NCBI GenBank assembly: GCA_004297165.1
Contig: SCUJ01000008.1
Span: forward strand, 186,001-250,000
Source of the DNA: Gammaproteobacteria bacterium
Lineage (GTDB): Bacteria; Pseudomonadota; Gammaproteobacteria; Eutrophobiales; Eutrophobiaceae
Length of the DNA: 64,000 nucleotides
Direction: 5' to 3'
The notes beneath the pieces are model-generated. The model had not been told where the DNA came from. It made no database searches and was given only the letters and a program-made list of their open reading frames with translations. Shown here one piece after another: positions 1 through 64,000 of this stretch. The position numbers were made by a program, and so were the translations under genes. The stretch's first letter is position 1. The number at the start of each line of letters is the position of its first letter.

Positions 1-713
1 CCGCGCGAGGTCTTGTCGTAACGGATGATCGGCAGACCGTGGCTCGGGGCCTCCGCCAACCGGATGTTCCGCGGGATGATGGTGCGGTAGACCTTGTCGC
101 CGAAGTGATCCAGGAGCTGCGCGGAGACCTCGGTCGCGAGATTGTTCCGCGGGTCGTACATGGTGCGCAGGAGGCCCTCGATCCGCAGGTGGGGGTTCAG
201 GAATTTGCGGATCTTTTCGATGGTCCCGACGAGGGCGGTCAGTCCCTCGAGGGCGAAATATTCACACTGCATCGGGATAATCACGGCATCCGCGGCCACC
301 AGGGCGTTGATGGTCAGCATGTTCAGGGACGGCGGGCAATCGATGAAGATGTACTCATACCGATCCTTGATGCTGTCGAGCGCCTTGCGCAGGCGCACCT
401 CCCGCGCCAGCTCCTCCAGCAGCCCCACCTCCGCGCCGGTCAGGTCCGAGTTGCCGGGCAGGATGTCATAACCGCATTCCTCCGAACGGACCAGGACCTC
501 GGCGATGTCCTTGTCGCCCATGAGCACCTCGTAGGTGGATGCCGCCACCCCATCCTTCTCCACCCCGCTGCCCATGGTGGCATTGCCCTGCGGATCCATG
601 TCCACCATGAGGACCCGGCGCCGGGTCGCGGCGAGCGAGGCGGCCAGATTGATGCTGGTCGTGGTCTTGCCCACGCCGCCTTTCTGGTTGGCGATTGCGA
701 AGATGCGGGTCAC
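1..713 (-). CDS. parA: ParA/Soj chromosome-partitioning ATPase, C-terminus cut by window edge
   Basis: Translating the minus strand from 713 gives a ParA/MinD-family ATPase. The deviant Walker A KGGVGKTT lies at residues 11-18, the A' motif VDMDPQG near residue 40, and FIDCPPSL is the Walker B region. With ParB it segregates the chromosome origin. The start is GTG at 711-713: a TAA in the same frame lies a few codons upstream and no in-frame ATG lies between. About 237 codons are visible; family members are near 255-265, so only the last 20-30 residues are missing. parB would be expected just beyond the left edge. rsmG and mnmG, usual neighbours of parA, sit about 10 kb away on the same strand. 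Confidence 0.95.
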   Translation of the reverse strand, partial: MTRIFAIANQKGGVGKTTTSINLAASLAATRRRVLMVDMDPQGNATMGSGVEKDGVAASTYEVLMGDKDIAEVLVRSEECGYDILPGNSDLTGAEVGLLEELAREVRLRKALDSIKDRYEYIFIDCPPSLNMLTINALVAADAVIIPMQCEYFALEGLTALVGTIEKIRKFLNPHLRIEGLLRTMYDPRNNLATEVSAQLLDHFGDKVYRTIIPRNIRLAEAPSHGLPIIRYDKTSR

Positions 714-804
714 AGTCGGGATTTTGTCGTTTTATGAAGTTATTGAACCTTATTATTACACAGTCAAACCAGGATCCAGCAGATTAACCTTGCCTGCGCC
801 CGTG

Positions 805-1710
805 TTATCGTCGCTCGCCCGCCGCCGCTTCCTCCCGGCGGACCTGCTCCAACTGCTCGCAGAGCAGGGTTGTACCCACCAGTAACCGGGCCGTGTGCCG
901 CTGGATGATGTCGGGGGGAATGAAAAAGAGATGCTTGTCCCTGACCGCCTGCAACTTGGGCCAGCGCGCCCACTCGTCCAGCCATTGGGGCCGCTGTTCG
1001 TTCATGCCGCTCGCGATGATGACCTGCGGATCCGCCGCGATGACATCCTCCCGGCCCACGCTGGGGGACAGGCTGTCCAGTTGCGCGAAGACATTCCGGC
1101 CGCCGCATAACCTTATCGACTGCCCGATGATCTGCCGGTCATTGACCGTGATCAGCGGTTCCGGCCAGACCTGATAAAACACGCTGACCGGGGTCCGGGC
1201 GCCGAAGCGCTCGCGCAGACCGCGCATGCTGTCCAGGAGACTCGCCGCCGCCGCATCCGCCACGGTCGCGTTACCGGTCAGGATCCCGAAATTCCGGATG
1301 CTGCGCGCGATGCCCTCGAAATCGCGCGGGTAGTCCACATAGATCGTGTGCCCCAACGCCTGCAACTGGTCGTACTGGACCTTTTGATTGCCTTCCTCCC
1401 AGACGACGATCAGGTCCGGTTTCAAGGCGTGGATGAGTTCGATATTTACATTATCGTAGCCGCCGACCTGACGGATGGCGCGGGCGGCCTGCGGATAATC
1501 GCTGTAGTTGACCGTGCCCACGATCCGATCGCCGACGCCGGCGCTGAACAGATTTTCGGTGATGTGCGGCGCGAGGCTGACCACCCTTTGCGCCGGCCGT
1601 TCCAATCTCACCACTCGTCCGGCGTCGTCGGTAAGCTCTATCCCCGCGGCCAGCGCGCCGAGGGAAACTGACGCCCCCAGCAACAGCAGCGACATGATTG
1701 TTTGCAGCAT
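805..1710 (-). CDS. btuF: Periplasmic cobalamin-binding protein (BtuF-like)
   Basis: The 301-residue product has a signal peptide (about residues 1-22, hydrophobic LLLLGASVSLGALAAG) followed by the helical-backbone binding-protein fold of the BtuF/FecB class, including VVSLAPHITENLF and DLIVVWEEGNQ. It would deliver corrinoid from the outer-membrane receptor to an ABC permease in the inner membrane. The ATG at 1710 is chosen over an upstream in-frame start because GGAGGAG lies about 10 bases upstream and because the signal peptide begins there. No BtuC permease or BtuD ATPase gene is present in the window. It is divergent from bluB, so the riboswitch at 1886-2077 is not on its transcript. Iron-siderophore binding is the alternative, less likely in this context. 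Confidence 0.88.
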   Translation of the reverse strand: MLQTIMSLLLLGASVSLGALAAGIELTDDAGRVVRLERPAQRVVSLAPHITENLFSAGVGDRIVGTVNYSDYPQAARAIRQVGGYDNVNIELIHALKPDLIVVWEEGNQKVQYDQLQALGHTIYVDYPRDFEGIARSIRNFGILTGNATVADAAAASLLDSMRGLRERFGARTPVSVFYQVWPEPLITVNDRQIIGQSIRLCGGRNVFAQLDSLSPSVGREDVIAADPQVIIASGMNEQRPQWLDEWARWPKLQAVRDKHLFFIPPDIIQRHTARLLVGTTLLCEQLEQVRREEAAAGERR

Positions 1711-1885
1711 GGAAATTATTCTCCTCCGGCCTCGATACGGCCGCATCCCGGCGGCAAGAGGCTGGCATTCTATATAACCCGGCGGGAATCCACTACCGGC
1801 CACAGGCTGTTCAAATTTCCCGGATTGCATTTATAATCGCGGGCCCCGGCGCTCCGGATTCCCATCCGTTCACGCCGGTATTCAG

Positions 1886-2077
1886 CATCAGGTGCCCCCG
1901 GTCCCGGACTGCCCGGAACCCTGGGGGAGAATCGGGAATACGGTGTGAATCCGTAACGTGCCCAACGCTGTATACGGCGCTCGGCCTGACACATGCCACT
2001 GGCGACAACAGGGATGCAAACCCTGGCCGGGAAGGCGTCAGGCGGAAATGCGCCGCAGTCAGAAGACCGGCCTGATG
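1886..2077 (+). promoter_or_regulatory. Adenosylcobalamin riboswitch upstream of bluB-cobQ
   Basis: The plus strand shows the order of conserved elements of the cobalamin riboswitch. Closing stem P1 is CATCAGG (1886-1892) with CCTGATG (2071-2077). In between are AGGTGCC, GAATACGGTG-x-GAATCCG, a B12-box region and the 3' signature CAGTCAGAAGACCGGCC. The core reads GTGCCCAACGCTGTA where most members have GCCCCCGCAACTGT, so it is a somewhat divergent copy. A T-run and a GC-rich hairpin (about 2092-2112) follow and could be the expression platform. It should repress bluB-cobQ when coenzyme B12 is plentiful. Confidence 0.88.
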
Positions 2078-2135
2078 ATTTTTCGGGACGCGCCTGGTCC
2101 GGCGCGCCATTTCCATCAGCGAAGGGGAATATCAA

Positions 2136-2882
2136 ATGGAAACCGCCACAGTAAATCCCGTCCACCAGGATTGCTTCATCGACGCGACCCAACGCGAATC
2201 CTTCTACCGGATCCTGCACAACCGGCGCGATGTCCGCGCGCAATTCAAACCCGACCCGATACCGGATGAAGTCCTGAGCCGGGTCCTGCATGCCGCCCAT
2301 CATGCGCCCTCGGTGGGCTTCATGCAGCCCTGGAATTTCCTCATCATCCGCGGCGCCGAGGTTAAACAAAAAATCCATGCCGCCTTCGCCGAGGCCAATG
2401 CCGAGGCCGCAGAAATGTTTCCGCAAGACCAGCAGGAGACCTACCGCAAGTTGAAGCTCGAAGGGATCCTCGAAGCGCCGGTAAATATCTGTGTCACTTG
2501 TGACCGGCGCAGGGCCGGGCCGGTGGTGATAGGCCGGACCCATCTGCGGATCATGGACCTCTACAGCTCGGTCTGCGCCGTGCAGAACCTGTGGCTGGCG
2601 GCGCGGGCGGAGAATCTCGGGGTCGGCTGGGTGAGCATCATGAAGCAGCAGGCCATTCATGCGGCCCTGGGAATCCCCGAGCACATCATTCCAATAGCCT
2701 ACCTCTGCATCGGCTATGTGAGCCATTTTTACGCCCGACCCGAACTCGAAACAGCCGGCTGGCTGCCGCGCCTGCCGCTCGGCGATCTGATCTTTTTCGA
2801 TCAGTGGGGGCAATCGAGGACCGCCGACTCGGAACCCCTGATCGCCCGGATTCGACAGGACGCGCCCGCGCCGCAGCCATGA
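2136..2882 (+). CDS. bluB: 5,6-dimethylbenzimidazole synthase BluB
   Basis: The 248-residue product is a flavin-destructase of the nitroreductase fold that converts reduced FMN with oxygen into dimethylbenzimidazole, the lower ligand of B12. Recognisable are the N-terminal NRRDVR FMN-binding motif (about residues 29-34), [14 protein letters not shown], and [17 protein letters not shown] typical of BluB rather than other nitroreductases. The ATG at 2136 follows AAGGGGA at a suitable distance. Its TGA overlaps the ATG of cobQ (ATGA), implying coupled translation. Oxygen-dependent BluB implies aerobic or microaerobic growth. Confidence 0.95.
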
Positions 2883-4336
2883 GCGGTAAAACCCTGATGG
2901 TCCAGGGGACCACCTCGGACGCCGGCAAGAGCGTGCTCGTTACCGGACTGTGCCGCGTGTACCTCCGGCGCGGCTTCCGGGTCGCCCCCTTCAAACCGCA
3001 GAACATGGCCTTGAACTCCGCCGTCACCGAGGACGGCGGGGAGATCGGCCGGGCCCAGGCCGTGCAGGCCCAGGCCTGCGGGCTGCAACCGCACACGGAC
3101 ATGAACCCCATCCTGCTGAAACCGAATACCGACATCGGCGCGCAGGTGATCGTGCATGGCCGCGCCGTGTCCAACCTGGACGCCCGCGCCTATCATGAGC
3201 GCAAGCCCCTGCTGATGCAGGCCGTGCTGGATTCCTACCAGCGTCTGCAATCGCGGTATGACCTGATTTTCGTCGAAGGCGCCGGCAGTCCGGCGGAGAT
3301 CAATCTACGCGATCGGGATATCGCCAACATGGGCTTCGCCGAAATTGCCGACATCCCCGTGATCCTGATCGCCGATATCGATCGCGGCGGGGTCTTCGCG
3401 CACCTGGTCGGGACCCTGGCGTTGCTGAGCGCCACCGAACAGGCGCGCGTCCGGGGCTTCGTCATCAACCGTTTTCGCGGCGACCTCGCACTCCTGCAAT
3501 CCGGCCTCGACTGGCTCGAAACTCACACCGGGAAACCGGTGCTGGGCGTGATCCCCATGTTGCAGGGATTCCATCTGGAGTCGGAAGACGCCATCGCCGT
3601 CCGCGAGGATCGCAAGAGCAGCGACCGCTCGATCCGTGTCATCGTCCCGGTCTGCTCCCGGATCAGCAACCACACGGACTTCGATCCCCTGCGCCTGCAC
3701 CCGCAGGTCGATTTCCGCTTTATCGGCCCCGGCGAGACCCCGCCGCCCGCGGACCTCATCATCCTGCCCGGCACCAAGAACGTGATCGCGGATCTGCAAT
3801 GGCTGCGCGAACGCGGCTGGGAAGAGGCGATCCTCCGGCACTTGCGCTACGGCGGAAAACTGATCGGGATCTGCGGCGGCTTCCAGATCCTCGGGCGGCG
3901 GATCGATGATCCGCTGGGGATCGAAGGCCAGATGAAAGGCGCTGCGGGGTTTGGCCTGCTGGAGATGGTGACCGAACTGAAACCGGAGAAGGCGCTCCTT
4001 AACGTGCAGGGTCGCCTGTTGCTGGACGGCAGCCCCGTGCGTGGCTACGAGATCCACGCGGGTGTTTCCACAGGCGGGGCGTTACAACGACCCGCCATCG
4101 AACTCGAAGGGCGCCATGATGGGGCCTTGTCCGCGGATGGCCAGATCCTGGGGACCTACCTGCACGGCCTCTTCGACGAGAGCGCCGCCTGCCAGGCCAT
4201 CCTCGCCTGGGCCGGGCTCGAGGCCCCGGAGGCGATCGACTATATCGGCCTGCGGGAACAACAGATCGATCGACTGGCCGACGCCCTGGAGGCGCACCTC
4301 GATCTCGGCGCGCTGGATCGGATCCTCGATATTTAG
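2879..4336 (+). CDS. cobQ: Cobyric acid synthase (glutamine-hydrolysing)
   Basis: The 485-residue product amidates adenosyl-cobyrinic acid a,c-diamide at positions b, d, e and g using ATP and glutamine. The N-terminal DTBS-like domain begins [18 protein letters not shown] (P-loop GTTSDAGKS, residues 9-17). The C-terminal class I glutamine amidotransferase domain has its nucleophile Cys332 in IGICGGFQ and the catalytic His in GTYLHGLFD (about residue 427). The ATG at 2879 overlaps the bluB stop; a longer in-frame ORF from 2591 runs inside bluB and is rejected. It is convergent with cobS and the two stop codons overlap. Its substrate enzymes (CobB/CbiA and the ring-forming genes) are not in the window. 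Confidence 0.96.
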
Positions 4337-5067
4337 AGTAACGCGAGCGCAATCAGTACCGCCACCTCGACGCTCTCGATCAACGCGCCGATCGTATCCC
4401 CCGTATAACCGACAAGGCGTTTCAAAAGCATTCCCCGCCAGGCGAGCATGAGCCCGCCGCCGCTGAGCACGCCGAGCAGCGCGGGCAGTGGCGAGCAGAT
4501 GAGCAGGATCAGCGCCGTGATGCCGCAGACCATAAGGCAATGCGCACGATCCGCCTCCGCGGCCAGCGCGGCGGCCAATCCACCGCGGCGCGCATAGGGA
4601 GTGGAGATCATCAACAGGGGCGCGCAGGTCCGGGCGAGGACCGGGGGGATCAGTAAGATGTAAACTGAATCATGGAGGAGCAAGGCATGGACCGCCGCGG
4701 TCTTGAGCAACAAGACCAGCGCGATGCCGAGCACGCCCATCGGCCCCGTGGCCGGGTCCTTCATGATCTCCAGGGTCCGTTCCCGATCCCCGAGACCGCC
4801 GACCCAGGCATCCACGGTATCTGCCAGGCCATCCAGGTGCAGTCCCCCCGTGAGCAACGCCCAGACCGCGATCGCCAGCGCCGCCGCGAGCAAGGTGTCC
4901 TGCCCCTTGAGGAGCAGCACCGTCAGCAGAGGGAACAACCCGATCAACAGGCCGACGATCGGATAGTACAACAGGGAGCGCCCCGCCTCGCCCGCCGCCG
5001 GAGGATTCGCAAGCGTTACCGGCAGGCGCGTCAGGAATTGCAGGGCGATCAGGAAAGGTCGATGCAT
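4333..5067 (-). CDS. cobS: Adenosylcobinamide-GDP ribazoletransferase (cobalamin synthase)
   Basis: The 244-residue integral membrane enzyme joins adenosylcobinamide-GDP and alpha-ribazole (or its phosphate), the last assembly step of the nucleotide loop. Family motifs are [15 protein letters not shown] (residues 74-88) and [12 protein letters not shown] (103-114), within several hydrophobic helices. The ATG at 5067 gives the expected [17 protein letters not shown] start; the ORF is open further upstream but that part overlaps cobC. It is last in the cobU-cobT-cobC-cobS run, 13 bases after cobC. Its stop overlaps the cobQ stop from the other strand by 3 bases. Confidence 0.95.
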
Positions 5068-5080
5068 CGCGCCGATCCCC

Positions 5081-5710
5081 TCATTCCGGCGGCGGTCCGT
5101 TATGAAACACCAGATGGCCGCGATCCGTGGCGCCCTCGTGGTAGATCCGGAGCCGCGAGACACAACCGTAGGGCACATGCCAACTGGCGCAACGACCGAG
5201 CGGCATGTCCAGAACGGTACTGAGCAGGAGCCGAATGGTGCCCCCATGGGTCACAAACAAGAGACGCCGTTCGCGCTGGCGGGCGATAATATCCCGCAAG
5301 GCGGCGGCAACCCGTGCCTGAAATCCCACCATGGTTTCCCCGCCAGGCGAGATGAACCCGGCGGGATCCGTGAACAGCCGCCGGACGCGCTCCGCATCCT
5401 CCCGCCATACCTTGGTCACATCCTGGCCTTCCCATTCGCCGTAATCCATCTCCCGCAGGTCCGCGACGATCTCCAGCGGCAGGGCGTGCCGGGCCGCGAG
5501 ATGCTCGGCAAAGCGCCGGCAGCGTTGCAGTGGCGAAGCGACGATGCCGTCCCACCCGCCGCCGCGCGAGAGCCGTTCCGCCGCCGCCTCCATGGTGTTC
5601 CAGCCTGTCGGGCTCAGGGCAACGTCCGTGGAGCCGCGGAAGATATCGCCGCCCTCGCACTCGCCGTGGCGGATCAGATCGATCGTGGTTACCGGATCTC
5701 CCGAGTGCAT
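5081..5710 (-). CDS. cobC: Alpha-ribazole-5'-phosphate phosphatase (histidine phosphatase family)
   Basis: A 209-residue histidine phosphatase. The phosphohistidine loop LIRHGE is at residues 12-17 (His15), the acidic residue is in REMDYGEWEG (85-94), and the second catalytic His155 is in FVTHGGT. Family enzymes of this kind remove the phosphate from alpha-ribazole phosphate or adenosylcobalamin phosphate; position between cobT and cobS supports that role over a generic phosphoglycerate-mutase-like activity. The ATG at 5710 is preceded by GAGGGA, and the TGA of cobT overlaps this ribosome binding site, so translation is probably coupled. Confidence 0.9.
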   Translation of the reverse strand: MHSGDPVTTIDLIRHGECEGGDIFRGSTDVALSPTGWNTMEAAAERLSRGGGWDGIVASPLQRCRRFAEHLAARHALPLEIVADLREMDYGEWEGQDVTKVWREDAERVRRLFTDPAGFISPGGETMVGFQARVAAALRDIIARQRERRLLFVTHGGTIRLLLSTVLDMPLGRCASWHVPYGCVSRLRIYHEGATDRGHLVFHNGPPPE

Positions 5711-5720
5711 GCGCTATCCC

Positions 5721-6764
5721 TCAGCCTTCGCTGACGCCCGCCTCGGCGAAGGTGGCCATCTGATTATGGAGCCTGCACGCGGCTTGCAGCAGCGGCAACG
5801 CGACGGCGCCGCCGCTCCCCTCGCCCAGACGCATGTCCAGACTTACCAACGGCCGGGCGTTCAAGGCATTCAACAGCAAGCGATGGCCCTGTTCCGCCGA
5901 CTGGTGGGCGAAGAACAACCAAGGCCGGATGGAGGGATTGATCCCAAGAGCCGCGAGCGCCGCCGCCCCGCAGATGAAGCCGTCCACCAGCACGGGGAGC
6001 CCCTGCTGAGCGCTGCGGATATAGCTGCCGGTCAAGGCGGCGATCTCGAAACCGCCGAGACACATCAGGATCGAGACGGGATCCCCGAATGCCGTCCGGT
6101 GCAACGACAGGGCTCGATCGACCGCGGCGATCTTCTTGCGCAGACCCGCGGCATCCACGCCTGTCCCCGCGCCGACCAGGTCGGCGGCGGGCCGATCCAA
6201 CATGGCGCAGGCAAGGGCGGCGGCGGAGGTGGTGTTGCCGATGCCCATCTCCCCACCGATGAATAGATCGGCGCCGGCCTTTATGACTTCATCCACGCTA
6301 GACTTGCCCTGCGCCAGGGCCTGTTCCAACTGTCCCCGGCTCATGGCGGCAGACTCGCAGAAATTGCGGGTCCCCGGCCCCACGGCCGCCTGACGCACCA
6401 GCGCATGATCCGGGACCGGATGCGCCGTGCCCATATTGATGACCTGAAAATCCGCCCCAATCTGCCGGGCGAGAACGCTGATGGCCGCCCCGCCGTTGGC
6501 GAAATTCATGATCATCTGGACGGTCACTTCCTGGGGAAAGGCGGAGACCCCTTCGGCGACGACGCCGTGATCCGCGGCGTAGATCCGTATTGCCGGGCGC
6601 TCGATCCGCGGGCGCGCGCTGTGTTGCAGTCCGGCAAGCCTGATCGCCAACTCTTCCAGGAGCCCCAGCGAGCCCGGCGGTTTGGTAAGTTCCGCCTGGC
6701 GTTCGCGGGCCTGTCGTTCATGTTCGGCCGAAACCTCTCCGGCCTTGTCGAATATCCACTGCAT
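5721..6764 (-). CDS. cobT: Nicotinate-nucleotide-dimethylbenzimidazole phosphoribosyltransferase
   Basis: The 347-residue product activates the lower ligand: it transfers phosphoribose from nicotinate mononucleotide to dimethylbenzimidazole, giving alpha-ribazole phosphate. Diagnostic motifs are TKPPGSLG (27-34), AADHGV (64-69), GEMGIGNTT (171-179) and LGEGSGG, with the catalytic base Glu315. Length is typical. It follows cobU by 45 bases and precedes cobC by 10. Its substrate dimethylbenzimidazole would come from BluB encoded 3 kb away, so the island is self-sufficient for loop assembly. Confidence 0.96.
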   Translation of the reverse strand: MQWIFDKAGEVSAEHERQARERQAELTKPPGSLGLLEELAIRLAGLQHSARPRIERPAIRIYAADHGVVAEGVSAFPQEVTVQMIMNFANGGAAISVLARQIGADFQVINMGTAHPVPDHALVRQAAVGPGTRNFCESAAMSRGQLEQALAQGKSSVDEVIKAGADLFIGGEMGIGNTTSAAALACAMLDRPAADLVGAGTGVDAAGLRKKIAAVDRALSLHRTAFGDPVSILMCLGGFEIAALTGSYIRSAQQGLPVLVDGFICGAAALAALGINPSIRPWLFFAHQSAEQGHRLLLNALNARPLVSLDMRLGEGSGGAVALPLLQAACRLHNQMATFAEAGVSEG

Positions 6765-6809
6765 TACCTATTCGTTCTCCGGTCGTAATCGCGACGGCAT
6801 CCTACCAGC

Positions 6810-7340
6810 CTATGTCGATCCGGTCTCCTGTCGCTTCACGATCATGGGCAGCCCGGCCACCATCAGGGTCACCCGATCGCAGACCCGCGCGAGGTCCTGA
6901 TGCAACCAGCCGGCCTCGTCGACGAATCGCCGCGACAATTCCCCCAGGGGGACGATCCCGGCGCCAACCTCGTTGCTCACGAGCCAGACATCGGCCGTGA
7001 GCCGGGGCAGGACATCCAGCAGTTCCTGTTTGCGCGTCTTTAGATCGCTCTCCGGTTCCGCGTGCAGCAGGTTGCTGAGCCAGAGCGTCAGGCAATCGAC
7101 CAGAATGCAGCGGCCCGCGCCATCGCAACGGCTGAGCGCGCCGCCGAGATCCAACGGTTCTTCCACGGTCGTCCAGCCGGACGCGCGCCGCTGTTTGTGC
7201 ATCTCGATCCGCCGTCGCATCTCCTCGTCCCGCGCCTCCGCGGTCGCGATGTAGAAGCATTGCCTGCCGCTCTCCAGCGCTCGCCGCTCCGCATAACGGC
7301 TCTTCCCGGAACGGGCGCCGCCCAGTACCAGTTCTATCAT
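6810..7340 (-). CDS. cobU: Bifunctional adenosylcobinamide kinase / guanylyltransferase
   Basis: The 176-residue CobU/CobP enzyme phosphorylates adenosylcobinamide and then attaches GMP. The P-loop GGARSGKS lies at residues 7-14, the histidine that becomes guanylylated is His48 in RRIEMHKQRR, and VDCLTLWLSNLL (about 80-91) is the family signature. It is first in the minus-strand operon cobU-cobT-cobC-cobS. No riboswitch is visible on the minus strand upstream of it, so unlike bluB and btuB this operon seems not to have its own B12 switch. Confidence 0.96.
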   Translation of the reverse strand: MIELVLGGARSGKSRYAERRALESGRQCFYIATAEARDEEMRRRIEMHKQRRASGWTTVEEPLDLGGALSRCDGAGRCILVDCLTLWLSNLLHAEPESDLKTRKQELLDVLPRLTADVWLVSNEVGAGIVPLGELSRRFVDEAGWLHQDLARVCDRVTLMVAGLPMIVKRQETGST

Positions 7341-7445
7341 CGGGACTTTACTCCAGGCTGTTTTGCGTCGGACAACGGCGTAGTTGGTCAGTATTTCTCG
7401 TGCGTTAATGTATCAGAGCGGGTCCTGCCGCGCAGCTTTCCCTGT

Positions 7446-7516
7446 GCAGACACAAGACCTGCCCCTACGAAGATCTCCGTCGTCGAATAATGTAGGGGCA
7501 ACCCTTGTGGTTGCCC
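7446..7516. repeat. Pair of dispersed palindromic repeats, GTAGGGGC family, inverted
   Basis: Two copies face each other between cobU and the btuB riboswitch. The plus-oriented copy at 7492-7516 starts GTAGGGGCAACC, has loop CTTGT and ends GGTTGCCC, an 8-base-pair hairpin. A more degenerate copy at about 7446-7468 reads GTAGGGGCAGG on the minus strand. The same element recurs three times at 9783-9890. Nothing else was recognised between 7341 and 7559. Confidence 0.75.
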
Positions 7517-7559
7517 TGACTGCGTGAGCACGAACGGCGTTGCCACCCTACGTGTCCGA

Positions 7560-7589
7560 TTGACGCTCCCCCGCCCGCTCGCTTAGAAT
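7560..7589 (+). promoter_or_regulatory. Candidate sigma-70 promoter for the btuB riboswitch transcript
   Basis: TTGACG (7560-7565) and TAGAAT (7584-7589) are separated by 18 bases. Transcription would start near 7596, just before P1 of the riboswitch at 7601, which is the expected arrangement. This rests on motif match and position only. Confidence 0.5.
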
Positions 7590-7600
7590 CGCGCCGCGTT

Positions 7601-7808
7601 TTCAGGTTTCCGCCCGCTTCGGTATAACGGACGGATTCATGGGAAGTATGGTGCGCGCCCCGCACGGGATCGCCAAGCCATCGCTGCCCCCGCAACGGTG
7701 ATTAGTATTCGTCTGATCGACATACCACTGTGCCGCAAGGCATGGGAAGGTGTTCAGACTCCGGCCAAAGTCACGGCCGGTATCTATCAGCCCGGAGACC
7801 AGCCTGAA
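7601..7808 (+). promoter_or_regulatory. Adenosylcobalamin riboswitch upstream of btuB
   Basis: The closing stem P1 pairs TTCAGG (7601-7606) with CCTGAA (7803-7808). The B12 box reads GCTGCCCCCGCAACGGTGA (about 7684-7702), very close to consensus. CACTGTGCCGCAAGGCATGG GAAGGTG and the 3' motif CAGCCCGGAGACCAGCCTG follow in the expected order. It lies 139 bases upstream of the btuB start and should shut down receptor synthesis when the coenzyme is abundant. An ORF reading through it from 7698 is an artefact. Confidence 0.95.
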
Positions 7809-7946
7809 GCGACACCCCGGACCTCGGTCCGGGATTGTTCACGACATGTCGCGGAGGGCGGCATTCGGGCAATTTCCTGTCCGACCACTCTCCTGCGATC
7901 GTCTGGAACATTTCATTTCAGCCAACGAATCGGGAGAGATTCCAAC

Positions 7947-9770
7947 ATGAAAGCTATAACTCAGGCAGGTCTGCTTTGCTGCGCCTGCGCCGTTTTCGCG
8001 ACGGCCAACGCGGAGCCCATCGAAGAAACCGTCATCACCGGCACCCGCACGGAGCTCGCCACCGGCAAGCTCGCGGCCTCGACCACCATTATCGATCGGC
8101 AGGAGATCGAAACCCTGCAATTGCTGGACCTGCCGGAACTCCTGCAAGGGGTCCCCGGCGTTGATGTCACCCTGAGCGGCGGTTATGGCAAGACCGCGGA
8201 TTTCCGCCTGCGCGGGACGGAGTCGGATCACGTCCTGGTTCTCATCGACGGCGTGCGGATCGGCTCGGCGACCACCGGAACCGCCGCACTGCAATTCATC
8301 CCAACCTCGCAGATTGAGCGGATGGAGATCGTCCGCGGTCCCCGTTCCAGCATCTGGGGCTCGGAGGCGCTCGGTGGCGTGATGCACATCATTACCCGCA
8401 AGGGCGCGGGGGAGCCGCGTTATGGGATGGAGGTGAGCGGCGGATCGAACGACACCTACTCGGTTACCGGCAACGCGAGCGGCGCCACGGGCGACTTCAA
8501 CTACAGCGGGACGATCGCCTATTTCGAAACCGCGGGGATCAACTCCCGGCAGCCCGTCACCGGTTTCTTCGGCTTCAACCAGCCTGATGCCGATGGCTAC
8601 GACAATCTGTCCGTGCATCTGCGCGGGGGCTATGCGTTTTCCGATCGCGCCGACATTGAGGCCTTCGTGCTGCGGGCGGAGGGCATGACCGAATTCGACG
8701 GTTCCTTCGAAGACGAGACCGACTTCCTCCAACAGGTCGTGGGCGTTCAGGGCAACGTGTCGCCAACGGAGAATTGGACCAGCCGTTTGAGTTTGAGCCG
8801 GGGCGATGACGATGCGGATAACTTCGATCTCACCGATGCGCTGTCCTCCACCTTCGATACGCGCCGGCTGCAACTTGCCTGGCAGAACGAGATCAGCCTC
8901 AATGAGGACCATGAGATCAATCTAGGTCTGGACTACCGGGACGACGCGATCGACGGCACCACCACCTATGCCGAGTCGACGCGGGACAACCTGGGCGTGT
9001 ATGGACAGTACAGCGGCGACTGGCAGGGTCATCATCTGATCGCCTCCGTGCGTCATGACGAAGACGAGGCCTTCGGCGGCGAGACCACGGGGTCGGTCGG
9101 CTGGAGCCATCTATGGCAGGACTGGCTCAAGCTTTATGCCGCCTTCGGCACGGCCTACAAGACGCCGACCTTCAACGAATTGTATTACCCCGGTTTCGGC
9201 AATCCCAATCTTGGTCCTGAATCCGCGATCTCTTACGAGGGCGGACTCGAAGGCGACCATGACTGGCTGCGCTGGGGATTGCATGCCTATCGCACCGACC
9301 TCGAAGACCTGATCGTCACAGTGGCGAACCCTCTGGCCCTGTGGGGCTTCTCCCCGGAGAACGTCGGCGAAGCCCGAATCATCGGGCTGGAAGGGGATAT
9401 CGCCGTGACCTGGGAGAGTTGGACGGCAACGCTCGCGGGCGAGGTCCTGGACCACGAGGACGAGTCCACCGGCAACCGTCTCCCGCGGCGGGCCGACGAG
9501 CGTTTACGCTTCGACCTGCAAAAGGATTTCGATCGCTGGTCCGTCGGCGGCAGTCTGCGGGCGGAAGGGGATCGCTACGATGACGCCGGCAATACCACGC
9601 TCGTGGACGGTTTCGTGACCGTGGATCTGCGCGGGGAATTCCGGGTGACCGATCGGATCGCCGTCGGCGCGCGCGCCGCCAATCTCTTCGACGAGGACTA
9701 CGAGACCATCGACGGCTTCAATTCCCTGGGCCGGAATTTCATGCTGACGTTGCGGTACAAGAACCTCTGA
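7947..9770 (+). CDS. btuB: TonB-dependent vitamin B12 receptor (BtuB-like)
   Basis: The 607-residue outer-membrane receptor has a signal peptide (residues 1-22, ending in ATANA), a TonB box ETVITGTR (about 26-33), a plug domain with LLQGVPGVDVTLSGGYGKTADFRLRGTESDHVLVLIDGVR, then a 22-strand barrel region rich in alternating aromatic residues. The C-terminus FNSLGRNFMLTLRYKNL ends in the typical terminal strand, though with Leu rather than Phe last. The ATG at 7947 is preceded by GGGAGAG. The riboswitch upstream assigns it to corrinoid uptake. A terminator hairpin follows at 9787. Confidence 0.95.
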   Translation: MKAITQAGLLCCACAVFATANAEPIEETVITGTRTELATGKLAASTTIIDRQEIETLQLLDLPELLQGVPGVDVTLSGGYGKTADFRLRGTESDHVLVLIDGVRIGSATTGTAALQFIPTSQIERMEIVRGPRSSIWGSEALGGVMHIITRKGAGEPRYGMEVSGGSNDTYSVTGNASGATGDFNYSGTIAYFETAGINSRQPVTGFFGFNQPDADGYDNLSVHLRGGYAFSDRADIEAFVLRAEGMTEFDGSFEDETDFLQQVVGVQGNVSPTENWTSRLSLSRGDDDADNFDLTDALSSTFDTRRLQLAWQNEISLNEDHEINLGLDYRDDAIDGTTTYAESTRDNLGVYGQYSGDWQGHHLIASVRHDEDEAFGGETTGSVGWSHLWQDWLKLYAAFGTAYKTPTFNELYYPGFGNPNLGPESAISYEGGLEGDHDWLRWGLHAYRTDLEDLIVTVANPLALWGFSPENVGEARIIGLEGDIAVTWESWTATLAGEVLDHEDESTGNRLPRRADERLRFDLQKDFDRWSVGGSLRAEGDRYDDAGNTTLVDGFVTVDLRGEFRVTDRIAVGARAANLFDEDYETIDGFNSLGRNFMLTLRYKNL

Positions 9771-9782
9771 TACCTACCCATC

Positions 9783-9890
9783 GTAGGGGCGATCCTTGTG
9801 ATCGCCCTTTTTTTAGGGCGAATACGAGATTCGCCCCTACGGTGATCACCCATCCCATATCGTAGGGGCGATCCTTGTGATCGCCCCTAC
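9783..9890. repeat. Cluster of three GTAGGGGC dispersed palindromic repeats
   Basis: Copies lie at 9783-9807 (plus), about 9815-9840 (minus, with GAATCTCG variation) and 9862-9890 (plus). The first and third share GTAGGGGCGATCCTTGTGAT. Each folds into a hairpin with a stem of about 8 pairs. The third copy overlaps the end of the patatin gene and contains its TAG stop (9887-9889). The family is the same as at 7446-7516. Confidence 0.85.
9787..9814 (+). terminator. Rho-independent terminator of btuB, built from a dispersed repeat
   Basis: GGGCGATC (9787-9794) pairs with GATCGCCC (9800-9807) around loop CTTGT, followed directly by seven Ts (9808-9814), 17 bases after the btuB stop. The hairpin is the core of the GTAGGGGC repeat. 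Confidence 0.85.
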
Positions 9891-11029
9891 TCGCGTAAAA
9901 ACTGTTTGATCTCGTCCATCTTGTTCAAGGCGTCGGTGGTGCCGAGATCGAGCAGGTGATTGATGTAATCCGGCTGGAACATGACGAGACTCAGCAGGTC
10001 GTTGGAGCGGGTCTCGCGGGTGCCGAGCCCGCGGGTCATGAAACGGAAGGCCGACGGCAGACTGGGTTCGAATTCGTTCGCCATCCGGCCGAGGTCTCGG
10101 GAGGGCCGAAGCAACAACAATTTCACCGGCTGCAACTCCCCGTAGCGGCCCCCGGGCATTTGTTTCAGCAACTCGTTGAGTCGTTGCAGACGCAGGGCAT
10201 CGTTGTCGAAAAGATCCAGAAAGACCGCGTTGAACATTGCGCCCACCACCTGCGCGGGCGGCGGATAGCCGTCAATGTTGGTCAGTTCGCGCTCGTCCTC
10301 CTCACGCTGATAGCGGGTCGAGATCGCGAGCAGCCGCCGGCCGCCGAGATGGATGGCCGGCGACAGCGGCGCGGTCAGACGGATGCCGCCGTCGCCGTAC
10401 CAGTTACCCTCCACCTGCACCGCGGGGAAGAACATGGGCAGGGAGGCGGAGGCCAGGATGTGATTCAGATGGATGTTGGTGATGACGCTCTGGCGATGGG
10501 CGCGCTCCCAGTTGTTGATCTCGCGGCCCTGGATCCAGGTGACGGAGCGTCCCGTGCTGTAACTTGAGGCGGTGATGGCGATCGCCCGCAGGCGGCCGGA
10601 GTGGATGTTTTCCGGGATCCCGATAAGCTCGCCGTGCCGGGTCTTGAGATTCGCCTTCATCATCTCCATCAGCGGCGTGGTGTCCACCAGGCTTTTCAGG
10701 TGGATGGCCTGCGAGGCCCGGCCCATGAGGAGCCGCGCGCCCCAGCCCAGGGCGTTGCGCAACACCGAAAGCGTATCCACCCGGTAGATCTGATCGATGT
10801 CGAGATTGGCCCAGAGCCTGGCAAGGGCATCGGCCTTGCGGCGAAATGTCCCGCTTTCGTTGGCGAGATAGGCCGCGTTGATCGCCCCGGCGGACACCCC
10901 CGTGATGATGGGCAGATCGAGATCGTCGAAATGCCGCGCGATGCCGCGCAGAAAGCCCACCTGATAGGCGGCGCGTGCGCCGCCCCCGCTCATCACCAGG
11001 GCCAGAACGTTGGAATTATCGCCTGTCAC
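9887..11029 (-). CDS. Patatin-like phospholipase
   Basis: The 380-residue product is a patatin-family Ser/Asp lipid acyl hydrolase. The oxyanion loop is GGGARAAYQ (residues 15-23; Ala replaces the more common Gly after Arg), the nucleophile Ser46 is in GVSAG, and catalytic Asp213 is in GDGG. No signal peptide is apparent, so it probably acts in the cytoplasm or at the membrane. The start is GTG at 11029, overlapping the rsmG stop (GTGA), so it is co-translated with rsmG. The stop codon lies inside a dispersed repeat, suggesting the original 3' end was replaced when the repeat inserted. Its substrate is unknown. Confidence 0.9.
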   Translation of the reverse strand: MTGDNSNVLALVMSGGGARAAYQVGFLRGIARHFDDLDLPIITGVSAGAINAAYLANESGTFRRKADALARLWANLDIDQIYRVDTLSVLRNALGWGARLLMGRASQAIHLKSLVDTTPLMEMMKANLKTRHGELIGIPENIHSGRLRAIAITASSYSTGRSVTWIQGREINNWERAHRQSVITNIHLNHILASASLPMFFPAVQVEGNWYGDGGIRLTAPLSPAIHLGGRRLLAISTRYQREEDERELTNIDGYPPPAQVVGAMFNAVFLDLFDNDALRLQRLNELLKQMPGGRYGELQPVKLLLLRPSRDLGRMANEFEPSLPSAFRFMTRGLGTRETRSNDLLSLVMFQPDYINHLLDLGTTDALNKMDEIKQFLRE

Positions 11030-11670
11030 GCCGGTTGCTCCAGATTATTCATAATCACCACATGGCGTTCCGCCTGCAGGGCCGGGATCGCGATGCGGCG
11101 GATCTCGTAGCGTACGCCCGCCTCCCGCAAGGCGTCCGCTTCGTCCGCGGGGAACCTCCCCTTCATGGCGAGAAGTATACCGTCAGCGGTTATGAGGTGT
11201 CCCGCCTGCCGTTGAAACTGCAACACGGAGGCGAAGGCGCGGGTGCAGACCGTGGAAAATAATTGCGCCGGCCGGTAATCCTCCACCCTGGAGCGGACCA
11301 GTTCCACGTTGCCGGGCTTGAGCTCCAGCAGGACGTGGTTCAGAAACCGGATCTTCTTGGCATTGCCATCGAGCAACACCCAGTGTCGCCGCGGCCCCGC
11401 CAGCGCCAGGATGAGGCCCGGCAGACCGGCCCCCGTGCCCACATCCAGGCAGCGGTCGCCCTGGATGAATGGCAGGATGGACAGGCTGTCGAGCAGATGA
11501 TGGCTGAGCATGCGCCCGGGGTCGCGGATGGCGGTGAGGTTATAGGCGCGGTTCCATTCGCAGAGCAAATCGATATAGGCGAGGTAGGCGTCGCAGGGAT
11601 GGTTGGCGGGGTCTTCGCCCAGTTGCTTCAGGCCCTCTTGCAGGCCGTGCAGTAGATCTTGACCCGGCAA
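11026..11670 (-). CDS. rsmG: 16S rRNA (guanine-527-N7)-methyltransferase RsmG (GidB)
   Basis: The 214-residue SAM-dependent methyltransferase modifies G527 in the 530 loop of 16S rRNA. Family features are the N-terminal YLAYIDLLCEWNRAYNLTAIRDP block, HHLLDSLSILPFI, and motif I CLDVGTGAGLPGLILAL (about 74-90). Five bases separate it from the mnmG stop, the classical gidA-gidB arrangement. It is normally followed by parA; here the patatin gene overlaps its end instead. Confidence 0.96.
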   Translation of the reverse strand: MPGQDLLHGLQEGLKQLGEDPANHPCDAYLAYIDLLCEWNRAYNLTAIRDPGRMLSHHLLDSLSILPFIQGDRCLDVGTGAGLPGLILALAGPRRHWVLLDGNAKKIRFLNHVLLELKPGNVELVRSRVEDYRPAQLFSTVCTRAFASVLQFQRQAGHLITADGILLAMKGRFPADEADALREAGVRYEIRRIAIPALQAERHVVIMNNLEQPA

Positions 11671-11675
11671 GCGGT

Positions 11676-13568
11676 TCAGGCGCTCTCGCGCAGGCGTGAG
11701 TAATGACGCTTCAGATGGATGCGCAGGAGCGAGATCGCGGCGGGAGTCATCCCCGTGATGCGAAAGGCCTGGCCCAGCGTTAGCGGTCTGTGACTGGACA
11801 GCTTCTGCAGCGCCTCGTTGGACAGCCCGCGCACTTGTTTATAATCCAGGTCCTCCGGCAACATGGTCGTCTCATCCCTGCGGTTACGCTCGATCTCCGC
11901 CTCCTGGCGTTCGATGTAACCGTGATAGCGGGCCTGGATCTCCACCTGTTCCGCGACCTCCGCGGAAATGCCAAGGTCTTCGAGACAAGGCAGGCGCAGG
12001 AGGTCGGCATAGCGCACTTCCGGGCGGCGCAGCAGTTGCAGGAGGTTCGATTCCTTGCCGAGCGGCTGGCCGAGGACAGCCACGGCGATCGCTTCGGGGA
12101 GGTTGTCCGGCGTCACCCAGATGCCGTTGAGGCGCTGCTGCTCGCCCTCGATGGCGGCGCGTTTAGTGTTGAACACGGCCCAGCGTTCGTCATCCACGAG
12201 ACCGAGTTCGCGCCCAATCGGCGTGAGCCGGAGGTCCGCGTTGTCCTCGCGCAGGAGCAGCCGGTATTCCGCGCGGCTGGTGAACATGCGGTAGGGCTCG
12301 GTGGCGCCTCTGGTGATGAGGTCATCGATCATCACGCCCATGTAGGCGAGGTCGCGGCCGGGGAACCAGGGGGCGCGACCGATTGCCCGCAGTCCCGCGT
12401 TGATCCCCGCCACCAGCCCCTGGGCGGCGGCCTCCTCGTAGCCCGTGGTCCCGTTGATCTGTCCGGCGAGGAAGAGATCGTGCAGATGCCGCGTCTCGAG
12501 CCAGGGCGAGAGATCCCGGGGATCGAAGAAATCGTATTCGATGGCGTAACCCGGCCGGGTGATGTGCGCCTGTTCGAATCCCTCGATGGAATGCACCAGG
12601 TCGCACTGCACGTCGAAGGGCAGGCTCGTCGAGATGCCGTTGGGATAGACCTCGAAGGTGTCGAGTCCCTCCGGCTCCACGAAGATTTGATGGGAATCGC
12701 GTTCGGCGAAACGCACCACCTTGTCCTCGATGGAGGGGCAATAACGCGGCCCCACGCTCTGGATGCTCCCGTTGTACATGGGCGAGCGGTCCAGCCCCGC
12801 CCGGATGATCTCATGAGTGCCCGGGTTGGTCCGGGTGATATGGCAACTCACCTGGCGGGGATGCTGCGCGCGAGCGCCGAGGAACGAAAACACGGGCGTG
12901 GGGCTGTCGCCTTGCTGCATCTCCAGGCGGGCATAATCGATCGTCCGCCCATCGATCCGGGGCGGCGTTCCGGTCTTCAGCCGGCCGGTCCTGGGCATGA
13001 GCTCGCGCAACTGTGCGGCCAGGGCATTCGCCGGCGGGTCGCCGGCGCGTCCGGCCTGATAATTGCTCTCGCCGACATGGACCTTGCCAGCAAGGAAGGT
13101 GCCGACGGTAAGCACCACACACTCGGCAAAAAATTCCAGTCCGGTCTGCGTGCGCACGCCTGCCACCCTTCCGTTCCGAACGATGAGGTCATCGACCATC
13201 TGCTGGAAGATTTGCAGGTTGGGTGCGGATTCGAGCGCCCCGCGGATATAACGCCGGTAGAGGGCGCGATCGATCTGCGCCCGTGTCGCCCGGACCGCCG
13301 GGCCGCGGCTGGCATTCAGGATACGGAAATGGATGCCGCAATGGTCGGCCGCCCGCGCCATGACCCCGCCCAGGGCGTCGATCTCCTTGACCAGATGTCC
13401 CTTGCCGATGCCGCCGATCGCGGGATTGCAGGACATCTGCCCCAGGGTCTCGATGCTGCCGGTGAGCAACAGGGTGCGCGCGCCCAGCCGCGCTGCCGCG
13501 AGCGCGGCCTCGGTCCCGGCATGACCGCCGCCCACCACGATGACCTGATAATGTCTTGCGTCCGCCAT
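11676..13568 (-). CDS. mnmG: tRNA uridine-34 carboxymethylaminomethyl modification enzyme MnmG (GidA)
   Basis: A full-length 630-residue FAD protein that, with MnmE, installs the cmnm5 group on U34 of certain tRNAs. The FAD-binding motif [17 protein letters not shown] is at residues 13-29. Other family blocks are [39 protein letters not shown] and the C-terminal [13 protein letters not shown] region. It sits between the gamma-carbonic-anhydrase-like gene (21 bases upstream) and rsmG (5 bases downstream). Confidence 0.97.
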
Positions 13569-13589
13569 GGGTTTTCGTTCAGTTGCGTA

Positions 13590-14132
13590 TCACGCCTTGG
13601 CGTTGGACCTTCTGTGCTTCTCCTTGAGTTGCACATAGTGGGCGGCGCTGTAGGGCAGGAAATTCAATTCCTCCTCGGTGAGCGCCCGGACCCGACGCGC
13701 CGGACTGCCGGCATAGAGGCAGCCGCTTTCGAGTTCCTTGCCCGGCGTGATCAGGCTGCCGCCGCCGATGACGACCCGATCGCCGACCACGGCCCCGTCC
13801 ATGATCGTGGCGGACATCCCGATAAGACAATAATCGCCGATGGTGCAGGCATGGATCACCGCCCGGTGGCCGACCGTGACGCCGGTCCCGATCCGGGTCG
13901 CGAGCCCGCCGGGGGCGCGGGCGTGATCGTGGGTGATGTGAATGATCGTCCCGTCCTGGATGTTGGTGTCGTCGCCGATGGTAATGTCCTGATCATCGCC
14001 GCGGATCACCGCCATTGGCCAGACGGAGACGTTTTGTCCGAGGGCGACCCTGCCGATCACGAGCGCGGTTTCATCAATGTAGGCGCTCGCAGGCACGTCG
14101 GGCGCGATGCCGAGGTAAGTCCGGATGGTCAT
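13590..14132 (-). CDS. Gamma-carbonic-anhydrase-like hexapeptide protein (YrdA family)
   Basis: The 180-residue left-handed beta-helix protein contains many hexapeptide repeats. Putative metal ligands are His65, His89 and His94, with the 24- and 5-residue spacing seen in YrdA-type proteins. Many members bind Zn or Fe but carbonic anhydrase activity is often low or absent, so the reaction is uncertain. The start ATG overlaps the stop of the transporter gene upstream (ATGA). Its linkage to mnmG-rsmG is probably operon-level only. Confidence 0.88.
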   Translation of the reverse strand: MTIRTYLGIAPDVPASAYIDETALVIGRVALGQNVSVWPMAVIRGDDQDITIGDDTNIQDGTIIHITHDHARAPGGLATRIGTGVTVGHRAVIHACTIGDYCLIGMSATIMDGAVVGDRVVIGGGSLITPGKELESGCLYAGSPARRVRALTEEELNFLPYSAAHYVQLKEKHRRSNAKA

Positions 14133-15451
14133 GCCGCGTCTGTCCCGCGGTCATGCCGCCGGCCCAGCCACCAGCCGGTCACGGCCCAGCACGCCGCGAC
14201 GCCAGCGCCTATCAGGGACATCACCGCCGGGCCGATGCCCAGCGATCCGACCAGTTGCTGGAACTGCGCCGCCACCAGATCGGCAAAACGGTAGACGGGC
14301 ACGTCGATCAGGTTCTTGGCCTTGTACTTGGTCTCCGTATCCAGGCGGCTGAACAGCATCTCGCGGCCGGGGCGGACAAAGGCATATTCGCCGGCCCGGC
14401 GGAGGATGAACACGACTGCGAGCGTCATGAAGGTCCCGGCGGCGGCCAGCGCCACAAAACCGAAGATCATCGCCACCGGCACGATCATGAGCAGCACCAC
14501 CAGACCGAGCCGCGAGGCGATCCGGCCGGTGATGAAGAGCTGCGCTGCGATGGTGAGGCTCTGGACGATCCAGTCGATACGCGCGAAGACCCGCGTCCGC
14601 TCGGTGACGTCGGGATAGGCGATCTCGACCAGCCGCAGTTGTTCGAAATACAGGAAGGTGCTGACCGAGGCGAGCAGAAAGACGAAGGCCGCGAACATCA
14701 GGAGATAGGGGGATTTCAACACCAGCCAGAACCCGGCGAAGGGATTGCCGCCGATGGCGCGATCCCCGCGCACGCCGGATTCCCCCGTGGCCGTCCGCTC
14801 CGGAGCGGGCGTGAGTTGCCCCTTCCAGATCGCAAGCAACCGGCGTTGCATCAGGATGGCCGCGACGAACAGGGCGGCCCCGAGCATCAACACGCCGCCA
14901 TTCCCGAGGCGTTCGACGCTGAGGTCGGTCACGACCGGGCCGACCAAGGCTCCGGCCGTGCCCCCGGCGGCGATGATGCCGAACAGCCGCTTGGCCTGGC
15001 TGCTATGGAACAGTTCGAGCAGGAAACTCCAGAACACCGAAACGAAAAAAAGATTGAGCACGCTGATGAATACGTAGAAGAACATGCCGAGCCCCTTTCC
15101 CGGCGCGCCTGTTTCGAAGGCGAATCCGACCACGGCGAGCGCAACCGCGATGAACCCGTAGATGCAGGGCAGGAGCACGCTGCGGCGCAGGCGCCCGACT
15201 AGCCAACCGTAGATCGGGACGATCGCGACCGAGGCGATCCAGGTCACCGCGTAAAGGTCGGCGACGGTCTCCCGGCCGATGATCGTGCCGATGGTCTCGC
15301 GCACGGGCCGCACCGCGAAGTAACCCGCGAACATGCAGAAGAAGAGCCCCATGGCCGTGATGACCGCGGGGACCTCCTGCCTTTCTACCGGCGCAATCTT
15401 AGTTAAGAGCCGTTCGATGAGCCCGATATCTTGTTCTTGTTCTTTAGTCAT
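14129..15451 (-). CDS. MFS-type membrane transporter
   Basis: The 440-residue product has about 12 hydrophobic segments. The block MFAGYFAVRPVRETIGTIIGRE and later SFLLELFHSSQAKRLFGIIAAGGTAGALVGP resemble the MFS subgroup related to the NTP/NDP exchange (AAA) transporters found in many proteobacteria, whose substrate is generally unknown. The N-terminal tail is rich in charged residues and cytoplasmic. It is the first gene of the minus-strand run that continues through mnmG. The 108 bases between it and cca hold a weak TTGACT-type promoter candidate but nothing firm. Confidence 0.82.
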   Translation of the reverse strand: MTKEQEQDIGLIERLLTKIAPVERQEVPAVITAMGLFFCMFAGYFAVRPVRETIGTIIGRETVADLYAVTWIASVAIVPIYGWLVGRLRRSVLLPCIYGFIAVALAVVGFAFETGAPGKGLGMFFYVFISVLNLFFVSVFWSFLLELFHSSQAKRLFGIIAAGGTAGALVGPVVTDLSVERLGNGGVLMLGAALFVAAILMQRRLLAIWKGQLTPAPERTATGESGVRGDRAIGGNPFAGFWLVLKSPYLLMFAAFVFLLASVSTFLYFEQLRLVEIAYPDVTERTRVFARIDWIVQSLTIAAQLFITGRIASRLGLVVLLMIVPVAMIFGFVALAAAGTFMTLAVVFILRRAGEYAFVRPGREMLFSRLDTETKYKAKNLIDVPVYRFADLVAAQFQQLVGSLGIGPAVMSLIGAGVAACWAVTGWWLGRRHDRGTDAA

Positions 15452-15559
15452 CGGTTCTTGGTCCTGTTCTGGGGGAGATGGGCGGGAATGGATAACGTCT
15501 TGAAAGGGCAGGATTCTGGCCTCTCCCGGCAGGGCCAGTCAAGATTTTTCCCTGGGTTT

Positions 15560-16780
15560 TTACCCGGATTGTGCGCGGCGGATCGCCGCTGTTCGCGCCT
15601 GATCCAAAAGCTTGCCCACCTCACTGCCGGCAGCGCCAGCGCCCGCGAGTCCCTTCGCCTCCACCTGCCGCGCCGTGGCAAAGTAGCGGCGGAAGAGGTC
15701 CGCCTGGGGATAGGGATCATCCGCCTTGCCTCCCCTGCCCCGCGCATCCGCCATGCAGGCCAGCAGGAATTTTTCGAAACGCGCGGGTCGCCGGTAGGCA
15801 TCCAGTTCCCGCAGACGCCGCTGCACCGTGGCGGCCCGCAGCTCCGGCAACCGGTGGCAATCGAGATGATAACGCGCCGTCATGACCGCCAGTTCGCGGT
15901 AGCTTTTGGGGATCCGGTAACGCGCGCATAAACCCTCGACCAGGGCCACGCCCCGGCGCTCGTGACCCTTGTGACCCGGCAGCTCCGCCAGCGGCGTCGT
16001 CGCCTTGCCCAGATCATGCACCAGGGCCGCGAACCGCACCTCCGGGTCGGCGCTCAACCCGCAGGCCGCCTCCAGCACCATCATCGTATGCAGGCCGGAA
16101 TCGATCTCGGGGTGCTTCTCCATGGGTTGCGGGATGCCGAAGAGGTCATCGATCTCCGGGAACAGTTCCGCGAGCGCCCGGCACTCCCGCAGCACCTCGA
16201 AATACCGCGGCGCGCGGTTTTCTCCCAATGCGCGTTCCGTTTCCTGCCAGACGCGTTCCACCGCAAGGTGTTGCAACTCGCCCGAGGCGCTGATCTGACG
16301 CAGCAGGTTCAGGGTCTCCGGGGCGATGCCAAAACCGAACCGCGCCGCAAACCGCGCCGCGCGCAACAGTCGCAGGGGGTCTTCGCTGAAGGCGGGCGAG
16401 ACATGCCGCAGGATGCCCGCGCGCAGGTCGGCCGCGCCGTTAAAGGGGTCGATCAACCGGCCCTGCTCGTCCCTGGCCATGGCGTTGATGGTGAGATCGC
16501 GCCGTTGCAGGTCCTGGTCGAGGGTGACCTCGGGCGCGGCATGAAAACTGAAACCGAGATAGCCCTTGCCGGTCTTGCGCTCGGTGCGGGCAAGGGCGTA
16601 TTCCTCGCGGGTCTGTGGATGCAGAAATACCGGAAAATCGCGGCCCACGGGCTTGAAACCCAGGGACTGCATCTCCTCGGGCGATGATCCGATCACCACC
16701 CAGTCCCGATCAACCACCGGCAGGCCGAGCAACTCATCGCGCACCGATCCGCCCACGCGGTAGCATTGCAAACCATCCAT
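15560..16780 (-). CDS. cca: CCA-adding tRNA nucleotidyltransferase
   Basis: The 406-residue product adds or repairs the 3'-terminal CCA of tRNAs. The start [13 protein letters not shown] (7-19) and the catalytic DRD (Asp24, Asp26) identify the class II nucleotidyltransferase head; [10 protein letters not shown] and [17 protein letters not shown] are further family blocks; ALVHDLGK is an HD phosphohydrolase motif as in the bifunctional E. coli type. The ATG at 16780 gives the normal N-terminus and follows AAGGA; the ORF extends upstream but into the SDR gene. It follows the SDR gene by 17 bases, so it is probably in the slt-SDR-cca run. Confidence 0.95.
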
Positions 16781-16797
16781 CAAGCGTGTGTCCTTAT

Positions 16798-17706
16798 TCA
16801 GGTCCGCAGATAACGCGGCACGATGGCCTCCACCGGGGACGGCCGGATCCCCAGGGCATTCAGACCACTGCATTTGCAGACGCTGTCAACCTGTGCGGAG
16901 AGATAGTTATCCGTGGAGAAGGGTTTGCCGGGGACGAAATCGAGGATCGCCGCCTGGATCCTGGAGATGAGGTCCGGCAGCGGCATGACGGCGCGGCTGA
17001 GCCCGCGGCAGCGGGCGGTATAGCGGACCAGTTCCGCGAGGGTGTATTCGCGCGGACCGCAGAGATCGTAGCGTCTGCCAAAGGTCACCCGGTCGTCGAT
17101 CGCGCGGGCGAACGCCTCCGCCACATCCACGACATGGACCGGCGCGAAGCGAGCCTGTGCGCACGGCAGGGGAAAGATGCCGGGCGCAATCGCAAGCAGT
17201 CCGGCAAAGCGGGCGAAGAAACCGTCGCCGGGTCCGAATATCACCGACGGTCTGAAGGTGGTGACCTGGATTTCAGTCTGCTCATGCAACAGCGCCTCGC
17301 CCTCGCCCTTGGTCCGCAGGTAATGACTTGGGCCATTGATGGGATCCGCATTCAGCGCGCTCATGTGCAGGATGCGCCTGACGCCTTGCGCGCGGCAGGC
17401 CGCCAGCAGTTTGCGCGGCAGTTCCACATGCACATGACGGAAGCCGCTGCCATCCCTGCCCTTTTCATTGAGGATGCCGACCAGGTTGATCGCGCAGCGG
17501 CTGCCGGCAATCAGATCCTTGAGGGTTTGCGGGTCGTGGATGTCCGCCTGCAAGATCTCGGTCTCGGGCAGGATCCGGATGTCCGGATGGACCTGTTCGG
17601 GGTCGCGGGTCGGGATGCGCAGGTTGTAACCGGCTGCTATCAGTCGATTGGCAATACTCCGGCCGACGAAACCGCTCCCGCCCAGGATGGTGATCGATCG
17701 TGTCAT
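16798..17706 (-). CDS. NAD(P)-binding SDR, complex I NDUFA9-like subgroup
   Basis: The 302-residue atypical short-chain dehydrogenase has the Rossmann motif GGSGFVG at residues 9-15. [22 protein letters not shown] and the absence of a canonical YxxxK make it resemble the NDUFA9-like NAD(P)H-binding family. Such proteins are annotated as complex I assembly-related in some organisms, but the bacterial role is not established. The ATG at 17706 shares its A with the slt stop codon (TGATG). The proximity to slt and cca seems operon-level and gives no functional hint. Confidence 0.85.
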
Positions 17707-19718
17707 CAATGCCCTCCGTTCATGGCCACCGCCGGCGGGTCGCATTGCGGTCCCGCGGCTTGCAGGGATTTCCGTGTGGGTATTGTACTCATGCGATCCC
17801 GCACGGACGTTATCTCCTGTTGCAGGCGCCAGTCGTAGATGCTCGCGAAGTAGAGGATCCGGCTGACGTATTTCCGGGTCTCCTCATACGGGATCAGTTC
17901 GATCCAGACCTCCGGGGTCAGGCAGGCGTCCGTGGGCAACCACGATTGCACGGCGCCGGGGCCGGCGTTGTAGGCCGCGGTGGCGAGCACCAGGTTGCCG
18001 TCGAAACGATTCAGCATCTGCTTGAGATAGGCGCTGCCGAGGGTGATGTTCTTGTCGGCCTCCAGGAGATAGGAATTGGCATAGGTCCTGAAACCGATCC
18101 GCTGTGCGGTCTCTCTCGCCGTGGCCGGCAGCAATTGCATGAGACCGAGCGCCCCGGAGACGGAACGGGCGTCCGTCAGGAAGGCGCTCTCGGCGCGCAC
18201 CAGGGCGTACATCCAGGCGAGATCCAGTTTCCGCTGCGCGGCGTATTTTCGAAGCGTGTCCTCGAAGGCGACGGGGAAGCGCAAGAGCAGGTCATCATAG
18301 GCCATGGCCTTGCCCAGCGTCAGGATCGCCTGATCATGCCAGCCCCATTCCGCGGCTATGGTCGCGGCGATCTGCAATTGATAGTGCGCCAGCCGGTCGA
18401 GCAGCGCCTGCCATTCCCGGCGCGCCGCGCTGCGCATGCCGTGAAAATGCAGCTCGCGGGCCCGCTCGATATGAGGAAACGCCGCGACCTCGCGCCGGAC
18501 CTCCGGTTGCGCGGGGAGTTCCCGATGATTCATCTCGTAGGCGATGCCGAGGCGGTCCCTGGCCAGGAAGCCGTAATAGTCACGTTCCTTCTGAATTCTG
18601 CTGAAGGTCTCGCGCGCCTCCTCCGGTCGGCCGGTCTCTTCCAGCGCCCGGCCCCGCCAGTACAACCAGCGTTGCGGGGTGAGGGAGTCGGGCGGGGGGA
18701 CCTCCGTCCAACGGATTAAATTTTCCCAATCCTTCTTTGCGATCGCGGTGACCAGCCGCCAGTGCAGGATAGTGTCATCGACGTCCGTCGCCGCGATGGC
18801 ATCCAGCAATTCCCCGGCGCGCGGGTGACCGTCGCGGGCGGCCCGGATCGCCAACTCACGCCGGGCACGGGCGGACTCGGTGGCAGCGAAGTCATAGCGT
18901 TTCTCGAGGGCTTCCCAGTGGGCCAGGGCGCGCGAGACATCCACGCGCGCGAGCCGAGTAATCCCATGAACCAGGATCTCCCGCGCCTGTGGAGTGTCCG
19001 CGAAGACGGGCGATGCGGTCCCGCGCGCCGGGTTGTTGTGCGTCTCCATCCAGCGTTGCGCCCAGATTCGTTCGGGTGCGGATAACCGCCTGGAGAGGTA
19101 ACCGGCCAGAATGGGATCATTGTTGCCGAGGGCGAGCCGGAACCGCTGCCAGACCAGGTCATCGGTCATGAGTGCGCTGCCATATAAAAGAGTAAAGACA
19201 GGGTCGCATTCGCGCGGCAAGGATTCGCCCGCCAACCATAGGTCGCGGATATCCGCCAATAAATTCTCTTCGCGTCGCAACTGCATGCGGGCCCGCAGGT
19301 AATAACATTGCAGGACCTTGTCCCCTTCTCCGTCATAGAGATCCAGAAACTCCTGCCACCGGCCGTTGCGCGCGAGGAAACCGAGTCGATTACGGCGCAG
19401 GTCTTTGCTGATGGGCAGGTCTGGATAGATTGTCAGGAACTTATTTATTTCGGCGCCGTCCGCCTTCGAGAGCCGCCCCCGGATCACCTCGTAAACGAGA
19501 TAGGGATAGAGGGGATAATCCTTGAGTTGCGCGGCAAGCGCCGCGAATTTCCTGGACTCGCCAGCCACAAGGGCCTGATTGGCCCGTTTATACAACGCCC
19601 GCTGTTCCTCCAGCGTGGCCGCGTGACCCGCACTCCACAGCATGAGTGCGAATAGCAATAGATAAAACGGCAAGCAGGCCCGGCCAAACCGGAGCGAGAA
19701 AGTATCACCGAGACGCAT
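17706..19718 (-). CDS. slt: Soluble lytic murein transglycosylase (Slt70-like)
   Basis: The 670-residue periplasmic enzyme cleaves peptidoglycan between MurNAc and GlcNAc with 1,6-anhydro ring formation. A signal peptide (about residues 1-33, ending SAGHA) is followed by the long alpha-superhelical U-domain. The catalytic C-terminal SLT domain has Glu510 in RAESAF, GALGLMQLLPATA and AAYNAGPGAV. Length is that of family 1A enzymes. It is the first gene of the slt-SDR-cca run. Confidence 0.95.
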   Translation of the reverse strand: MRLGDTFSLRFGRACLPFYLLLFALMLWSAGHAATLEEQRALYKRANQALVAGESRKFAALAAQLKDYPLYPYLVYEVIRGRLSKADGAEINKFLTIYPDLPISKDLRRNRLGFLARNGRWQEFLDLYDGEGDKVLQCYYLRARMQLRREENLLADIRDLWLAGESLPRECDPVFTLLYGSALMTDDLVWQRFRLALGNNDPILAGYLSRRLSAPERIWAQRWMETHNNPARGTASPVFADTPQAREILVHGITRLARVDVSRALAHWEALEKRYDFAATESARARRELAIRAARDGHPRAGELLDAIAATDVDDTILHWRLVTAIAKKDWENLIRWTEVPPPDSLTPQRWLYWRGRALEETGRPEEARETFSRIQKERDYYGFLARDRLGIAYEMNHRELPAQPEVRREVAAFPHIERARELHFHGMRSAARREWQALLDRLAHYQLQIAATIAAEWGWHDQAILTLGKAMAYDDLLLRFPVAFEDTLRKYAAQRKLDLAWMYALVRAESAFLTDARSVSGALGLMQLLPATARETAQRIGFRTYANSYLLEADKNITLGSAYLKQMLNRFDGNLVLATAAYNAGPGAVQSWLPTDACLTPEVWIELIPYEETRKYVSRILYFASIYDWRLQQEITSVRDRMSTIPTRKSLQAAGPQCDPPAVAMNGGH

Positions 19719-20020
19719 GCGGACAGTATAATCACTCGGGAGATGCTAAGTAAGCGCGTAGCAACGCTAAACTATATTTACTTGTACGAGGCGGGAATTA
19801 TCTTTTAAAGGCAATGAACTGACTAGAAAACTCCCTCCCCCTTGCGGGGGAGGGTTGGGGAGAGGGGGATTTAAGCCGCATAAACACCCTCTCCCTGTCC
19901 CTCTCCCTTCGAGGGAGAGGGGACGTAGGAAGGTCATTCATACTGTGCTTACATTTCGCAAAACATACCTTCTTGCATGAAGGGAAGAAAATTTCTACTA
20001 TCCCCGATGGGGACAACGCC
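19719..20020. other. Intergenic region with repeats between slt and the CULT gene
   Basis: This 302-base gap separates divergent slt and the CULT-domain gene. The main content is the pair of polypyrimidine/polypurine hairpins at 19832-19921. An in-frame TTG upstream of the chosen CULT start lies at 19973. No convincing promoter was picked out. Confidence 0.6.
19832..19921. repeat. Two CCCTC-rich palindromic repeats
   Basis: Hairpin 1 (19833-19854) pairs CCCTCCCCC with GGGGGAGGG around TTGC. Hairpin 2 (19899-19921) pairs CCCTCTCCCT with AGGGAGAGGG around TCG. They are separated by a T/A-rich segment including TTTAAGCCGCATAAACA. The arrangement resembles short dispersed repeats common between genes in proteobacteria; the sequence type differs from the GTAGGGGC family. 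Confidence 0.75.
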
Positions 20021-20440
20021 ATGGAATTTACCATTCAATGGTATTTGTTCGACTCGCGATCCGGTCACGCCGAACGGCGGAAGGCTCGGGAGACCGGGAT
20101 TGATGCGGACAAAAAACGCCGAGGACGGGTCCTCTGCCGCGCCTGCCAATTCCCGATCACCAGCAAGTCGATGGCGTTGTCCATCGACGGCCAGGATACC
20201 CATGTCAGGGTGAATCCCGCTGGGTACCGCTATTCCTTCGCCTGTTATCGTGAGGCGCCAGGATGTACCGTCATCGGCGAGGCGACCGCGAAATTTAGTT
20301 GGTTCCAGGGATACCGGTGGCGGCTCGCCCTTTGCGCCGCATGCGGCGAACACCTCGGCTGGCACTTTTCAGGGGAAACGCCGTTCTTCGGGTTGATCGT
20401 CAATCGGCTGTTGTTTGAGGCCGATGGTACGAAGACGTAG
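20021..20440 (+). CDS. CULT-domain (cereblon-like) zinc protein
   Basis: The 139-residue product is dominated by a CULT domain, the fold of the thalidomide-binding region of cereblon. Zn ligands are Cys39, Cys42, Cys105 and Cys108. The three cage tryptophans are Trp94 (KFSWFQGY), Trp100 (YRWRLALC) and Trp114 (HLGWHF), followed by FFGLIVNRL, as in characterised bacterial single-domain homologues. No Lon-like N-domain and no secretion signal are present. Bacterial members have no proven cellular function. The ATG at 20021 has GGGGA about 7 bases upstream. The TAG stop lies in a dispersed repeat, so a few original C-terminal codons may have been lost. Confidence 0.88.
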   Translation: MEFTIQWYLFDSRSGHAERRKARETGIDADKKRRGRVLCRACQFPITSKSMALSIDGQDTHVRVNPAGYRYSFACYREAPGCTVIGEATAKFSWFQGYRWRLALCAACGEHLGWHFSGETPFFGLIVNRLLFEADGTKT

Positions 20441-20514
20441 GGTGGGCACGTTTTGTGTGCCCACGCTGGATCAACATTGAATCACGTGGGCACAAACGAC
20501 GTGCCCACCTTACG
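20437..20514. repeat. Inverted pair of GTAGGGTGGGCACG dispersed repeats
   Basis: Copy 1 (about 20437-20466) begins GTAGGGTGGGCACG and ends TGTGCCCACGC. Copy 2 (20484-20514) is its inverted partner, beginning GTAAGGTGGGCACG on the minus strand. Each forms its own hairpin and the two can also pair with each other. The TAG of copy 1 (20438-20440) is the stop of the CULT gene. The pair lies between convergent CULT and hemH and could act as a bidirectional terminator. Confidence 0.8.
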
Positions 20515-20532
20515 TTCTTATTCAGAATTTCC

Positions 20533-21567
20533 TTAACGGGGAATAAATTCCGGCCATCCTTCAGAGTGCCTCAGGATCACGCTGGCGAGAAACTCGATAT
20601 GCGCGGGTTCGTCATTCAAGGCCGGGATATAGGCATATTCAGTTCCCCCGGCGCCCAGAAATATCTCCCTGCCCCGGATCGCGATCTCCTCCAGGGTCTC
20701 CAGACAATCCGCAGCAAATCCTGGGCATACGACGGCCGCATTTTTCACTCCGCCGACGGCCCAGTCGTGCAGGACATCGTTCGTGTATGGGCGCAGCCAC
20801 TCCATCGGTCCGAAGCGGGACTGAAAGCCAACCTTCCAGTCGGACGCGGACAACCCCGCCCGTTCCGCCGCCAGGCGCGCCGTCTCCAGGCACTCGTGGT
20901 AATACGGGTCCCCGGCCTTGTGGTAACTCATCGGCAGCCCATGAAATGAAAAAAGCAGCTTCGCGTCGTTACCCGTTTTCTGCCGGTGTCTGACAATGGA
21001 TGCCGTCAACGCATCGATATACCCCGGCGCGTCGTAGTAACGATTGATGAACCGCAATTCCGGCAGACGCCGCCAGGTCCGTAATTCTTTCACTACCGCA
21101 TCGAAGGTCGAGGCCGTCGTGGTCGCGGAATATTGCGGATAGAGCGGCAGTACCAGGAGCCGGCGCATGTTTTTCTCCACGAGGCGGCACAGCGCGACGT
21201 GGATCGAAGGGTTGCCATAGCGCATCCCCAATTCCAGATGAATCGGTCCGCACGTCAAGTCAGTGAGCCTGTTGCGGATGGCCTCGGTCTGTCGTTGGGA
21301 TGTCAGCAGGAACGGGGAACCGGCAGCGGTCCAGATCTTGCCGTATAAGCGCGCGGTCCGGCGCGGGCGGGTCCGCAGGATGATCCCGTGCAATAGGGGC
21401 TGCCATAATACCGGCGGGAGTTCTATCACCCGCCGGTCGGAGAGGAACTCCGCGAGATAACGGCGCACGGACCCTGCGTCCGGCGCATCCGGAGTCCCCA
21501 GATTGACCAGCAGGACGCCGATGCCCGCAGCAGATGCCTGCTCGTGTGCGATATTGTCATCACGCAT
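20533..21567 (-). CDS. hemH: Ferrochelatase
   Basis: The 344-residue product inserts ferrous iron into protoporphyrin IX, the last step of protohaem synthesis. Characteristic blocks are VLLVNLGTPDAP (residues 18-29), SPFLLTSQRQ, YPQYSATTTAS, and KLLFSFHGLP with catalytic His209. VVCPGFAADCLETLEEIA carries the acidic residue of the active site. No C-terminal cysteine cluster indicative of an Fe-S form is obvious. It is a single gene, divergent from mgtE with 130 bases between the starts. Confidence 0.96.
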   Translation of the reverse strand: MRDDNIAHEQASAAGIGVLLVNLGTPDAPDAGSVRRYLAEFLSDRRVIELPPVLWQPLLHGIILRTRPRRTARLYGKIWTAAGSPFLLTSQRQTEAIRNRLTDLTCGPIHLELGMRYGNPSIHVALCRLVEKNMRRLLVLPLYPQYSATTTASTFDAVVKELRTWRRLPELRFINRYYDAPGYIDALTASIVRHRQKTGNDAKLLFSFHGLPMSYHKAGDPYYHECLETARLAAERAGLSASDWKVGFQSRFGPMEWLRPYTNDVLHDWAVGGVKNAAVVCPGFAADCLETLEEIAIRGREIFLGAGGTEYAYIPALNDEPAHIEFLASVILRHSEGWPEFIPR

Positions 21568-21697
21568 GCCAAGGAATCATGAGGCAAGAACAATCTTTCC
21601 TCAAGCGCCACCCGATAAAATACCGGTTACCGTCCCCGCCGGCTTTGAGGTACATTGCCAACCGCACTGAACAACTCATCAGGTCCCGGGAATCGTT

Positions 21698-22945
21698 ATG
21701 AACAATACTGAAATACGCGAGGAACAGGAACACCAAGAGAAGGACGAAAAAAGAATCGATCAGTTGCGCACGTCTGTTACCCGCAGGGCGCCGCTGGATG
21801 CCGTGGTGCTGCTGAACCGCGAGTCGGATGAACTGGTCGGCGATGTGCTGGAGCGGCTGGATCCTACGCTCGCCATGCGCATCCTCTCGCATATGGATCC
21901 GAAGCGCGGCGAATTGTTGAGATCGCACATCAGCGATCAGGTGGGCGAGCAGTGGTCCGTCAATCTCAATTATGACGAAGACAGCGTCGGCCGCCTGATG
22001 GAGCCGCCGATCGAGGCCTATCCGGAAACGATGTCCGTGCGGGAGATCGTCGGGATACTGAAGAATTCCGCCAGGGAGCGGCAGGTGATCTACGCCTACA
22101 CCATCGATGAGGAGCGGCGCCTGACCGGGGTCGTGGCGATGCGGGAGATGTTATTCGCCGCCCCCGACGAACAATTGCGGGAAATCATGGTCGAGGAACC
22201 CTTTTATTTCCGCGCCGATTCCACGGTGGAGGAGGCCATGAAGGCCATGCTGCTCCGCCATTATCCGATCTACCCCGTGTGCGACGCGGATCGCAAGTTG
22301 GTCGGCTTCATTCGCGGCTATGCCCTGTTCGAGCGCCATACCTATGAACTGACGGCCCAGACAGGCCAGATGGTGGGTATCTACAAGGAAGAACATGTCA
22401 GCACGCCCTGGTGGCGCTGTCTCTTCCTGCGACATCCCTGGCTGCAGCTCAACCTCCTGACCGCATTTCTCGCCGGGGCCGTCGTGGGGGTGTTCGACGA
22501 GACCATCTCCAGAATCGTGGTGCTGGCCGCCTTTCTGCCCGTGCTCGCCGGGCAATCGGGGAACACGGGCTGTCAGGCGCTCGCGGTAACCCTGCGGGGA
22601 TTGACACTCAACGAGTTGAAACCGGGGATGGAAAAGAAGCTGGTGTTCAAGGAGGCCCTGCTAGGTTCCATCAATGGCCTTCTGGTCGGGATCACCGCGG
22701 GTATCGGCATGTTCTTCTACTCCAAACAGACCGGTAGCGCGATGCCGCTCAAGCTCTCCGCCGTGGTGCTGCTCGCCATGCTCGGGGCCTGCGTCGCCAG
22801 CGGAATCACGGGCGTCATGGTGCCGCTGATCCTGCGTCGCCTGGGCGCGGACCCGGCGACGGCCTCGACGATCTTTCTGACCACGGCGACAGATGTGATC
22901 AGCATGGGCCTGCTGTTGTGGCTTGCGACGATCTTAATTCTTTAG
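21698..22945 (+). CDS. mgtE: MgtE-family magnesium transporter, short form
   Basis: The 415-residue product has a cytoplasmic N-domain, two CBS domains (about residues 100-215) and a five-helix membrane domain. GQSGNTGCQAL in the second membrane segment is the family's ion-selectivity block, and TTATDVISMGLLLWLA the last helix. Typical MgtE proteins are about 450 residues; here the N-domain is shortened. Mg2+ or Co2+ uptake is likely but substrate cannot be told from sequence. The start at 21698 follows GGGAA. Its stop overlaps the DUF4159-gene stop on the other strand by 4 bases. Confidence 0.88.
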   Translation: MNNTEIREEQEHQEKDEKRIDQLRTSVTRRAPLDAVVLLNRESDELVGDVLERLDPTLAMRILSHMDPKRGELLRSHISDQVGEQWSVNLNYDEDSVGRLMEPPIEAYPETMSVREIVGILKNSARERQVIYAYTIDEERRLTGVVAMREMLFAAPDEQLREIMVEEPFYFRADSTVEEAMKAMLLRHYPIYPVCDADRKLVGFIRGYALFERHTYELTAQTGQMVGIYKEEHVSTPWWRCLFLRHPWLQLNLLTAFLAGAVVGVFDETISRIVVLAAFLPVLAGQSGNTGCQALAVTLRGLTLNELKPGMEKKLVFKEALLGSINGLLVGITAGIGMFFYSKQTGSAMPLKLSAVVLLAMLGACVASGITGVMVPLILRRLGADPATASTIFLTTATDVISMGLLLWLATILIL

Positions 22946-23715
22946 TGAGTCATCGCGTAGATGATGTAGTTTATCCCGAAGCGATACGCCAGCGCCGTCA
23001 TGGGTTCCGGATACTCCGGCCAGTCCGAATGCTCCCAGGCATCCCCCAGGTCCATGTTGAAATTGATCGCCACCAGCAGATTGCCCGCATCGTCATACAC
23101 CCCGCGCCAATGGGGTTTGACGCCATCCTGTTCGTAGGTCGTCCCGCTCATGAGCGCCCAGATGCCGGGTATCTGGATCCGCTGATCGAGGTCGTACAGC
23201 ACATGCAATACCTCGTGTGTGTCAGCGAGCTCGACGACGGGACGATCGGGGAAGACGCGCTGGAGTGAACTCGTGAAGTCCGCCCATTCCGCGGTGCCAT
23301 GAAAATCATCCACCATCAGAAAACCGCCGCGCAAGAGGTATTCCCGGAGGACCGCGGCATCCGCATCGCTCAGATTCCAGTAACCGACTTCGACAGCGTA
23401 GAGAAACGGATAATCGAACAACTCCTCATCATGCAGGGAGATGACCCGCCCCTCACCGGAGGCCTGCACCCGCGTCAGTCGCTGCACGCCCTCCATGAAA
23501 AAACTCTCGGCCTCGGGCCAGTCCGTCAGCCAGGGCTGGGCCCCGCGCCCCTGACCTCCGCCCCAGCGGCTGTAGCCGCTACCGGGATAGGCGAGCCGCG
23601 CAAAATGGAATTCATGATCGGGCGGCAGGATGACCAGACCCGAATTTCCGCTGTATTCCTGGGCGATGCAGTACGTCCCCAGCAACAGCAATGCCCCGGC
23701 CAGCAGGCGTTTCAT
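22942..23715 (-). CDS. Secreted DUF4159-family protein
   Basis: The 257-residue product has a signal peptide (residues 1-19, MKRLLAGALLLLGTYCIAQ). The rest resembles DUF4159: FHFARLAYPGSGYSRW at the start, then YPFLYAVEVGYWNLSDADAAVLREYLLRGGFLMVDDFHG, which matches the glutamine-amidotransferase-like fold without an obvious catalytic cysteine. Family function is unknown. The ATG at 23715 is chosen for the signal peptide; the upstream in-frame part is not signal-like. It lies 43 bases downstream of the PQQ dehydrogenase gene in the same direction, so co-transcription is likely. Confidence 0.8.
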   Translation of the reverse strand: MKRLLAGALLLLGTYCIAQEYSGNSGLVILPPDHEFHFARLAYPGSGYSRWGGGQGRGAQPWLTDWPEAESFFMEGVQRLTRVQASGEGRVISLHDEELFDYPFLYAVEVGYWNLSDADAAVLREYLLRGGFLMVDDFHGTAEWADFTSSLQRVFPDRPVVELADTHEVLHVLYDLDQRIQIPGIWALMSGTTYEQDGVKPHWRGVYDDAGNLLVAINFNMDLGDAWEHSDWPEYPEPMTALAYRFGINYIIYAMTH

Positions 23716-23758
23716 TGGCTTCGCGTGAAGAAGAGACACCGGGTTACGGTCGAATCGA

Positions 23759-25849
23759 TTAGTGTTCGATCGCTTCGAGGATATAGACGCTGACATCCCG
23801 GATCTGATCAGCCGTCAGGGCGGTCCGAAACGATGGCATTTCGTTTTGTCCGACAACCACTCGTGACACAATCGTGTTGAAATCAGTTGCGGAGCTCAAC
23901 GGCGCGCCGCCCCCATGCCCACCCTTGCCGTCGGCGCCGTGACACGCGGCGCAGACATTCTGGAAGGTCACCCTGCCGCTCTCGAGATCCGCCCCGGCGG
24001 ATGTGATGTCGATGGTGTCCGTCTCCGCGGCCTCTGTCGTGGCGATGGGCGGCAGCGGATTGATGGTCCCATCGAGCGTGAACAACCAGAGGCTGTCGCC
24101 GTGCGTCGATCCGGCCAGCAGGTTTCCGGCGGAGAGTACCGCGACATACTGTTTGCCCGCATGTTGGAACACGCTGGCCGTGGCGTTCACGCCAGCGTCG
24201 GTCTGAAATTCCCAGAGGGTCTTGCCGGTATCCGCATCCAGCGCCATGAAGCGACCGTCGCTCCTGCCGGTAAATACGAGCCCCCCGGCGGTCGCCACCG
24301 AGCCGCTGTAGCACTGATCCTTCCAGTGATATTGCCAGACCAGTTTGTTCGTGCGGAGGTCCATTGCCGCGAAGATCCCGTAACGATGCGTATCCGCGAA
24401 ACCCACCACGCCGCCGAGATACTGTTGTCCCGGCGCCGGTAATTCGAAGTCCCGATCGCCGCCGATGAAATTACCGGGCACGTCGGAGGCGCAGATGAAC
24501 ATCCGGTATTTGTTTGGATCATAGGAACTGGGCGGCCAGTTGGCGCCCCCGAAGAGGCTGGGAGACATGATGACGCCGGCCTCGCCGAGGAATGGCGTGA
24601 AGATATTCCCCTCGTTAACCAACGAGTATCCTTCCGGGGCGATGGCGACGGAATGTGGCACGAAGGGATCGCCCGCTGGATAGGGCTGGGTCGTCGCGGT
24701 CGCCTGACCCGGCTCCTGGGGGACTGGCCGTTCCTCGATGCCGATCAGCGGTTTGCCAGTCTCCCGATCCAGGATGTAGACCCAGCCGGTCTTGCTCGCT
24801 TGTGCGATACCCTTGCGCGGCTTGCCGTCGATGGTCGCATCGAACAGGATGACCGGGTTGGTGGAGTCGTAATCCCAGATATCATGATGCACCTGCTGAA
24901 AATGCCAGCGGTAGATGCCGCTCTTCGCCTCCAGCGCAAGGATCGAATCGGAATACAGGTTGTCCCCTTTTCTCTGCGCGCCGTTAAAATCCGGGCCGGG
25001 GTTGCCGGTCGAGAAATACAGCAGGCCGAGTTCGGGATCGACCGCCGGTGTCTGCCAGACCGAGGCCCCGCCATGCCTCCAGACCTCATTATCCGACGGC
25101 CAGGAAGCGCCATTATTTTCGCCCGGCGCCGGGATGGTGTAGAAGGTCCAGACGAGCGTGCCGTCATCGGCGTTGAAGGCCTTCACTCGTCCGCGGATGC
25201 CGTATTCCGCGCCGGCAAAACCGGTAATCACCATGCCATCGTAGTAGAGGGGCGCGCTGGTGATACTGTAGCCGTCCTGCCAGCGTTCCGCCTGCGCCGA
25301 CCAGACCTCTCTGCCCGTGCCTTGATCGAGTGCGACGAGTTTGCCATCCAGTCTGCCGAGATAAACCTTTCCGTCACCCAGGGCCACGCCCCGGCTGATC
25401 CAGCCGCAACATAAGGTGTTGATCTCCGGATCCAGGTTGGCGCTGTAGCGCCACAGAATCCGGCCATCATCAACACGAATGGCGAAGACATCATCCGCCC
25501 CGGTCGAGATGTAAATCACCCCCTGATGAACGATCGGCTGGGCCTCGCCGGAATATTTGGCGTCCAGGCCTGATCCTTCGAGATGAACCCGCCAATTGGC
25601 CCGCAGGCCTTTCACGTTGGACTTGTTGATTCGATCCAGCGGCGAGAATCGTTGATTGAACGAGTTGCCGCCGTTGGCGATCCAGTCGTCTTTTGGAAGC
25701 GCCTGAAGTTCATCCGCTGTAAATGCCGGCGCCGGTGTGATGCCAGCCTCAGCGCCGCCGGTCGCGGATTGTGCGCCGGCTAACGACGGGGATAGTAATA
25801 AACTGATTACAGCACCCAGGTAAAAAAGCTTGTCGATCTTTTGAGCCAT
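23759..25849 (-). CDS. PQQ-dependent dehydrogenase with C-terminal cytochrome c (quinohaemoprotein type)
   Basis: The 696-residue periplasmic enzyme has a signal peptide (residues 1-27, ending AGA), then an eight-bladed propeller of the methanol/ethanol dehydrogenase family. The vicinal cysteine pair CC in INTLCCGWISRGV and repeated W-motifs such as LWRYSANL and LVWQYHWKD are family features. A C-terminal class I cytochrome c domain has CAACH and Met of NEMPSF as axial ligand candidate. The substrate, probably an alcohol, is unknown. The ATG at 25849 is preferred to an upstream TTG. No PQQ biosynthesis or separate cytochrome gene is in the window. Confidence 0.9.
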   Translation of the reverse strand: MAQKIDKLFYLGAVISLLLSPSLAGAQSATGGAEAGITPAPAFTADELQALPKDDWIANGGNSFNQRFSPLDRINKSNVKGLRANWRVHLEGSGLDAKYSGEAQPIVHQGVIYISTGADDVFAIRVDDGRILWRYSANLDPEINTLCCGWISRGVALGDGKVYLGRLDGKLVALDQGTGREVWSAQAERWQDGYSITSAPLYYDGMVITGFAGAEYGIRGRVKAFNADDGTLVWTFYTIPAPGENNGASWPSDNEVWRHGGASVWQTPAVDPELGLLYFSTGNPGPDFNGAQRKGDNLYSDSILALEAKSGIYRWHFQQVHHDIWDYDSTNPVILFDATIDGKPRKGIAQASKTGWVYILDRETGKPLIGIEERPVPQEPGQATATTQPYPAGDPFVPHSVAIAPEGYSLVNEGNIFTPFLGEAGVIMSPSLFGGANWPPSSYDPNKYRMFICASDVPGNFIGGDRDFELPAPGQQYLGGVVGFADTHRYGIFAAMDLRTNKLVWQYHWKDQCYSGSVATAGGLVFTGRSDGRFMALDADTGKTLWEFQTDAGVNATASVFQHAGKQYVAVLSAGNLLAGSTHGDSLWLFTLDGTINPLPPIATTEAAETDTIDITSAGADLESGRVTFQNVCAACHGADGKGGHGGGAPLSSATDFNTIVSRVVVGQNEMPSFRTALTADQIRDVSVYILEAIEH

Positions 25850-25892
25850 ATCCCCCACCAACTCACGGATAAATGATAAGACGTATTTTGAA

Positions 25893-27275
25893 TCAACCCT
25901 TAAGGTCGAATTTTTCGATTAAATCGTATAATGTCGGCCGGCTGACTCCGAGGATCTGCGCCGCCTTGCTGATCTTGCCATCGCAGTTTTTAAGGGCGCG
26001 CAGGATGGCCTGGCGTTCCGCCGACTCGCGCACCGATTTCAAATCGATCAACTCGTCTTTCTCGTCGTTGTCTTGCACAGGATTCAATCCCAAATCCTTT
26101 TCGGTGACGATCTCCGAGTCGGCAAATATCATGGCCCGTTTGACCTTGTTTTCAAGTTCGCGCGCATTACCCTGCCATTCATAACGCTCTATTGCCTCGG
26201 TCGCTCCCTTGCTGAATCTCTTGGCCTTGGCAGTAGCAGTCCGGTTGATATTTAGAAAATACTGGGCCAGCATCACGGCATCGCCCGGTCGTTCCCGTAA
26301 AGGCGGAATGGCGATGGTCATCTCGCAAATCCGGTAGTAAAGGTCTTCTCGGAATCCACCCCGCTGCATTTTTTCTTCGAGATTTTGATGTGTCGCGCAG
26401 ACTACCCGTACATCCACCGGAATCTCCTCCCTGCCGCCGACACGTTCGATGACGCGTTCCTGCAGGAAACGCAACAACTTGGCTTGAAGGGATAACGGAA
26501 GATCGCCCACTTCATCGAGAAATAATGTCCCGCCGGAGGCATATTCAATCTTGCCTTTGGTGGTCTTCGCGGCCCCCGTATAAGCCCCCTTCTCATAACC
26601 GAACAGTTCACTCTCCAACAGGGTTTCGGGTATGGCGGCGCAGTTGATCGCGATAAAAGGACGATCCTTTCGTAATCCGTAATCATGCAGGGCGTGCGCC
26701 AGCAACTCCTTGCCCGTACCGCTCTCGCCCAGCAGCAGAACCGTCAAGTCGGTAGGCGCGATCTTCTCGATGGTTTTGCACACCTCGCGCATCGCGTCGC
26801 TGCCGGCAATCACACCCTGGAGGGACATGCCGACCCTGGTCTTGCTCAGATTCCGGTTTTCTTCCTCCAGGGCATGCAGGCGGTACGCTCGATCCACGAT
26901 ATGTCCAAGAATGTCCTGGTCCACAGGTTTCTGGTAAAAATCATATGCCCCCATGTCGACGGCCTTGAGGGCGTTTTCCTTTTCGTCGTTTCCGGTAACG
27001 ACGATGATCTTGGTATGCGGTTCAAGCGAAAGGAATTCCTGCAAGGCCGCCAGACCCTCCGAGGCATTGGCGGGATCCGGCGGCAGGCCAAGATCAAGGA
27101 TAACAACCGCTGGCCGGCGTTCTTGCAACAGTTCTCGTCCGCTTACCCGATCGTCTGCCGTCAGCACCTCGTAGTCCGCGAACGACCAGCGGAGTTGTTT
27201 CTGCAATCCCTTGTCATCTTCAACAATCAGCAGGCAAGGTTTTTCTCCGTTCGCAGACTTGTATTTATTCTTCAT
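25893..27275 (-). CDS. prsR: PrsR, XrtA/PEP-CTERM-box sigma-54 response regulator
   Basis: The 460-residue NtrC-type regulator has a receiver domain (acidic Asp20/21, phosphoacceptor Asp61, Lys116), a sigma-54 AAA+ domain with Walker A GESGTGKE (183-190), and GAYTGA (230-235), the Tyr variant of the GAFTGA loop. The C-terminal helix-turn-helix is GKISKAAQILGVSRPTLYDLIEKF. Full match to the PEP-CTERM-box response regulator family (PrsR). It follows prsK by 4 bases. The sigma-54 promoter at 31029-31044 is a likely target. Confidence 0.94.
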   Translation of the reverse strand: MKNKYKSANGEKPCLLIVEDDKGLQKQLRWSFADYEVLTADDRVSGRELLQERRPAVVILDLGLPPDPANASEGLAALQEFLSLEPHTKIIVVTGNDEKENALKAVDMGAYDFYQKPVDQDILGHIVDRAYRLHALEEENRNLSKTRVGMSLQGVIAGSDAMREVCKTIEKIAPTDLTVLLLGESGTGKELLAHALHDYGLRKDRPFIAINCAAIPETLLESELFGYEKGAYTGAAKTTKGKIEYASGGTLFLDEVGDLPLSLQAKLLRFLQERVIERVGGREEIPVDVRVVCATHQNLEEKMQRGGFREDLYYRICEMTIAIPPLRERPGDAVMLAQYFLNINRTATAKAKRFSKGATEAIERYEWQGNARELENKVKRAMIFADSEIVTEKDLGLNPVQDNDEKDELIDLKSVRESAERQAILRALKNCDGKISKAAQILGVSRPTLYDLIEKFDLKG

Positions 27276-27279
27276 TCTT

Positions 27280-29364
27280 TTATATAGAAACCTTCACCGG
27301 TTGAGCCAATGGAATAATCAGGGTGAACAACGATCCTTCGCCTGGATTACTGATCACTTCCATATCCCCCCCCATGCCGCGAATTACTTCCATACTTTCA
27401 TAAGCACCTATTCCCATTCCCGCATTACCCTTGGTGGTGTCGAAGGGTTTAAACAGACGATTGCGGATAAATTCCTGATCCATCCCGATCCCGGTATCGC
27501 GTATCCTGATTATTGCAGATTCATTTTCCCTGACCAGAGATATCTCCACACTGCCATCAGCCGGCGTGGCCTCTTGGGCGTTCTGCACCAGATGTTGTAA
27601 TACATTCTTTATCTGTTCCAGATCCCCCCGGACGACCAAATCCGGCGCCAGATCCAGGGCCGTGGGCGCCGGCAGCTTCAGGGAAGTGTGTTGAATCACT
27701 TCTTTAATGACTTCACACAGATCTATATTTGCGTATTCATGCTGCCTGAGGGGAGTTCCTTTCTTCAGGCTCTGGAGCAGACGGTTCATCTTGTTCACGG
27801 AATTATCTATCGTTTCGAACGCATCCTCCAGAAATTCCTGACTGTCCCGGTATTTCCTGGCGTTACTGCTAACCAGCGACAATTGCGCCACGAGATTCTT
27901 GATGTCATGCACGACGAAAGCGGACAGGCGATTAAACGCCTCGAATTGCTTTGCTTGCGCCAGGTCCTCCGTTGTCTTGATCAAGGCGATGTACCCCGCG
28001 GCCTGATGCCCCATGGTCTTCAACAGGTCGTAATCCTCCCAATTATAAGAAACATTCTGATCGGAGCGGGTCAGCACGACAAGCCCCTTCAGGTTGTTCT
28101 CCTTGATCAGCGGGATCACCAGGGCATCCGCAAGCGAATTCAGCCAATCGGGAATCTCCAGCCCTTCATATCTCTCCCTGCCATTGCGATAATTTTCCAG
28201 ATTGATTACCCACTGCTCATCCGTGAGAAACCGGGCGAAATCCGACTTGCTGGAAATTTTCAGGCCATAAGCCTCGCCGAGGTTGAGCTCCTCGACACAA
28301 ACAAATTCATCACTGGATTTGCCCAATATCCAAATCCCGCCGCCATTGCAGCGCATGATATCGGCGAACGCCTTGAGTATGTATTGGTAAACATTTTCAC
28401 TGCCCTTAATTTCCGCCAGCATCTTCGTGAAACTGAGCCACTCCTCACGATAATCATATTTGTTTTCGTAGAAGTGCTTTACCAGGAAGATCCTCAATCT
28501 GGCTCGCAGATCGGAAGAAAAAACGAGGACCAACAATCCCAGAATGGCGGCAAACACAAAGACGGTCTGTAAAGCCCCGCCCCATGTACCGCCAAAGACC
28601 CTGACATAGTAACCGGAGACCGCCATGAAGCTGAGGTAGAGACCGGCCAGCAGAAGCATGCTGCTCTGTAAAATGATGTGCCGCGACACAAACAAGCCCA
28701 TGTTCCATTCGCGAATGCGCCTGACGGAGACCGCGATCAGCGGTACGCAAACTGCGTTCACCGCTCCCTTTGCACTCCAGAGATCGGGGTTGACGCGACG
28801 AAACAAGACCGCATCCGAATAAATCACAAACTCATAAAAGAAAATTCCTCCGACACCCAGACATAGATATTTGATGGCCCAGCGGTAACCAGCCCTGGTC
28901 TTCCGGTACATCTGCTCTACGAGCAGCAGACCGGTCAGCGCCATAAGCAAAAAGCCAAAATACACCGTCTTGTCTGTTGTCAGATAATCCGCATCGGCGA
29001 AGATAACGCCATGCGAGACTGTAATGACAACCGCGAACAGGGCGGAAAACGCAAGGACACTGACAGGCAGAGCGCCTTTTAGCCAGTTGAACCTCTCGCT
29101 TTCCGCATCAGGACCTACAATTCTGGCAAGCAGGATCAACCACGTTGTTGCGCGCAGCAATTCAAGCTGTTGCAGAGACAGCGTGGAAGGGCTTCCCGAG
29201 TTTGCCGTAAATGCGAGCCAGCCAAAATAGAGAACCGAACTTCCGCAAGCGGCAATCAAGAGGGTGCCGATAATCTGGCCACGCCAATTGATTAAGAGGA
29301 GTATCCCCAGGATTAAAAAAAGTGCGGCGCCAGACAGGCTGCTGGCCAGTTCTATTGCTAGCAT
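27280..29364 (-). CDS. prsK: PrsK, XrtA/PEP-CTERM system histidine kinase
   Basis: The 694-residue sensor has an N-terminal membrane domain of about ten helices (to about residue 290), a GAF-like region, and a C-terminal kinase core. The phosphoacceptor is His486 in FVVHDIKNL; N box LVQNAQEATP, G1 DTGIGMD and G2 GNAGMGIGAYESM follow. This is the architecture of the PrsK family paired with PrsR in exosortase loci. The signal sensed is unknown. The 174 bases upstream hold no sigma-54 site, so the pair is probably made constitutively or from a sigma-70 promoter. Confidence 0.93.
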   Translation of the reverse strand: MLAIELASSLSGAALFLILGILLLINWRGQIIGTLLIAACGSSVLYFGWLAFTANSGSPSTLSLQQLELLRATTWLILLARIVGPDAESERFNWLKGALPVSVLAFSALFAVVITVSHGVIFADADYLTTDKTVYFGFLLMALTGLLLVEQMYRKTRAGYRWAIKYLCLGVGGIFFYEFVIYSDAVLFRRVNPDLWSAKGAVNAVCVPLIAVSVRRIREWNMGLFVSRHIILQSSMLLLAGLYLSFMAVSGYYVRVFGGTWGGALQTVFVFAAILGLLVLVFSSDLRARLRIFLVKHFYENKYDYREEWLSFTKMLAEIKGSENVYQYILKAFADIMRCNGGGIWILGKSSDEFVCVEELNLGEAYGLKISSKSDFARFLTDEQWVINLENYRNGRERYEGLEIPDWLNSLADALVIPLIKENNLKGLVVLTRSDQNVSYNWEDYDLLKTMGHQAAGYIALIKTTEDLAQAKQFEAFNRLSAFVVHDIKNLVAQLSLVSSNARKYRDSQEFLEDAFETIDNSVNKMNRLLQSLKKGTPLRQHEYANIDLCEVIKEVIQHTSLKLPAPTALDLAPDLVVRGDLEQIKNVLQHLVQNAQEATPADGSVEISLVRENESAIIRIRDTGIGMDQEFIRNRLFKPFDTTKGNAGMGIGAYESMEVIRGMGGDMEVISNPGEGSLFTLIIPLAQPVKVSI

Positions 29365-29538
29365 TTGGCAAGTCCCGTGTCTTGGAATGGCTAATTGCGA
29401 ACCGTTATGTTACGGCTGAATCTTACGTAATTACCTTACATGAGTAAACGACTCAGAATAACACTGGTGCCGCTCGGCGGTGAGAAAGGAGGCTCTGAGA
29501 TATCCAGGATATGGCCCCCTCAAAGTTCCCTTATGTAC

Positions 29539-30945
29539 CTACCTTGATCCTTTCTGAAAGAGGATGACTTCAACTGTCTGGATCAGTATCAACAGATCCA
29601 GAAAGATACTGTGATGCTTCATATAATAAAGGTCGTATTGCAACTTCTCTTTGGCATCGTTGATGCTCGCGCCATAAGGATAACAAATCTGTGCCCAGCC
29701 AGTGATTCCCGGTTTGATATGCTGACGCAAAGAATAGAAAGGAATGGTCTCCGCCAGCTCTTTCACAAACTGGGGACGCTCGGGTCGAGGCCCAACGAAG
29801 CTCATGTCGCCCTTCAAGACATTAAATAATTGCGGTAATTCATCGATCCGGGTTTTCCTGATGAACGATCCCACTCTGGTTACACGATTATCATTTAAGG
29901 AGGCCCAGCGCGCGACGCCATCCTGCTCCGCATCTTCTCTCATGCTGCGGAATTTCAATACATTGAAGACCCGATTGTTTTCACCTACACGCGACTGTTT
30001 GTAGAAGATCGAACCTCTCCCTCCGGATTCAATAAGAATAGCCAGTATGGTTAACAACCATATGGGCAAAGTTAAAATTAGTATCGACAAGCTGCTGACG
30101 ATATCCAACAACCGCTTGTTGATACTTTTAAAGGAATTTTTCTTGAAGCCGTCGGAGAAAATAAACGAACTTGGTTTGAGGTTGTTCAGATAGATCTTGC
30201 CTAGTTGCCGCTCCATGAAGGTATTGACTTCAATAACCTGGATACCCCGCATCCTCACCTCGAGAATATCGTTCACAGGAAGATTGGCGCGTCGTTCATC
30301 CATCGCGATTACGATTTCATCGATATTATTCCTCAGCAGATATTCGGTGAGATTAAAACCTTCATTATGAAGATTGCCGACCACTCTGCCTGCGCCTACA
30401 ACGCTTTGATTGTCAATGCCATGGGTATTTATATAACCCAGAATTTCTACGCCAAATAAATCCGATTTCCGTCGCAAGCCCTCTATAAGTTGCGCCTTTT
30501 CACCGGCGCCAATCACAATAGCCTTTTTGACGTAGGGGTTGCTGACTGTGCTCCAGAGGACTCTGCTGCACAATATTCCAAGGAAGGAGCAGACCACACC
30601 GATGAATATTACGTTGCTGTTGAAGATCGATTCGGGATATATCAGATAAAACGCGAAGAGGATCGTCAGGCCCATCAGCAGACTGAGGAAGACCCTGAAA
30701 GAGATCGTGAGGAAACGGTCTCTCAGATCTCGCCGATACAAACCCATGGCGCTCATGGCTATCAACATGACCGCGATGAATAGCGAACCATTGATTACAA
30801 GCGGATGGAGATCTTCTCCTTGCTGTTCTATCGAACCCACTGCGAAGCTGGTGCCGATGTAAACCGAAAGCAGGAGGATTAAACCTTCGCAAAATCCCAG
30901 AACGAGTAACGCCCTAGGTATGTAATGCCCGAAAATCCTGTACAT
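29539..30945 (-). CDS. Initiating sugar-phosphate transferase of the XrtA system (TIGR03013-like)
   Basis: The 468-residue polyprenyl-phosphate glycosyl-1-phosphate transferase has four or five N-terminal membrane segments, a central CoA-binding-like fold (KAIVIGAGEKAQLIEGL), and the C-terminal bacterial sugar transferase domain: KFRSMREDAEQDG, TRIDELPQLFNVLKGDMSFVGPRPE and GITGWAQICYPYGAS. It attaches the first sugar to undecaprenyl phosphate. A sigma-54 promoter (31029-31044) lies 84 bases upstream of the start on its strand, with prsRK next door, so PrsR is the likely activator. Confidence 0.93.
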   Translation of the reverse strand: MYRIFGHYIPRALLVLGFCEGLILLLSVYIGTSFAVGSIEQQGEDLHPLVINGSLFIAVMLIAMSAMGLYRRDLRDRFLTISFRVFLSLLMGLTILFAFYLIYPESIFNSNVIFIGVVCSFLGILCSRVLWSTVSNPYVKKAIVIGAGEKAQLIEGLRRKSDLFGVEILGYINTHGIDNQSVVGAGRVVGNLHNEGFNLTEYLLRNNIDEIVIAMDERRANLPVNDILEVRMRGIQVIEVNTFMERQLGKIYLNNLKPSSFIFSDGFKKNSFKSINKRLLDIVSSLSILILTLPIWLLTILAILIESGGRGSIFYKQSRVGENNRVFNVLKFRSMREDAEQDGVARWASLNDNRVTRVGSFIRKTRIDELPQLFNVLKGDMSFVGPRPERPQFVKELAETIPFYSLRQHIKPGITGWAQICYPYGASINDAKEKLQYDLYYMKHHSIFLDLLILIQTVEVILFQKGSR

Positions 30946-31467
30946 GCTTAATCCGCCCCTTTGGAATTTATATTTAACGCCGAAACTGATGCTGCTGGCC
31001 GGCGCCCCAAACTTATATAGAGCGGTTTTGCAAGACCCATGCCATTCATGGAAAACTGCATATCCATTAAGAATCCTTATAAGTAAGACCTGATAGAAAA
31101 TCCTTTAGATACAATTTGATGAAGGATCTTGTAGAATGACTTTAATGATTTCTGCAAGACTATTTTCTACACGGTACTAACAACGTAAATTATCTAATTT
31201 GTCGCTAAACATAGACGCAGATTTGGAAATGATCGTCCTGATTACCCATTTTTATCCGACCCAAAACACTGGGATGATCCGGGCTCGCGATTCTAATGTT
31301 CCCTGGTAACAACACACGCTGAATATTGTTGTTTCATGAAGTAGACCACAATTACTGACACGGGCGTCGATACGCCGAATGTTATCGGATTCGTCATGGC
31401 GCTCAATTTAGTTATAATTAATTCATTTATATCAATCAGTTAGGCATCAATTCCGGAGTTTATCAAA
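30946..31467. other. Divergent intergenic region, 522 bases, with sigma-54 promoter
   Basis: The AT-rich region separates the sugar transferase and cysC. The only clear element is the sigma-54 promoter at 31029-31044 on the minus strand. An inverted pair ATCCTT (31100-31105) and AAGGAT (31122-31127) lies about 65 bases further upstream, where an enhancer could be, but it is not identified as a PrsR site. A TATAAT-like hexamer near 31412 may serve cysC. No ORF of note. Confidence 0.6.
31029..31044 (-). promoter_or_regulatory. Sigma-54 (-24/-12) promoter for the sugar transferase
   Basis: The minus strand reads TGGCATGGGTCTTGCA. GG and GC are separated by exactly 10 bases, as in TGGCAC-N5-TTGCA, with one mismatch (T for C). 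The element starts 84 bases upstream of the start at 30945. A sigma-54-dependent regulator (PrsR) is encoded 3 kb away. Confidence 0.75.
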
Positions 31468-32088
31468 ATGAATCAGACGCAAAAGCTAACAAACGAAAAC
31501 ACAGTTTGGCATGAACCCCACATCTTTCGTTCCGATCGTGAGAAACAAAATAACCACAAAAGTAAAATTCTCTGGTTTACCGGTCTATCCGGCTCCGGCA
31601 AATCAACGATAGCGAATGCCGTCGAGCATCAACTTTACCACCAGGGCGCCAGAACTTATGTCCTTGATGGGGACAACATAAGAAAAGGACTTTGCAAGGA
31701 TTTGGGTTTTTCCGATGCTGACAGGACCGAAAACATCAGAAGAATCGGCGAAATTAGCAAACTTATGCTGGATGCGGGAGTTATAGTGCTAACCGCATTC
31801 ATCTCACCTTTCAGGAAGGATCGGGAAATCGTCAGAAATCTCGTGCCGACGGGAGATTTCATTGAGATATTCTGCGATGCCCCACTGGAGATTTGTGAGA
31901 CGCGGGATCCAAAAGGGCTGTATAAAAAAGCCAGGGCGGGACAAATCCCGGAGTTCACCGGTATCACTTCACCCTATGAGAACCCGGAGAATCCGGAGCT
32001 TGTCTTGATAACTGGGAATAAATCTGTTGATGAATGTGTTAAAGATGTACTTGATTACATGAAAAACCATGGAGTCTTCATTAAATAA
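31468..32088 (+). CDS. cysC: Adenylylsulfate kinase (APS kinase)
   Basis: The 206-residue kinase phosphorylates APS to PAPS, the sulfate donor. The P-loop is GLSGSGKST (about residues 40-48); DGDNIRKGLCKDLGFS and RTENIRRIGE are the substrate-binding blocks; AFISPFRKDRE follows. All expected motifs are intact. No ATP sulfurylase (cysDN) gene or sulfotransferase was recognised in the window. Its location in an exopolysaccharide locus suggests PAPS for sugar sulfation rather than for assimilation, but that is an inference. Confidence 0.94.
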   Translation: MNQTQKLTNENTVWHEPHIFRSDREKQNNHKSKILWFTGLSGSGKSTIANAVEHQLYHQGARTYVLDGDNIRKGLCKDLGFSDADRTENIRRIGEISKLMLDAGVIVLTAFISPFRKDREIVRNLVPTGDFIEIFCDAPLEICETRDPKGLYKKARAGQIPEFTGITSPYENPENPELVLITGNKSVDECVKDVLDYMKNHGVFIK

Positions 32089-32352
32089 ATCAGGAGATCA
32101 CACACATTCGTCATCCCTTTTACTCCTTGATGGTTGGTTCTGTGATCCAATCGATAATTGGTGAAATTAAACAGATTCCCCTGCGACACTTATCACAAAT
32201 GAATCGACATTGAACATTGCATAACCGTATATATTCGCGATAACACAGTCTAAAATTCAGATGTGAAAGTATTTCAGAATGTTCTAATTTTGAGACAACA
32301 ATTGTTCGGGTTGATGTGCAGGAATAACCACCTTCATTAAGGTAGTGATCAG

Positions 32353-34530
32353 ATGAAACAATATCTACTTAAACTTTTTATAGGCATCACATGTTATTTA
32401 TTTGTTGCAGAAAGTACGTGGGCGTTAAAAGTTTTCCAGTGCGTTAACGCTAATAATGAAGTCTCGTTCAGCGGCCAGCCATGTGGTGAAGGAGAAACTC
32501 TTGTCAAAGAGCATGATATTCAAAGCGAGGTGAATATCATAGGTTCAACTCCGACACAGACAAGTCCACAAAGCTCATCTGCATCCGTAGTTTCCACTTC
32601 AGCCAACGGCGAAGAAAACACTGAAGGGGCAACCATATCGCCCTCGGGAGGCGGTGGTAGTGCAAGTGGTGGGGGCGGGGGTGGAGGAGGCGGCGCTAGC
32701 GCCGGAGGAGGCGCCACTGCTGGAAGAAGTGCCGTCTCAGGAAGTAGTGGTGATAGCGCCTCCAGTGAAGATAACGGGGATCTTGGGTCCCCTGATAACA
32801 CTGGACCGGATAACGCAGTCGATGGCGGATATGCCGTTGACAGCACCAGCACAGGTGACAGCGGAAGCACTACTGAAAGCGGCACTGGCGCCAGTGAATC
32901 TGTTGGAGCGAGTACAAGCGCCGGTAGCGCAGGAGTGTCTGGTAGTAGTTCTGATACTTCCTCTCCTGTAAGTACCACAACAGATGCGTCCAGCGGTGAT
33001 TCAGGCGCGCCTGCTGACTCTAGCGCCGGCACTACAGAAACACCTGCTGGCACTCACCACGTCGTCAGTTCTGAGACCACTTCATCAACTACCACTGTAA
33101 CACCAACAGAAGCTACCGCAACTCCGCCGGTAACAGTAACTACCACGGTTACTACATCTCCACCCCCACCCCCAGAGCCTCCTCCGGTGAGCAGCCCACC
33201 GCCTCCACCACCTCCGCCGCCACCTCCACCACCTCCGCCGCCAACAGCAGGTAAACCATTTATTACCGACATTTCTGGCACGCTTTTCAACGGCGAGATA
33301 CTTACTATAAACGGGGGTAATTTCAGCGAAAAAGAGAGGGATAAACCGCTATTCTTCTGGTCGGCTGACGAAGGTGGCCCGGATGGTAAATCACCAAGCT
33401 CCAATGGTTATAAAACTGCTTGGGGCAGTGGTGCTGGAGTTCCAGGCGAAAGAACTCAGGAGATCGTGGCGCCAGGGTCAGAGTATGCGATTAGAGCTGA
33501 TTTTGGTGCGTCAGATAATACCAGTATCCTAGGCCGAGTAGATTTCGATAGCGATAGGGTGTATTTCTGGAGAAAATCACTGGACGCATTTGATGCATCC
33601 AAAGCGGCTATTCTTCGGATAAGATTCACCGGGCTTTCTGGCCCTCTGCCGATACCAGGTCAAGTTATCAAAGGTGTCGAATCCGGGGCGACAGGCATTG
33701 TTGCATCAGTGAAATCAACTGGCCCCGGGAAAGGAGATATCATTTTCAAGCCAGAAGGTGGAACGATAAATTACACGCCTCGCATTCTTATGATAGGTAA
33801 TCCTGACCCGTCGAAGGCGGAATTGATATCTTCCTATGAAAACGATGGTTCCGACAATCCTACAGGTTCTCCGATAGCGACCATGAAAGGTGGGGCGGAT
33901 GGCTGGGGGACATTCGTTTCCTTCAACAATAAGATATGGAGGTTATGGTCCGATTTTGGTACAAGCTATAGACATAACACGTACATAGCCTTCGCATTTG
34001 TCAACCAATTTGGAACGACTAGCGCCCTTACTAACGAATATGGCGACCCTACTTCCTTCTACATTGAAAATTGGACTAACAAGCTGCAACAAAAACCATT
34101 TGAATGGACAATCCAGGAAGTCCTACACCAATCATCAACTATTGGCGAGAAAAATGGGCTTACACAATTCATACAGGATGGTATCCCTGCATGGGGACTG
34201 AAAGAGAAAACGTTCGATCATTTTGCTTTGAGCACTCCAGCCAAAAGATATTCGCAACTGTTTCAATTTCAGGTGTCTAATGGCGCTCAACCGAACACAT
34301 GGAGATATATGGATTCACTATATGTCGACGATACCTGGCACAGGGTGATCTTGTGCTCTTCACCGACATTTGCTAGTTGTTCCGACCGGGAAATACAACT
34401 TCCGACATTCTGGATCGATGCAAAAATCCAGGTGAAGATCAGGCTTGGTGGATTAGATATCGATGGGCCAATTTATCTGTATGTATTCGATGCTGAAAAC
34501 AACACCAGCGAAGGATTCAAAGTAAACTAA
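32353..34530 (+). CDS. Large secreted protein: cysteine-pair head, low-complexity linker, polyproline, IPT-like tail
   Basis: The 725-residue product is not recognised as a whole. A signal peptide (about residues 1-24) is followed by KVFQCVNANNEVSFSGQPCGEGE, resembling a DUF4124-type head with two cysteines. Residues about 60-260 are Ser/Thr/Gly/Ala/Asp-rich with a poly-Gly run near 97-120; about 270-297 is polyproline. From 300 FITDISGTLFNGEILTINGGNF resembles an IPT/TIG fold, and the rest is beta-rich with aromatic residues. The C-terminus shows no PEP-CTERM or LPXTG motif. Codon and composition fit its AT-richer neighbours. It could be a surface or matrix protein; evidence for that is only secretion and location. 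Confidence 0.75.
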   Translation: MKQYLLKLFIGITCYLFVAESTWALKVFQCVNANNEVSFSGQPCGEGETLVKEHDIQSEVNIIGSTPTQTSPQSSSASVVSTSANGEENTEGATISPSGGGGSASGGGGGGGGGASAGGGATAGRSAVSGSSGDSASSEDNGDLGSPDNTGPDNAVDGGYAVDSTSTGDSGSTTESGTGASESVGASTSAGSAGVSGSSSDTSSPVSTTTDASSGDSGAPADSSAGTTETPAGTHHVVSSETTSSTTTVTPTEATATPPVTVTTTVTTSPPPPPEPPPVSSPPPPPPPPPPPPPPPPTAGKPFITDISGTLFNGEILTINGGNFSEKERDKPLFFWSADEGGPDGKSPSSNGYKTAWGSGAGVPGERTQEIVAPGSEYAIRADFGASDNTSILGRVDFDSDRVYFWRKSLDAFDASKAAILRIRFTGLSGPLPIPGQVIKGVESGATGIVASVKSTGPGKGDIIFKPEGGTINYTPRILMIGNPDPSKAELISSYENDGSDNPTGSPIATMKGGADGWGTFVSFNNKIWRLWSDFGTSYRHNTYIAFAFVNQFGTTSALTNEYGDPTSFYIENWTNKLQQKPFEWTIQEVLHQSSTIGEKNGLTQFIQDGIPAWGLKEKTFDHFALSTPAKRYSQLFQFQVSNGAQPNTWRYMDSLYVDDTWHRVILCSSPTFASCSDREIQLPTFWIDAKIQVKIRLGGLDIDGPIYLYVFDAENNTSEGFKVN

Positions 34531-34554
34531 GCGCAACTCATATGCAATAAACAC

Positions 34555-34580
34555 CCCCTCGTGTACTAGGCGAGGGGTTT
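34555..34580 (+). terminator. Rho-independent terminator after the secreted protein gene
   Basis: CCCCTCG (34555-34561) pairs with CGAGGGG (34571-34577) around a 9-base loop, 25 bases after the stop, followed by TTT only. The short U-tract makes it moderate in strength. Confidence 0.65.
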
Positions 34581-34697
34581 CCACCATCCCTGTTTATGAC
34601 TAACAGCATTTATATTCGTTTGAAAGGATTTCTGCTCTTCCTGTATGGATTTATTTCAATAACCAACTCTACTTAATACGGACTATATGTAGCCAGT

Positions 34698-35687
34698 CTA
34701 CTTTTTTGAGTGAGATTCACATAATTCCTTAATCCTGTCGGCCACTTTGGAATATTGTATCTCCCACATATCGTTCAATTCACGTTTCAGCATCTTAATA
34801 TCCCGGCATAGGAGCTCATATTTAATTAACAGGTCATTGATACATTCAGTAATAGTTTCCTTACTATTATCGGTAAATAATGCGCCTTTATAAAATAGTT
34901 CTCTAAGAGCAATTGTATCCGAGGTAATCAACGGTTTACCCAACGCAACCGCTTCATATGCGCCGCATACCAAGCAGTTATCTCTAGTCGTCAAGTCAAT
35001 GATCGCATCACATGAGTACAGAAGGTCGATATAATCCTGTTCCGCCATAAATCCTGTGAAAGTGACATTTACATATTTATTTGTATCGATGCGACCACGT
35101 GCTTTTTTATAGTTTCCAGTAACGTGTAAGCGCAGGTTATCTCTACTTTTTGCCACAGCCTCTATTACGTTCTCATAAGGTTCATCTGGAGAATATGTGC
35201 AGACAAACACGATGTTAAATACGTCAGGAAGAGGAATCTTGTTTTTTACGGGGAATTCGGGAATTCGATCAAATAATGTGATTGCTTTACCGTCATTATT
35301 ATCGATGATACTTTTCAGGAATTTGTTTGTGACAATATTAAGATCGGCATGCCTTTGAATCAACCTGCATGCCCTTTTATAGAAATATTGTGTGTAATTG
35401 TATGGGATTACTCCTTCATTATGCTGATCGACGATTAATTCGAATTTGTAAAATATTTTTAATACTACCGCCCATATATTAAGAAAATAAGATGGATTTT
35501 GCGTGATTAATACACAAGGGCGAATGCGATTGATGATCCTTAACGTAATCAGGCTAGAAATAACAATTCTTATAATTCTTGACCTATCGATGACGATTTC
35601 ATGCAGGGGAATATCAAGTTTGCGACATATTTCTATAGTACGCCGGTGATGCTCCCAGCTGATCCAAATCATCTTTATTTCTTGCAT
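34698..35687 (-). CDS. GT-B-fold glycosyltransferase
   Basis: The 329-residue product has a divergent N-terminal half (MIWISWEHHRRTIEICRKLD) and a group-1-like C-terminal half: FNIVFVCTYSPDEPYENVIEAV, FTGFMAEQDYIDLLYSCDAIIDLTTRDNCLVCGAYEAVALGKPLITSD. The last block carries a glutamate (YEAVALGKP) at the usual nucleotide-sugar-binding place. The family can be called but the sugar cannot. It is the last gene of the minus-strand run from 45.9 kb. ATG at 35687 or the next Met (residue 6) are both possible starts. Confidence 0.78.
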   Translation of the reverse strand: MQEIKMIWISWEHHRRTIEICRKLDIPLHEIVIDRSRIIRIVISSLITLRIINRIRPCVLITQNPSYFLNIWAVVLKIFYKFELIVDQHNEGVIPYNYTQYFYKRACRLIQRHADLNIVTNKFLKSIIDNNDGKAITLFDRIPEFPVKNKIPLPDVFNIVFVCTYSPDEPYENVIEAVAKSRDNLRLHVTGNYKKARGRIDTNKYVNVTFTGFMAEQDYIDLLYSCDAIIDLTTRDNCLVCGAYEAVALGKPLITSDTIALRELFYKGALFTDNSKETITECINDLLIKYELLCRDIKMLKRELNDMWEIQYSKVADRIKELCESHSKK

Positions 35688-35728
35688 AACTAGAATTTAT
35701 TCAACATTGACAGAGCATATTTTTCCAA

Positions 35729-36862
35729 TCAGCAGATAAGTCGCTTATATAACTCGGACAGGTTTCCCGCTGTTCGCTTTGAATCAAAACGTTCTCTTGC
35801 CAACTCCCTGTATGCCTGGAACTCCAGGCGCCTGTCATTCATCATCACCTGATTTAGGGCCCCTGAAAGGTCGGTCGAATCTCCCGCCCTAACTGTGAAT
35901 GTGGGGCTGCCCTTGATGACTTCTCTAAGTCCTATACAATCTGAAGCGATCACAGGCACCCCTAAAACTAATGCTTCCATTGGCAATAACGGGCAAGCCT
36001 CCCACAGCGACGGTATCACAATAGCATTCATGCCCATCATAGTTGCCGCAGACGAACTTACCGCTGGCAGAAAAACAAAACTATCGGCCATGCCTTTACT
36101 TCTGATAAGTTCAGCATCTTCTCTGATGAATCCTCCAGACCCCACAGCGATTATACGGAAATCCCTGGGCGGGTTTCCTCTCCTGAGAAGGATGTCAACT
36201 GCCTCCACCAGATGTCGAAAACCCTTCTGTGACATAAACCGCCCGAGAAAGCCGACTAAAAATATATTTTTATCCAATCCCAGCTCCTTATGCAGATCTC
36301 GTTTATCCGGAGAACTGAATTTTTGTACATCAATCCCATTATGTATCGTAGCGATGCGTTTACTGGCAAGTGACGGCAACATTTCAATAAGATTATTTTC
36401 TACATCGTGCGATACGGGATTGAGAATATCGATACAGTTGAATAATTTTGGAAGCAAACGTTTCTTCAAATAGCCGCGCGTCCCCATAAATTGATTATTC
36501 TGCAACACATCATGGATAGTCATGATATGAGGGATTCGAAATAATCTGGCTGGTATCGCCGCTAATGAGCCGGATGTATATCCATGAGAATGGATGAGGT
36601 CATAATCACCATTCAATAATTGATATACAATCGCTTTTAGCAAAGCACTACTACTGTCCGCACAGATCTCATAGGCGATGCCCAGAGTTTCCATGCTCGT
36701 TTTATGCAATTCCACAAGATAATTGTTTGTGAATATAGCGGTATAGTTGATATCACTGAGCGATTGTTGACTATAGACATATTCCATATAGGTCCTGATT
36801 CCACCCACAGGATAGCGTGCCACAAGTAATATGGATCTTTTCCCGGCTTTATAGGCAGGCAT
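35729..36862 (-). CDS. Glycosyltransferase family 4
   Basis: The 377-residue GT-B enzyme shows VARYPVGGIRTYMEYV at the start (acceptor side), HSHGYTSGSLAAIPARL, and the C-terminal donor-binding half LVGFLGRFMSQKGFRHLVEAVDIL and IPSLWEACPLLPMEALVLGVPVIASDCIGLREVI, the E-x7-E motif. It sits between the Wzy-like gene and another transferase with 41 bases downstream. Substrates cannot be read from sequence. Confidence 0.9.
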   Translation of the reverse strand: MPAYKAGKRSILLVARYPVGGIRTYMEYVYSQQSLSDINYTAIFTNNYLVELHKTSMETLGIAYEICADSSSALLKAIVYQLLNGDYDLIHSHGYTSGSLAAIPARLFRIPHIMTIHDVLQNNQFMGTRGYLKKRLLPKLFNCIDILNPVSHDVENNLIEMLPSLASKRIATIHNGIDVQKFSSPDKRDLHKELGLDKNIFLVGFLGRFMSQKGFRHLVEAVDILLRRGNPPRDFRIIAVGSGGFIREDAELIRSKGMADSFVFLPAVSSSAATMMGMNAIVIPSLWEACPLLPMEALVLGVPVIASDCIGLREVIKGSPTFTVRAGDSTDLSGALNQVMMNDRRLEFQAYRELARERFDSKRTAGNLSELYKRLIC

Positions 36863-36893
36863 TATTTATAACTGATAGATTGATTAAGAGAAC

Positions 36894-38204
36894 TTATGCC
36901 TGGTTTTCAGCAACACATCGTAGTTTCTCTTGTAGCAGGATGGTTAATCCTGCGAGGAGATACCAGTGATATCTGGATAGACCATATTGAGCGATGCTGA
37001 AGACCAGAAACATCCAGAAACATGTCGTGAGGGATGACAAAAGATTTCTTTCGTAGAGATACATTTCTCTGACACTATTGGTAGAAGGCTTTGCAAGAAT
37101 CTTTATCAGCAACCCTTCACATTTTCGCGTCACTTTATAAATTCGACAAAGAAATACTGTAAATATCGTCAAGCCGATAATACCAAGTTCTATAAGGACC
37201 TCGATATACAAAATGTGAGATATCTGATAGCCACTATCCAGGTTCCCCTTTGCTTCCATGGATGTCCCCAGGCCAAAGCCGAATATTGGACGTTTCAATG
37301 CCACCTGGAAATCTTTCTCCATGGCATTGAATCTCCCCTGAAAGGTGCCATAGCTTCTCGTATTTTGCGCACCGGTTATTGAAAAATACCTGTCTCTCTG
37401 AACATCATTCATCATTCCCAGGATCAGTAATGCCGTAATTGAAACCACTCCAATCAGAATTATCTTTTTTGAGGACTTTAAATAGATGTTCCATATAACT
37501 GCCAATAACGCCACAAATCCGCTGCGTGACAATGTAAGGAATAACGCGGTAAATAAAGGAATACATACGCAAAGATAGAGCAGTTTACTTTTCCAACGCC
37601 CTCCCCACCATAAGTAATGAATCAGAGTAAAAACAGTAACAATGACAAAGGCAAGTTCGTTAGGGTTGATAATATCAAATGGCGCGCCACTGAGCCTGTT
37701 CGCGAATTCGCCGTCTCCCAGGTATGTCATACTCCCCCAATAACCATAGACAAGATGTAGATAAAGCGGCTCCAGCACTCTAAACAATTGACATGATATT
37801 ATTAGTAATATGAACCTTTTTAATCTTATATTCGTGTCAATCGTTAATATGGTAAAAAAGAAAAATACTATCGATTTTATAAAGTCACTCGCATTGGCCT
37901 TGATGACACTCCCAGGCCATTCGACGAAAGGTAACGTCAAAATAATATAGGCAATCAGGATATATAGTATCTTCGCTATGCTGTTGTTCAACCTTCCCTT
38001 GAGTTTTTCATTTTGCGCGAACAGCATTACAGCAATGGCAATCACGATGATCAAATCCGGCCGGATTATGCTTATTCCAGGAATTCTTTCAGCGAGATGT
38101 AGAAAAAAACTACATACATAAATCATGTATAGGGATGCTGTAAATGAGCTGACTGGCGAACCGGACTCGAAAAGATATCCCGTTCCAATGTCATTAATCC
38201 TCAT
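36894..38204 (-). CDS. O-antigen ligase / Wzy-like polymerase
   Basis: The 436-residue membrane protein has about 11-12 hydrophobic segments. The Wzy_C-like block contains LTLSRSGFVALLAVIWN and, in a large periplasmic loop, RPIFGFGLGTSM. In an XrtA exopolysaccharide locus with Wzz-type partners it is most probably the repeat-unit polymerase. ATG at 38204 is preferred because AGGT lies upstream; an in-frame GTG at 38222 immediately after the glycosyltransferase stop is the alternative. Confidence 0.82.
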   Translation of the reverse strand: MRINDIGTGYLFESGSPVSSFTASLYMIYVCSFFLHLAERIPGISIIRPDLIIVIAIAVMLFAQNEKLKGRLNNSIAKILYILIAYIILTLPFVEWPGSVIKANASDFIKSIVFFFFTILTIDTNIRLKRFILLIISCQLFRVLEPLYLHLVYGYWGSMTYLGDGEFANRLSGAPFDIINPNELAFVIVTVFTLIHYLWWGGRWKSKLLYLCVCIPLFTALFLTLSRSGFVALLAVIWNIYLKSSKKIILIGVVSITALLILGMMNDVQRDRYFSITGAQNTRSYGTFQGRFNAMEKDFQVALKRPIFGFGLGTSMEAKGNLDSGYQISHILYIEVLIELGIIGLTIFTVFLCRIYKVTRKCEGLLIKILAKPSTNSVREMYLYERNLLSSLTTCFWMFLVFSIAQYGLSRYHWYLLAGLTILLQEKLRCVAENQA

Positions 38205-38224
38205 GTGACCTGCGATTAGCACAA

Positions 38225-39361
38225 TTAAATTCTGCCTGCGATCCTTGCATAAAGTTCGGCGTACTTATCCGCCATTACTCGGCTGTCATATTCTTTACGT
38301 ATCATCAATCGAGCCTGGGATCGAATAGTTCCGGCCAATTGCATATCGTTAATAACTCTACTAATCGCTTCCGCCAATTTGACTGGGTTTCTGGGAGGCG
38401 CAAGCAATCCAGTGATGCCGTCTTTTATCGCCTCCGGAATTCCACCAACCGCAGTTGCTACCACCGGCACCCCTGCCGCCATGGCTTCCAGCATAGTAAT
38501 CGGCAATCCTTCTGTGACAGAACTGATAATGAGCGCATCGAATAAATGGAGATAGCGTTTGGCGGCAATTCTATATCCTACTAGTTGAATATTCTCGTTC
38601 AGATGTAATGAATCTATCTGCTTTTGAAGTTTATCTCGAAGATACCCCTCCCCAATGATGATAAGCTTGATATCGGCATCACCATTACGGAGCACTGACA
38701 TCGCCTCTATTAAAGTTTCGAAGCTTTTTTCCCTCGACAATCTTCCAATGGATACGATTGCTTTGCCACCCTTAACGAAGCTCTGAATAACTTCGTCCTT
38801 TCCCGCCTGGGCATTTTCTTCATCATCCAGATCTATGCCGTTAGATATTTTGAATAATTTATTGTTATCAATGCCTGCCGCTCTAAGGCGCTTATCATGC
38901 AGTTGTTGGTCGCTGACCGCTATAACCGCATCGTGATATTTTAGTAACTGCCTCTCAGCCCAGTTATACAAGGAGATCTTCGATATGGGCGTCGTACCCG
39001 TCCAGCCATGCAATGTACAAACTAAGGGTATCCTCCTGAAACAGGCAGGCAACATACCCAGCAGGATATTCGTCTTGTATCCATGCGAATGTAAGATATC
39101 TATATTCTGCTTCTGTGCGATTTCTAATATATTTATCCCTCCGGCCAGATTCAGGCCCGAACGCATTCTGATTGGTTGAACTGTTAAACCTCGTTCCAGT
39201 GCAATAGCTTCCAGTTCCTTGACACTTTCGTCCTTTTTACCAATGCTACCTAGGATTGGAAATAATCCGGATGATTGTTGCCTTTGCATCAGATCGAGCA
39301 GCATGCGCTCCGCGCCATATAATCCATTGCTGTCTATCAGATGTAAAATCCTTAACGGCAT
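38225..39361 (-). CDS. Glycosyltransferase family 4
   Basis: The 378-residue GT-B enzyme starts with LHLIDSNGLYGAERMLLDLM, then HSHGYKTNILLGML and VCTLHGWTG. The donor half is AIVSIGRLSREKSFETLIEAM and ISSVTEGLPITMLEAMAAGVPVVATAVGGIPE (E-x7-E). It is 13 bases downstream of the deacetylase gene. The donor and acceptor are not deducible. Confidence 0.92.
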   Translation of the reverse strand: MPLRILHLIDSNGLYGAERMLLDLMQRQQSSGLFPILGSIGKKDESVKELEAIALERGLTVQPIRMRSGLNLAGGINILEIAQKQNIDILHSHGYKTNILLGMLPACFRRIPLVCTLHGWTGTTPISKISLYNWAERQLLKYHDAVIAVSDQQLHDKRLRAAGIDNNKLFKISNGIDLDDEENAQAGKDEVIQSFVKGGKAIVSIGRLSREKSFETLIEAMSVLRNGDADIKLIIIGEGYLRDKLQKQIDSLHLNENIQLVGYRIAAKRYLHLFDALIISSVTEGLPITMLEAMAAGVPVVATAVGGIPEAIKDGITGLLAPPRNPVKLAEAISRVINDMQLAGTIRSQARLMIRKEYDSRVMADKYAELYARIAGRI

Positions 39362-39373
39362 GTGGCGCCACCC

Positions 39374-40402
39374 TTACTGGTTAGGGTTTCCAACCGCACC
39401 CAGCAAATCACTCATATGCAATAAACCATGAATGACTTTCCTGAAACTATAAAAGCCTTCACTCACACCGTATCTCCTGAGGGCATAGACATCGGTGATT
39501 GACCGATTGTCATGATAAGATACGACTGCGTTGTTGTATCCCGAGTCTTTAACTATGGCGCTTGTCTCCTTTGTGTAATCTTTATGCGCCCCGTTGGGAT
39601 AACAAAAATCATGTACAACTTCTCCTGTAATTTTCTCAATATCAGTCTTGCTCCCGGCAATCTCGTCTGCAGCCTGTTCTCGCGTCAAAGTACTCAGTAC
39701 CGGGTGAGTTCTGGTGTGCGCACCAATGGCAATACCGCCGCTCGATAATTCGCGTATATTCTCCCATGTCATTGGAGCGTACTTTCTTATGGGCGCCGAT
39801 GGCGTATTCACTGACAGTTCATCCGCGATGTCAAAAAGTAATTTATCTCTGTCATTCGGTCGCATTCTTAACATGCGATTAATCAATGCCTTCCAGGCAG
39901 CCGTAATCGAATCAGAATTATCCAGGTCAAATACTGACTCGTTGCCATCGAAGACCAAGCGCATCGATTTTGTATTGGCATTGTCCAGGATATAACTCAA
40001 CTTGTCTGGCCATAGCCATAAGTCGCCATCGATAAATCGGGTAGTGATGTACACAGTCGCTGGCGTTTCCAGCGACTTGAGAATTGGCCATGCAACTCGG
40101 TAGAAATCCTCATATCCATCATCTACAGTCAGTACAATTGCATCGCTCGGAACGGGATTGCCCGATCGGAGACATTCGACAATGGCGGACAGGGGGTATA
40201 TTTTGTAGCATTTTCTAATTTCCTGAATTTGCCACTCAAAAGCTTTTGCGCTTACTTTTCCTGGCTCAGCAGTCTCTGAAAACCTATGGTACATGAGTAT
40301 CCTCGGATGCTTCTTGCAAAACAGACCGGCAATACGGTACAAACCCGCCGAGCCAATAGCTCCGATAAAACTCCTACGGACAGGATATGGAAACATGTTC
40401 AT
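39374..40402 (-). CDS. Polysaccharide deacetylase (NodB homology)
   Basis: The 342-residue carbohydrate esterase family 4 protein carries ILMYHRF, the catalytic TVDDGYEDF, and the metal-binding GAHTRTHPVLSTLTREQAADEI; HDFCYPNGAHKD is the fourth conserved block. It would remove N-acetyl groups from the polysaccharide. The N-terminus (SFIGAIGSAGLYRIAG) is weakly hydrophobic and may be a membrane anchor. It lies 12 bases from the GT4 gene downstream and starts 1 base after the preceding gene ends. A second deacetylase lies in the XrtA block. Confidence 0.9.
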   Translation of the reverse strand: MNMFPYPVRRSFIGAIGSAGLYRIAGLFCKKHPRILMYHRFSETAEPGKVSAKAFEWQIQEIRKCYKIYPLSAIVECLRSGNPVPSDAIVLTVDDGYEDFYRVAWPILKSLETPATVYITTRFIDGDLWLWPDKLSYILDNANTKSMRLVFDGNESVFDLDNSDSITAAWKALINRMLRMRPNDRDKLLFDIADELSVNTPSAPIRKYAPMTWENIRELSSGGIAIGAHTRTHPVLSTLTREQAADEIAGSKTDIEKITGEVVHDFCYPNGAHKDYTKETSAIVKDSGYNNAVVSYHDNRSITDVYALRRYGVSEGFYSFRKVIHGLLHMSDLLGAVGNPNQ

Positions 40403-40403
40403 C

Positions 40404-41498
40404 TCATGATGATGAATTAATGAGACTTTTGTAGATATCAGAGTGCCGTGAAACCATTTTCTTCATGTCGCAAAGTTCTTTAACGGCTTTAGCCGCATTG
40501 CTCCCCATTCGTCTGGCCATGACCCGGTCACTGAGAAGGAGAGATATTTTCTCGGCGAGATTTGCGTAATCTCCTACCTCGACTATAAAGCCAGTTTCGC
40601 CATTCTCGATCAATTCCGTATTGCCACCCGTTCTAGTGCAGACAACGGGTATTTCATTCTGCATATATTCGATGATTGAGTTCGAGAGCCCTTCGGATTC
40701 GGAGCATGATACGGCCACATCAAACGCCCTTATTATTCGCGAAGTATCTTGCATCGCTCCTGTAAAGGTTATTCTTTGCGATATTCCCAGTTTTTCCGCC
40801 AATATCATTAAATCGCTTGCATCGCCAGATCCCACGATTAATAAACTGGCGTCAGGATGACGTTTGCAGATAATCGAGAACGCCCTAATCAGATCATCGA
40901 TTCGTTTCACTTTTCTGATGTTTGCGACCATCCCGATCACAATAACATTCACTCTGTCTTTATCATATGTGTACGGCGCCGGAACGATTACCTCATCAAC
41001 ATTCCGCATTCCGTTATAAATCACATGGATTTTATTCCGCGGGATCCATTCGACACTGTGAGTCCGTTCCTTCACTGCGTTACAGTTGGCAATTACTGCA
41101 TTTACGAATAACGAATTAAATCTGAGAATCGCCGTATTCAAGGCGTTATACCAATAACCCATATCCCGGCGAGAGATAATAACCTTGATGCCGCACGATC
41201 TAAGAATAACCGGCATCAATATGGACGCATCGACAAAATAGATGTGCGCCAGTCTAAAACCTTCCTTTCTTAGACGTAACCCGTATCTGATAACCGCCAG
41301 AAGAGACCTCATACTGAGCATCCTCTTTATTGGCAGGATTGTTATTGCGCATGGGAATTCTGAACCATGGATGTAGGGCGTTGGGTGAAACACGGTAAGA
41401 TGAGGATGGATTTCCTGACGATTAAGGCCGCTTGCCAGATAAAACAATTGCTTCTCTGTCCCTGCATATGGGCCGATATAGCTGTCGATAATATACAT
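40404..41498 (-). CDS. Glycosyltransferase family 4
   Basis: The 364-residue GT-B enzyme begins MYIIDSYIGPYAGTEKQLFYLASGL. The donor half includes GMVANIRKVKRIDDLIRAFSII and VSCSESEGLSNSIIEYMQNEIPVVCTRTGGNTELIENG (E-x7-E). ATG at 41498 is preferred: a longer ORF from 41603 overlaps the GT2 gene end by 77 bases, and the first 35 residues of that extension do not resemble family starts. It lies 28 bases downstream of the GT2 gene. Confidence 0.9.
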   Translation of the reverse strand: MYIIDSYIGPYAGTEKQLFYLASGLNRQEIHPHLTVFHPTPYIHGSEFPCAITILPIKRMLSMRSLLAVIRYGLRLRKEGFRLAHIYFVDASILMPVILRSCGIKVIISRRDMGYWYNALNTAILRFNSLFVNAVIANCNAVKERTHSVEWIPRNKIHVIYNGMRNVDEVIVPAPYTYDKDRVNVIVIGMVANIRKVKRIDDLIRAFSIICKRHPDASLLIVGSGDASDLMILAEKLGISQRITFTGAMQDTSRIIRAFDVAVSCSESEGLSNSIIEYMQNEIPVVCTRTGGNTELIENGETGFIVEVGDYANLAEKISLLLSDRVMARRMGSNAAKAVKELCDMKKMVSRHSDIYKSLINSSS

Positions 41499-41526
41499 GA
41501 CCTTTACAGGTTCACCACGACCTGTA

Positions 41527-42672
41527 TTACCCACAACGCGGGTTCCAAATAATCTGTTTTTCACCCTTAAGATACCGCGCCAGAGACATGGCTGCTGCCG
41601 CATTAATTAAAATAAAATAATAAGGCGCGGTTACAATGATTGGCATACTCGTTGAACGTCTCATGCCATAGCCAACGACAGCAAGCGAATAAAACGTGAT
41701 CTGCAGAAAGAAGATACTCGTATAAAAACTGCTGCCCAGCATGATGAAAGGGTTGACGATGAAACATGCAGCCAGCGGCATCCAGGCCAGATAGCGCAGC
41801 ACCTTGTGAGAAAATAATTGCCAACTGGTTGCTGGATATTTAAGCGGATTCAGGAGCTGTCGCATGTCGTGGATTGCCCATAGCGCCCGCAGCGATACCC
41901 GTACTCGCATGCGGAATTCGGAGTCCTGGCTGGAAAGCGCCTCTTCATTAAGAATGGCCCCGGGTTCGTACACGACCCTGTGCCCCTGTGCAATTACCAT
42001 CAATGGGAGAACGAAGTCTGGTAATTGGTCGGGTTGCATTGGCCGGTAAAGCGATTTACGCACCGCATCTATCCCTCCATCAACGCCGATAACCGAACCA
42101 AATCCTGACTCATATTCCCTGAGGAGATTTTCATATTTCATATAGGCGGTGCAGCCATCGCCGACCGGGGAACCATCAGGATTGGTATAGATCATCTTGC
42201 CGGTTACATAACCGACCTCGGGATCGGCAAAGTTTCTCACGAGCATGCTTATCGCATTCGGATGCCATTGTGAATTCGCATCGGAGAAGAGGAGGATTTC
42301 ACCTTTGGCTTCCGCTACCGCAAGATTCAGTGCGGACGTCTTCCCTTGTCTGGGTTCCTGGCGGATGAGCCGAACGCCTTCTCGCGCAAACTCACCTACA
42401 ATAATATCCGTTCTATCTGTCGAGCCGTCGGATACCACAATGACCTCTGTTAGTGCATGGGGGTATTCCAGAGATAACTTGTTGCGCAGGGTATGTGCAA
42501 TAACCTGTTCTTCGTTATAGGCGGATATAATTATTGTTATAGAGGGGTTTTGTTCGTTACTGATTGGCGTTTCTTTATTGATTGTATGCGAGAGGAACCA
42601 GGCCATGAGAGGGTAGCCGATGTACACGTACACAATCAGCAGGAGTGATGCAATAAATATAATCTCAGCCAT
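41527..42672 (-). CDS. Membrane glycosyltransferase family 2
   Basis: The 381-residue GT-A enzyme has an N-terminal helix (IIFIASLLLIVYVYIGYPL), a catalytic domain with VIVVSDGSTDRTD, LFSDANSQ (DxD-like), SVIGVDGGIDAVR, and QDSEFRMRVR as the variant of the QxxRW processivity motif. Three or four C-terminal helices follow. The overall layout resembles cellulose/hyaluronan synthase-like enzymes, but the RxxRW-type motif is not classical, so processive synthesis is uncertain. It lies 16 bases downstream of the first GNAT gene. Confidence 0.9.
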   Translation of the reverse strand: MAEIIFIASLLLIVYVYIGYPLMAWFLSHTINKETPISNEQNPSITIIISAYNEEQVIAHTLRNKLSLEYPHALTEVIVVSDGSTDRTDIIVGEFAREGVRLIRQEPRQGKTSALNLAVAEAKGEILLFSDANSQWHPNAISMLVRNFADPEVGYVTGKMIYTNPDGSPVGDGCTAYMKYENLLREYESGFGSVIGVDGGIDAVRKSLYRPMQPDQLPDFVLPLMVIAQGHRVVYEPGAILNEEALSSQDSEFRMRVRVSLRALWAIHDMRQLLNPLKYPATSWQLFSHKVLRYLAWMPLAACFIVNPFIMLGSSFYTSIFFLQITFYSLAVVGYGMRRSTSMPIIVTAPYYFILINAAAAMSLARYLKGEKQIIWNPRCG

Positions 42673-42688
42673 ACCGGTTCAGTTCATC

Positions 42689-43849
42689 TTATATCTGCTT
42701 TCTTATCTTTCGCGCGATACGCATCAGAGACGAAGATCGACGCAACCAACCCTTGAGGATACGCGGCAGGAAACCGATCATGATCGGATACACACGTATC
42801 GGGTAAATATAGACATTCGAATAGGCTCGGTGGCACGGGTTCCAGTTCACTTGCCAGGGAGTATCGCTCATGAGGTTGAATTCGGAGATAGCATTATCCT
42901 TGTATGACTGCTCAAGCACGGCCTTGAACAGCAATGCGCCAGGGGAATACTTGCCATACTTTTCGTCATATCCGAGTTTCCATATAACGACGATATCCTT
43001 GAATCGTACCGAGAGATTGCCTGCAATCAACTCAGAACCCCTCTCCAGGAACTCCCATCTCAGCATCCCCGATTCGGACAACCTGGTGGTCAATGTGCGA
43101 TAAAACAGAAGCAATTCAGGCGAACATTCGATTGCTGATCCCTCGCGCCCCTTCCAGCCAGAGGACTCCAATGATGTAAAACGACATAGATCCTCAGGAG
43201 TGGCGGCATCATGTTCAAGCACGGTCAATCTTAACCCGGATTTCTCGTTCAGCTTGTTTTCAGCCCGGCGCAAATTCCCTCGCATATTCTTCGAAAGCCC
43301 TCCGAAGTAGTCCTCATATTTACCAATCACTGGAAAATAATACCCGATACCGGCGCTCTCACTAACCGTTAGATGCCATCCCGGATGAATCAGGCAATCC
43401 ACTGTCGGTGAATCATCCACTACCCGGCGCAATTCGATGGAAAACCAGTCCGGCGTTATCCTGCCGACCGCTTCGATCAGTGCCCGGAAGGTCTCAAGTT
43501 GATGCTCAGCCGCATACAGGATGTCTCCGCCAAAGGTATGACTATCATCGGGGGTACGCAGAACCAACCTGGGCATCCCTGCAATACTTACCCTGTTTAT
43601 CACCAAGGGAAGGACCCCAACCAGCCGGCCCTCAAGGTATGCAAACAGCACATACCATGACTGATCTTTCTGCACCCTATGCTGCAAGTAAGCGGACACC
43701 CATGCGTAAGACAACATGGGCGATCGTTGCGGGCTGCTGATCAATAGCGCATCCCATGCCTCAGCCTTTGTAGCGAGGTCACTCTGGTTGCGACAAACCT
43801 CGATTTCCAGATTATTCCGGGATTTTACGAGTTCTCTTTCCCCCTTCAT
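42689..43849 (-). CDS. GNAT-type acyltransferase, CelD/BcsL-like
   Basis: The 386-residue product resembles the Acetyltransf_6 / CelD group: SPMLSYAWVSAYLQHRV, YVLFAYLEGRLVGVLPLVINR, and the second half GYYFPVIGKYEDYFGGLSKNMRGNLRRAENKL, AGNLSVRFKDIVVIWKLGYDEKYGKYSPGALLFKAVL. Such proteins are common in cellulose and exopolysaccharide loci and may acylate sugars or lipid carriers; substrate unknown. It has a second, related gene 78 bases upstream on the same strand. Confidence 0.82.
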   Translation of the reverse strand: MKGERELVKSRNNLEIEVCRNQSDLATKAEAWDALLISSPQRSPMLSYAWVSAYLQHRVQKDQSWYVLFAYLEGRLVGVLPLVINRVSIAGMPRLVLRTPDDSHTFGGDILYAAEHQLETFRALIEAVGRITPDWFSIELRRVVDDSPTVDCLIHPGWHLTVSESAGIGYYFPVIGKYEDYFGGLSKNMRGNLRRAENKLNEKSGLRLTVLEHDAATPEDLCRFTSLESSGWKGREGSAIECSPELLLFYRTLTTRLSESGMLRWEFLERGSELIAGNLSVRFKDIVVIWKLGYDEKYGKYSPGALLFKAVLEQSYKDNAISEFNLMSDTPWQVNWNPCHRAYSNVYIYPIRVYPIMIGFLPRILKGWLRRSSSLMRIARKIRKQI

Positions 43850-43927
43850 GCCAGATTTCCAGAGATCATGACCTTGCTACGTCTAATTGCAGAAACTATA
43901 AATTACAGTGGCAAGTTCAGGTATCGA

Positions 43928-45061
43928 CTATGAACCCGGTTTGTCCTGCCTGCGTGAAGCTGTCAACAAATCACGAAACCTCCTGACGAGCATGTGCCCT
44001 TCAATGTACATCTGATGTTGCAAGTTTCCAGAGACCTGCGATGTCTGCAAACTATATTCATACCCGACGTTCCCCTTCAATTTTTCCTTATAGAAAGAAT
44101 TCTTTCCCCCGCCGACCAGGAAATCGTAAAGATGGATTGCAGGATCCTGAAAGGCTTCTTCCAGCGCATAACCAAGGTGCAGCGTGCCAAGCGATACTTT
44201 TTTATCGAAATCGCCGATAAAAACGGAATGCAGGTTGTAGCGCCTGCCTCCGGCGTGGATATCGTAGATTGCCGATACCTCTTTACCATCCACATGCATG
44301 ACGCAGTACACCGGCTTTAGATAGGTTTCACAGCAATCCGCCAACCTTTTGTGGAAATCAATTTCCGCTTGTTCCGGTTGTGCTTGCCTGCGATCCAGAT
44401 GCAAGCGGCATAATAATCTGAAAAACGATTCCCGACCCGCGCTGTCGTCATGCGCGACCCGCTCCAGGCGCATCCTGCCCCCCAAGTAGGACCTCCTATT
44501 GAAGAGCTTCAGCCTGGTATTGCTGCCCAGGGAACCGAGCCATTCCTGGAAACTGCCTGTGGTGTCGATGCACACCCCTCTATCCTGGCCACGCAGGGTG
44601 ACTTTTCGCCCCATAGTACCCAACGTATCCAGGATCACGGGAGAATGATCGCAGATGATCATATCGTCCCATTTCATGGAACGAAGATGCATCGTGATCG
44701 CCCGCATCGCCTCGGTCTCACGTCCCTTTCTGAGGATGAATCCGGTGTGCTCCGATCTGACAGTCAGATGTCTCCAGATATTGCCTATAAATTGCAACTG
44801 ATATCCTGAAGGGCCCAGAGTACGCCTGACCCTGTGCCTGTATAGTGGGGCGATCCCGATTATTTCCAGATTATCCCTGACGGTAAGCAGAAGTAACTCC
44901 AAGGCATGCAGACTTGACCACGTTTGCCACCAGGAATGGCACCAAGGCCAACTTGCGAATATTGGATCCGCTTCTGAATCTGCAAGACACTCTTGCCATT
45001 CTACTCCAAACTGATCAAACTGCCTGTCTGACAGCTCCTCTACTTCAATTCCACTATTCAT
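43928..45061 (-). CDS. GNAT-type acyltransferase, CelD/BcsL-like, second copy
   Basis: The 377-residue product has the same layout as its neighbour: FASWPWCHSWWQTWSSLHALELLLLTVRDNLEIIGIAPLYRHRVR and DGKEVSAIYDIHAGGRRYNLHSVFIGDFDKKVSLGTLHLGYALEEAF, followed by YDFLVGGGKNSFYKEKLKG. The two are clearly diverged, so this is not a recent duplication. It starts 4 bases after the GT2 stop. The acyl group is unknown. Confidence 0.82.
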   Translation of the reverse strand: MNSGIEVEELSDRQFDQFGVEWQECLADSEADPIFASWPWCHSWWQTWSSLHALELLLLTVRDNLEIIGIAPLYRHRVRRTLGPSGYQLQFIGNIWRHLTVRSEHTGFILRKGRETEAMRAITMHLRSMKWDDMIICDHSPVILDTLGTMGRKVTLRGQDRGVCIDTTGSFQEWLGSLGSNTRLKLFNRRSYLGGRMRLERVAHDDSAGRESFFRLLCRLHLDRRQAQPEQAEIDFHKRLADCCETYLKPVYCVMHVDGKEVSAIYDIHAGGRRYNLHSVFIGDFDKKVSLGTLHLGYALEEAFQDPAIHLYDFLVGGGKNSFYKEKLKGNVGYEYSLQTSQVSGNLQHQMYIEGHMLVRRFRDLLTASRRQDKPGS

Positions 45062-45065
45062 GATT

Positions 45066-45935
45066 TTATTCGATAAACATGCGGTACAATGCGCGCCAGG
45101 GGAGGATCAATCCGGGGCGATTAACTACAGCCTTGCAGAATTCCAACATTCCTTGCTTATACAATCGTTCCTTCCCGAGAATTCTTACACGTTTAGAGTA
45201 GAATTCACACAGGGCATTCCTTCTTTCCTCATTGGTAATCACATCAGGATACTTCTCAAGGAATTTTTTAACTGTATATAAATTGGAATTCAATCTCGCC
45301 ACTGTATCCTTGGATATTTGATCGCTCGTTATTCGATAATACCCAAGCGGCTTATCCATGTAATAAAACCTGCAACACCGTGATAAGTTCAACCAGAGCG
45401 CGAAATCATCCGCTACTTTTATTGTCTCATCCATGCCTCCGATTTTTCTTACGGCCTCTGTCCTTACCATGGCGGCAGACATCCCAACAAAATTATCGAC
45501 GATTAGTTTTGCTGTTACCTGCCCGGAATAGGGTTTTATCTGGCTTCTTCCAAGTTCATTCCCCCCATCATCAATTAATATTTCATAGCCGAAAACAACA
45601 TCGCAATCGGGATGCTCTTTAAATGCAGTTAGAGACATCTCAAGTTTGTATTCTGGCCATAGATCATCTGAATCAAGGAAACACAGATATTCGCCTGATG
45701 CCTTGCTGATGCCAAGATTTCTGGCAAAATTCTGCCCCTTGTTAACCTGATAAAAATATTTGATTCGAGAGTCCTCAAAATTTCTATTGATGAATTCTCC
45801 TGTAGAATCAGTAGAACCATCGTCCACTATTATCAGTTCGTAATCTGTCCAAGTTTGTGAGAGCACACTGTCGATCGCGAACCTGATCAGGTTTCGTCTG
45901 TTATAGGTTGGTATAATGATAGAGATTGCTACCAT
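45066..45935 (-). CDS. Glycosyltransferase family 2
   Basis: The 289-residue GT-A enzyme has SIIIPTYNRRN, LIIVDDGSTDSTGEF, ARNLGISKASGEYLCFLDSDDLW (DxD in LDSDD), and GGMDETIKVADDFALWLNL. ATG at 45935 has AGGA about 8 bases upstream and gives the typical family start; the ORF is open further, to 45986. It is the first gene of the ten-gene minus-strand run (45.9 to 34.7 kb). The 219-base space to the divergent pyruvyl transferase must hold both promoters; TGGCATTGTAGTTGAT near 46059 is sigma-54-like but lacks the GC at -12. Confidence 0.9.
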   Translation of the reverse strand: MVAISIIIPTYNRRNLIRFAIDSVLSQTWTDYELIIVDDGSTDSTGEFINRNFEDSRIKYFYQVNKGQNFARNLGISKASGEYLCFLDSDDLWPEYKLEMSLTAFKEHPDCDVVFGYEILIDDGGNELGRSQIKPYSGQVTAKLIVDNFVGMSAAMVRTEAVRKIGGMDETIKVADDFALWLNLSRCCRFYYMDKPLGYYRITSDQISKDTVARLNSNLYTVKKFLEKYPDVITNEERRNALCEFYSKRVRILGKERLYKQGMLEFCKAVVNRPGLILPWRALYRMFIE

Positions 45936-46154
45936 GAGTTCCTGAGCAGATATTACACGTGTAACCAGCAAAATTGTTTCTAGCAATACTCCCTACACAA
46001 TCTTTTTAATTGCGCCTTTATGTGAATCAAAATCGAGGCAGCGACACATAAGTGTGGCATTGTAGTTGATTCGCGCGATGGTTGATGATATTTAGCTGCA
46101 TGCGCCATTTGTCAGTCTCCAATAGTATTATTAATCACGTTTCGGAGTAAAGTT

Positions 46155-47138
46155 ATGAATCAAGCTGGATGCATGTTTACCGCCGGGATCCTGGACACCA
46201 GCACCGCGAGTACGAATAGCGGCGATCAAATCATCATGGATGCCGCGGCATGCGTCATAGAGGAAGTATTCGCGCACTATAGACAATTACGGTTCTTTTC
46301 CCACGAACGCCTTTCAAGTCACAGTTTCCGCCTGCAAAAGCTGGTCGATTTCAATATCGCCTGCGGAACAAACCTACTGCATTCCCATATGGGACTGGTG
46401 AAACAATGGAACATCAGAATAGCAGACGCTTTCTTTCTAAAACCCGTGATCCTGCTGGGAGTGGGCTGGCGCAGCCAGGCCAAAAGAAAGACAGACATCT
46501 ATACTCGTTGGTTGCTCGGAAGGATCCTCTCGAGCAGATATAGCCATTCCGTCAGGGATTCCTATTCCGAGTCACGGTTGCGAGACGCCGGCTTCAATAA
46601 CGTGCTCAATACGGGTTGCCCGACAATCTGGAAGCTTGATAACAATCATTGCAATCAGATCCCAGAACGAAAAGGGAAACATGCGGTAGTGGTCCTGACT
46701 GACTACAGCCAAAGTCGCGAAAGGGACAGTAAACTCATGGAGTTTGTCCTGGAGAAGTACGAAAAAGTCTACTTCTGGGGCCAGGGAATCCATGATCGCC
46801 AGTATCTGCATACCCTTGGATATCTCCACAAGGTAGAGGAACTGCCTCCCACGCTGAAGGCATACACGGCATTACTGGCGGACAGAGACTTGTCATTGGA
46901 TTATATAGGGACTCGATTGCACGGTGGGATCCGGGCGCTCCAACATCGCCGCAGAAGCATCATTGTCGGCGTGGATCACCGGGCGAATAGCATGGCCAAA
47001 GACTTTAACTTGCCTGTGATAGACAGGTATGGCGATATTACCTTCCTGGAACAGCGTATCACAGAGGATTTCCCTACGGACATTCACCTGCCAACGGAGC
47101 AGATCAGGATTTGGTGCGAACAGTTCCAAACCACATAA
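46155..47138 (+). CDS. Polysaccharide pyruvyl transferase family protein
   Basis: The 327-residue product matches the CsaB/polysaccharide pyruvyl transferase family: TNSGDQIIMDAAACVI at the start, VILLGVGWRS, SVRDSYSESRLRDAGFNNVLNTGCPTIW, and the C-terminal YIGTRLHGGIRALQHRRRSIIVGVDHRA. It would form acidic ketal-pyruvate groups from phosphoenolpyruvate on sugars. GGAGTAAAGTT precedes the ATG. The glycosyltransferase gene follows after 7 bases. Confidence 0.88.
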   Translation: MNQAGCMFTAGILDTSTASTNSGDQIIMDAAACVIEEVFAHYRQLRFFSHERLSSHSFRLQKLVDFNIACGTNLLHSHMGLVKQWNIRIADAFFLKPVILLGVGWRSQAKRKTDIYTRWLLGRILSSRYSHSVRDSYSESRLRDAGFNNVLNTGCPTIWKLDNNHCNQIPERKGKHAVVVLTDYSQSRERDSKLMEFVLEKYEKVYFWGQGIHDRQYLHTLGYLHKVEELPPTLKAYTALLADRDLSLDYIGTRLHGGIRALQHRRRSIIVGVDHRANSMAKDFNLPVIDRYGDITFLEQRITEDFPTDIHLPTEQIRIWCEQFQTT

Positions 47139-47145
47139 AACCTGC

Positions 47146-48228
47146 ATGTCGCCTTCGTGTGAATTAAACACCAGGATTCTGGTGCTCGGATATTCCGCCA
47201 GGCTTCAGGGTGGCGTCACCAAGGTTACAGGCCACCTATTGCGGCACATGCCGGAGATGGAGTTGCATCCGTTCCTGTATGGCTACACTCCCCGGCTTTA
47301 TTCGATCTTCAGAACATTTATCAGTTTCCTTGCCTATTGCGCCCGATTAGCCTTGAATCCGGGAAGGTACGCCATAATCCATATCATCATCGGCTCACCC
47401 GGCGATGCACTCAGAACCATTCCATATATCCTTGTCGCGGCCTTAGGCAGATACAAAATCTGTCTCCAGTATCACACGAGCACGGACATCATCATGCAAG
47501 GGCTTCCAAGAAGCTTCATCCGGACGCTGGTCCTTCGTATCTGGAAACTCGTGGACACTCAAGCTTTTCTGTCCATGAGCCTGGCTAGACTGCACGGTGA
47601 CTTCGCTTGCCAGGCCACTCAAACTGTTGTCGTGATTCCCAATGCCCTGGATCGCAATTGGCACGAGACGGAGATTTTACCGGTGACAGACCGAAACCGC
47701 GATATAGTCTTTTTCGGGCGTTGGTCATGGGAAAAAGGCGTGAACGACCTGGTTAACGCCTTGGAGAAGGTAACAGTTCCTGTTGAGTGCGAGTGTTACA
47801 CAAACCCACCAAACGGTGTACACCCTGCGCACTGTCGCCTGCTACCCTGGGTGCCTGAAAGCGAGGTCTTGCGAATCATGCGTACTGCGAGAATTCTGAT
47901 CCTGCCGTCCTATGCCGAGGCCTATCCCACCGTACTTCTGGAAGCCGCAGCCTGTGGCACCCCATTCATCGCCACAGATATTGCCGGCATACCCGACATC
48001 GTGAATGAAAGCGGCGCTGGGGTACTGATCAAACCAGGTGATGTGCGCGGACTCGCGGCGGCGATTGACATGCTCATGACAGATGAGGATCTGTGGAAAA
48101 CCTTATCCAACAACGGGAAAAAATGGGTGAGTCAATTAAATACTGAATCAATCGTAGCGAAGTGGCGGAACACGTACAGGAACATGTTGAAGGGCAAGGG
48201 CAACTCGTGGACAGCCCCTCCTCCCTGA
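47146..48228 (+). CDS. Glycosyltransferase family 4
   Basis: The 360-residue GT-B enzyme has RILVLGYSARLQGGVTKVTGHLLRHM, IVFFGRWSWEKGVNDLVNAL and ILPSYAEAYPTVLLEAAACGTPFIATDIAGIPDIV (E-x7-E). ATG at 47146 is chosen; a longer ORF from 47029 lies within the pyruvyl transferase gene. No good ribosome binding site is seen, so translation may be coupled to the gene before it. It is convergent with xrtA, 6 bases between the ends. Confidence 0.88.
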   Translation: MSPSCELNTRILVLGYSARLQGGVTKVTGHLLRHMPEMELHPFLYGYTPRLYSIFRTFISFLAYCARLALNPGRYAIIHIIIGSPGDALRTIPYILVAALGRYKICLQYHTSTDIIMQGLPRSFIRTLVLRIWKLVDTQAFLSMSLARLHGDFACQATQTVVVIPNALDRNWHETEILPVTDRNRDIVFFGRWSWEKGVNDLVNALEKVTVPVECECYTNPPNGVHPAHCRLLPWVPESEVLRIMRTARILILPSYAEAYPTVLLEAAACGTPFIATDIAGIPDIVNESGAGVLIKPGDVRGLAAAIDMLMTDEDLWKTLSNNGKKWVSQLNTESIVAKWRNTYRNMLKGKGNSWTAPPP

Positions 48229-48234
48229 ACCGTT

Positions 48235-49746
48235 TCACCGGTTAGTTGCCGTGGCGAATGCACGGTCCGCGTGCTGCGCCAAACCCATAAAGACATCCCG
48301 TAAACCTTCACACGCGGTTTTACAATCCGCCTGGATGATCGTCAGGCCAGCATAGCTTCGACCAGAAAATATGGTCGCCACCTCGAGAATCTTCGCCATA
48401 TACCGGTCAGGGCTGATTCGCCCTCCGATATCGAACCAATACCAGAGCAGTTTTATATCCCCGGTTCTGATATTTATCATTTCCAATTCCTTTATGTTTA
48501 GCGTGCGCTGATGCCCCGCGACACTCACGCGCTCTTCCTTCCCCAGATGCCATACCTCCGGATCGACAAAGCTCCTGTAATAAGGCAGGTAGTTTCTGGA
48601 TGATATGTTCTTCTGATAAATAGCGGATGCCACATGGATAGTTCCCGGATCCGCTTCGTAAAGTACAGCAGAGGCATGTGCCGGCCGGTAGATTTGGTCA
48701 CCAAAATAATAAACCGATTCGTAAGGGTCCTGTGATACGGATTCGAGTTGACCATAACCTGTGAGGACCGGATCAGCCGCCAGAAATTGCCCCTGTTCCA
48801 GGGCTGAAATTCTCGCCGCCAGGGGTCCACTGCATGCGGTCAAGCAGACCAGCATCCAGACAGCCACTTGGGCGCCTGCAACCTGTGGGATTGCCTGGAC
48901 AGGCAAGTTTGCTGCGGGGTCCGGTCTTGTATATTGTCCTAAACGTGAAGTCAGAACATAGACCGGGCTGAAGATAATCAGAAACAGCACCCAACCGAAC
49001 ATTTCATGCTCCTTTATCAACCCACTCTCCATCTCCGTGTAATACCCAATCATCACCAGAAGATATACCCGAATCCAGTTTGTCAACAACCCAAGCATCA
49101 CCCCCATGAGCGCCACCAGAATACGTAAAGCAGTCCTCATCGAGGTCAGATAGGCAGAAAGCGAGGATAACGCTGTGCAGATAATCAGATACCTCAATCC
49201 CGAACAACCTGCCGCCACTACGATCGTACCCGATGACAGGGTTATTCTGTCAGCTTCGATAAAGGCGGTAATCCCGGAGAGCCGGACAAGCCCGGTTACA
49301 ACATATACAGTGAGCGATATCAGCAAGTCATTGAGGTAATCCCAGGCGGGGATCGCAAAATAAAGAAATGCCAGCGGGAACCAGAGCAGTTTAAAGATCC
49401 CGGGGCCATGTGCGAGAAACGCCACCAACAAAAGGATGAGCGGCAGCAGGAGTTGCTGCACTATCTCGATATCGATCTGAAAAGACAGGAACCACAGAAT
49501 GTTTAACAGTAATAATGGAATTGCTGCCAAATAATTTGGATTGGATGGCGAATCGAGTATTTCCTTTCTTCTCTCATATATAAGATAAAGGACAATAAGC
49601 AACACCAGGAAACCGTGTCCATAAGCCTCATCGAATTTTACCCACCGCCTGTACAGGGATGCGACTGTTTCGGAATAGGCAGCAAGGAATACAGGTACAA
49701 ACAACAACCACCCAAGCACCCTGGGATTCGAGGTAAGTATCTTCAT
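48235..49746 (-). CDS. xrtA: Exosortase A fused to an EpsI domain
   Basis: The 503-residue inner-membrane protease/transpeptidase would cut and anchor PEP-CTERM proteins. About eight membrane helices carry the catalytic triad: Cys181 (VAAGCSGLRYL), Arg226 (NWIRVY) and His247 (KEHEMFGW). After about residue 280 a periplasmic EpsI-type domain continues to the end (ESVYYFGDQIYRPA, WYWFDIGGRISPDRYMAKI). The ATG at 49746 overlaps the stop of the deacetylase gene (ATGA); a longer ORF upstream is an artefact of that gene. No PEP-CTERM substrate is encoded in this window. Confidence 0.95.
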   Translation of the reverse strand: MKILTSNPRVLGWLLFVPVFLAAYSETVASLYRRWVKFDEAYGHGFLVLLIVLYLIYERRKEILDSPSNPNYLAAIPLLLLNILWFLSFQIDIEIVQQLLLPLILLLVAFLAHGPGIFKLLWFPLAFLYFAIPAWDYLNDLLISLTVYVVTGLVRLSGITAFIEADRITLSSGTIVVAAGCSGLRYLIICTALSSLSAYLTSMRTALRILVALMGVMLGLLTNWIRVYLLVMIGYYTEMESGLIKEHEMFGWVLFLIIFSPVYVLTSRLGQYTRPDPAANLPVQAIPQVAGAQVAVWMLVCLTACSGPLAARISALEQGQFLAADPVLTGYGQLESVSQDPYESVYYFGDQIYRPAHASAVLYEADPGTIHVASAIYQKNISSRNYLPYYRSFVDPEVWHLGKEERVSVAGHQRTLNIKELEMINIRTGDIKLLWYWFDIGGRISPDRYMAKILEVATIFSGRSYAGLTIIQADCKTACEGLRDVFMGLAQHADRAFATATNR

Positions 49747-50591
49747 TCCCCAGCCATTTGCGCCAGGAACACCCGATCCATCCGATCCCAGCGAAAATCC
49801 GTCAGCAGGCTGGAAAGCCGGGTTTCCATCCGGGCCAGATTCAGGTAATGCCGAGTTCTGGTCCGGATATCCAGGGCTGCCTGCCGGGGCTGATCGGCAT
49901 CCAGTTCCCAGGGATGGAAATAGAAGACGCAAGGCTGATTTTCCACGACATTCAATCTGCGAATCAGAAATCTGGAAAACGCATAGGGGTACAGACGAAA
50001 ATACCCGCCGCCACCACACGGCAAGCGCTTGCCAAGCAGCATGCAGGTCGACACCGGGATTTCCAGGAGTTTTCCTGGATTCGTCCGATAGGCAAACCGG
50101 GCCCCATCCGGTACGCCGTAGAGATCGTGTCGGATGGGATAGATGCTGGAACTGTAACGATACCCCGCCTGCTCGAGTTCATCATGCGCCCAGTGATGTT
50201 CCCGATCGATGGAGTAGCTGGCGGCGCGGTACCCGGATACGGATATTCCACAAAGATCCTCAAGGATCCGTTTTGTCCGGATGATATCCTCCCGAAATTC
50301 CTCAGGCGACTGATTGAACACCCTGATGTGCGAATATCCATGGCTGGCGATTTCATGCCCGGCTTCCGCGATCCTTTTGATGGACCCGGCGTACCTTTCC
50401 GCGATCCAACCCAGTATAAAGAAAGTCCCCTTTACATCGCGTTCAGAAAATAGAGCGAGAATCTTGTCGATATTGCGATCCAGTCTTCTTGGCAAAGAAG
50501 ACCAACTGGTTCTTTCGATGTAATTCTCAAAGGCGGATACCTGAAAATATTCCTCCACATCGACGCTGAGGGAGTTAACGATCATATTCAT
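49743..50591 (-). CDS. XrtA-associated polysaccharide deacetylase (DUF3473 type)
   Basis: The 282-residue NodB-fold enzyme starts LSVDVEEYFQVSAFE (catalytic Asp region), has KGTFFILGWIAERY, EIASHGYSH (metal-binding His pair), SGYRAASYSID, and a DUF3473-like C-terminal part CGGGGYFRLYPYAFSRFLIRRLN, FYFHPWELDADQPR. This form is a constant member of XrtA loci. It removes acetyl groups from the polymer during or after export. Start is the first or third-residue Met. Confidence 0.94.
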   Translation of the reverse strand: MNMIVNSLSVDVEEYFQVSAFENYIERTSWSSLPRRLDRNIDKILALFSERDVKGTFFILGWIAERYAGSIKRIAEAGHEIASHGYSHIRVFNQSPEEFREDIIRTKRILEDLCGISVSGYRAASYSIDREHHWAHDELEQAGYRYSSSIYPIRHDLYGVPDGARFAYRTNPGKLLEIPVSTCMLLGKRLPCGGGGYFRLYPYAFSRFLIRRLNVVENQPCVFYFHPWELDADQPRQAALDIRTRTRHYLNLARMETRLSSLLTDFRWDRMDRVFLAQMAGE

Positions 50592-50604
50592 TCAAGGAAT
50601 TGCA

Positions 50605-51480
50605 TCACTGATTGTTCCGCGCTTGCCCTGGCTCCATCAGTTCCTCTTCATCCCCATCTCCGCCGCTCCAGTACTCGCCTTCGATGTCGATTAGGACTTC
50701 GTCGAACACACGCTCGTCGATACGATGCAGTTCTTCTATGCAGGCGTGCAGAAGCAGTCTGTCGCAAAGCAGGTTGATTTTTCTTGGCAATCCCTTGGTA
50801 TGCTGATAAATCCGCGCGAATACGGGCTGATCGAGAGAGGGGTCATCATTCCAGCCTACGATATTCAGTCTGTGCAGTATGTACTCACGGGTCTCCGCCT
50901 CGGATAACGGTCTCAAGTGATAAGTAGCGATGATCCTTTGCCTGAGCTGCTCATGGCCCCTGGATCTCAGCATGTTTCGGAATTCTTTCTGGCCGAGAAG
51001 GAAACTTTGCACCAATTGCCTGCCGTTACTCTGGAGATTTGAGAGCATGCGCAATTCCTCTAGCGATTTAGGCGTCAGATTCTGGGCCTCGTCAACCACC
51101 AGCAATACCCGTTTGCGATCCTCTGCGCTGCGCTGGAAGAATTCATTAAGATTCTGGATCAGTGAAGCCTTGTCGAGATTTCTGTATTCCACGCCGAATT
51201 CCGCCGCGGCCATGCGGAGTAGATCCGCGGGCTGGAGCTGCGAATTCACGATATGCGCGGTGATGATGTTGCTCTGATGTATGGACCTGAGCAATCTGCT
51301 TACCAAGGTGGTTTTTCCGGTGCCGACATCCCCCGTTATAATGATGAATCCCTCCCCCTGCTCGATGCCATAGCGTAGATAGGACAAGGCCCGCTTGTGC
51401 GTGGCGCTTCCGTAAAAAAATCTCGGGTCCGGATTAAGCCGGAACGGCTTCGCCTTGAATTTGAAATAGGATTGATACAT
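50605..51480 (-). CDS. XrtA-associated AAA ATPase (ExeA-like)
   Basis: The 291-residue product starts MYQSYFKFKAKPFRLNPDPRFF. Walker A GDVGTGKTT lies at residues 50-58 and Walker B VLLVVDEAQNL near 125-133; sensor and lid blocks GQKEFRNML and GLPRKINLLCDRLLLHA follow. It is the family of cytoplasmic ATPases found with PEP-CTERM/XrtA genes, whose role in secretion or assembly is not established. It lies 16 bases downstream of the outer-membrane barrel gene and 13 bases before the deacetylase gene. Confidence 0.93.
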   Translation of the reverse strand: MYQSYFKFKAKPFRLNPDPRFFYGSATHKRALSYLRYGIEQGEGFIIITGDVGTGKTTLVSRLLRSIHQSNIITAHIVNSQLQPADLLRMAAAEFGVEYRNLDKASLIQNLNEFFQRSAEDRKRVLLVVDEAQNLTPKSLEELRMLSNLQSNGRQLVQSFLLGQKEFRNMLRSRGHEQLRQRIIATYHLRPLSEAETREYILHRLNIVGWNDDPSLDQPVFARIYQHTKGLPRKINLLCDRLLLHACIEELHRIDERVFDEVLIDIEGEYWSGGDGDEEELMEPGQARNNQ

Positions 51481-51496
51481 TAGGCGTCACACCCGG

Positions 51497-52963
51497 TCAG
51501 AAAGCCTTGCTGAATCCCGCATACACGCGCGCTTCATCGTACTCGGACAGCGGTGTCGACGAGTTTCTGATCATATAGGAAATCCCGCCCTTGATTAGGA
51601 AATTTTCGCCTAAAAGATAATGGATCTCCCCGTTGGAAATCAGGTATTCCTCCCCCAGATCACTCATCGTCATGGAATCAATCCACCGGCAACTCAATTC
51701 AGTGCTGGTTTTTCTGCTGAACTCTATATTCCAGCTCAAGCCTGCTTGCCGCAGGGTTTCATTTCTGCCGCTGACCTCGTATTCCCTGTCAGTATCGGTA
51801 AATTCAAACATCACACGCTGATGATTAAGCGTAACTCCTAGAACCAGGTTCAATCGTTTTTGAATGAATACCTCGTTGGTCTGTATCGGGGCCCCCACGC
51901 TGATGTCTCCCGGCACGGCGGCATCGAGGCCCGTAACGATATTCCCCAGGGGGTCCGTGTTGCTGAAAACCTGTTGCTCCGTCAGGATGTTCCGTGTGGT
52001 TTCAGGCTCGATGGAATACCCGATGCTCAACATTAACCGGCGCATCCGGTGTGTGGCCTTTACATTCAAGTCCGTCCCGAAATACCTTCTCCCGTACAAC
52101 AGTAGCAGGGATGTTCTTACGGAAGGGTTCCATTCCACCCCGACATTCCATAGCGGTCCATCGACCTCGCTGACGCTCGAATATCTGTTCGAGTCATACC
52201 CCCCCGAGGTCACCAGGGCCAGACTCCTTCCCAGCAGATACCGGAACCGGCCGGTGACATTTTCCAGAACCACGGTGGCATCGGACTGATAATCCTGTCT
52301 GTCGCTGTTGAAGCTCAGGTCCCAGAGCAGGCGATTGAAGGCCGCGCCGTTTTTCATGGACAGGAGGTAGCGGCTTGATTCTGAATCGTCACGTTCCGTC
52401 TGGATTCCGCCGGTTGAATACTTCAGTTCCACGTCCGCTAAATTGCCAAACTGGTAGTGCACGGCCGGATCGATCGAATACCGCAGCACATTAGAGGTAT
52501 CGCCCGACAAGGTCAGGTTGTCATAACCGTTCTGGCCGCTGTTGGATATATTCTGCTGGCTGTTAGCCAGGGAAGCATCGAGAAACACCAGATCGCGCAG
52601 TAGAGTGAAACGCCCGTTGATATCCGCCAGATGAAACAACCGGTTATCATCCCTGACTGCGTAATAATTATCCTGCAGGCTGTAGTCCAGAGACAGGTCC
52701 ATCAGCCTGTTCTGCGCGGTGATGAGAAGTCCTGGAGTCGTGGTAGTGACAGCATCCCCTGTTGAATTTCCTGTCTGGGCGTTGCTGGTATAGAGTTGTT
52801 GCACCGCGATTCTTGGCGTCAGGCGGAGATCAGCGGCAGCAACTGGCACGGTTCCGGATACTCCCACGGATGCGGCCGCCAAGAAGGAGATCAGCGGAAA
52901 AGTCTTATGATGCAGCCGTTTTATTCTTGCCGTAGCTGCTGTAATAACCATATTCGCTGCCAT
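51497..52963 (-). CDS. XrtA-associated outer-membrane beta-barrel protein (TIGR03016-like)
   Basis: The 488-residue product has a signal-like segment (to about residue 44, ending VPVAAA) and then alternating polar/aromatic strands such as LDASLANSQQNIS and LVTSGGYDSNRYSS, ending in YAGFSKAF with a terminal Phe as in outer-membrane porins. It is the large barrel of the exosortase locus, probably the outer-membrane exit or anchoring pore for the polymer. The start at 52963 overlaps the kinase gene end by 59 bases; Met5 (52951) is the alternative. No clear ribosome binding site is seen for either, so it may depend on coupling. Confidence 0.85.
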   Translation of the reverse strand: MAANMVITAATARIKRLHHKTFPLISFLAAASVGVSGTVPVAAADLRLTPRIAVQQLYTSNAQTGNSTGDAVTTTTPGLLITAQNRLMDLSLDYSLQDNYYAVRDDNRLFHLADINGRFTLLRDLVFLDASLANSQQNISNSGQNGYDNLTLSGDTSNVLRYSIDPAVHYQFGNLADVELKYSTGGIQTERDDSESSRYLLSMKNGAAFNRLLWDLSFNSDRQDYQSDATVVLENVTGRFRYLLGRSLALVTSGGYDSNRYSSVSEVDGPLWNVGVEWNPSVRTSLLLLYGRRYFGTDLNVKATHRMRRLMLSIGYSIEPETTRNILTEQQVFSNTDPLGNIVTGLDAAVPGDISVGAPIQTNEVFIQKRLNLVLGVTLNHQRVMFEFTDTDREYEVSGRNETLRQAGLSWNIEFSRKTSTELSCRWIDSMTMSDLGEEYLISNGEIHYLLGENFLIKGGISYMIRNSSTPLSEYDEARVYAGFSKAF

Positions 52964-53819
52964 AGCGCTGGTTGCTTTTATTGAGAATGATGCCCAACAG
53001 TTTTTCCCGGTTTACTCTGCGCAGCGCCTCTTCCACAAAATATCGGGGAGTTTTTTCCGCCTCCACCACCATAATGATCTTGCCCGCCGATCTGGCGATT
53101 GCGGCTGTGGAGGTATCTTGCAGTAGCGGCGGCGTATCGATGATTATCAAGCGATCTCTATAGCGCTTGGATAACTCCTCCATCAGCACCTGCATGCGCT
53201 TGCTGTTGTAGAGTTCAGTCGCTCGTTCGTGAAACCTCCCACTCGGCAATACAGTAAATTTCTCGATATTGGTGTTCAGCAGCAAATCCGCAAGATCCGA
53301 TTTCTCGGAGGTAAGGTAATCGAGTAAACCAGGCCGATTAGATATATCAAATATCGTACTGGAGGTTTTTTTGTATACATCGCCGTCGATGAAGAGAACC
53401 CGGTTGTTGTATTCGTAGGCAATGCTCAACGCCAGATTGATGGACGAATACGTCTTGCCTTCCCCCGGGACAGAGCTCGTGATCACAATGATGTTACTGT
53501 TATTGACAACCTCGAACCTCTCATCCTCCGAGAGAACTTGCATCTTGATATGTCGGTATTGCTCGAATAGATGCAGATTGCTTGTTTCCGGTGTGATATA
53601 CCCAAGAGCATCCAGTTTTTTGAGATCTATGGTGATGGTATTGGATGATTTTCTTGACCGATTTTCGATACCGCCGGCTAAATCTGCTGTCATTTCGCAC
53701 TCTTCCTGGAACAGCGGAATATCCGTGCTGTGTTCAGACCCCGGTTTATCACCTGAAGTCGATACTGCGGAAGCCAGGGCGCTATCCAGTTTATCCAACG
53801 CTTTTTCGATTATGCTCAT
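52905..53819 (-). CDS. XrtA-associated bacterial tyrosine kinase (TIGR03018-like)
   Basis: The 304-residue cytoplasmic BY-kinase has Walker A VPGEGKT (117-123), Walker A' LFIDGD (142-147) and Walker B LIIIDTPP (about 214-221). The C-terminal tail holds five tyrosines (286, 290, 292, 293, 296), the autophosphorylation cluster. The chain-length protein is encoded separately upstream, so this is a split Wzc-type system. Its phosphorylation state would control polymer length and export. The last 59 bases overlap the start of the barrel gene. Confidence 0.94.
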   Translation of the reverse strand: MSIIEKALDKLDSALASAVSTSGDKPGSEHSTDIPLFQEECEMTADLAGGIENRSRKSSNTITIDLKKLDALGYITPETSNLHLFEQYRHIKMQVLSEDERFEVVNNSNIIVITSSVPGEGKTYSSINLALSIAYEYNNRVLFIDGDVYKKTSSTIFDISNRPGLLDYLTSEKSDLADLLLNTNIEKFTVLPSGRFHERATELYNSKRMQVLMEELSKRYRDRLIIIDTPPLLQDTSTAAIARSAGKIIMVVEAEKTPRYFVEEALRRVNREKLLGIILNKSNQRYGSEYGYYSSYGKNKTAAS

Positions 53820-53827
53820 GGGAATGC

Positions 53828-55420
53828 TCAGCCCGGCGTTGTCACGAAACGACTCAGCAGCGCCATCGAATCCTTGTTGAGCATTACCAGGACATACATG
53901 CCAATTAATGCAATCGACATTATTACATACGTTACCATGCCTAATCGGCGCTGCTTCAAGTCCTCCCTGGCCCAGGACATGGAAACGGAACCCAACACCG
54001 GGATGCTCATGCCCTCCTCGATCTGTTTTATGGTGTAGAATGTCGGCCGGAATTGTTCAAACATGACGGCGCAGCCAACGCCGCCCACAATCCCCAGGAA
54101 CAGCACGGCAGTAATCAATCTGAATCTATCCGGACTCACCGGAGTAAGCGGTATAATGGGAGGTTCGATAATATTGAACTGGGTTTCGTTGGCTGTCTGC
54201 TCCGCTTCCCTGGATAGTTGCGCTGAGGCGCGCCTGGAAACCAGTTCGTTATAGGTTTGACGGGTAATGTCATAATCCCGGTTCAGCCTGGTCAACTCGG
54301 CCTCAACTTCAGGGATGGTGCTCAACAGCTTATTCATTTCCTCGATGCGGCGATTGTATTCCCCGACCCTGGTTTGCAACGCGGCAATTTCAGCCTCCTT
54401 CTCGCCCAGCAATACATTCAAGTCCTGGTAGAGTCCGGAATCGACGATGCCGGCCTGTCTTTCGGGAACATCGTTGGCATCGTCCTGGCGTTGATCCCGC
54501 TTCTGCCGTTTAAGCTCTTCCAATGCAGCGCGGGTGGACGCCACATCGGGGTGTCTCTCTGTATACTGAAGCAACAATTCATCCAGTCTGGCCTGCAAGC
54601 TCGCTATCCTGCTATCCAGGGGATCCTCGATCAGCGGAGATTCACCGCCACCGCCTTCCGCAGTCGCCAGAAAATTCTGGATCTGTTTCTGCAAAGCCGT
54701 CCGCTCGTTATGTTTCTCGCTGAGCTCCAGAGTAGCGGCGTCCAGATTCGTTTTCAGCGCGTTCAATCTGGTGTAATAAGTGCTGCCCTCCTCTGGCATG
54801 GCGCCGGCATGTTCCTGTTTAAATAGTTTCAGCCGTTCCTCCGCCATCTCCAGGTTAGCGGCGTACTCTTCGATCTGTTTGTCGAGAAAGCTTTCCGCCT
54901 TGTCGCTGTCCTTGCGGCTCGATCCGAGTATCGTTTCGACAAAAATGTTAAGAATGGATTCGACAACTTTCTTCGCTACAGCCGGGTTATTATGCCGATA
55001 AATAATGCTATAAAGATTGCTCATCTCGGTGCGCATGCCAGGAATATCGACCGTCTTGATGACGATGTTTTCCTGAAGCTTTTCGATGAGGCGATTCATC
55101 TCCTTATCCTCGGTTACATTAATATCCAGGTCGGCATCGGTAATTACTTTCAGCATATTGGCCCGGGTGAGGAGAGTTCTGCGCACTAGTTGGGCGGATT
55201 CTTCCCGCATGGCGTTCTCCACCGCAAGCCCTTCAAGCAGGGGTTTGAGCACCGTCTTGGTATCGAAATAGACCCTCGTTTCGACTTCGAAGACGTCCGG
55301 TATGAAACCTATGCCGATCCAGCCGCATACTGTCAGTACGATAGCGCTGAGCAACGCAATCCAGCGATGGTGTATCACCATCCAGAGATAGGTGAATGCA
55401 AGCTCCAGGAATTCCCTCAT
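53828..55420 (-). CDS. XrtA-associated chain-length determinant protein (Wzz-like, TIGR03007)
   Basis: The 530-residue inner-membrane co-polymerase has a membrane helix near residues 20-37, a long periplasmic region with coiled coil (residues about 150-420, rich in Leu, Glu and Arg), the SPDRFRLITAVLFLGIVGGVGCAVMFEQ second helix region and a C-terminal helix. Wzz family blocks FDTKTVLKPLLEGLAVENAM and VSRRASAQLSREAEQ are recognisable. No kinase domain is fused; the kinase follows 8 bases later. It sets chain length and links to the export pore. Confidence 0.93.
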   Translation of the reverse strand: MREFLELAFTYLWMVIHHRWIALLSAIVLTVCGWIGIGFIPDVFEVETRVYFDTKTVLKPLLEGLAVENAMREESAQLVRRTLLTRANMLKVITDADLDINVTEDKEMNRLIEKLQENIVIKTVDIPGMRTEMSNLYSIIYRHNNPAVAKKVVESILNIFVETILGSSRKDSDKAESFLDKQIEEYAANLEMAEERLKLFKQEHAGAMPEEGSTYYTRLNALKTNLDAATLELSEKHNERTALQKQIQNFLATAEGGGGESPLIEDPLDSRIASLQARLDELLLQYTERHPDVASTRAALEELKRQKRDQRQDDANDVPERQAGIVDSGLYQDLNVLLGEKEAEIAALQTRVGEYNRRIEEMNKLLSTIPEVEAELTRLNRDYDITRQTYNELVSRRASAQLSREAEQTANETQFNIIEPPIIPLTPVSPDRFRLITAVLFLGIVGGVGCAVMFEQFRPTFYTIKQIEEGMSIPVLGSVSMSWAREDLKQRRLGMVTYVIMSIALIGMYVLVMLNKDSMALLSRFVTTPG

Positions 55421-55469
55421 GATAAATTTCTGATTGAAATGCGATGCTGAGCGATGATCGTAGAACTAT

Positions 55470-56117
55470 CTAAAACAATGACTCGGGGATGATCACTATA
55501 TCGCCAGGCTGCATCGGGATGTTGGCGCTTATATCGCCTTTCTTTATCAGATCATCTATGCGCACGCCGATCTGGGTTTGACTGCCTTGTGAGTCGCGGA
55601 CAATGGTAGATTTGTTCCCGCCGGCGAATTCCGTGACTCCGCCCACCTCGATCATCACATCAAGCAGGGTCATATTCGTACGATAAGGCAGAGCCCTTGG
55701 TGTAGTTGCTTCACCGATAACCCGAATCTGCTGGTCGAACCCCCCCACAAAACTCACTACAGTCACAGTAACCAGTGGTTCGCGAATATACTGCGCCAAG
55801 ATCTCCTCGATCTCGCGGGCGAGTTGGGTAGGCGTCTTGCCGCTGGCCATCAAATCTTCGACAAGCGGCGAAGAGATCCTGCCATCCGGTCTCACGGGCA
55901 CTGTATTGGTGAGATCCGGATTTCTCCAGACAAATATCTGCAGTTGATCGCCGGGACCAATTTGATAATCAAAAGCTCCGGCCTTGCTCTGTGTGGACGT
56001 ATCCGAAGAATTGTCACGAATCCCCCGTGAGGTTTCACAGGCCGCCATCAGGCTAAGGATGAGGGGGATAACCCCGCAAGCGATCAGGTAACTTACAGCT
56101 CTGGCTTGTTTTTGCAT
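55470..56117 (-). CDS. XrtA-associated polysaccharide export lipoprotein (OPX, TIGR03027-like)
   Basis: The 215-residue product has a lipoprotein signal with LMAAC (Cys27), so it is lipid-anchored. The export domain follows: YQIGPGDQLQIFVWRNPDLTNTVPVRPDGRISSPLVEDLMASGKTPTQLAREIEEIL (about residues 50-105), then SLBB-like VIGEATTPRALPYRTNMTLLDVMIEVGG and MQPGDIVIIPESLF. ATG at 56117 with GGAGA upstream is chosen, as the ORF start further up is not signal-like. It is the first gene of the minus-strand XrtA block. Confidence 0.93.
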   Translation of the reverse strand: MQKQARAVSYLIACGVIPLILSLMAACETSRGIRDNSSDTSTQSKAGAFDYQIGPGDQLQIFVWRNPDLTNTVPVRPDGRISSPLVEDLMASGKTPTQLAREIEEILAQYIREPLVTVTVVSFVGGFDQQIRVIGEATTPRALPYRTNMTLLDVMIEVGGVTEFAGGNKSTIVRDSQGSQTQIGVRIDDLIKKGDISANIPMQPGDIVIIPESLF

Positions 56118-56281
56118 AGATCGTCTCCAATCCGGCCAGGACTCCAACCAGGGGCAAGTATTGATGTTCAATTGTCCAGGAAATACCAAACCAATTAACA
56201 GGTTATAGACTTCATATCATCTCGGCAACGCGATTTTACAGATACGCGATGAGTATACATTGAAACCCGCTCATTGTCCCC

Positions 56282-56316
56282 GGTGGGCCCTCGGCACCGA
56301 TACGGTTTAGCCCACC
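56282..56316. repeat. Imperfect palindrome in the divergent promoter region
   Basis: GGTGGGC (56282-56288) and GCCCACC (56310-56316) pair, enclosing a smaller CCG-ATA-CGG hairpin. It has no T-run on either side, so a terminator is unlikely; an operator or RNA structure is possible. Confidence 0.45.
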
Positions 56317-56485
56317 CCGGTGCTTGTTCATTGGTCACCCATCGTCTATATTCGCCAAGAATGAAGCCGGTAAGGCTACATACTCGCAAAATGCGTTGAA
56401 AAAATAACAATACGGTCCGAACGATGACCCACTACTGACCAAAGTGGCTTTTGTTAAATTGATTGGCGATTGGGGAGGGGTGAAC

Positions 56486-56563
56486 ATGCCGAGCGTGCTA
56501 TCCGATCTGTTTAAAGTGAATACCTTCCCTTCGGTGTTGATGGGATTTCCGGTTAAGATTTAA
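56486..56563 (+). CDS. Candidate 25-residue leader peptide or small protein before the AsnB gene
   Basis: The ATG at 56486 is preceded by GGGGAGGGG, one of the strongest ribosome binding sites in the window, about 6 bases away. The peptide begins MPSVLSDLFKVNTFP and ends FPVKI. Its TAA (56561-56563) runs into the AAGGA that serves the AsnB gene, 6 bases before that ATG. Such an arrangement would couple translation. The peptide is mildly hydrophobic without a run of one amino acid, so classical attenuation is not suggested. It may be chance. Confidence 0.4.
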   Translation: MPSVLSDLFKVNTFPSVLMGFPVKI

Positions 56564-56569
56564 GGAATC

Positions 56570-58504
56570 ATGTGTGGCATCGTCGGTGTTTTGAATCTTG
56601 ACGGGCGCCCCGTTTCTGAAGATCTGCTTCACCGGATGGCTTGGAACCTCCGCCACCGTGGACCAGATGAGTCTGGGGTCATCACCGATGGGGCCCTTGG
56701 CCTCGCCCACACCCGCCTCAGCATCATAGACCTTGCCGGCGGGCGGCAGCCGATGTCCGCTTTCGATGGCGATCTGTGGATCTCCTTCAACGGAGAAATC
56801 TTCAACCACCTTGAAATCCGCGCTAATTTAGAACGAAAAGGCCACCAATTCACAACCCGTTCGGACACCGAGGTCATTCTCCATTCCTATGCCGAAAAAG
56901 GCGAGGATTGCGTCAAGGACTTCAACGGACAATGGGCATTCGCCATCTGGGATCGTCGTCGCAGGCGGTTGTTTCTGTCAAGAGACCGGCTGGGGGTACG
57001 CCCACTGTTTTACACAAGGACAAAGGACGTCTTCATCTTTGCCTCTGAAATCAAGGCCATCTTCGCGCACCGGAAAGTACCGCGGGCGATCGATCACGAG
57101 GGGCTGGATCAGATTTTTTCCTTCTGGTGTTGCCTCCCACCCAAGACATTCTTTAAAGGGATCTCGGAGCTTCCGGGCGGCCACTCCATGCGGGTGGAAG
57201 ATGGCCGGATAACACTTTATCCCTATTGGCGGTTGGACTATCCAAACGGCGCTTCCCTGACAGACGAAAACCCTGATCTTCTCGCGGAGGAATTAAAGGC
57301 ATTGCTCGTGGATGCCACACGCCTGCGTCTGCGCGCGGACGTCCCTGTTGGCGCCTACCTTAGCGGCGGGTTGGACTCCACAGTCACCACTGCCCTTATC
57401 CGCCATTACACGAATGCCCCTCTTAGGACATTTTCCGTTAGTTTTGAGGATCCTGGATTTGACGAAAGCCCTTTCCAACATGAGGCGAGTACATTCCTGG
57501 GAACCGACCATCAGGAAGTGCACTGCCGTGCGGAGGATATCGCGAAGGTCTTTCCGGATGTTATATGGCACACTGAAAAGCCTATCCTCCGCACCGCACC
57601 GGCGCCTCTCTATCTACTCTCCAGATTGGTCCGCGAGAGTGGATTTAAGGTAGTCATGACCGGGGAAGGCGCCGATGAAGTCTTCGGCGGTTATGACATC
57701 TTCAAGGAAGCCAAGATCCGCCACTTTATGGGCCGATCTCCCGGATCCCGGTGGAGGCACTTGCTCCTGAAGCGGCTTTATCCGTACTTGACGAACCTGC
57801 AAAAACAGCCAGAAGCCTATCTGGCCTCTTTTTTCAAAGCGCGTCCGCAGGACCTCACGGACCCATGTTATTCTCATTTCCCGCGGTGGGATATGACGGC
57901 CATGATCAAGATGTTTTATTCCCCCGAGTGGAAGGAGCGCCTTGCCGGTTTCGATGCGAGGGGTCTTCTAAGGGGCTCTCTCCCGCGGGAGTTTCACAAC
58001 TGGGACGATTTTTGCCGCGGTCAGTACCTGGAAACCGCCATCCTTTTACCGGGGTACATCCTTTCATCCCAGGGAGACCGCATGGCGATGGCCCATTCGG
58101 TGGAAGGGCGTTTTCCGTTCCTGGATCATCGCTTGGCCGAGTTCGGCGCGAAACTTCCGCCGCGTCTCAAAATGAAAGGACTCAATGAGAAATACCTGCT
58201 TAAGAAGTGCATGACGGACCTGATTCCGAAATCGGTCCTCACGCGGCCCAAACAACCCTACCGTGCCCCGGAGGGTCAATGCTTTACAGCTCCAGGCGCC
58301 CCGGACTACATATCCGAACTTCTTTCCAGTAAGAGACTTAGAGAGGAAGGCATTTTTCAGCCTTCCGCAGTTGAGAAGCTGCTCGACAAATTCCGACACG
58401 GCATGGCTGTAGGCATCAAGGACAATATGGCGCTGGTGGGCATTCTTTCAACTCAGATTTCAGCAGACCAGTTCATCCAGAATTTTGACAGCCATACAGC
58501 CTAA
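56570..58504 (+). CDS. AsnB-family amidotransferase (asparagine-synthase-like)
   Basis: The 644-residue product has an N-terminal glutaminase domain with nucleophile Cys2 (MCGIVGVLNLDG), NLRHRGPDESG and ISFNGEIFN, and a C-terminal PP-loop synthetase domain with YLSGGLDST (about residues 262-270). TGEGADEVFGGYD and MAMAHSVEGRFPFLDHRLAEF are further synthetase motifs. Asparagine synthase homologues in polysaccharide loci amidate carboxylates of uronic acids or acyl groups; the true substrate here is not known. The XrtA-associated amidotransferase family is a close alternative description. It is the first of four closely packed genes ending in a NadE-like gene. Confidence 0.88.
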   Translation: MCGIVGVLNLDGRPVSEDLLHRMAWNLRHRGPDESGVITDGALGLAHTRLSIIDLAGGRQPMSAFDGDLWISFNGEIFNHLEIRANLERKGHQFTTRSDTEVILHSYAEKGEDCVKDFNGQWAFAIWDRRRRRLFLSRDRLGVRPLFYTRTKDVFIFASEIKAIFAHRKVPRAIDHEGLDQIFSFWCCLPPKTFFKGISELPGGHSMRVEDGRITLYPYWRLDYPNGASLTDENPDLLAEELKALLVDATRLRLRADVPVGAYLSGGLDSTVTTALIRHYTNAPLRTFSVSFEDPGFDESPFQHEASTFLGTDHQEVHCRAEDIAKVFPDVIWHTEKPILRTAPAPLYLLSRLVRESGFKVVMTGEGADEVFGGYDIFKEAKIRHFMGRSPGSRWRHLLLKRLYPYLTNLQKQPEAYLASFFKARPQDLTDPCYSHFPRWDMTAMIKMFYSPEWKERLAGFDARGLLRGSLPREFHNWDDFCRGQYLETAILLPGYILSSQGDRMAMAHSVEGRFPFLDHRLAEFGAKLPPRLKMKGLNEKYLLKKCMTDLIPKSVLTRPKQPYRAPEGQCFTAPGAPDYISELLSSKRLREEGIFQPSAVEKLLDKFRHGMAVGIKDNMALVGILSTQISADQFIQNFDSHTA

Positions 58505-58525
58505 TCGACACAACGGGAGCCCCTC

Positions 58526-58780
58526 ATGCGGATCGATGACGTGAAAAACGACTTGAGAAAATTTATAGTGGACAATTTCTATTTCGGCGAGGAACTCGAC
58601 TTCTCCGATTCCGACTCATTCCTAGAAAAGGGCATCATTGATTCCACGGGGACACTGGAACTTATCGCCCATCTTGAAAATACTTACCATATCAAGGTCA
58701 ATGATCAAGACTTGACGCCGGAAAACCTGGACTCTGTAGATCGGCTTGCGGCGTTTATAGAGAAGAAAACAGAGCCCTGA
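58526..58780 (+). CDS. Acyl carrier protein
   Basis: The 84-residue phosphopantetheine carrier is strongly acidic. The attachment Ser40 is in KGIIDSTGTLELIAHLE, the DS(L/T) motif in variant form (usual DSL). It is 3 bases upstream of the AMP-ligase gene, so the ligase probably loads an acyl or aminoacyl group onto it. It is not part of fatty-acid synthesis genes here. Confidence 0.93.
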   Translation: MRIDDVKNDLRKFIVDNFYFGEELDFSDSDSFLEKGIIDSTGTLELIAHLENTYHIKVNDQDLTPENLDSVDRLAAFIEKKTEP

Positions 58781-58783
58781 TCC

Positions 58784-60343
58784 ATGCAAGTTGAAGAATT
58801 CCTGGAACGCAGCGCCAAACGCATGCCAGACAAGACCGCCCTGGTCTGCGACGGGAGGCGACTGACCTATGCCCAACTTGAAGACATGGCCAACCGCCAA
58901 GCCCACGCACTAATCCGGGAAGGCATAGAACGCGGTGACCGGGTTGCAATCTATTTGGACAATACCGTAGAGGCTGTCATCTCCGTCTTCGGAGTCCTCA
59001 AGGCCGGCGGTGTGTTCCTGGGCATTAATCCGACAACCAAGGCCGACAAGGTGGCTTTAACCCTGAATAATTGCAGTGCTTCAGCTCTCGTCACAGATGC
59101 CAGTAAATGGACTAATGTGATTGAGGTTTTTGAGAATTCCAACAACTTGAGGACCGTGATGGTAACGGGCGGTAATGGTCACAGCATGACTGGCAAGAAC
59201 GTCATGTCTCTCGAATCGGTCCTGGAAGATCATCATTTGCCGGACGCACCGCCGCCAAAGAAGAACATCGACATGGACCTCGCAGCCCTCATATACACGT
59301 CGGGATCCACGGGAAGATCCAAGGGTGTCATGCTTACGCATCTGAACATCGTTTCCGCCGCCACCTCCATCACCAGCTACCTGGACAACCGGCCCGATGA
59401 TGTTATTCTCAGCGCCCTGCCACTTTCCTTTGGTTATGGATTATGCCAGGCACTAACGGCCTTCCAATTCGGTGGCACTTTGGTGTTGGAGCGGTCTTTC
59501 GCGTATACCCACGCGGTACTGGAAACGCTTGCCCGGGAGAAGGCAACGGGATTCCCGATTGTCCCGACCATGGCCGCCATCCTCCTTGGTCTGGACCTGA
59601 AGAACTACGATTTTTCGTCCCTCCGTTACATCACCAATGCCGCCGCCGCCCTCCCGACGGACCACATTCAGCGACTACGAAAATTCTTTCCCCATGTTGC
59701 CCTCTATTCTATGTATGGGCTCACCGAATGCATACGGGTCTCATATTTATCACCGGATCAGATTGATATCCGACCCGCCTCCGTCGGACGCGCCATACCC
59801 AATGAGGAGGTCTACATCGTGGACGAGGAGAACCGGCGTGTGACGCCGGGTGTAGTCGGAGAGTTAGTGGTGCGCGGCGCCAACGTGATGAAAGGATACT
59901 GGGAGGACCCGGAAGGGACCCGGCAAAGACTAAAACCCGGCCCCTTGCCCAACGAATGTGTGCTTCACACGGGAGATCTTTTCCGCGCAGACGAAGAGGG
60001 TTACCTCTATTTCGTGGCACGGCGGGACGACATCATAAAGAGTCGCGGAGAAAAAGTAAGTCCCCGTGAAGTAGAGGAAGTCCTCTGTACACACCCTGAT
60101 GTAATGGAGTCCGCCGTAATCGGACTGCCAGATCCTATTTTAGGGCAAGCCATCTGCGCAGTCATCTCGGTACGGGACGGATCCGAGTTGAAGCCCGGAG
60201 AACTCCAGGCACACTGTAAAAAACACCTGGAGGATTTCAAGATTCCGAAGCACATCCTCCTGCTTCAGGAAAGATTACAGAGGACGCCCAACGGCAAGAT
60301 CGACAAGAAGTTGCTTCCCGACCTGTTCAAGGAGCCCGACTGA
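58784..60343 (+). CDS. AMP-forming acyl-CoA/acyl-ACP ligase
   Basis: The 519-residue ANL-superfamily enzyme has the P-loop YTSGSTGRSKG (171-181), YGLTECIR (A5), the hinge block TGDLFRADEEGYLYFVARRDDIIKSRGEKVSPREVEE, and catalytic Lys505 in PNGKIDKK. Length fits XrtA-associated acyl-CoA ligases as well as stand-alone adenylation domains. It presumably activates a carboxylic or amino acid for transfer to the carrier protein upstream. The TGA shares its A with the ATG of the next gene (TGATG). Confidence 0.92.
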   Translation: MQVEEFLERSAKRMPDKTALVCDGRRLTYAQLEDMANRQAHALIREGIERGDRVAIYLDNTVEAVISVFGVLKAGGVFLGINPTTKADKVALTLNNCSASALVTDASKWTNVIEVFENSNNLRTVMVTGGNGHSMTGKNVMSLESVLEDHHLPDAPPPKKNIDMDLAALIYTSGSTGRSKGVMLTHLNIVSAATSITSYLDNRPDDVILSALPLSFGYGLCQALTAFQFGGTLVLERSFAYTHAVLETLAREKATGFPIVPTMAAILLGLDLKNYDFSSLRYITNAAAALPTDHIQRLRKFFPHVALYSMYGLTECIRVSYLSPDQIDIRPASVGRAIPNEEVYIVDEENRRVTPGVVGELVVRGANVMKGYWEDPEGTRQRLKPGPLPNECVLHTGDLFRADEEGYLYFVARRDDIIKSRGEKVSPREVEEVLCTHPDVMESAVIGLPDPILGQAICAVISVRDGSELKPGELQAHCKKHLEDFKIPKHILLLQERLQRTPNGKIDKKLLPDLFKEPD

Positions 60344-61326
60344 TGGTTTTCTCGCGCGACATTTTAAAACTCGACCCTGCGTCGGAAGTCTCCACTATCG
60401 TGGCGGCCATTCGTTTCCAGGTCGGGCAGGAACTCAAGCGCAAGGGCGCCGTTCTGGGACTTTCCGGCGGTATTGATTCAAGCGTTTGCGCCGCGCTCTG
60501 CGCACGGGCCCTCGGGAAAGACCGCGTGCTCGGTCTCTTCATGCCTGAGGCGGATTCCTCGGGCGATAGCTTGCGCCTCGGTCTGCTTTTGACGGAGACC
60601 CTGGGCATCCCTTCCTGCCTGGAAGACATCACGCCCGTTTTGAACGGGGCGCGATGCTACGAACGCAGAGACGACGCCATCCGTAAAGTGCTCCCTGATT
60701 TTGGTCCTGGCTGGAAATGCAAAATTGTCCTGCCCGGGATACTGGATGAGGCCGCCTACGCCTTTTTCTCCATCATCGCGCAATCGCCAGAAGGCGTTCA
60801 GACCAAGGCGCGTCTCACCCTTGACGCCTATCTCGGTATCGTGGCGGCGACAAATTTCAAGCAGCGGACCAGGCGGATGATGGAGTACTACCATGCCGAC
60901 AGACTCAATTACGCTGTCGTCGGCACGCCAAATCGCCTTGAATACGACCAGGGGTTCTTCGTCAAAAACGGCGACGGCGCGGCGGATTTCAAGCCAATTG
61001 CCCATCTGTATAAATCGCAGGTCTACCAGCTCGCGGAGTATCTTGGTGTGCCTGAGGAGATCCGGCGCCGCCCTCCGACGACCGATACCTACTCCCTGGA
61101 GCAATCCCAGGACGAATTCTATTTTTCCCTCCCTCTGGAGAAGCTGGACTTATGCCTGTGGGCGCTTGGACATGGCATATCTGCCGAGGAAGCTGCCCCC
61201 ATTGTGGACTTGACTCAGGCGCAGGTGGATCGCGTTTACAGCCAGATCCAGGCGAAGCGCCGATCGACGCGCTATCTCCACATGAGGCCACTCTTAGTCC
61301 GGGAAGTCACAGAAATTCATCCTTAA
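60343..61326 (+). CDS. NadE-like PP-loop ATP pyrophosphatase (annotated NAD synthase fold)
   Basis: The 327-residue product has the PP-loop LSGGIDSS (40-47) and, further on, NYAVVGTPNRLEYDQGFFVKNGDGAADFKPIAHLYKSQVYQLAEYLGVPEEI as in NH3-dependent NAD synthases. The region after it (PPTTDTYSLEQSQDEFYFSLP) departs from the canonical NadE loop. There is no N-terminal nitrilase/glutaminase domain. Being translation-coupled to a ligase and carrier protein suggests that it amidates a pathway intermediate rather than making NAD. A genuine NAD synthase cannot be excluded. Confidence 0.82.
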   Translation: MVFSRDILKLDPASEVSTIVAAIRFQVGQELKRKGAVLGLSGGIDSSVCAALCARALGKDRVLGLFMPEADSSGDSLRLGLLLTETLGIPSCLEDITPVLNGARCYERRDDAIRKVLPDFGPGWKCKIVLPGILDEAAYAFFSIIAQSPEGVQTKARLTLDAYLGIVAATNFKQRTRRMMEYYHADRLNYAVVGTPNRLEYDQGFFVKNGDGAADFKPIAHLYKSQVYQLAEYLGVPEEIRRRPPTTDTYSLEQSQDEFYFSLPLEKLDLCLWALGHGISAEEAAPIVDLTQAQVDRVYSQIQAKRRSTRYLHMRPLLVREVTEIHP

Positions 61327-61397
61327 GGCGCGTCATTCGTCATGGAATCTATTCATCTGAGATAAAATGGCCTACCTCAGCGTAGTGGAGAATTAAA

Positions 61398-62096
61398 ATG
61401 CAAAAATTAGCTTCGATATACAGATATATTCTACGGTTATGCATTATTTCACTCATCTGTGGAGGTTCACTCATGGCGGAAGAAATATACACTAAACCGG
61501 ACAGACATCTCGTGCTGGTGGGGGCCTCCATAGGCAAAGAATGGCATTTGGAGGAACTTGGCAAGCGGATCCAGGCCCCGGGGTACCGCTTTAGTTACGT
61601 CGGGACCTACGATTTCGATAAGGGAGACTTGATTGACGGATTGATCAAGGACGTGGACAAGCCTGACATCGTGCTGATCAAGGAATGCTCCTCATACTTT
61701 CCCGGCGACCTGGACAGCTACGAACGTAAGATCTCTGGATGGGTAGACATGTTGAAGACGGCCGGGATTCGACCCATCCTTGTCACGACCGCCCCAGTGG
61801 GCAAGCCGGACGACTACATCGTTCGCTTGAAAAATGTGGTAAAAATAATTATAGGCAGACCGACTAAACAAGGAAGCGTCGCTGAGTTCAATGACTGGAT
61901 GAAGGAGTACGGCCGACGCATTGGCATCCCCGTGTTCGACCTCGAATCCATCTTGATCCTCAGCCCTGAGGAACGCTGGCTGCGTCCGGAATTCGATTCC
62001 GGCGATAAAACACATCTTACAGCCAGGGCTTACGAAGCGATGGACCGTGCTTTTGCCCGTTTTCTGCCAAATCTGGACAAGGCTCCCGACAAATAA
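61398..62096 (+). CDS. SGNH-like hydrolase/esterase, secreted
   Basis: The 232-residue product begins with a signal peptide or anchor (residues 1-26, ILRLCIISLICGGSLMA). The GDSL-like nucleophile block is LVGASIGKEW (Ser44) and the catalytic dyad is probably Asp203/His206 in GDKTHLTARAYE. KECSSYFPGDLDSYE and PILVTTAPVGKP lie where blocks II and III would be, but the block III Asn is unclear. It may be an O-acetyl esterase or transferase acting on the exopolysaccharide. It follows the NadE-like gene by 71 bases and has a GGAG site upstream. Confidence 0.75.
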   Translation: MQKLASIYRYILRLCIISLICGGSLMAEEIYTKPDRHLVLVGASIGKEWHLEELGKRIQAPGYRFSYVGTYDFDKGDLIDGLIKDVDKPDIVLIKECSSYFPGDLDSYERKISGWVDMLKTAGIRPILVTTAPVGKPDDYIVRLKNVVKIIIGRPTKQGSVAEFNDWMKEYGRRIGIPVFDLESILILSPEERWLRPEFDSGDKTHLTARAYEAMDRAFARFLPNLDKAPDK

Positions 62097-62119
62097 ACGG
62101 TATCGGTGACGTCTCCACC

Positions 62120-62716
62120 ATGGCGACAAAACAGCACCTATGGTTCCCTTTAATACGGCAGGATTTAGGCCGCTATTTTGATCCTGACCAGGGAGCCAAT
62201 TACTTCAAGAAGGCAAAAATATTTTTAGATACGCCAGGCTTGCAGGCAACGCTGGTTTACCGGTTTGGTTTCTGGGTGGAACGTAAAGTTTCCTCCGTAT
62301 GGTTCAGGCTTCCCTTGAAATTATTGTATTATTTTCTTGATAAGGCGATGGTCATTCTTTGGGGTATACACATCGATCCGCTGGCGGAAATCGGCGGCGG
62401 CCTCTATATCGGACACTACGGTGGCGTTCTTATCGGTCCAGTGCGGGTCGGAACGGACTGCAACATCAACCATCAGGTCACGATGGGGCTAAGGGCAGAC
62501 GGGATACCCGGTGTCCCCACCATAGGTAACCGCGTTTGGATCGGGGCTGGCTCGATCCTCTTCGGCGCAATTCGGGTGGGAGACGGGGCAACCATCGGCC
62601 CCCTTACGGTAGTATCTAGAAGCCTGCCGAACAATGTCCTGGTCGGAGGCAACCCCATGCGCCTCGTTCGCAAGAACTACGATAACAGCGCTCTGCTTCG
62701 CAGAATCCCTGAATAA
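62120..62716 (+). CDS. Hexapeptide acyltransferase (serine O-acetyltransferase-like)
   Basis: The 198-residue product has a CysE-like layout: DLGRYFDPDQGANYFKKAKIFLDTPGLQATLVYRFGFWVE, then a left-handed beta-helix (about residues 88-180) with GGGLYIGHYGGVLIGPVRVG, INHQVTMG, GVPTIGNRVWIGAGS and VLVGGNPMRLVRK. It uses an acetyl or acyl-CoA. Given the neighbouring carrier protein and ligase it may acylate a sugar or amino acid; true serine acetyltransferase for cysteine synthesis is possible too. It is the last plus-strand gene of the cassette. Confidence 0.85.
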   Translation: MATKQHLWFPLIRQDLGRYFDPDQGANYFKKAKIFLDTPGLQATLVYRFGFWVERKVSSVWFRLPLKLLYYFLDKAMVILWGIHIDPLAEIGGGLYIGHYGGVLIGPVRVGTDCNINHQVTMGLRADGIPGVPTIGNRVWIGAGSILFGAIRVGDGATIGPLTVVSRSLPNNVLVGGNPMRLVRKNYDNSALLRRIPE

Positions 62717-62846
62717 TATAATTAACACGTCAAACACCTCGTGGATTGCATACACGAGCACGCCCAAGTAGAAGAGTAGTAATCGTTGTCAGTTGGGAAT
62801 TCGGGCGGCGCCCGGGAGAAGTATCGGGTGGTGCTGGCGAACTGAT

Positions 62847-63575
62847 TCAGTTTTCAGTTCCAAAGCTTTTTTGGAGGCTCTTCAACAAATCTGTATTTTG
62901 TTTCTGAATATAAATCGTATTATGCGAGCCTGGTAGATTTACAGGGAGATACCCAAGGTTTTCAAGATATTCTGTAATCCTGGACGCATTTGCTTCAACC
63001 ATCAAGGTGGGTTTATCCCTGGTAATCAATTTTCGCAAACCCAGGAGCACTTTGTAATCGTGACCTTCAGCATCTATCTTGATAAATGAAATATGTTTCG
63101 CCGGGCTTAGGCTATCAATGCTTAAGGAAAGTACATGTATCCCCGCACTCACTCCGTTTGTCACATGCGCTTGGTAATAATTTATACCATTCGCATCTCT
63201 AGGAATATCTATCGCCGGTTCTCCAGGCTCATCAGAGACTGCTGCATTGATAAATGAAACATTATCATGAGGAAAGTATTTTCCATTCGCGACTAGAAAC
63301 CTGAATGTGTCTGGTACGGGTTCAAAAGACAATACTCTTCCTTCTATTCCCACCAGCTTCGACATTAGACATGTGTAATGTCCGACGTTTGCTCCCACAT
63401 CAATGACCCAATCCCCTTTCCCGATGAATTGTGTAATGACCGGATACTCTAATTCTTCACTAACAAACTTTCCGCGAATTATATTGCACCGGTAATACCA
63501 TATTCTTATTTCATGCTGTAGCCATGCAGGTAATCTCGTAATAATCCTCTTTAATAATCCCATGACCCTAACCAT
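62847..63575 (-). CDS. FkbM-family methyltransferase
   Basis: The 242-residue SAM-dependent O-methyltransferase has motif I WVIDVGANVGHYTCLMSKLVG (about residues 56-76), VLSFEPVPDTFRFL, ISFIKIDAEGHDYKVLLGL and LMVEANASRI. FkbM proteins methylate sugar hydroxyls in surface polysaccharides. It begins right after the stop of the flippase gene on the same strand (no gap). ATG at 63575; Met5 is an alternative. Confidence 0.88.
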   Translation of the reverse strand: MVRVMGLLKRIITRLPAWLQHEIRIWYYRCNIIRGKFVSEELEYPVITQFIGKGDWVIDVGANVGHYTCLMSKLVGIEGRVLSFEPVPDTFRFLVANGKYFPHDNVSFINAAVSDEPGEPAIDIPRDANGINYYQAHVTNGVSAGIHVLSLSIDSLSPAKHISFIKIDAEGHDYKVLLGLRKLITRDKPTLMVEANASRITEYLENLGYLPVNLPGSHNTIYIQKQNTDLLKSLQKSFGTEN

Positions 63576-64000
63576 TCACATATCAAAAGCAGACTTTATC
63601 TTGCTAATTAGAAGATGTTTTTCATCACCGCGCATTCCAATTACATAATAAACACCAAAGAATGCCACTGCAGCTATGAGAGCATGAAGGATCAGTTCAA
63701 CCATGCTCCCCACCAGCTCATACTCGAGAACCATCGTCATCAGCATAAAAACACAGATTGCTGGTAATATACTCGGTAATATAGTTCGTTGCAGATAAGT
63801 CGACACCTCAACGCCAATCATGCGGCAGGTCTTGTTTAATATTATGGGTGTGACAATTAATGCCGGGAATATCCCCGCATACGCCACCCCAACATACCCA
63901 TGGATCTTCACAAGGATGATCGAAGTTGGTATGAGCAGTATTGTATAGAGCAAATTAGTTTTCGCTAATATTCCATGGCTATTCATCGCCGTCAGATATC
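63576..64000 (-). CDS. Wzx-like polysaccharide flippase, C-terminal part only
   Basis: The frame is open to the right edge, so the gene is cut; at least 141 residues are visible. Four hydrophobic segments such as LLYTILLIPTSIILVKIHGYVGVAYAGIFPALIVTPIILN resemble the C-terminal domain of polysaccharide biosynthesis flippases (MATE/MVF-like). It would move lipid-linked repeats across the inner membrane and complete the Wzx/Wzy set. The true start lies beyond the window. Confidence 0.78.
   Translation of the reverse strand, partial: YLTAMNSHGILAKTNLLYTILLIPTSIILVKIHGYVGVAYAGIFPALIVTPIILNKTCRMIGVEVSTYLQRTILPSILPAICVFMLMTMVLEYELVGSMVELILHALIAAVAFFGVYYVIGMRGDEKHLLISKIKSAFDM

Follow-up and report, generated by a model that had tools for sequence, protein, structure and literature searches.

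AMP-forming ligases and small carrier proteins are known to activate acids for cell-envelope polymers, as in D-alanylation by DltA and DltC. In tetracycline biosynthesis, the presumed substrate of the AsnB-type enzyme OxyD is a malonyl unit attached to CoA or to a carrier. In the Wbp/Vim system of Porphyromonas gingivalis, AsnB-family amidation is combined with proposed deacetylation and with transfer of an aminoacyl group to an amino sugar by a GNAT-type enzyme: the AsnB-type protein WbpS, placed in TIGR03108, is needed for a uronamide, VimE is the proposed deacetylase and VimA the proposed amino acid adder, and VimA- and AsnB-like genes occur in exosortase loci (PMC7468200). NadE, acyl carrier and AMP-binding terms are absent from the main text of that work.

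Here we describe a cassette that shares features with each of these systems, located within a stretch of 64,000 nucleotides (the window). An AsnB-type amidotransferase, an acyl carrier protein, an AMP-forming ligase and a NadE-like protein are encoded with gaps of 21, 3 and -1 bases, and genes for an SGNH-like protein and a hexapeptide acyltransferase follow on the same strand, so that the open reading frames agree with the packing given in a preliminary description of this DNA (Table 1). The last two assignments come from weak matches, with the SGNH and Hexapep Pfam scores below their cut-offs (22.3 against 32.9 bits and 25.5 against 27, respectively) and the EpsC and CysE matches of the hexapeptide protein (3e-24 and 4e-23) both under the NCBIfam cut-offs. 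The adjoining XrtA/PEP-CTERM block encodes an exosortase, a polysaccharide deacetylase, an ATPase, an outer-membrane protein, a tyrosine autokinase, a chain-length protein and an export protein. The GC content is 0.55 for the AsnB gene, 0.45 for the carrier, 0.55 for the ligase and 0.58 for the NadE-like gene, compared with 0.45 in the transferases at 34.7-46.0 kb, 0.51 in the exosortase block and 0.64 at 1-18 kb; the contrast with the AT-rich transferases noted earlier is thus borne out, although the cassette is close in composition to the exosortase block.

Table 1. Cassette genes and associated features, with positions in the window.
Feature	Position	Strand	Length	Evidence
AsnB-type glutamine amidotransferase, glutaminase and PP-loop synthetase domains	56570-58504	+	644 aa	ORF and families
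Acyl carrier protein, DST-type phosphopantetheine motif	58526-58780	+	84 aa	PP-binding
AMP-forming ligase, class I	58784-60343	+	519 aa	AMP-binding
NadE-fold NH3-dependent amide synthase (predicted), PRK00876/NF002048 subfamily	60343-61326	+	327 aa	NAD_synthase
SGNH-like protein, likely N-terminal signal (judged by eye)	61398-62096	+	232 aa	weak Pfam match
Hexapeptide-repeat acyltransferase, CysE/EpsC-like	62120-62716	+	198 aa	weak Hexapep match
XrtA/PEP-CTERM block adjoining the cassette	48235-56189	-		profile matches
Polysaccharide deacetylase (could free a sugar amino group)	39374-40402	-		Polysacc_deac_1 1.6e-23
Deacetylase-type gene inside the XrtA/PEP-CTERM block	49743-50591			
GNAT-type gene (candidate transferase of the carrier-bound group)	42689-43849	-		Acetyltransf_6 2.1e-24
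GNAT-type gene (candidate transferase of the carrier-bound group)	43928-45061	-		Acetyltransf_6 7e-08

The likeness to the Wbp/Vim system extends beyond the cassette, as the window also holds two deacetylase-type genes and GNAT-type genes (42689-45061). The cassette differs from DltA/DltC in having amidotransferases, and its carrier falls far under the DltC cut-offs (26 against 68 and 20 against 52). The likeness to OxyD is one of description only, with no polyketide synthase among the annotated window genes. The ligase and amidotransferase associated with XrtA (TIGR03098 and TIGR03108) are related in sequence and occur in the same kind of locus. The cassette ligase nevertheless reaches 504.2 bits against a TIGR03098 cut-off of 592.35, being the best match of the genome, and the cassette AsnB reaches 456.9 bits against the TIGR03108 cut-off of 816.9, which the best genome-wide match (569.4 at C2:256003) also misses. 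The standard XrtA ligase and amidotransferase were rejected as the identity of the cassette on these cut-offs.

The same four genes are found on pSymB of Sinorhizobium meliloti, in the order of the window and on one strand, and the proteins of strain 2011 share 55% (AsnB), 44% (carrier), 50% (ligase) and 62% (NadE) identity with those of the window. A DST motif is present in both carriers and has been reported for the carrier SMb20651; for assigning the locus tags SMb20650 (ligase) and SMb20651 to this cassette, the shared replicon pSymB, the pairing of ligase with carrier and this motif are the only grounds. Expression of SMb20650 with the carrier and AcpS in E. coli is reported to have yielded acylated SMb20651, and smb20650 restored neither growth on oleate nor fatty acid use in fadD mutants (PMC7232532); smb20650 is also listed among the genes down-regulated under Myxococcus attack (PMC10315480). 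The operon is therefore not new, since both proteins are already in print, with their function unknown there. In literature searches on NadE, exosortases, amidotransferases and carriers, this ligase and carrier work was the exception, the cassette itself was not found and no cassette product was found in print. The label of an uncharacterised pathway given in the preliminary description can be kept for the product, but not for the ligase and carrier. The S. meliloti operon, seen in strain ml56, is located outside any polysaccharide locus, unlike that of the window, and the SGNH-like and hexapeptide proteins of the window had no BLAST match in the 21 kb of the S. meliloti locus. On pSymB, a search with the carrier family left even the carrier of the cassette undetected, and other carriers may hence be missed as well. 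What is new here is the breadth across phyla, the constant core with a changeable ligase and the recurring partners.

The four genes are a real conserved unit. Among the 40 of 81 NadE-like loci with at least 7 kb of sequence on both sides (the other 41 were excluded for one flank shorter than 7 kb), the AsnB, carrier and ligase genes all lie beside the NadE-like gene in 32, and at least one partner is present in all 40, whereas none of 12 ordinary NAD synthase loci taken as controls, one from each of 12 genomes (two, L130 and L131, with one short flank), has any of them. Over all 81 loci, which are mutually related so that these counts are not fully independent, 57 have all three partners, 21 one or two, and three none. 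The set, with its carrier and two separate ATP-dependent amide-forming enzymes, recurs in several gene orders in at least 10 phyla, as judged by record titles. Distances among NadE-like proteins track those of AsnB (Mantel r 0.81, n=73), the carrier (0.72, n=77) and the ligase (0.60, n=75), although these figures partly reflect host ancestry, given that a hexapeptide gene also gives r 0.43 (n=11). The spread is patchy, and among 20 genomes searched, its own included, only that of the window has a NadE-like gene above the cut-off. Such patchiness could be expected if four genes had merely come to lie side by side after horizontal transfer, an explanation that we reject and whose probability we regard as negligible in view of the 32 full sets against no partner in the controls, and of the recurrence across phyla in several orders.

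Sequence and model comparison place the NadE-like protein in the PP-loop and NAD synthase core fold, with a NAD_synthase match of 4e-49 and an NF002048 score of 511 bits, above the curated cut-off of 313. It exceeds the NAD synthase core in length, residues 105 to 165 approximately being flanked on each side by a segment alignable to NAD synthases of solved structure. The motifs SGGxDS, GTPNxLEYDQGFFVK and GDGxAD are nearly invariant among 80 NadE-like sequences, that of the window among them. The model predicted from 68 sequences (pLDDT 92; prediction from a single sequence was useless, pLDDT 38) has NAD synthases and the Francisella NMN synthetase as closest folds (Z 29.2, rmsd 2.5, 238 aligned). 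These folds and the conserved motif block are what an additional true NAD or NMN synthase, boosting NAD beside unrelated neighbours, would present, and the enzyme may still accept deamido-NAD. That the gene stays linked to those of AsnB, the carrier and the ligase in many phyla, and that the distances correlate, makes this explanation very doubtful, and NAD synthesis appears to be provided for elsewhere. The genome of the window has a second NAD synthase gene (540 aa, C2:325033), and a further match above the TIGR00552 cut-off, barely so in G282 and G167, is present in all 12 phylum genomes with the NadE-like gene, namely this one and 11 others, the same genomes that supplied the control loci. 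We therefore reject the NadE-like gene as sole NAD synthase of its genome, in line with the earlier view that it does not belong to standard NAD metabolism.

The cassette AsnB has an Asn_synthase match of 1.6e-97, a GATase_7 match and a TIGR01536 score of 522 bits, above the cut-off of 267; it starts with MCG, as do 65 of 72 cassette AsnB sequences, and thus has the glutaminase Cys. Its top-scoring solved chain is the hydroxyamidotransferase 7ylz. The carrier matches PP-binding at 3.7e-05 (24.3 bits, cut-off 20.8) and reads GIIDSTGTLEL around the phosphopantetheine serine. The ligase matches AMP-binding at 9.9e-96. In 25 of 75 cassette loci (74 plus the window, at a coverage of at least 80% and leaving out L132, with its split ligase frame) the ligase is not of class I, so that no single acid is implied, and two class II ligases (L069 and L078) have the class I motif SFDYGL. 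The cassette consists of a constant core of AsnB, NadE-like protein and carrier with a changeable ligase.

Gly217 of the window ligase aligns to an Asp of the LgrA A domain, which we take to be the residue that binds the amino group and which would be odd for fatty acids. From this position, activation of a non-amino acid by the window ligase is a possibility, weakened by the Asp found in 32 of 50 class I ligases, including that of S. meliloti; the residue varies within the type and does not define it. A GNAT gene lies near 10 of 10 other Gly217-type ligases compared with 9 of 32 of the Asp type. This association is not claimed here, as the tree gives only five independent pairs on starred branches (median p 0.5), on average 2.4 pointing the same way, none the opposite way and 2.6 without difference.

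A 2009 abstract in Microbiology reportedly describes loading with fatty acids in E. coli through the S. meliloti ligase, an outcome that does not point to a small diacid. The acylation of SMb20651 by way of SMb20650 and the good scores of the window ligase with long-chain ligase models, albeit under their cut-offs, agree with a fatty-acyl carrier system in which long-chain fatty acids would be loaded for a lipid and the amidotransferases would act on its head group. We consider such a system clearly unlikely, with the fadD mutants left uncomplemented by smb20650 and the Asp residue of most class I ligases both speaking against it.

Polysaccharide markers were detected within about 10 kb of 28 of the 40 well-flanked loci, with two or more kinds of marker at 20 and with none of the 12 controls having any; the marker seeds were taken from the window itself and from a number of cluster members, and other markers are missed. 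The cassettes thus do not occur mainly outside polysaccharide loci in this sample. Decoration of the exopolysaccharide, as proposed in the preliminary description, gains support from these counts as one setting of the cassette. It does not hold as a general rule, since 12 of the 40 loci have no detected marker, an exosortase-like match is near only three of 81 loci, and the inspected plasmid copies of Sinorhizobium, Mesorhizobium, Shinella and Nitratireductor are stand-alone operons. The cassette has no obligatory link with polysaccharide loci. A block of chain-length, kinase, ATPase and deacetylase genes similar to that of the window lies beside the cassette in L118.

GNAT genes, PrmC-like methyltransferases, SGNH-like proteins and hexapeptide transferases (the last near 15 of the 40 well-flanked loci) recur as neighbours, methyltransferases being counted by matches with the NPPY motif only, with three weaker ones (control L121, L096 and L040) left out. 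In L118 and L040, relatives of the SGNH-like protein of the window are encoded close to the cassette; when the PDB was searched with a profile of the cluster-6 SGNH-like family, three matches were obtained, none convincing (best E 0.64). The GNAT genes of the window are absent among the matches of the cassette-linked GNAT family, members of which also occur in three of the 12 control loci (L120, L124 and L125).

The order GNAT-AsnB-carrier-ligase-NadE is seen in L110, L111 and on plasmids of Shinella and Nitratireductor, the Nitratireductor copy adjoining TniB/TniQ/Mu-type transposition genes, and in L108 the NadE-like gene directly follows the end of a protein with AMP-binding and thioesterase regions and a weak PP-binding match. 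Such stand-alone operons, the transposition genes beside the Nitratireductor copy and the thioesterase point to a self-contained route to an amide that is small and diffusible or else linked to a lipid, a natural product or modified lipid, with the exopolysaccharide context as one of several landing sites of the cassette. We regard this as somewhat unlikely but worth serious attention, given the polysaccharide markers at most well-flanked loci and the recurrence of hexapeptide, deacetylase and SGNH-like partners.

Tentatively, and as a plausible rather than a probable reading, we propose a mobile module: on a carrier of its own, the cassette would build an acyl or aminoacyl group that bears an amide, to be attached to an amino group on some other molecule, in the window most likely an amino sugar of the exosortase-linked exopolysaccharide. 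The ligase would adenylate a carboxylic acid and load it onto the carrier Ser, a loading with precedent in the S. meliloti carrier and ligase. AsnB would hydrolyse glutamine and form a carboxamide from a further carboxylate, which probably belongs to the acid held on the carrier. The NadE-fold enzyme would form a second amide with ATP and ammonia. A sugar-nucleotide uronate is weakly preferred as its substrate because the core of NAD synthase, which handles a nucleotide-diphosphate-linked carboxylate, is kept. Against this speaks the position of the two full UDP-sugar dehydrogenase-type matches of the genome, both on another contig, C13, while C2 has a match of just 44 positions. The transfer itself might be the work of a FemAB/GNAT or hexapeptide enzyme that uses an amine exposed by a deacetylase, and the SGNH-like protein may edit the finished polymer outside the cytoplasm. 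The assignment of the enzymes to their amidated substrates is a guess.

A fuller reading, which we deem improbable, is that the NadE fold was recruited, together with AsnB, the carrier and the changeable ligase, into a pathway that spans phyla and yields carrier-borne groups amidated twice, the NadE-like enzyme acting on a uronate linked to a nucleotide and AsnB on an acid held by the carrier. A family of amide-decorated glycans would result; PrmC-like methyltransferases would further methylate the amide nitrogen in some lineages, and the products of exosortase loci would perhaps include the sugar compound suggested for exosortases. If the proposed role of the cassette is true, a role outside NAD synthesis could be given to the NadE fold, genes annotated as NAD(+) synthase in such operons would probably be misnamed, and the amide decorations of bacterial exopolysaccharides would become easier to approach. 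Among the cassette loci, that of Azospirillum has glycosyltransferases and a deacetylase, and the presence of copies in both S. meliloti and Azospirillum brasilense, which can be handled well in the laboratory, makes the question directly testable.

The four genes of the cassette (AsnB, carrier protein, AMP ligase and NadE-like) and the two genes downstream lie, by ORF calls, exactly where the preliminary description had placed them, and its gene names agree with family searches, although the Pfam matches for SGNH and hexapeptide fall below the cut-offs. Family searches place an XrtA/PEP-CTERM exopolysaccharide locus to the left, and the stretch beyond the right end of the window (L119) carries a Polysacc_synt (flippase) gene, a glycosyltransferase, a further AsnB and a PEP-CTERM protein. 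Because polysaccharide genes continue on this side, the cassette sits inside one long polysaccharide locus and not at its edge. Two proteins of this locus, of 725 aa (window 32353-34530) and 500 aa (L119:7247-8746), have no Pfam match up to E 0.1. The same contig holds two additional AsnB-type genes (G000:C2:256003-257922 and 308409-310190), the former being the most TIGR03108-like of the genome, yet under the cut-off.

Genes of the cassette and its setting, and GNAT genes beside ordinary NAD synthases (control loci L120, L124 and L125)
Feature	Position	Strand	Basis
AsnB	56570-58504	+	ORF and family search
Carrier	58526-58780	+	ORF and family search
Ligase	58784-60343	+	ORF and family search
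NadE-like	60343-61326	+	ORF and family search
SGNH	61398-62096	+	ORF; Pfam match under cut-off
Hexapeptide	62120-62716	+	ORF; Pfam match under cut-off
Control GNAT	L120:13484-14653		Cassette-linked family match
Control GNAT	L124:13319-14500		Cassette-linked family match
Control GNAT	L125:13342-14508		Cassette-linked family match

A scan of a one-genome-per-species collection for the NadE-like gene gave 70 loci, and the gene exceeded the cut-off in 12 of 299 genomes drawn from the phylum, that of the window included. About 20 kb was read around each locus where the contig was long enough, and 40 of the 81 loci (window left out) had at least 7 kb on each side. AsnB, carrier and ligase were all present in 32 of these 40 well-flanked loci and at least one of the three in all 40, whereas the same search in the same 12 genomes detected none of them in the 12 control neighbourhoods of ordinary NAD synthase; the gene set first noticed in the window is thereby confirmed in other genomes. 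The orders AsnB-carrier-ligase-NadE, NadE-AsnB-ligase-carrier and NadE-carrier-ligase-AsnB all occur, and the association has therefore been kept through rearrangement. The Mantel correlation of NadE-like protein distances was 0.81 with AsnB (n=73), 0.72 with the carrier (n=77) and 0.60 with the ligase (n=75), compared with 0.43 (n=11) for a hexapeptide gene. Judged by the titles of their records (no more than labels in the case of assembled metagenomes), the loci belong to Planctomycetota, Myxococcota, Acidobacteriota, Pseudomonadota, Gemmatimonadota, Actinomycetota, Bacteroidota, Ignavibacteria, Verrucomicrobiota, Spirochaetota and Desulfobacterota. We show here, at the level of sequence, that carrier-and-ligase activation joined to two predicted amidotransferases forms a cassette found across phyla, its core constant and its ends changeable; the set is known from S. 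meliloti as an orphan operon. Among the window's relatives, the NadE-like gene exceeds the cut-off in the window's own genome alone (1 of 20 searched, own counted), and the nearest tree neighbours of its ligase come from loci titled Acidobacteria and Planctomycetota; such patchiness and distant nearest ligases fit a horizontal acquisition of the cassette.

The NadE-like gene is not the sole NAD synthase of its genome: a separate 540-aa NAD synthase lies at C2:325033, and each of the 12 phylum genomes that carry the NadE-like gene has a further match above the cut-off for NAD synthase, barely so in G282 and G167. An AlphaFold2 model built from 68 cassette sequences (mean pLDDT 92.2) finds its best fold matches in NAD synthases and the Francisella NMN synthetase (Z 29.2, rmsd 2.5 over 238 aligned residues), with rows within 1 counted as tied. 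The stretches SGGxDS (PP-loop), GTPNxLEYDQGFFVK and GDGxAD hardly vary across a set of 80 sequences that includes the window's. Because the fold is intact and these motifs are so conserved, the protein is very probably a working amide synthase that depends on ammonia. It presumably retains the deamido-NAD-contacting residues of B. subtilis NadE. Its role in the cassette is probably not NAD metabolism.

The ligase is the variable part. Of 75 ligases (74 loci and the window), 50 share at least 40% identity with that of the window (class I), and the remaining 25 (class II) mostly have another pocket motif. Position 217 of class I aligns with the Asp of a gramicidin A domain, the residue that grips the amino acid's amino group, and is Asp in 32 ligases, Gly in 11 (the window among them) and another residue in 7. 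Its state switched more than once on the ligase tree, giving 5 to 6 independent pairs. We read the varied ligases as probably supplying one amidation core with different acids, which in many lineages would be amino acids. PrmC-like methyltransferase genes (all 11 checked have the NPPY motif) occur in 11 of the 32 Asp-type loci and with no other ligase type, and class II loci hold most of the SGNH-like genes of cluster 6 (10/25), hexapeptide (16/25) and phosphopantetheinyl transferase genes (5/25). In the window, SGNH and hexapeptide genes occur together with a ligase of the Gly type. These links between ligase class and partners may largely be shared ancestry. A GNAT-type gene accompanies all 10 other Gly-type ligases vs 9 of 32 Asp-type ones; this link fails on the independent pairs. 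A GNAT gene of the cassette-linked family also lies next to the housekeeping glutamine-dependent NAD synthase, away from the cassette, in 3 of the 12 control loci, with an ABC exporter gene between the two in L120 and L124. A secreted-looking SGNH-like family (L098:4093-4956 and relatives, alignment A1), with HxS and D..H invariant, occurs in 14 of 81 loci and has no convincing Pfam or PDB sequence match. At L108:2359-5115 an AMP-binding and thioesterase protein ends directly upstream of the cassette NadE-like gene, and L112 and L114 have ligase-like ORFs of similar length at the matching position.

The proposal that the cassette decorates a polysaccharide is partly supported: 28 of the 40 well-flanked loci have polysaccharide markers no more than about 10 kb away (at least two kinds in 20), but 12 have no detected marker, stand-alone copies exist and exosortase-like matches occur in only 3 of 81 loci. 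The locus nearest in arrangement to the window (L118, ligase class II) begins with genes related to the chain-length, kinase, ATPase and deacetylase genes of the window. The order AsnB-carrier-ligase-NadE comes next, and after it a hexapeptide gene, a relative of the SGNH gene and glycosyltransferases; the stretch examined showed no exosortase. In Azospirillum brasilense Sp7 the cassette is accompanied by glycosyltransferases, by a deacetylase and by a gene of the GNAT type. On plasmids the NadE-like gene occurs in 116 records, Sinorhizobium predominating; in the inspected subset the operon lies near minCDE (S. meliloti), groES/groL (Mesorhizobium) or sugar transport genes (Shinella), and in Nitratireductor (L137:1-4207) a GNAT-cassette adjoins Mu/TniB/TniQ-type transposition genes. 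In Sorangium cellulosum So ce26 (L072:8345-9918), the genes directly upstream of the cassette encode a phosphoribosyltransferase and a protein resembling aspartate/ornithine carbamoyltransferase.

As to mechanism, the ligase would charge the carrier with an acid, ligase-dependent carrier acylation being in print for S. meliloti. Sequence strongly implies glutaminase and synthetase activity for AsnB and ammonia-dependent amidation for the NadE fold. The loaded acid may bear a second carboxylate amidated by AsnB, the NadE-like enzyme could amidate another, perhaps that of a nucleotide-sugar uronate, and a GNAT/FemAB or hexapeptide enzyme would hand the group over to an amine. In P. gingivalis, the AsnB-type WbpS is required for the uronamide, VimE is a proposed deacetylase and VimA is proposed to add Ser/Gly, giving 2-N-seryl, 3-N-acetylglucuronamide; VimA- and AsnB-like genes occur in exosortase loci, where an amino acid-modified sugar is the authors' speculation (PMC7468200). 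Deacetylases are also encoded in the window, as are two GNAT-type proteins. Against the mechanism count the stand-alone copies, the rarity of exosortase-like matches, the full UDP-sugar dehydrogenase-type matches of the window's genome, which lie on a contig other than the cassette's, and the fatty acid with which the S. meliloti carrier is reportedly loaded. A carrier-borne acid, amidated and transferred to an amine, is a reading we hold tentatively; the specific version, with two amides and a nucleotide sugar, seems improbable.

According to PMC7232532, SMb20650, a predicted long-chain ligase of S. meliloti, is cotranscribed with the carrier SMb20651, acylated SMb20651 upon co-expression in E. 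coli is credited to an earlier paper, and smb20650 does not replace fadD. PMC5686131, referring to Ramos-Vega et al. 2009, says that SMb20651 function needs further investigation, and PMC12391972 calls it unknown and remarks on the carrier's DST motif. On pSymB the motif is DST in the cassette carrier and DSL in the replicon's two other carrier-like matches; since DST marks the cassette carrier among these three, the published pair can be tied to the cassette. The abstract of Ramos-Vega et al. 2009 is said to name AsnB and NadE neighbours and fatty-acid loading of the carrier. The operon is hence already known from S. meliloti; its breadth and context were, as far as we found, absent from the literature. 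In S. meliloti ml56 pSymB (L132:10431-11977) the ligase is split into two overlapping ORFs, and in strain 2011 it is a single frame.
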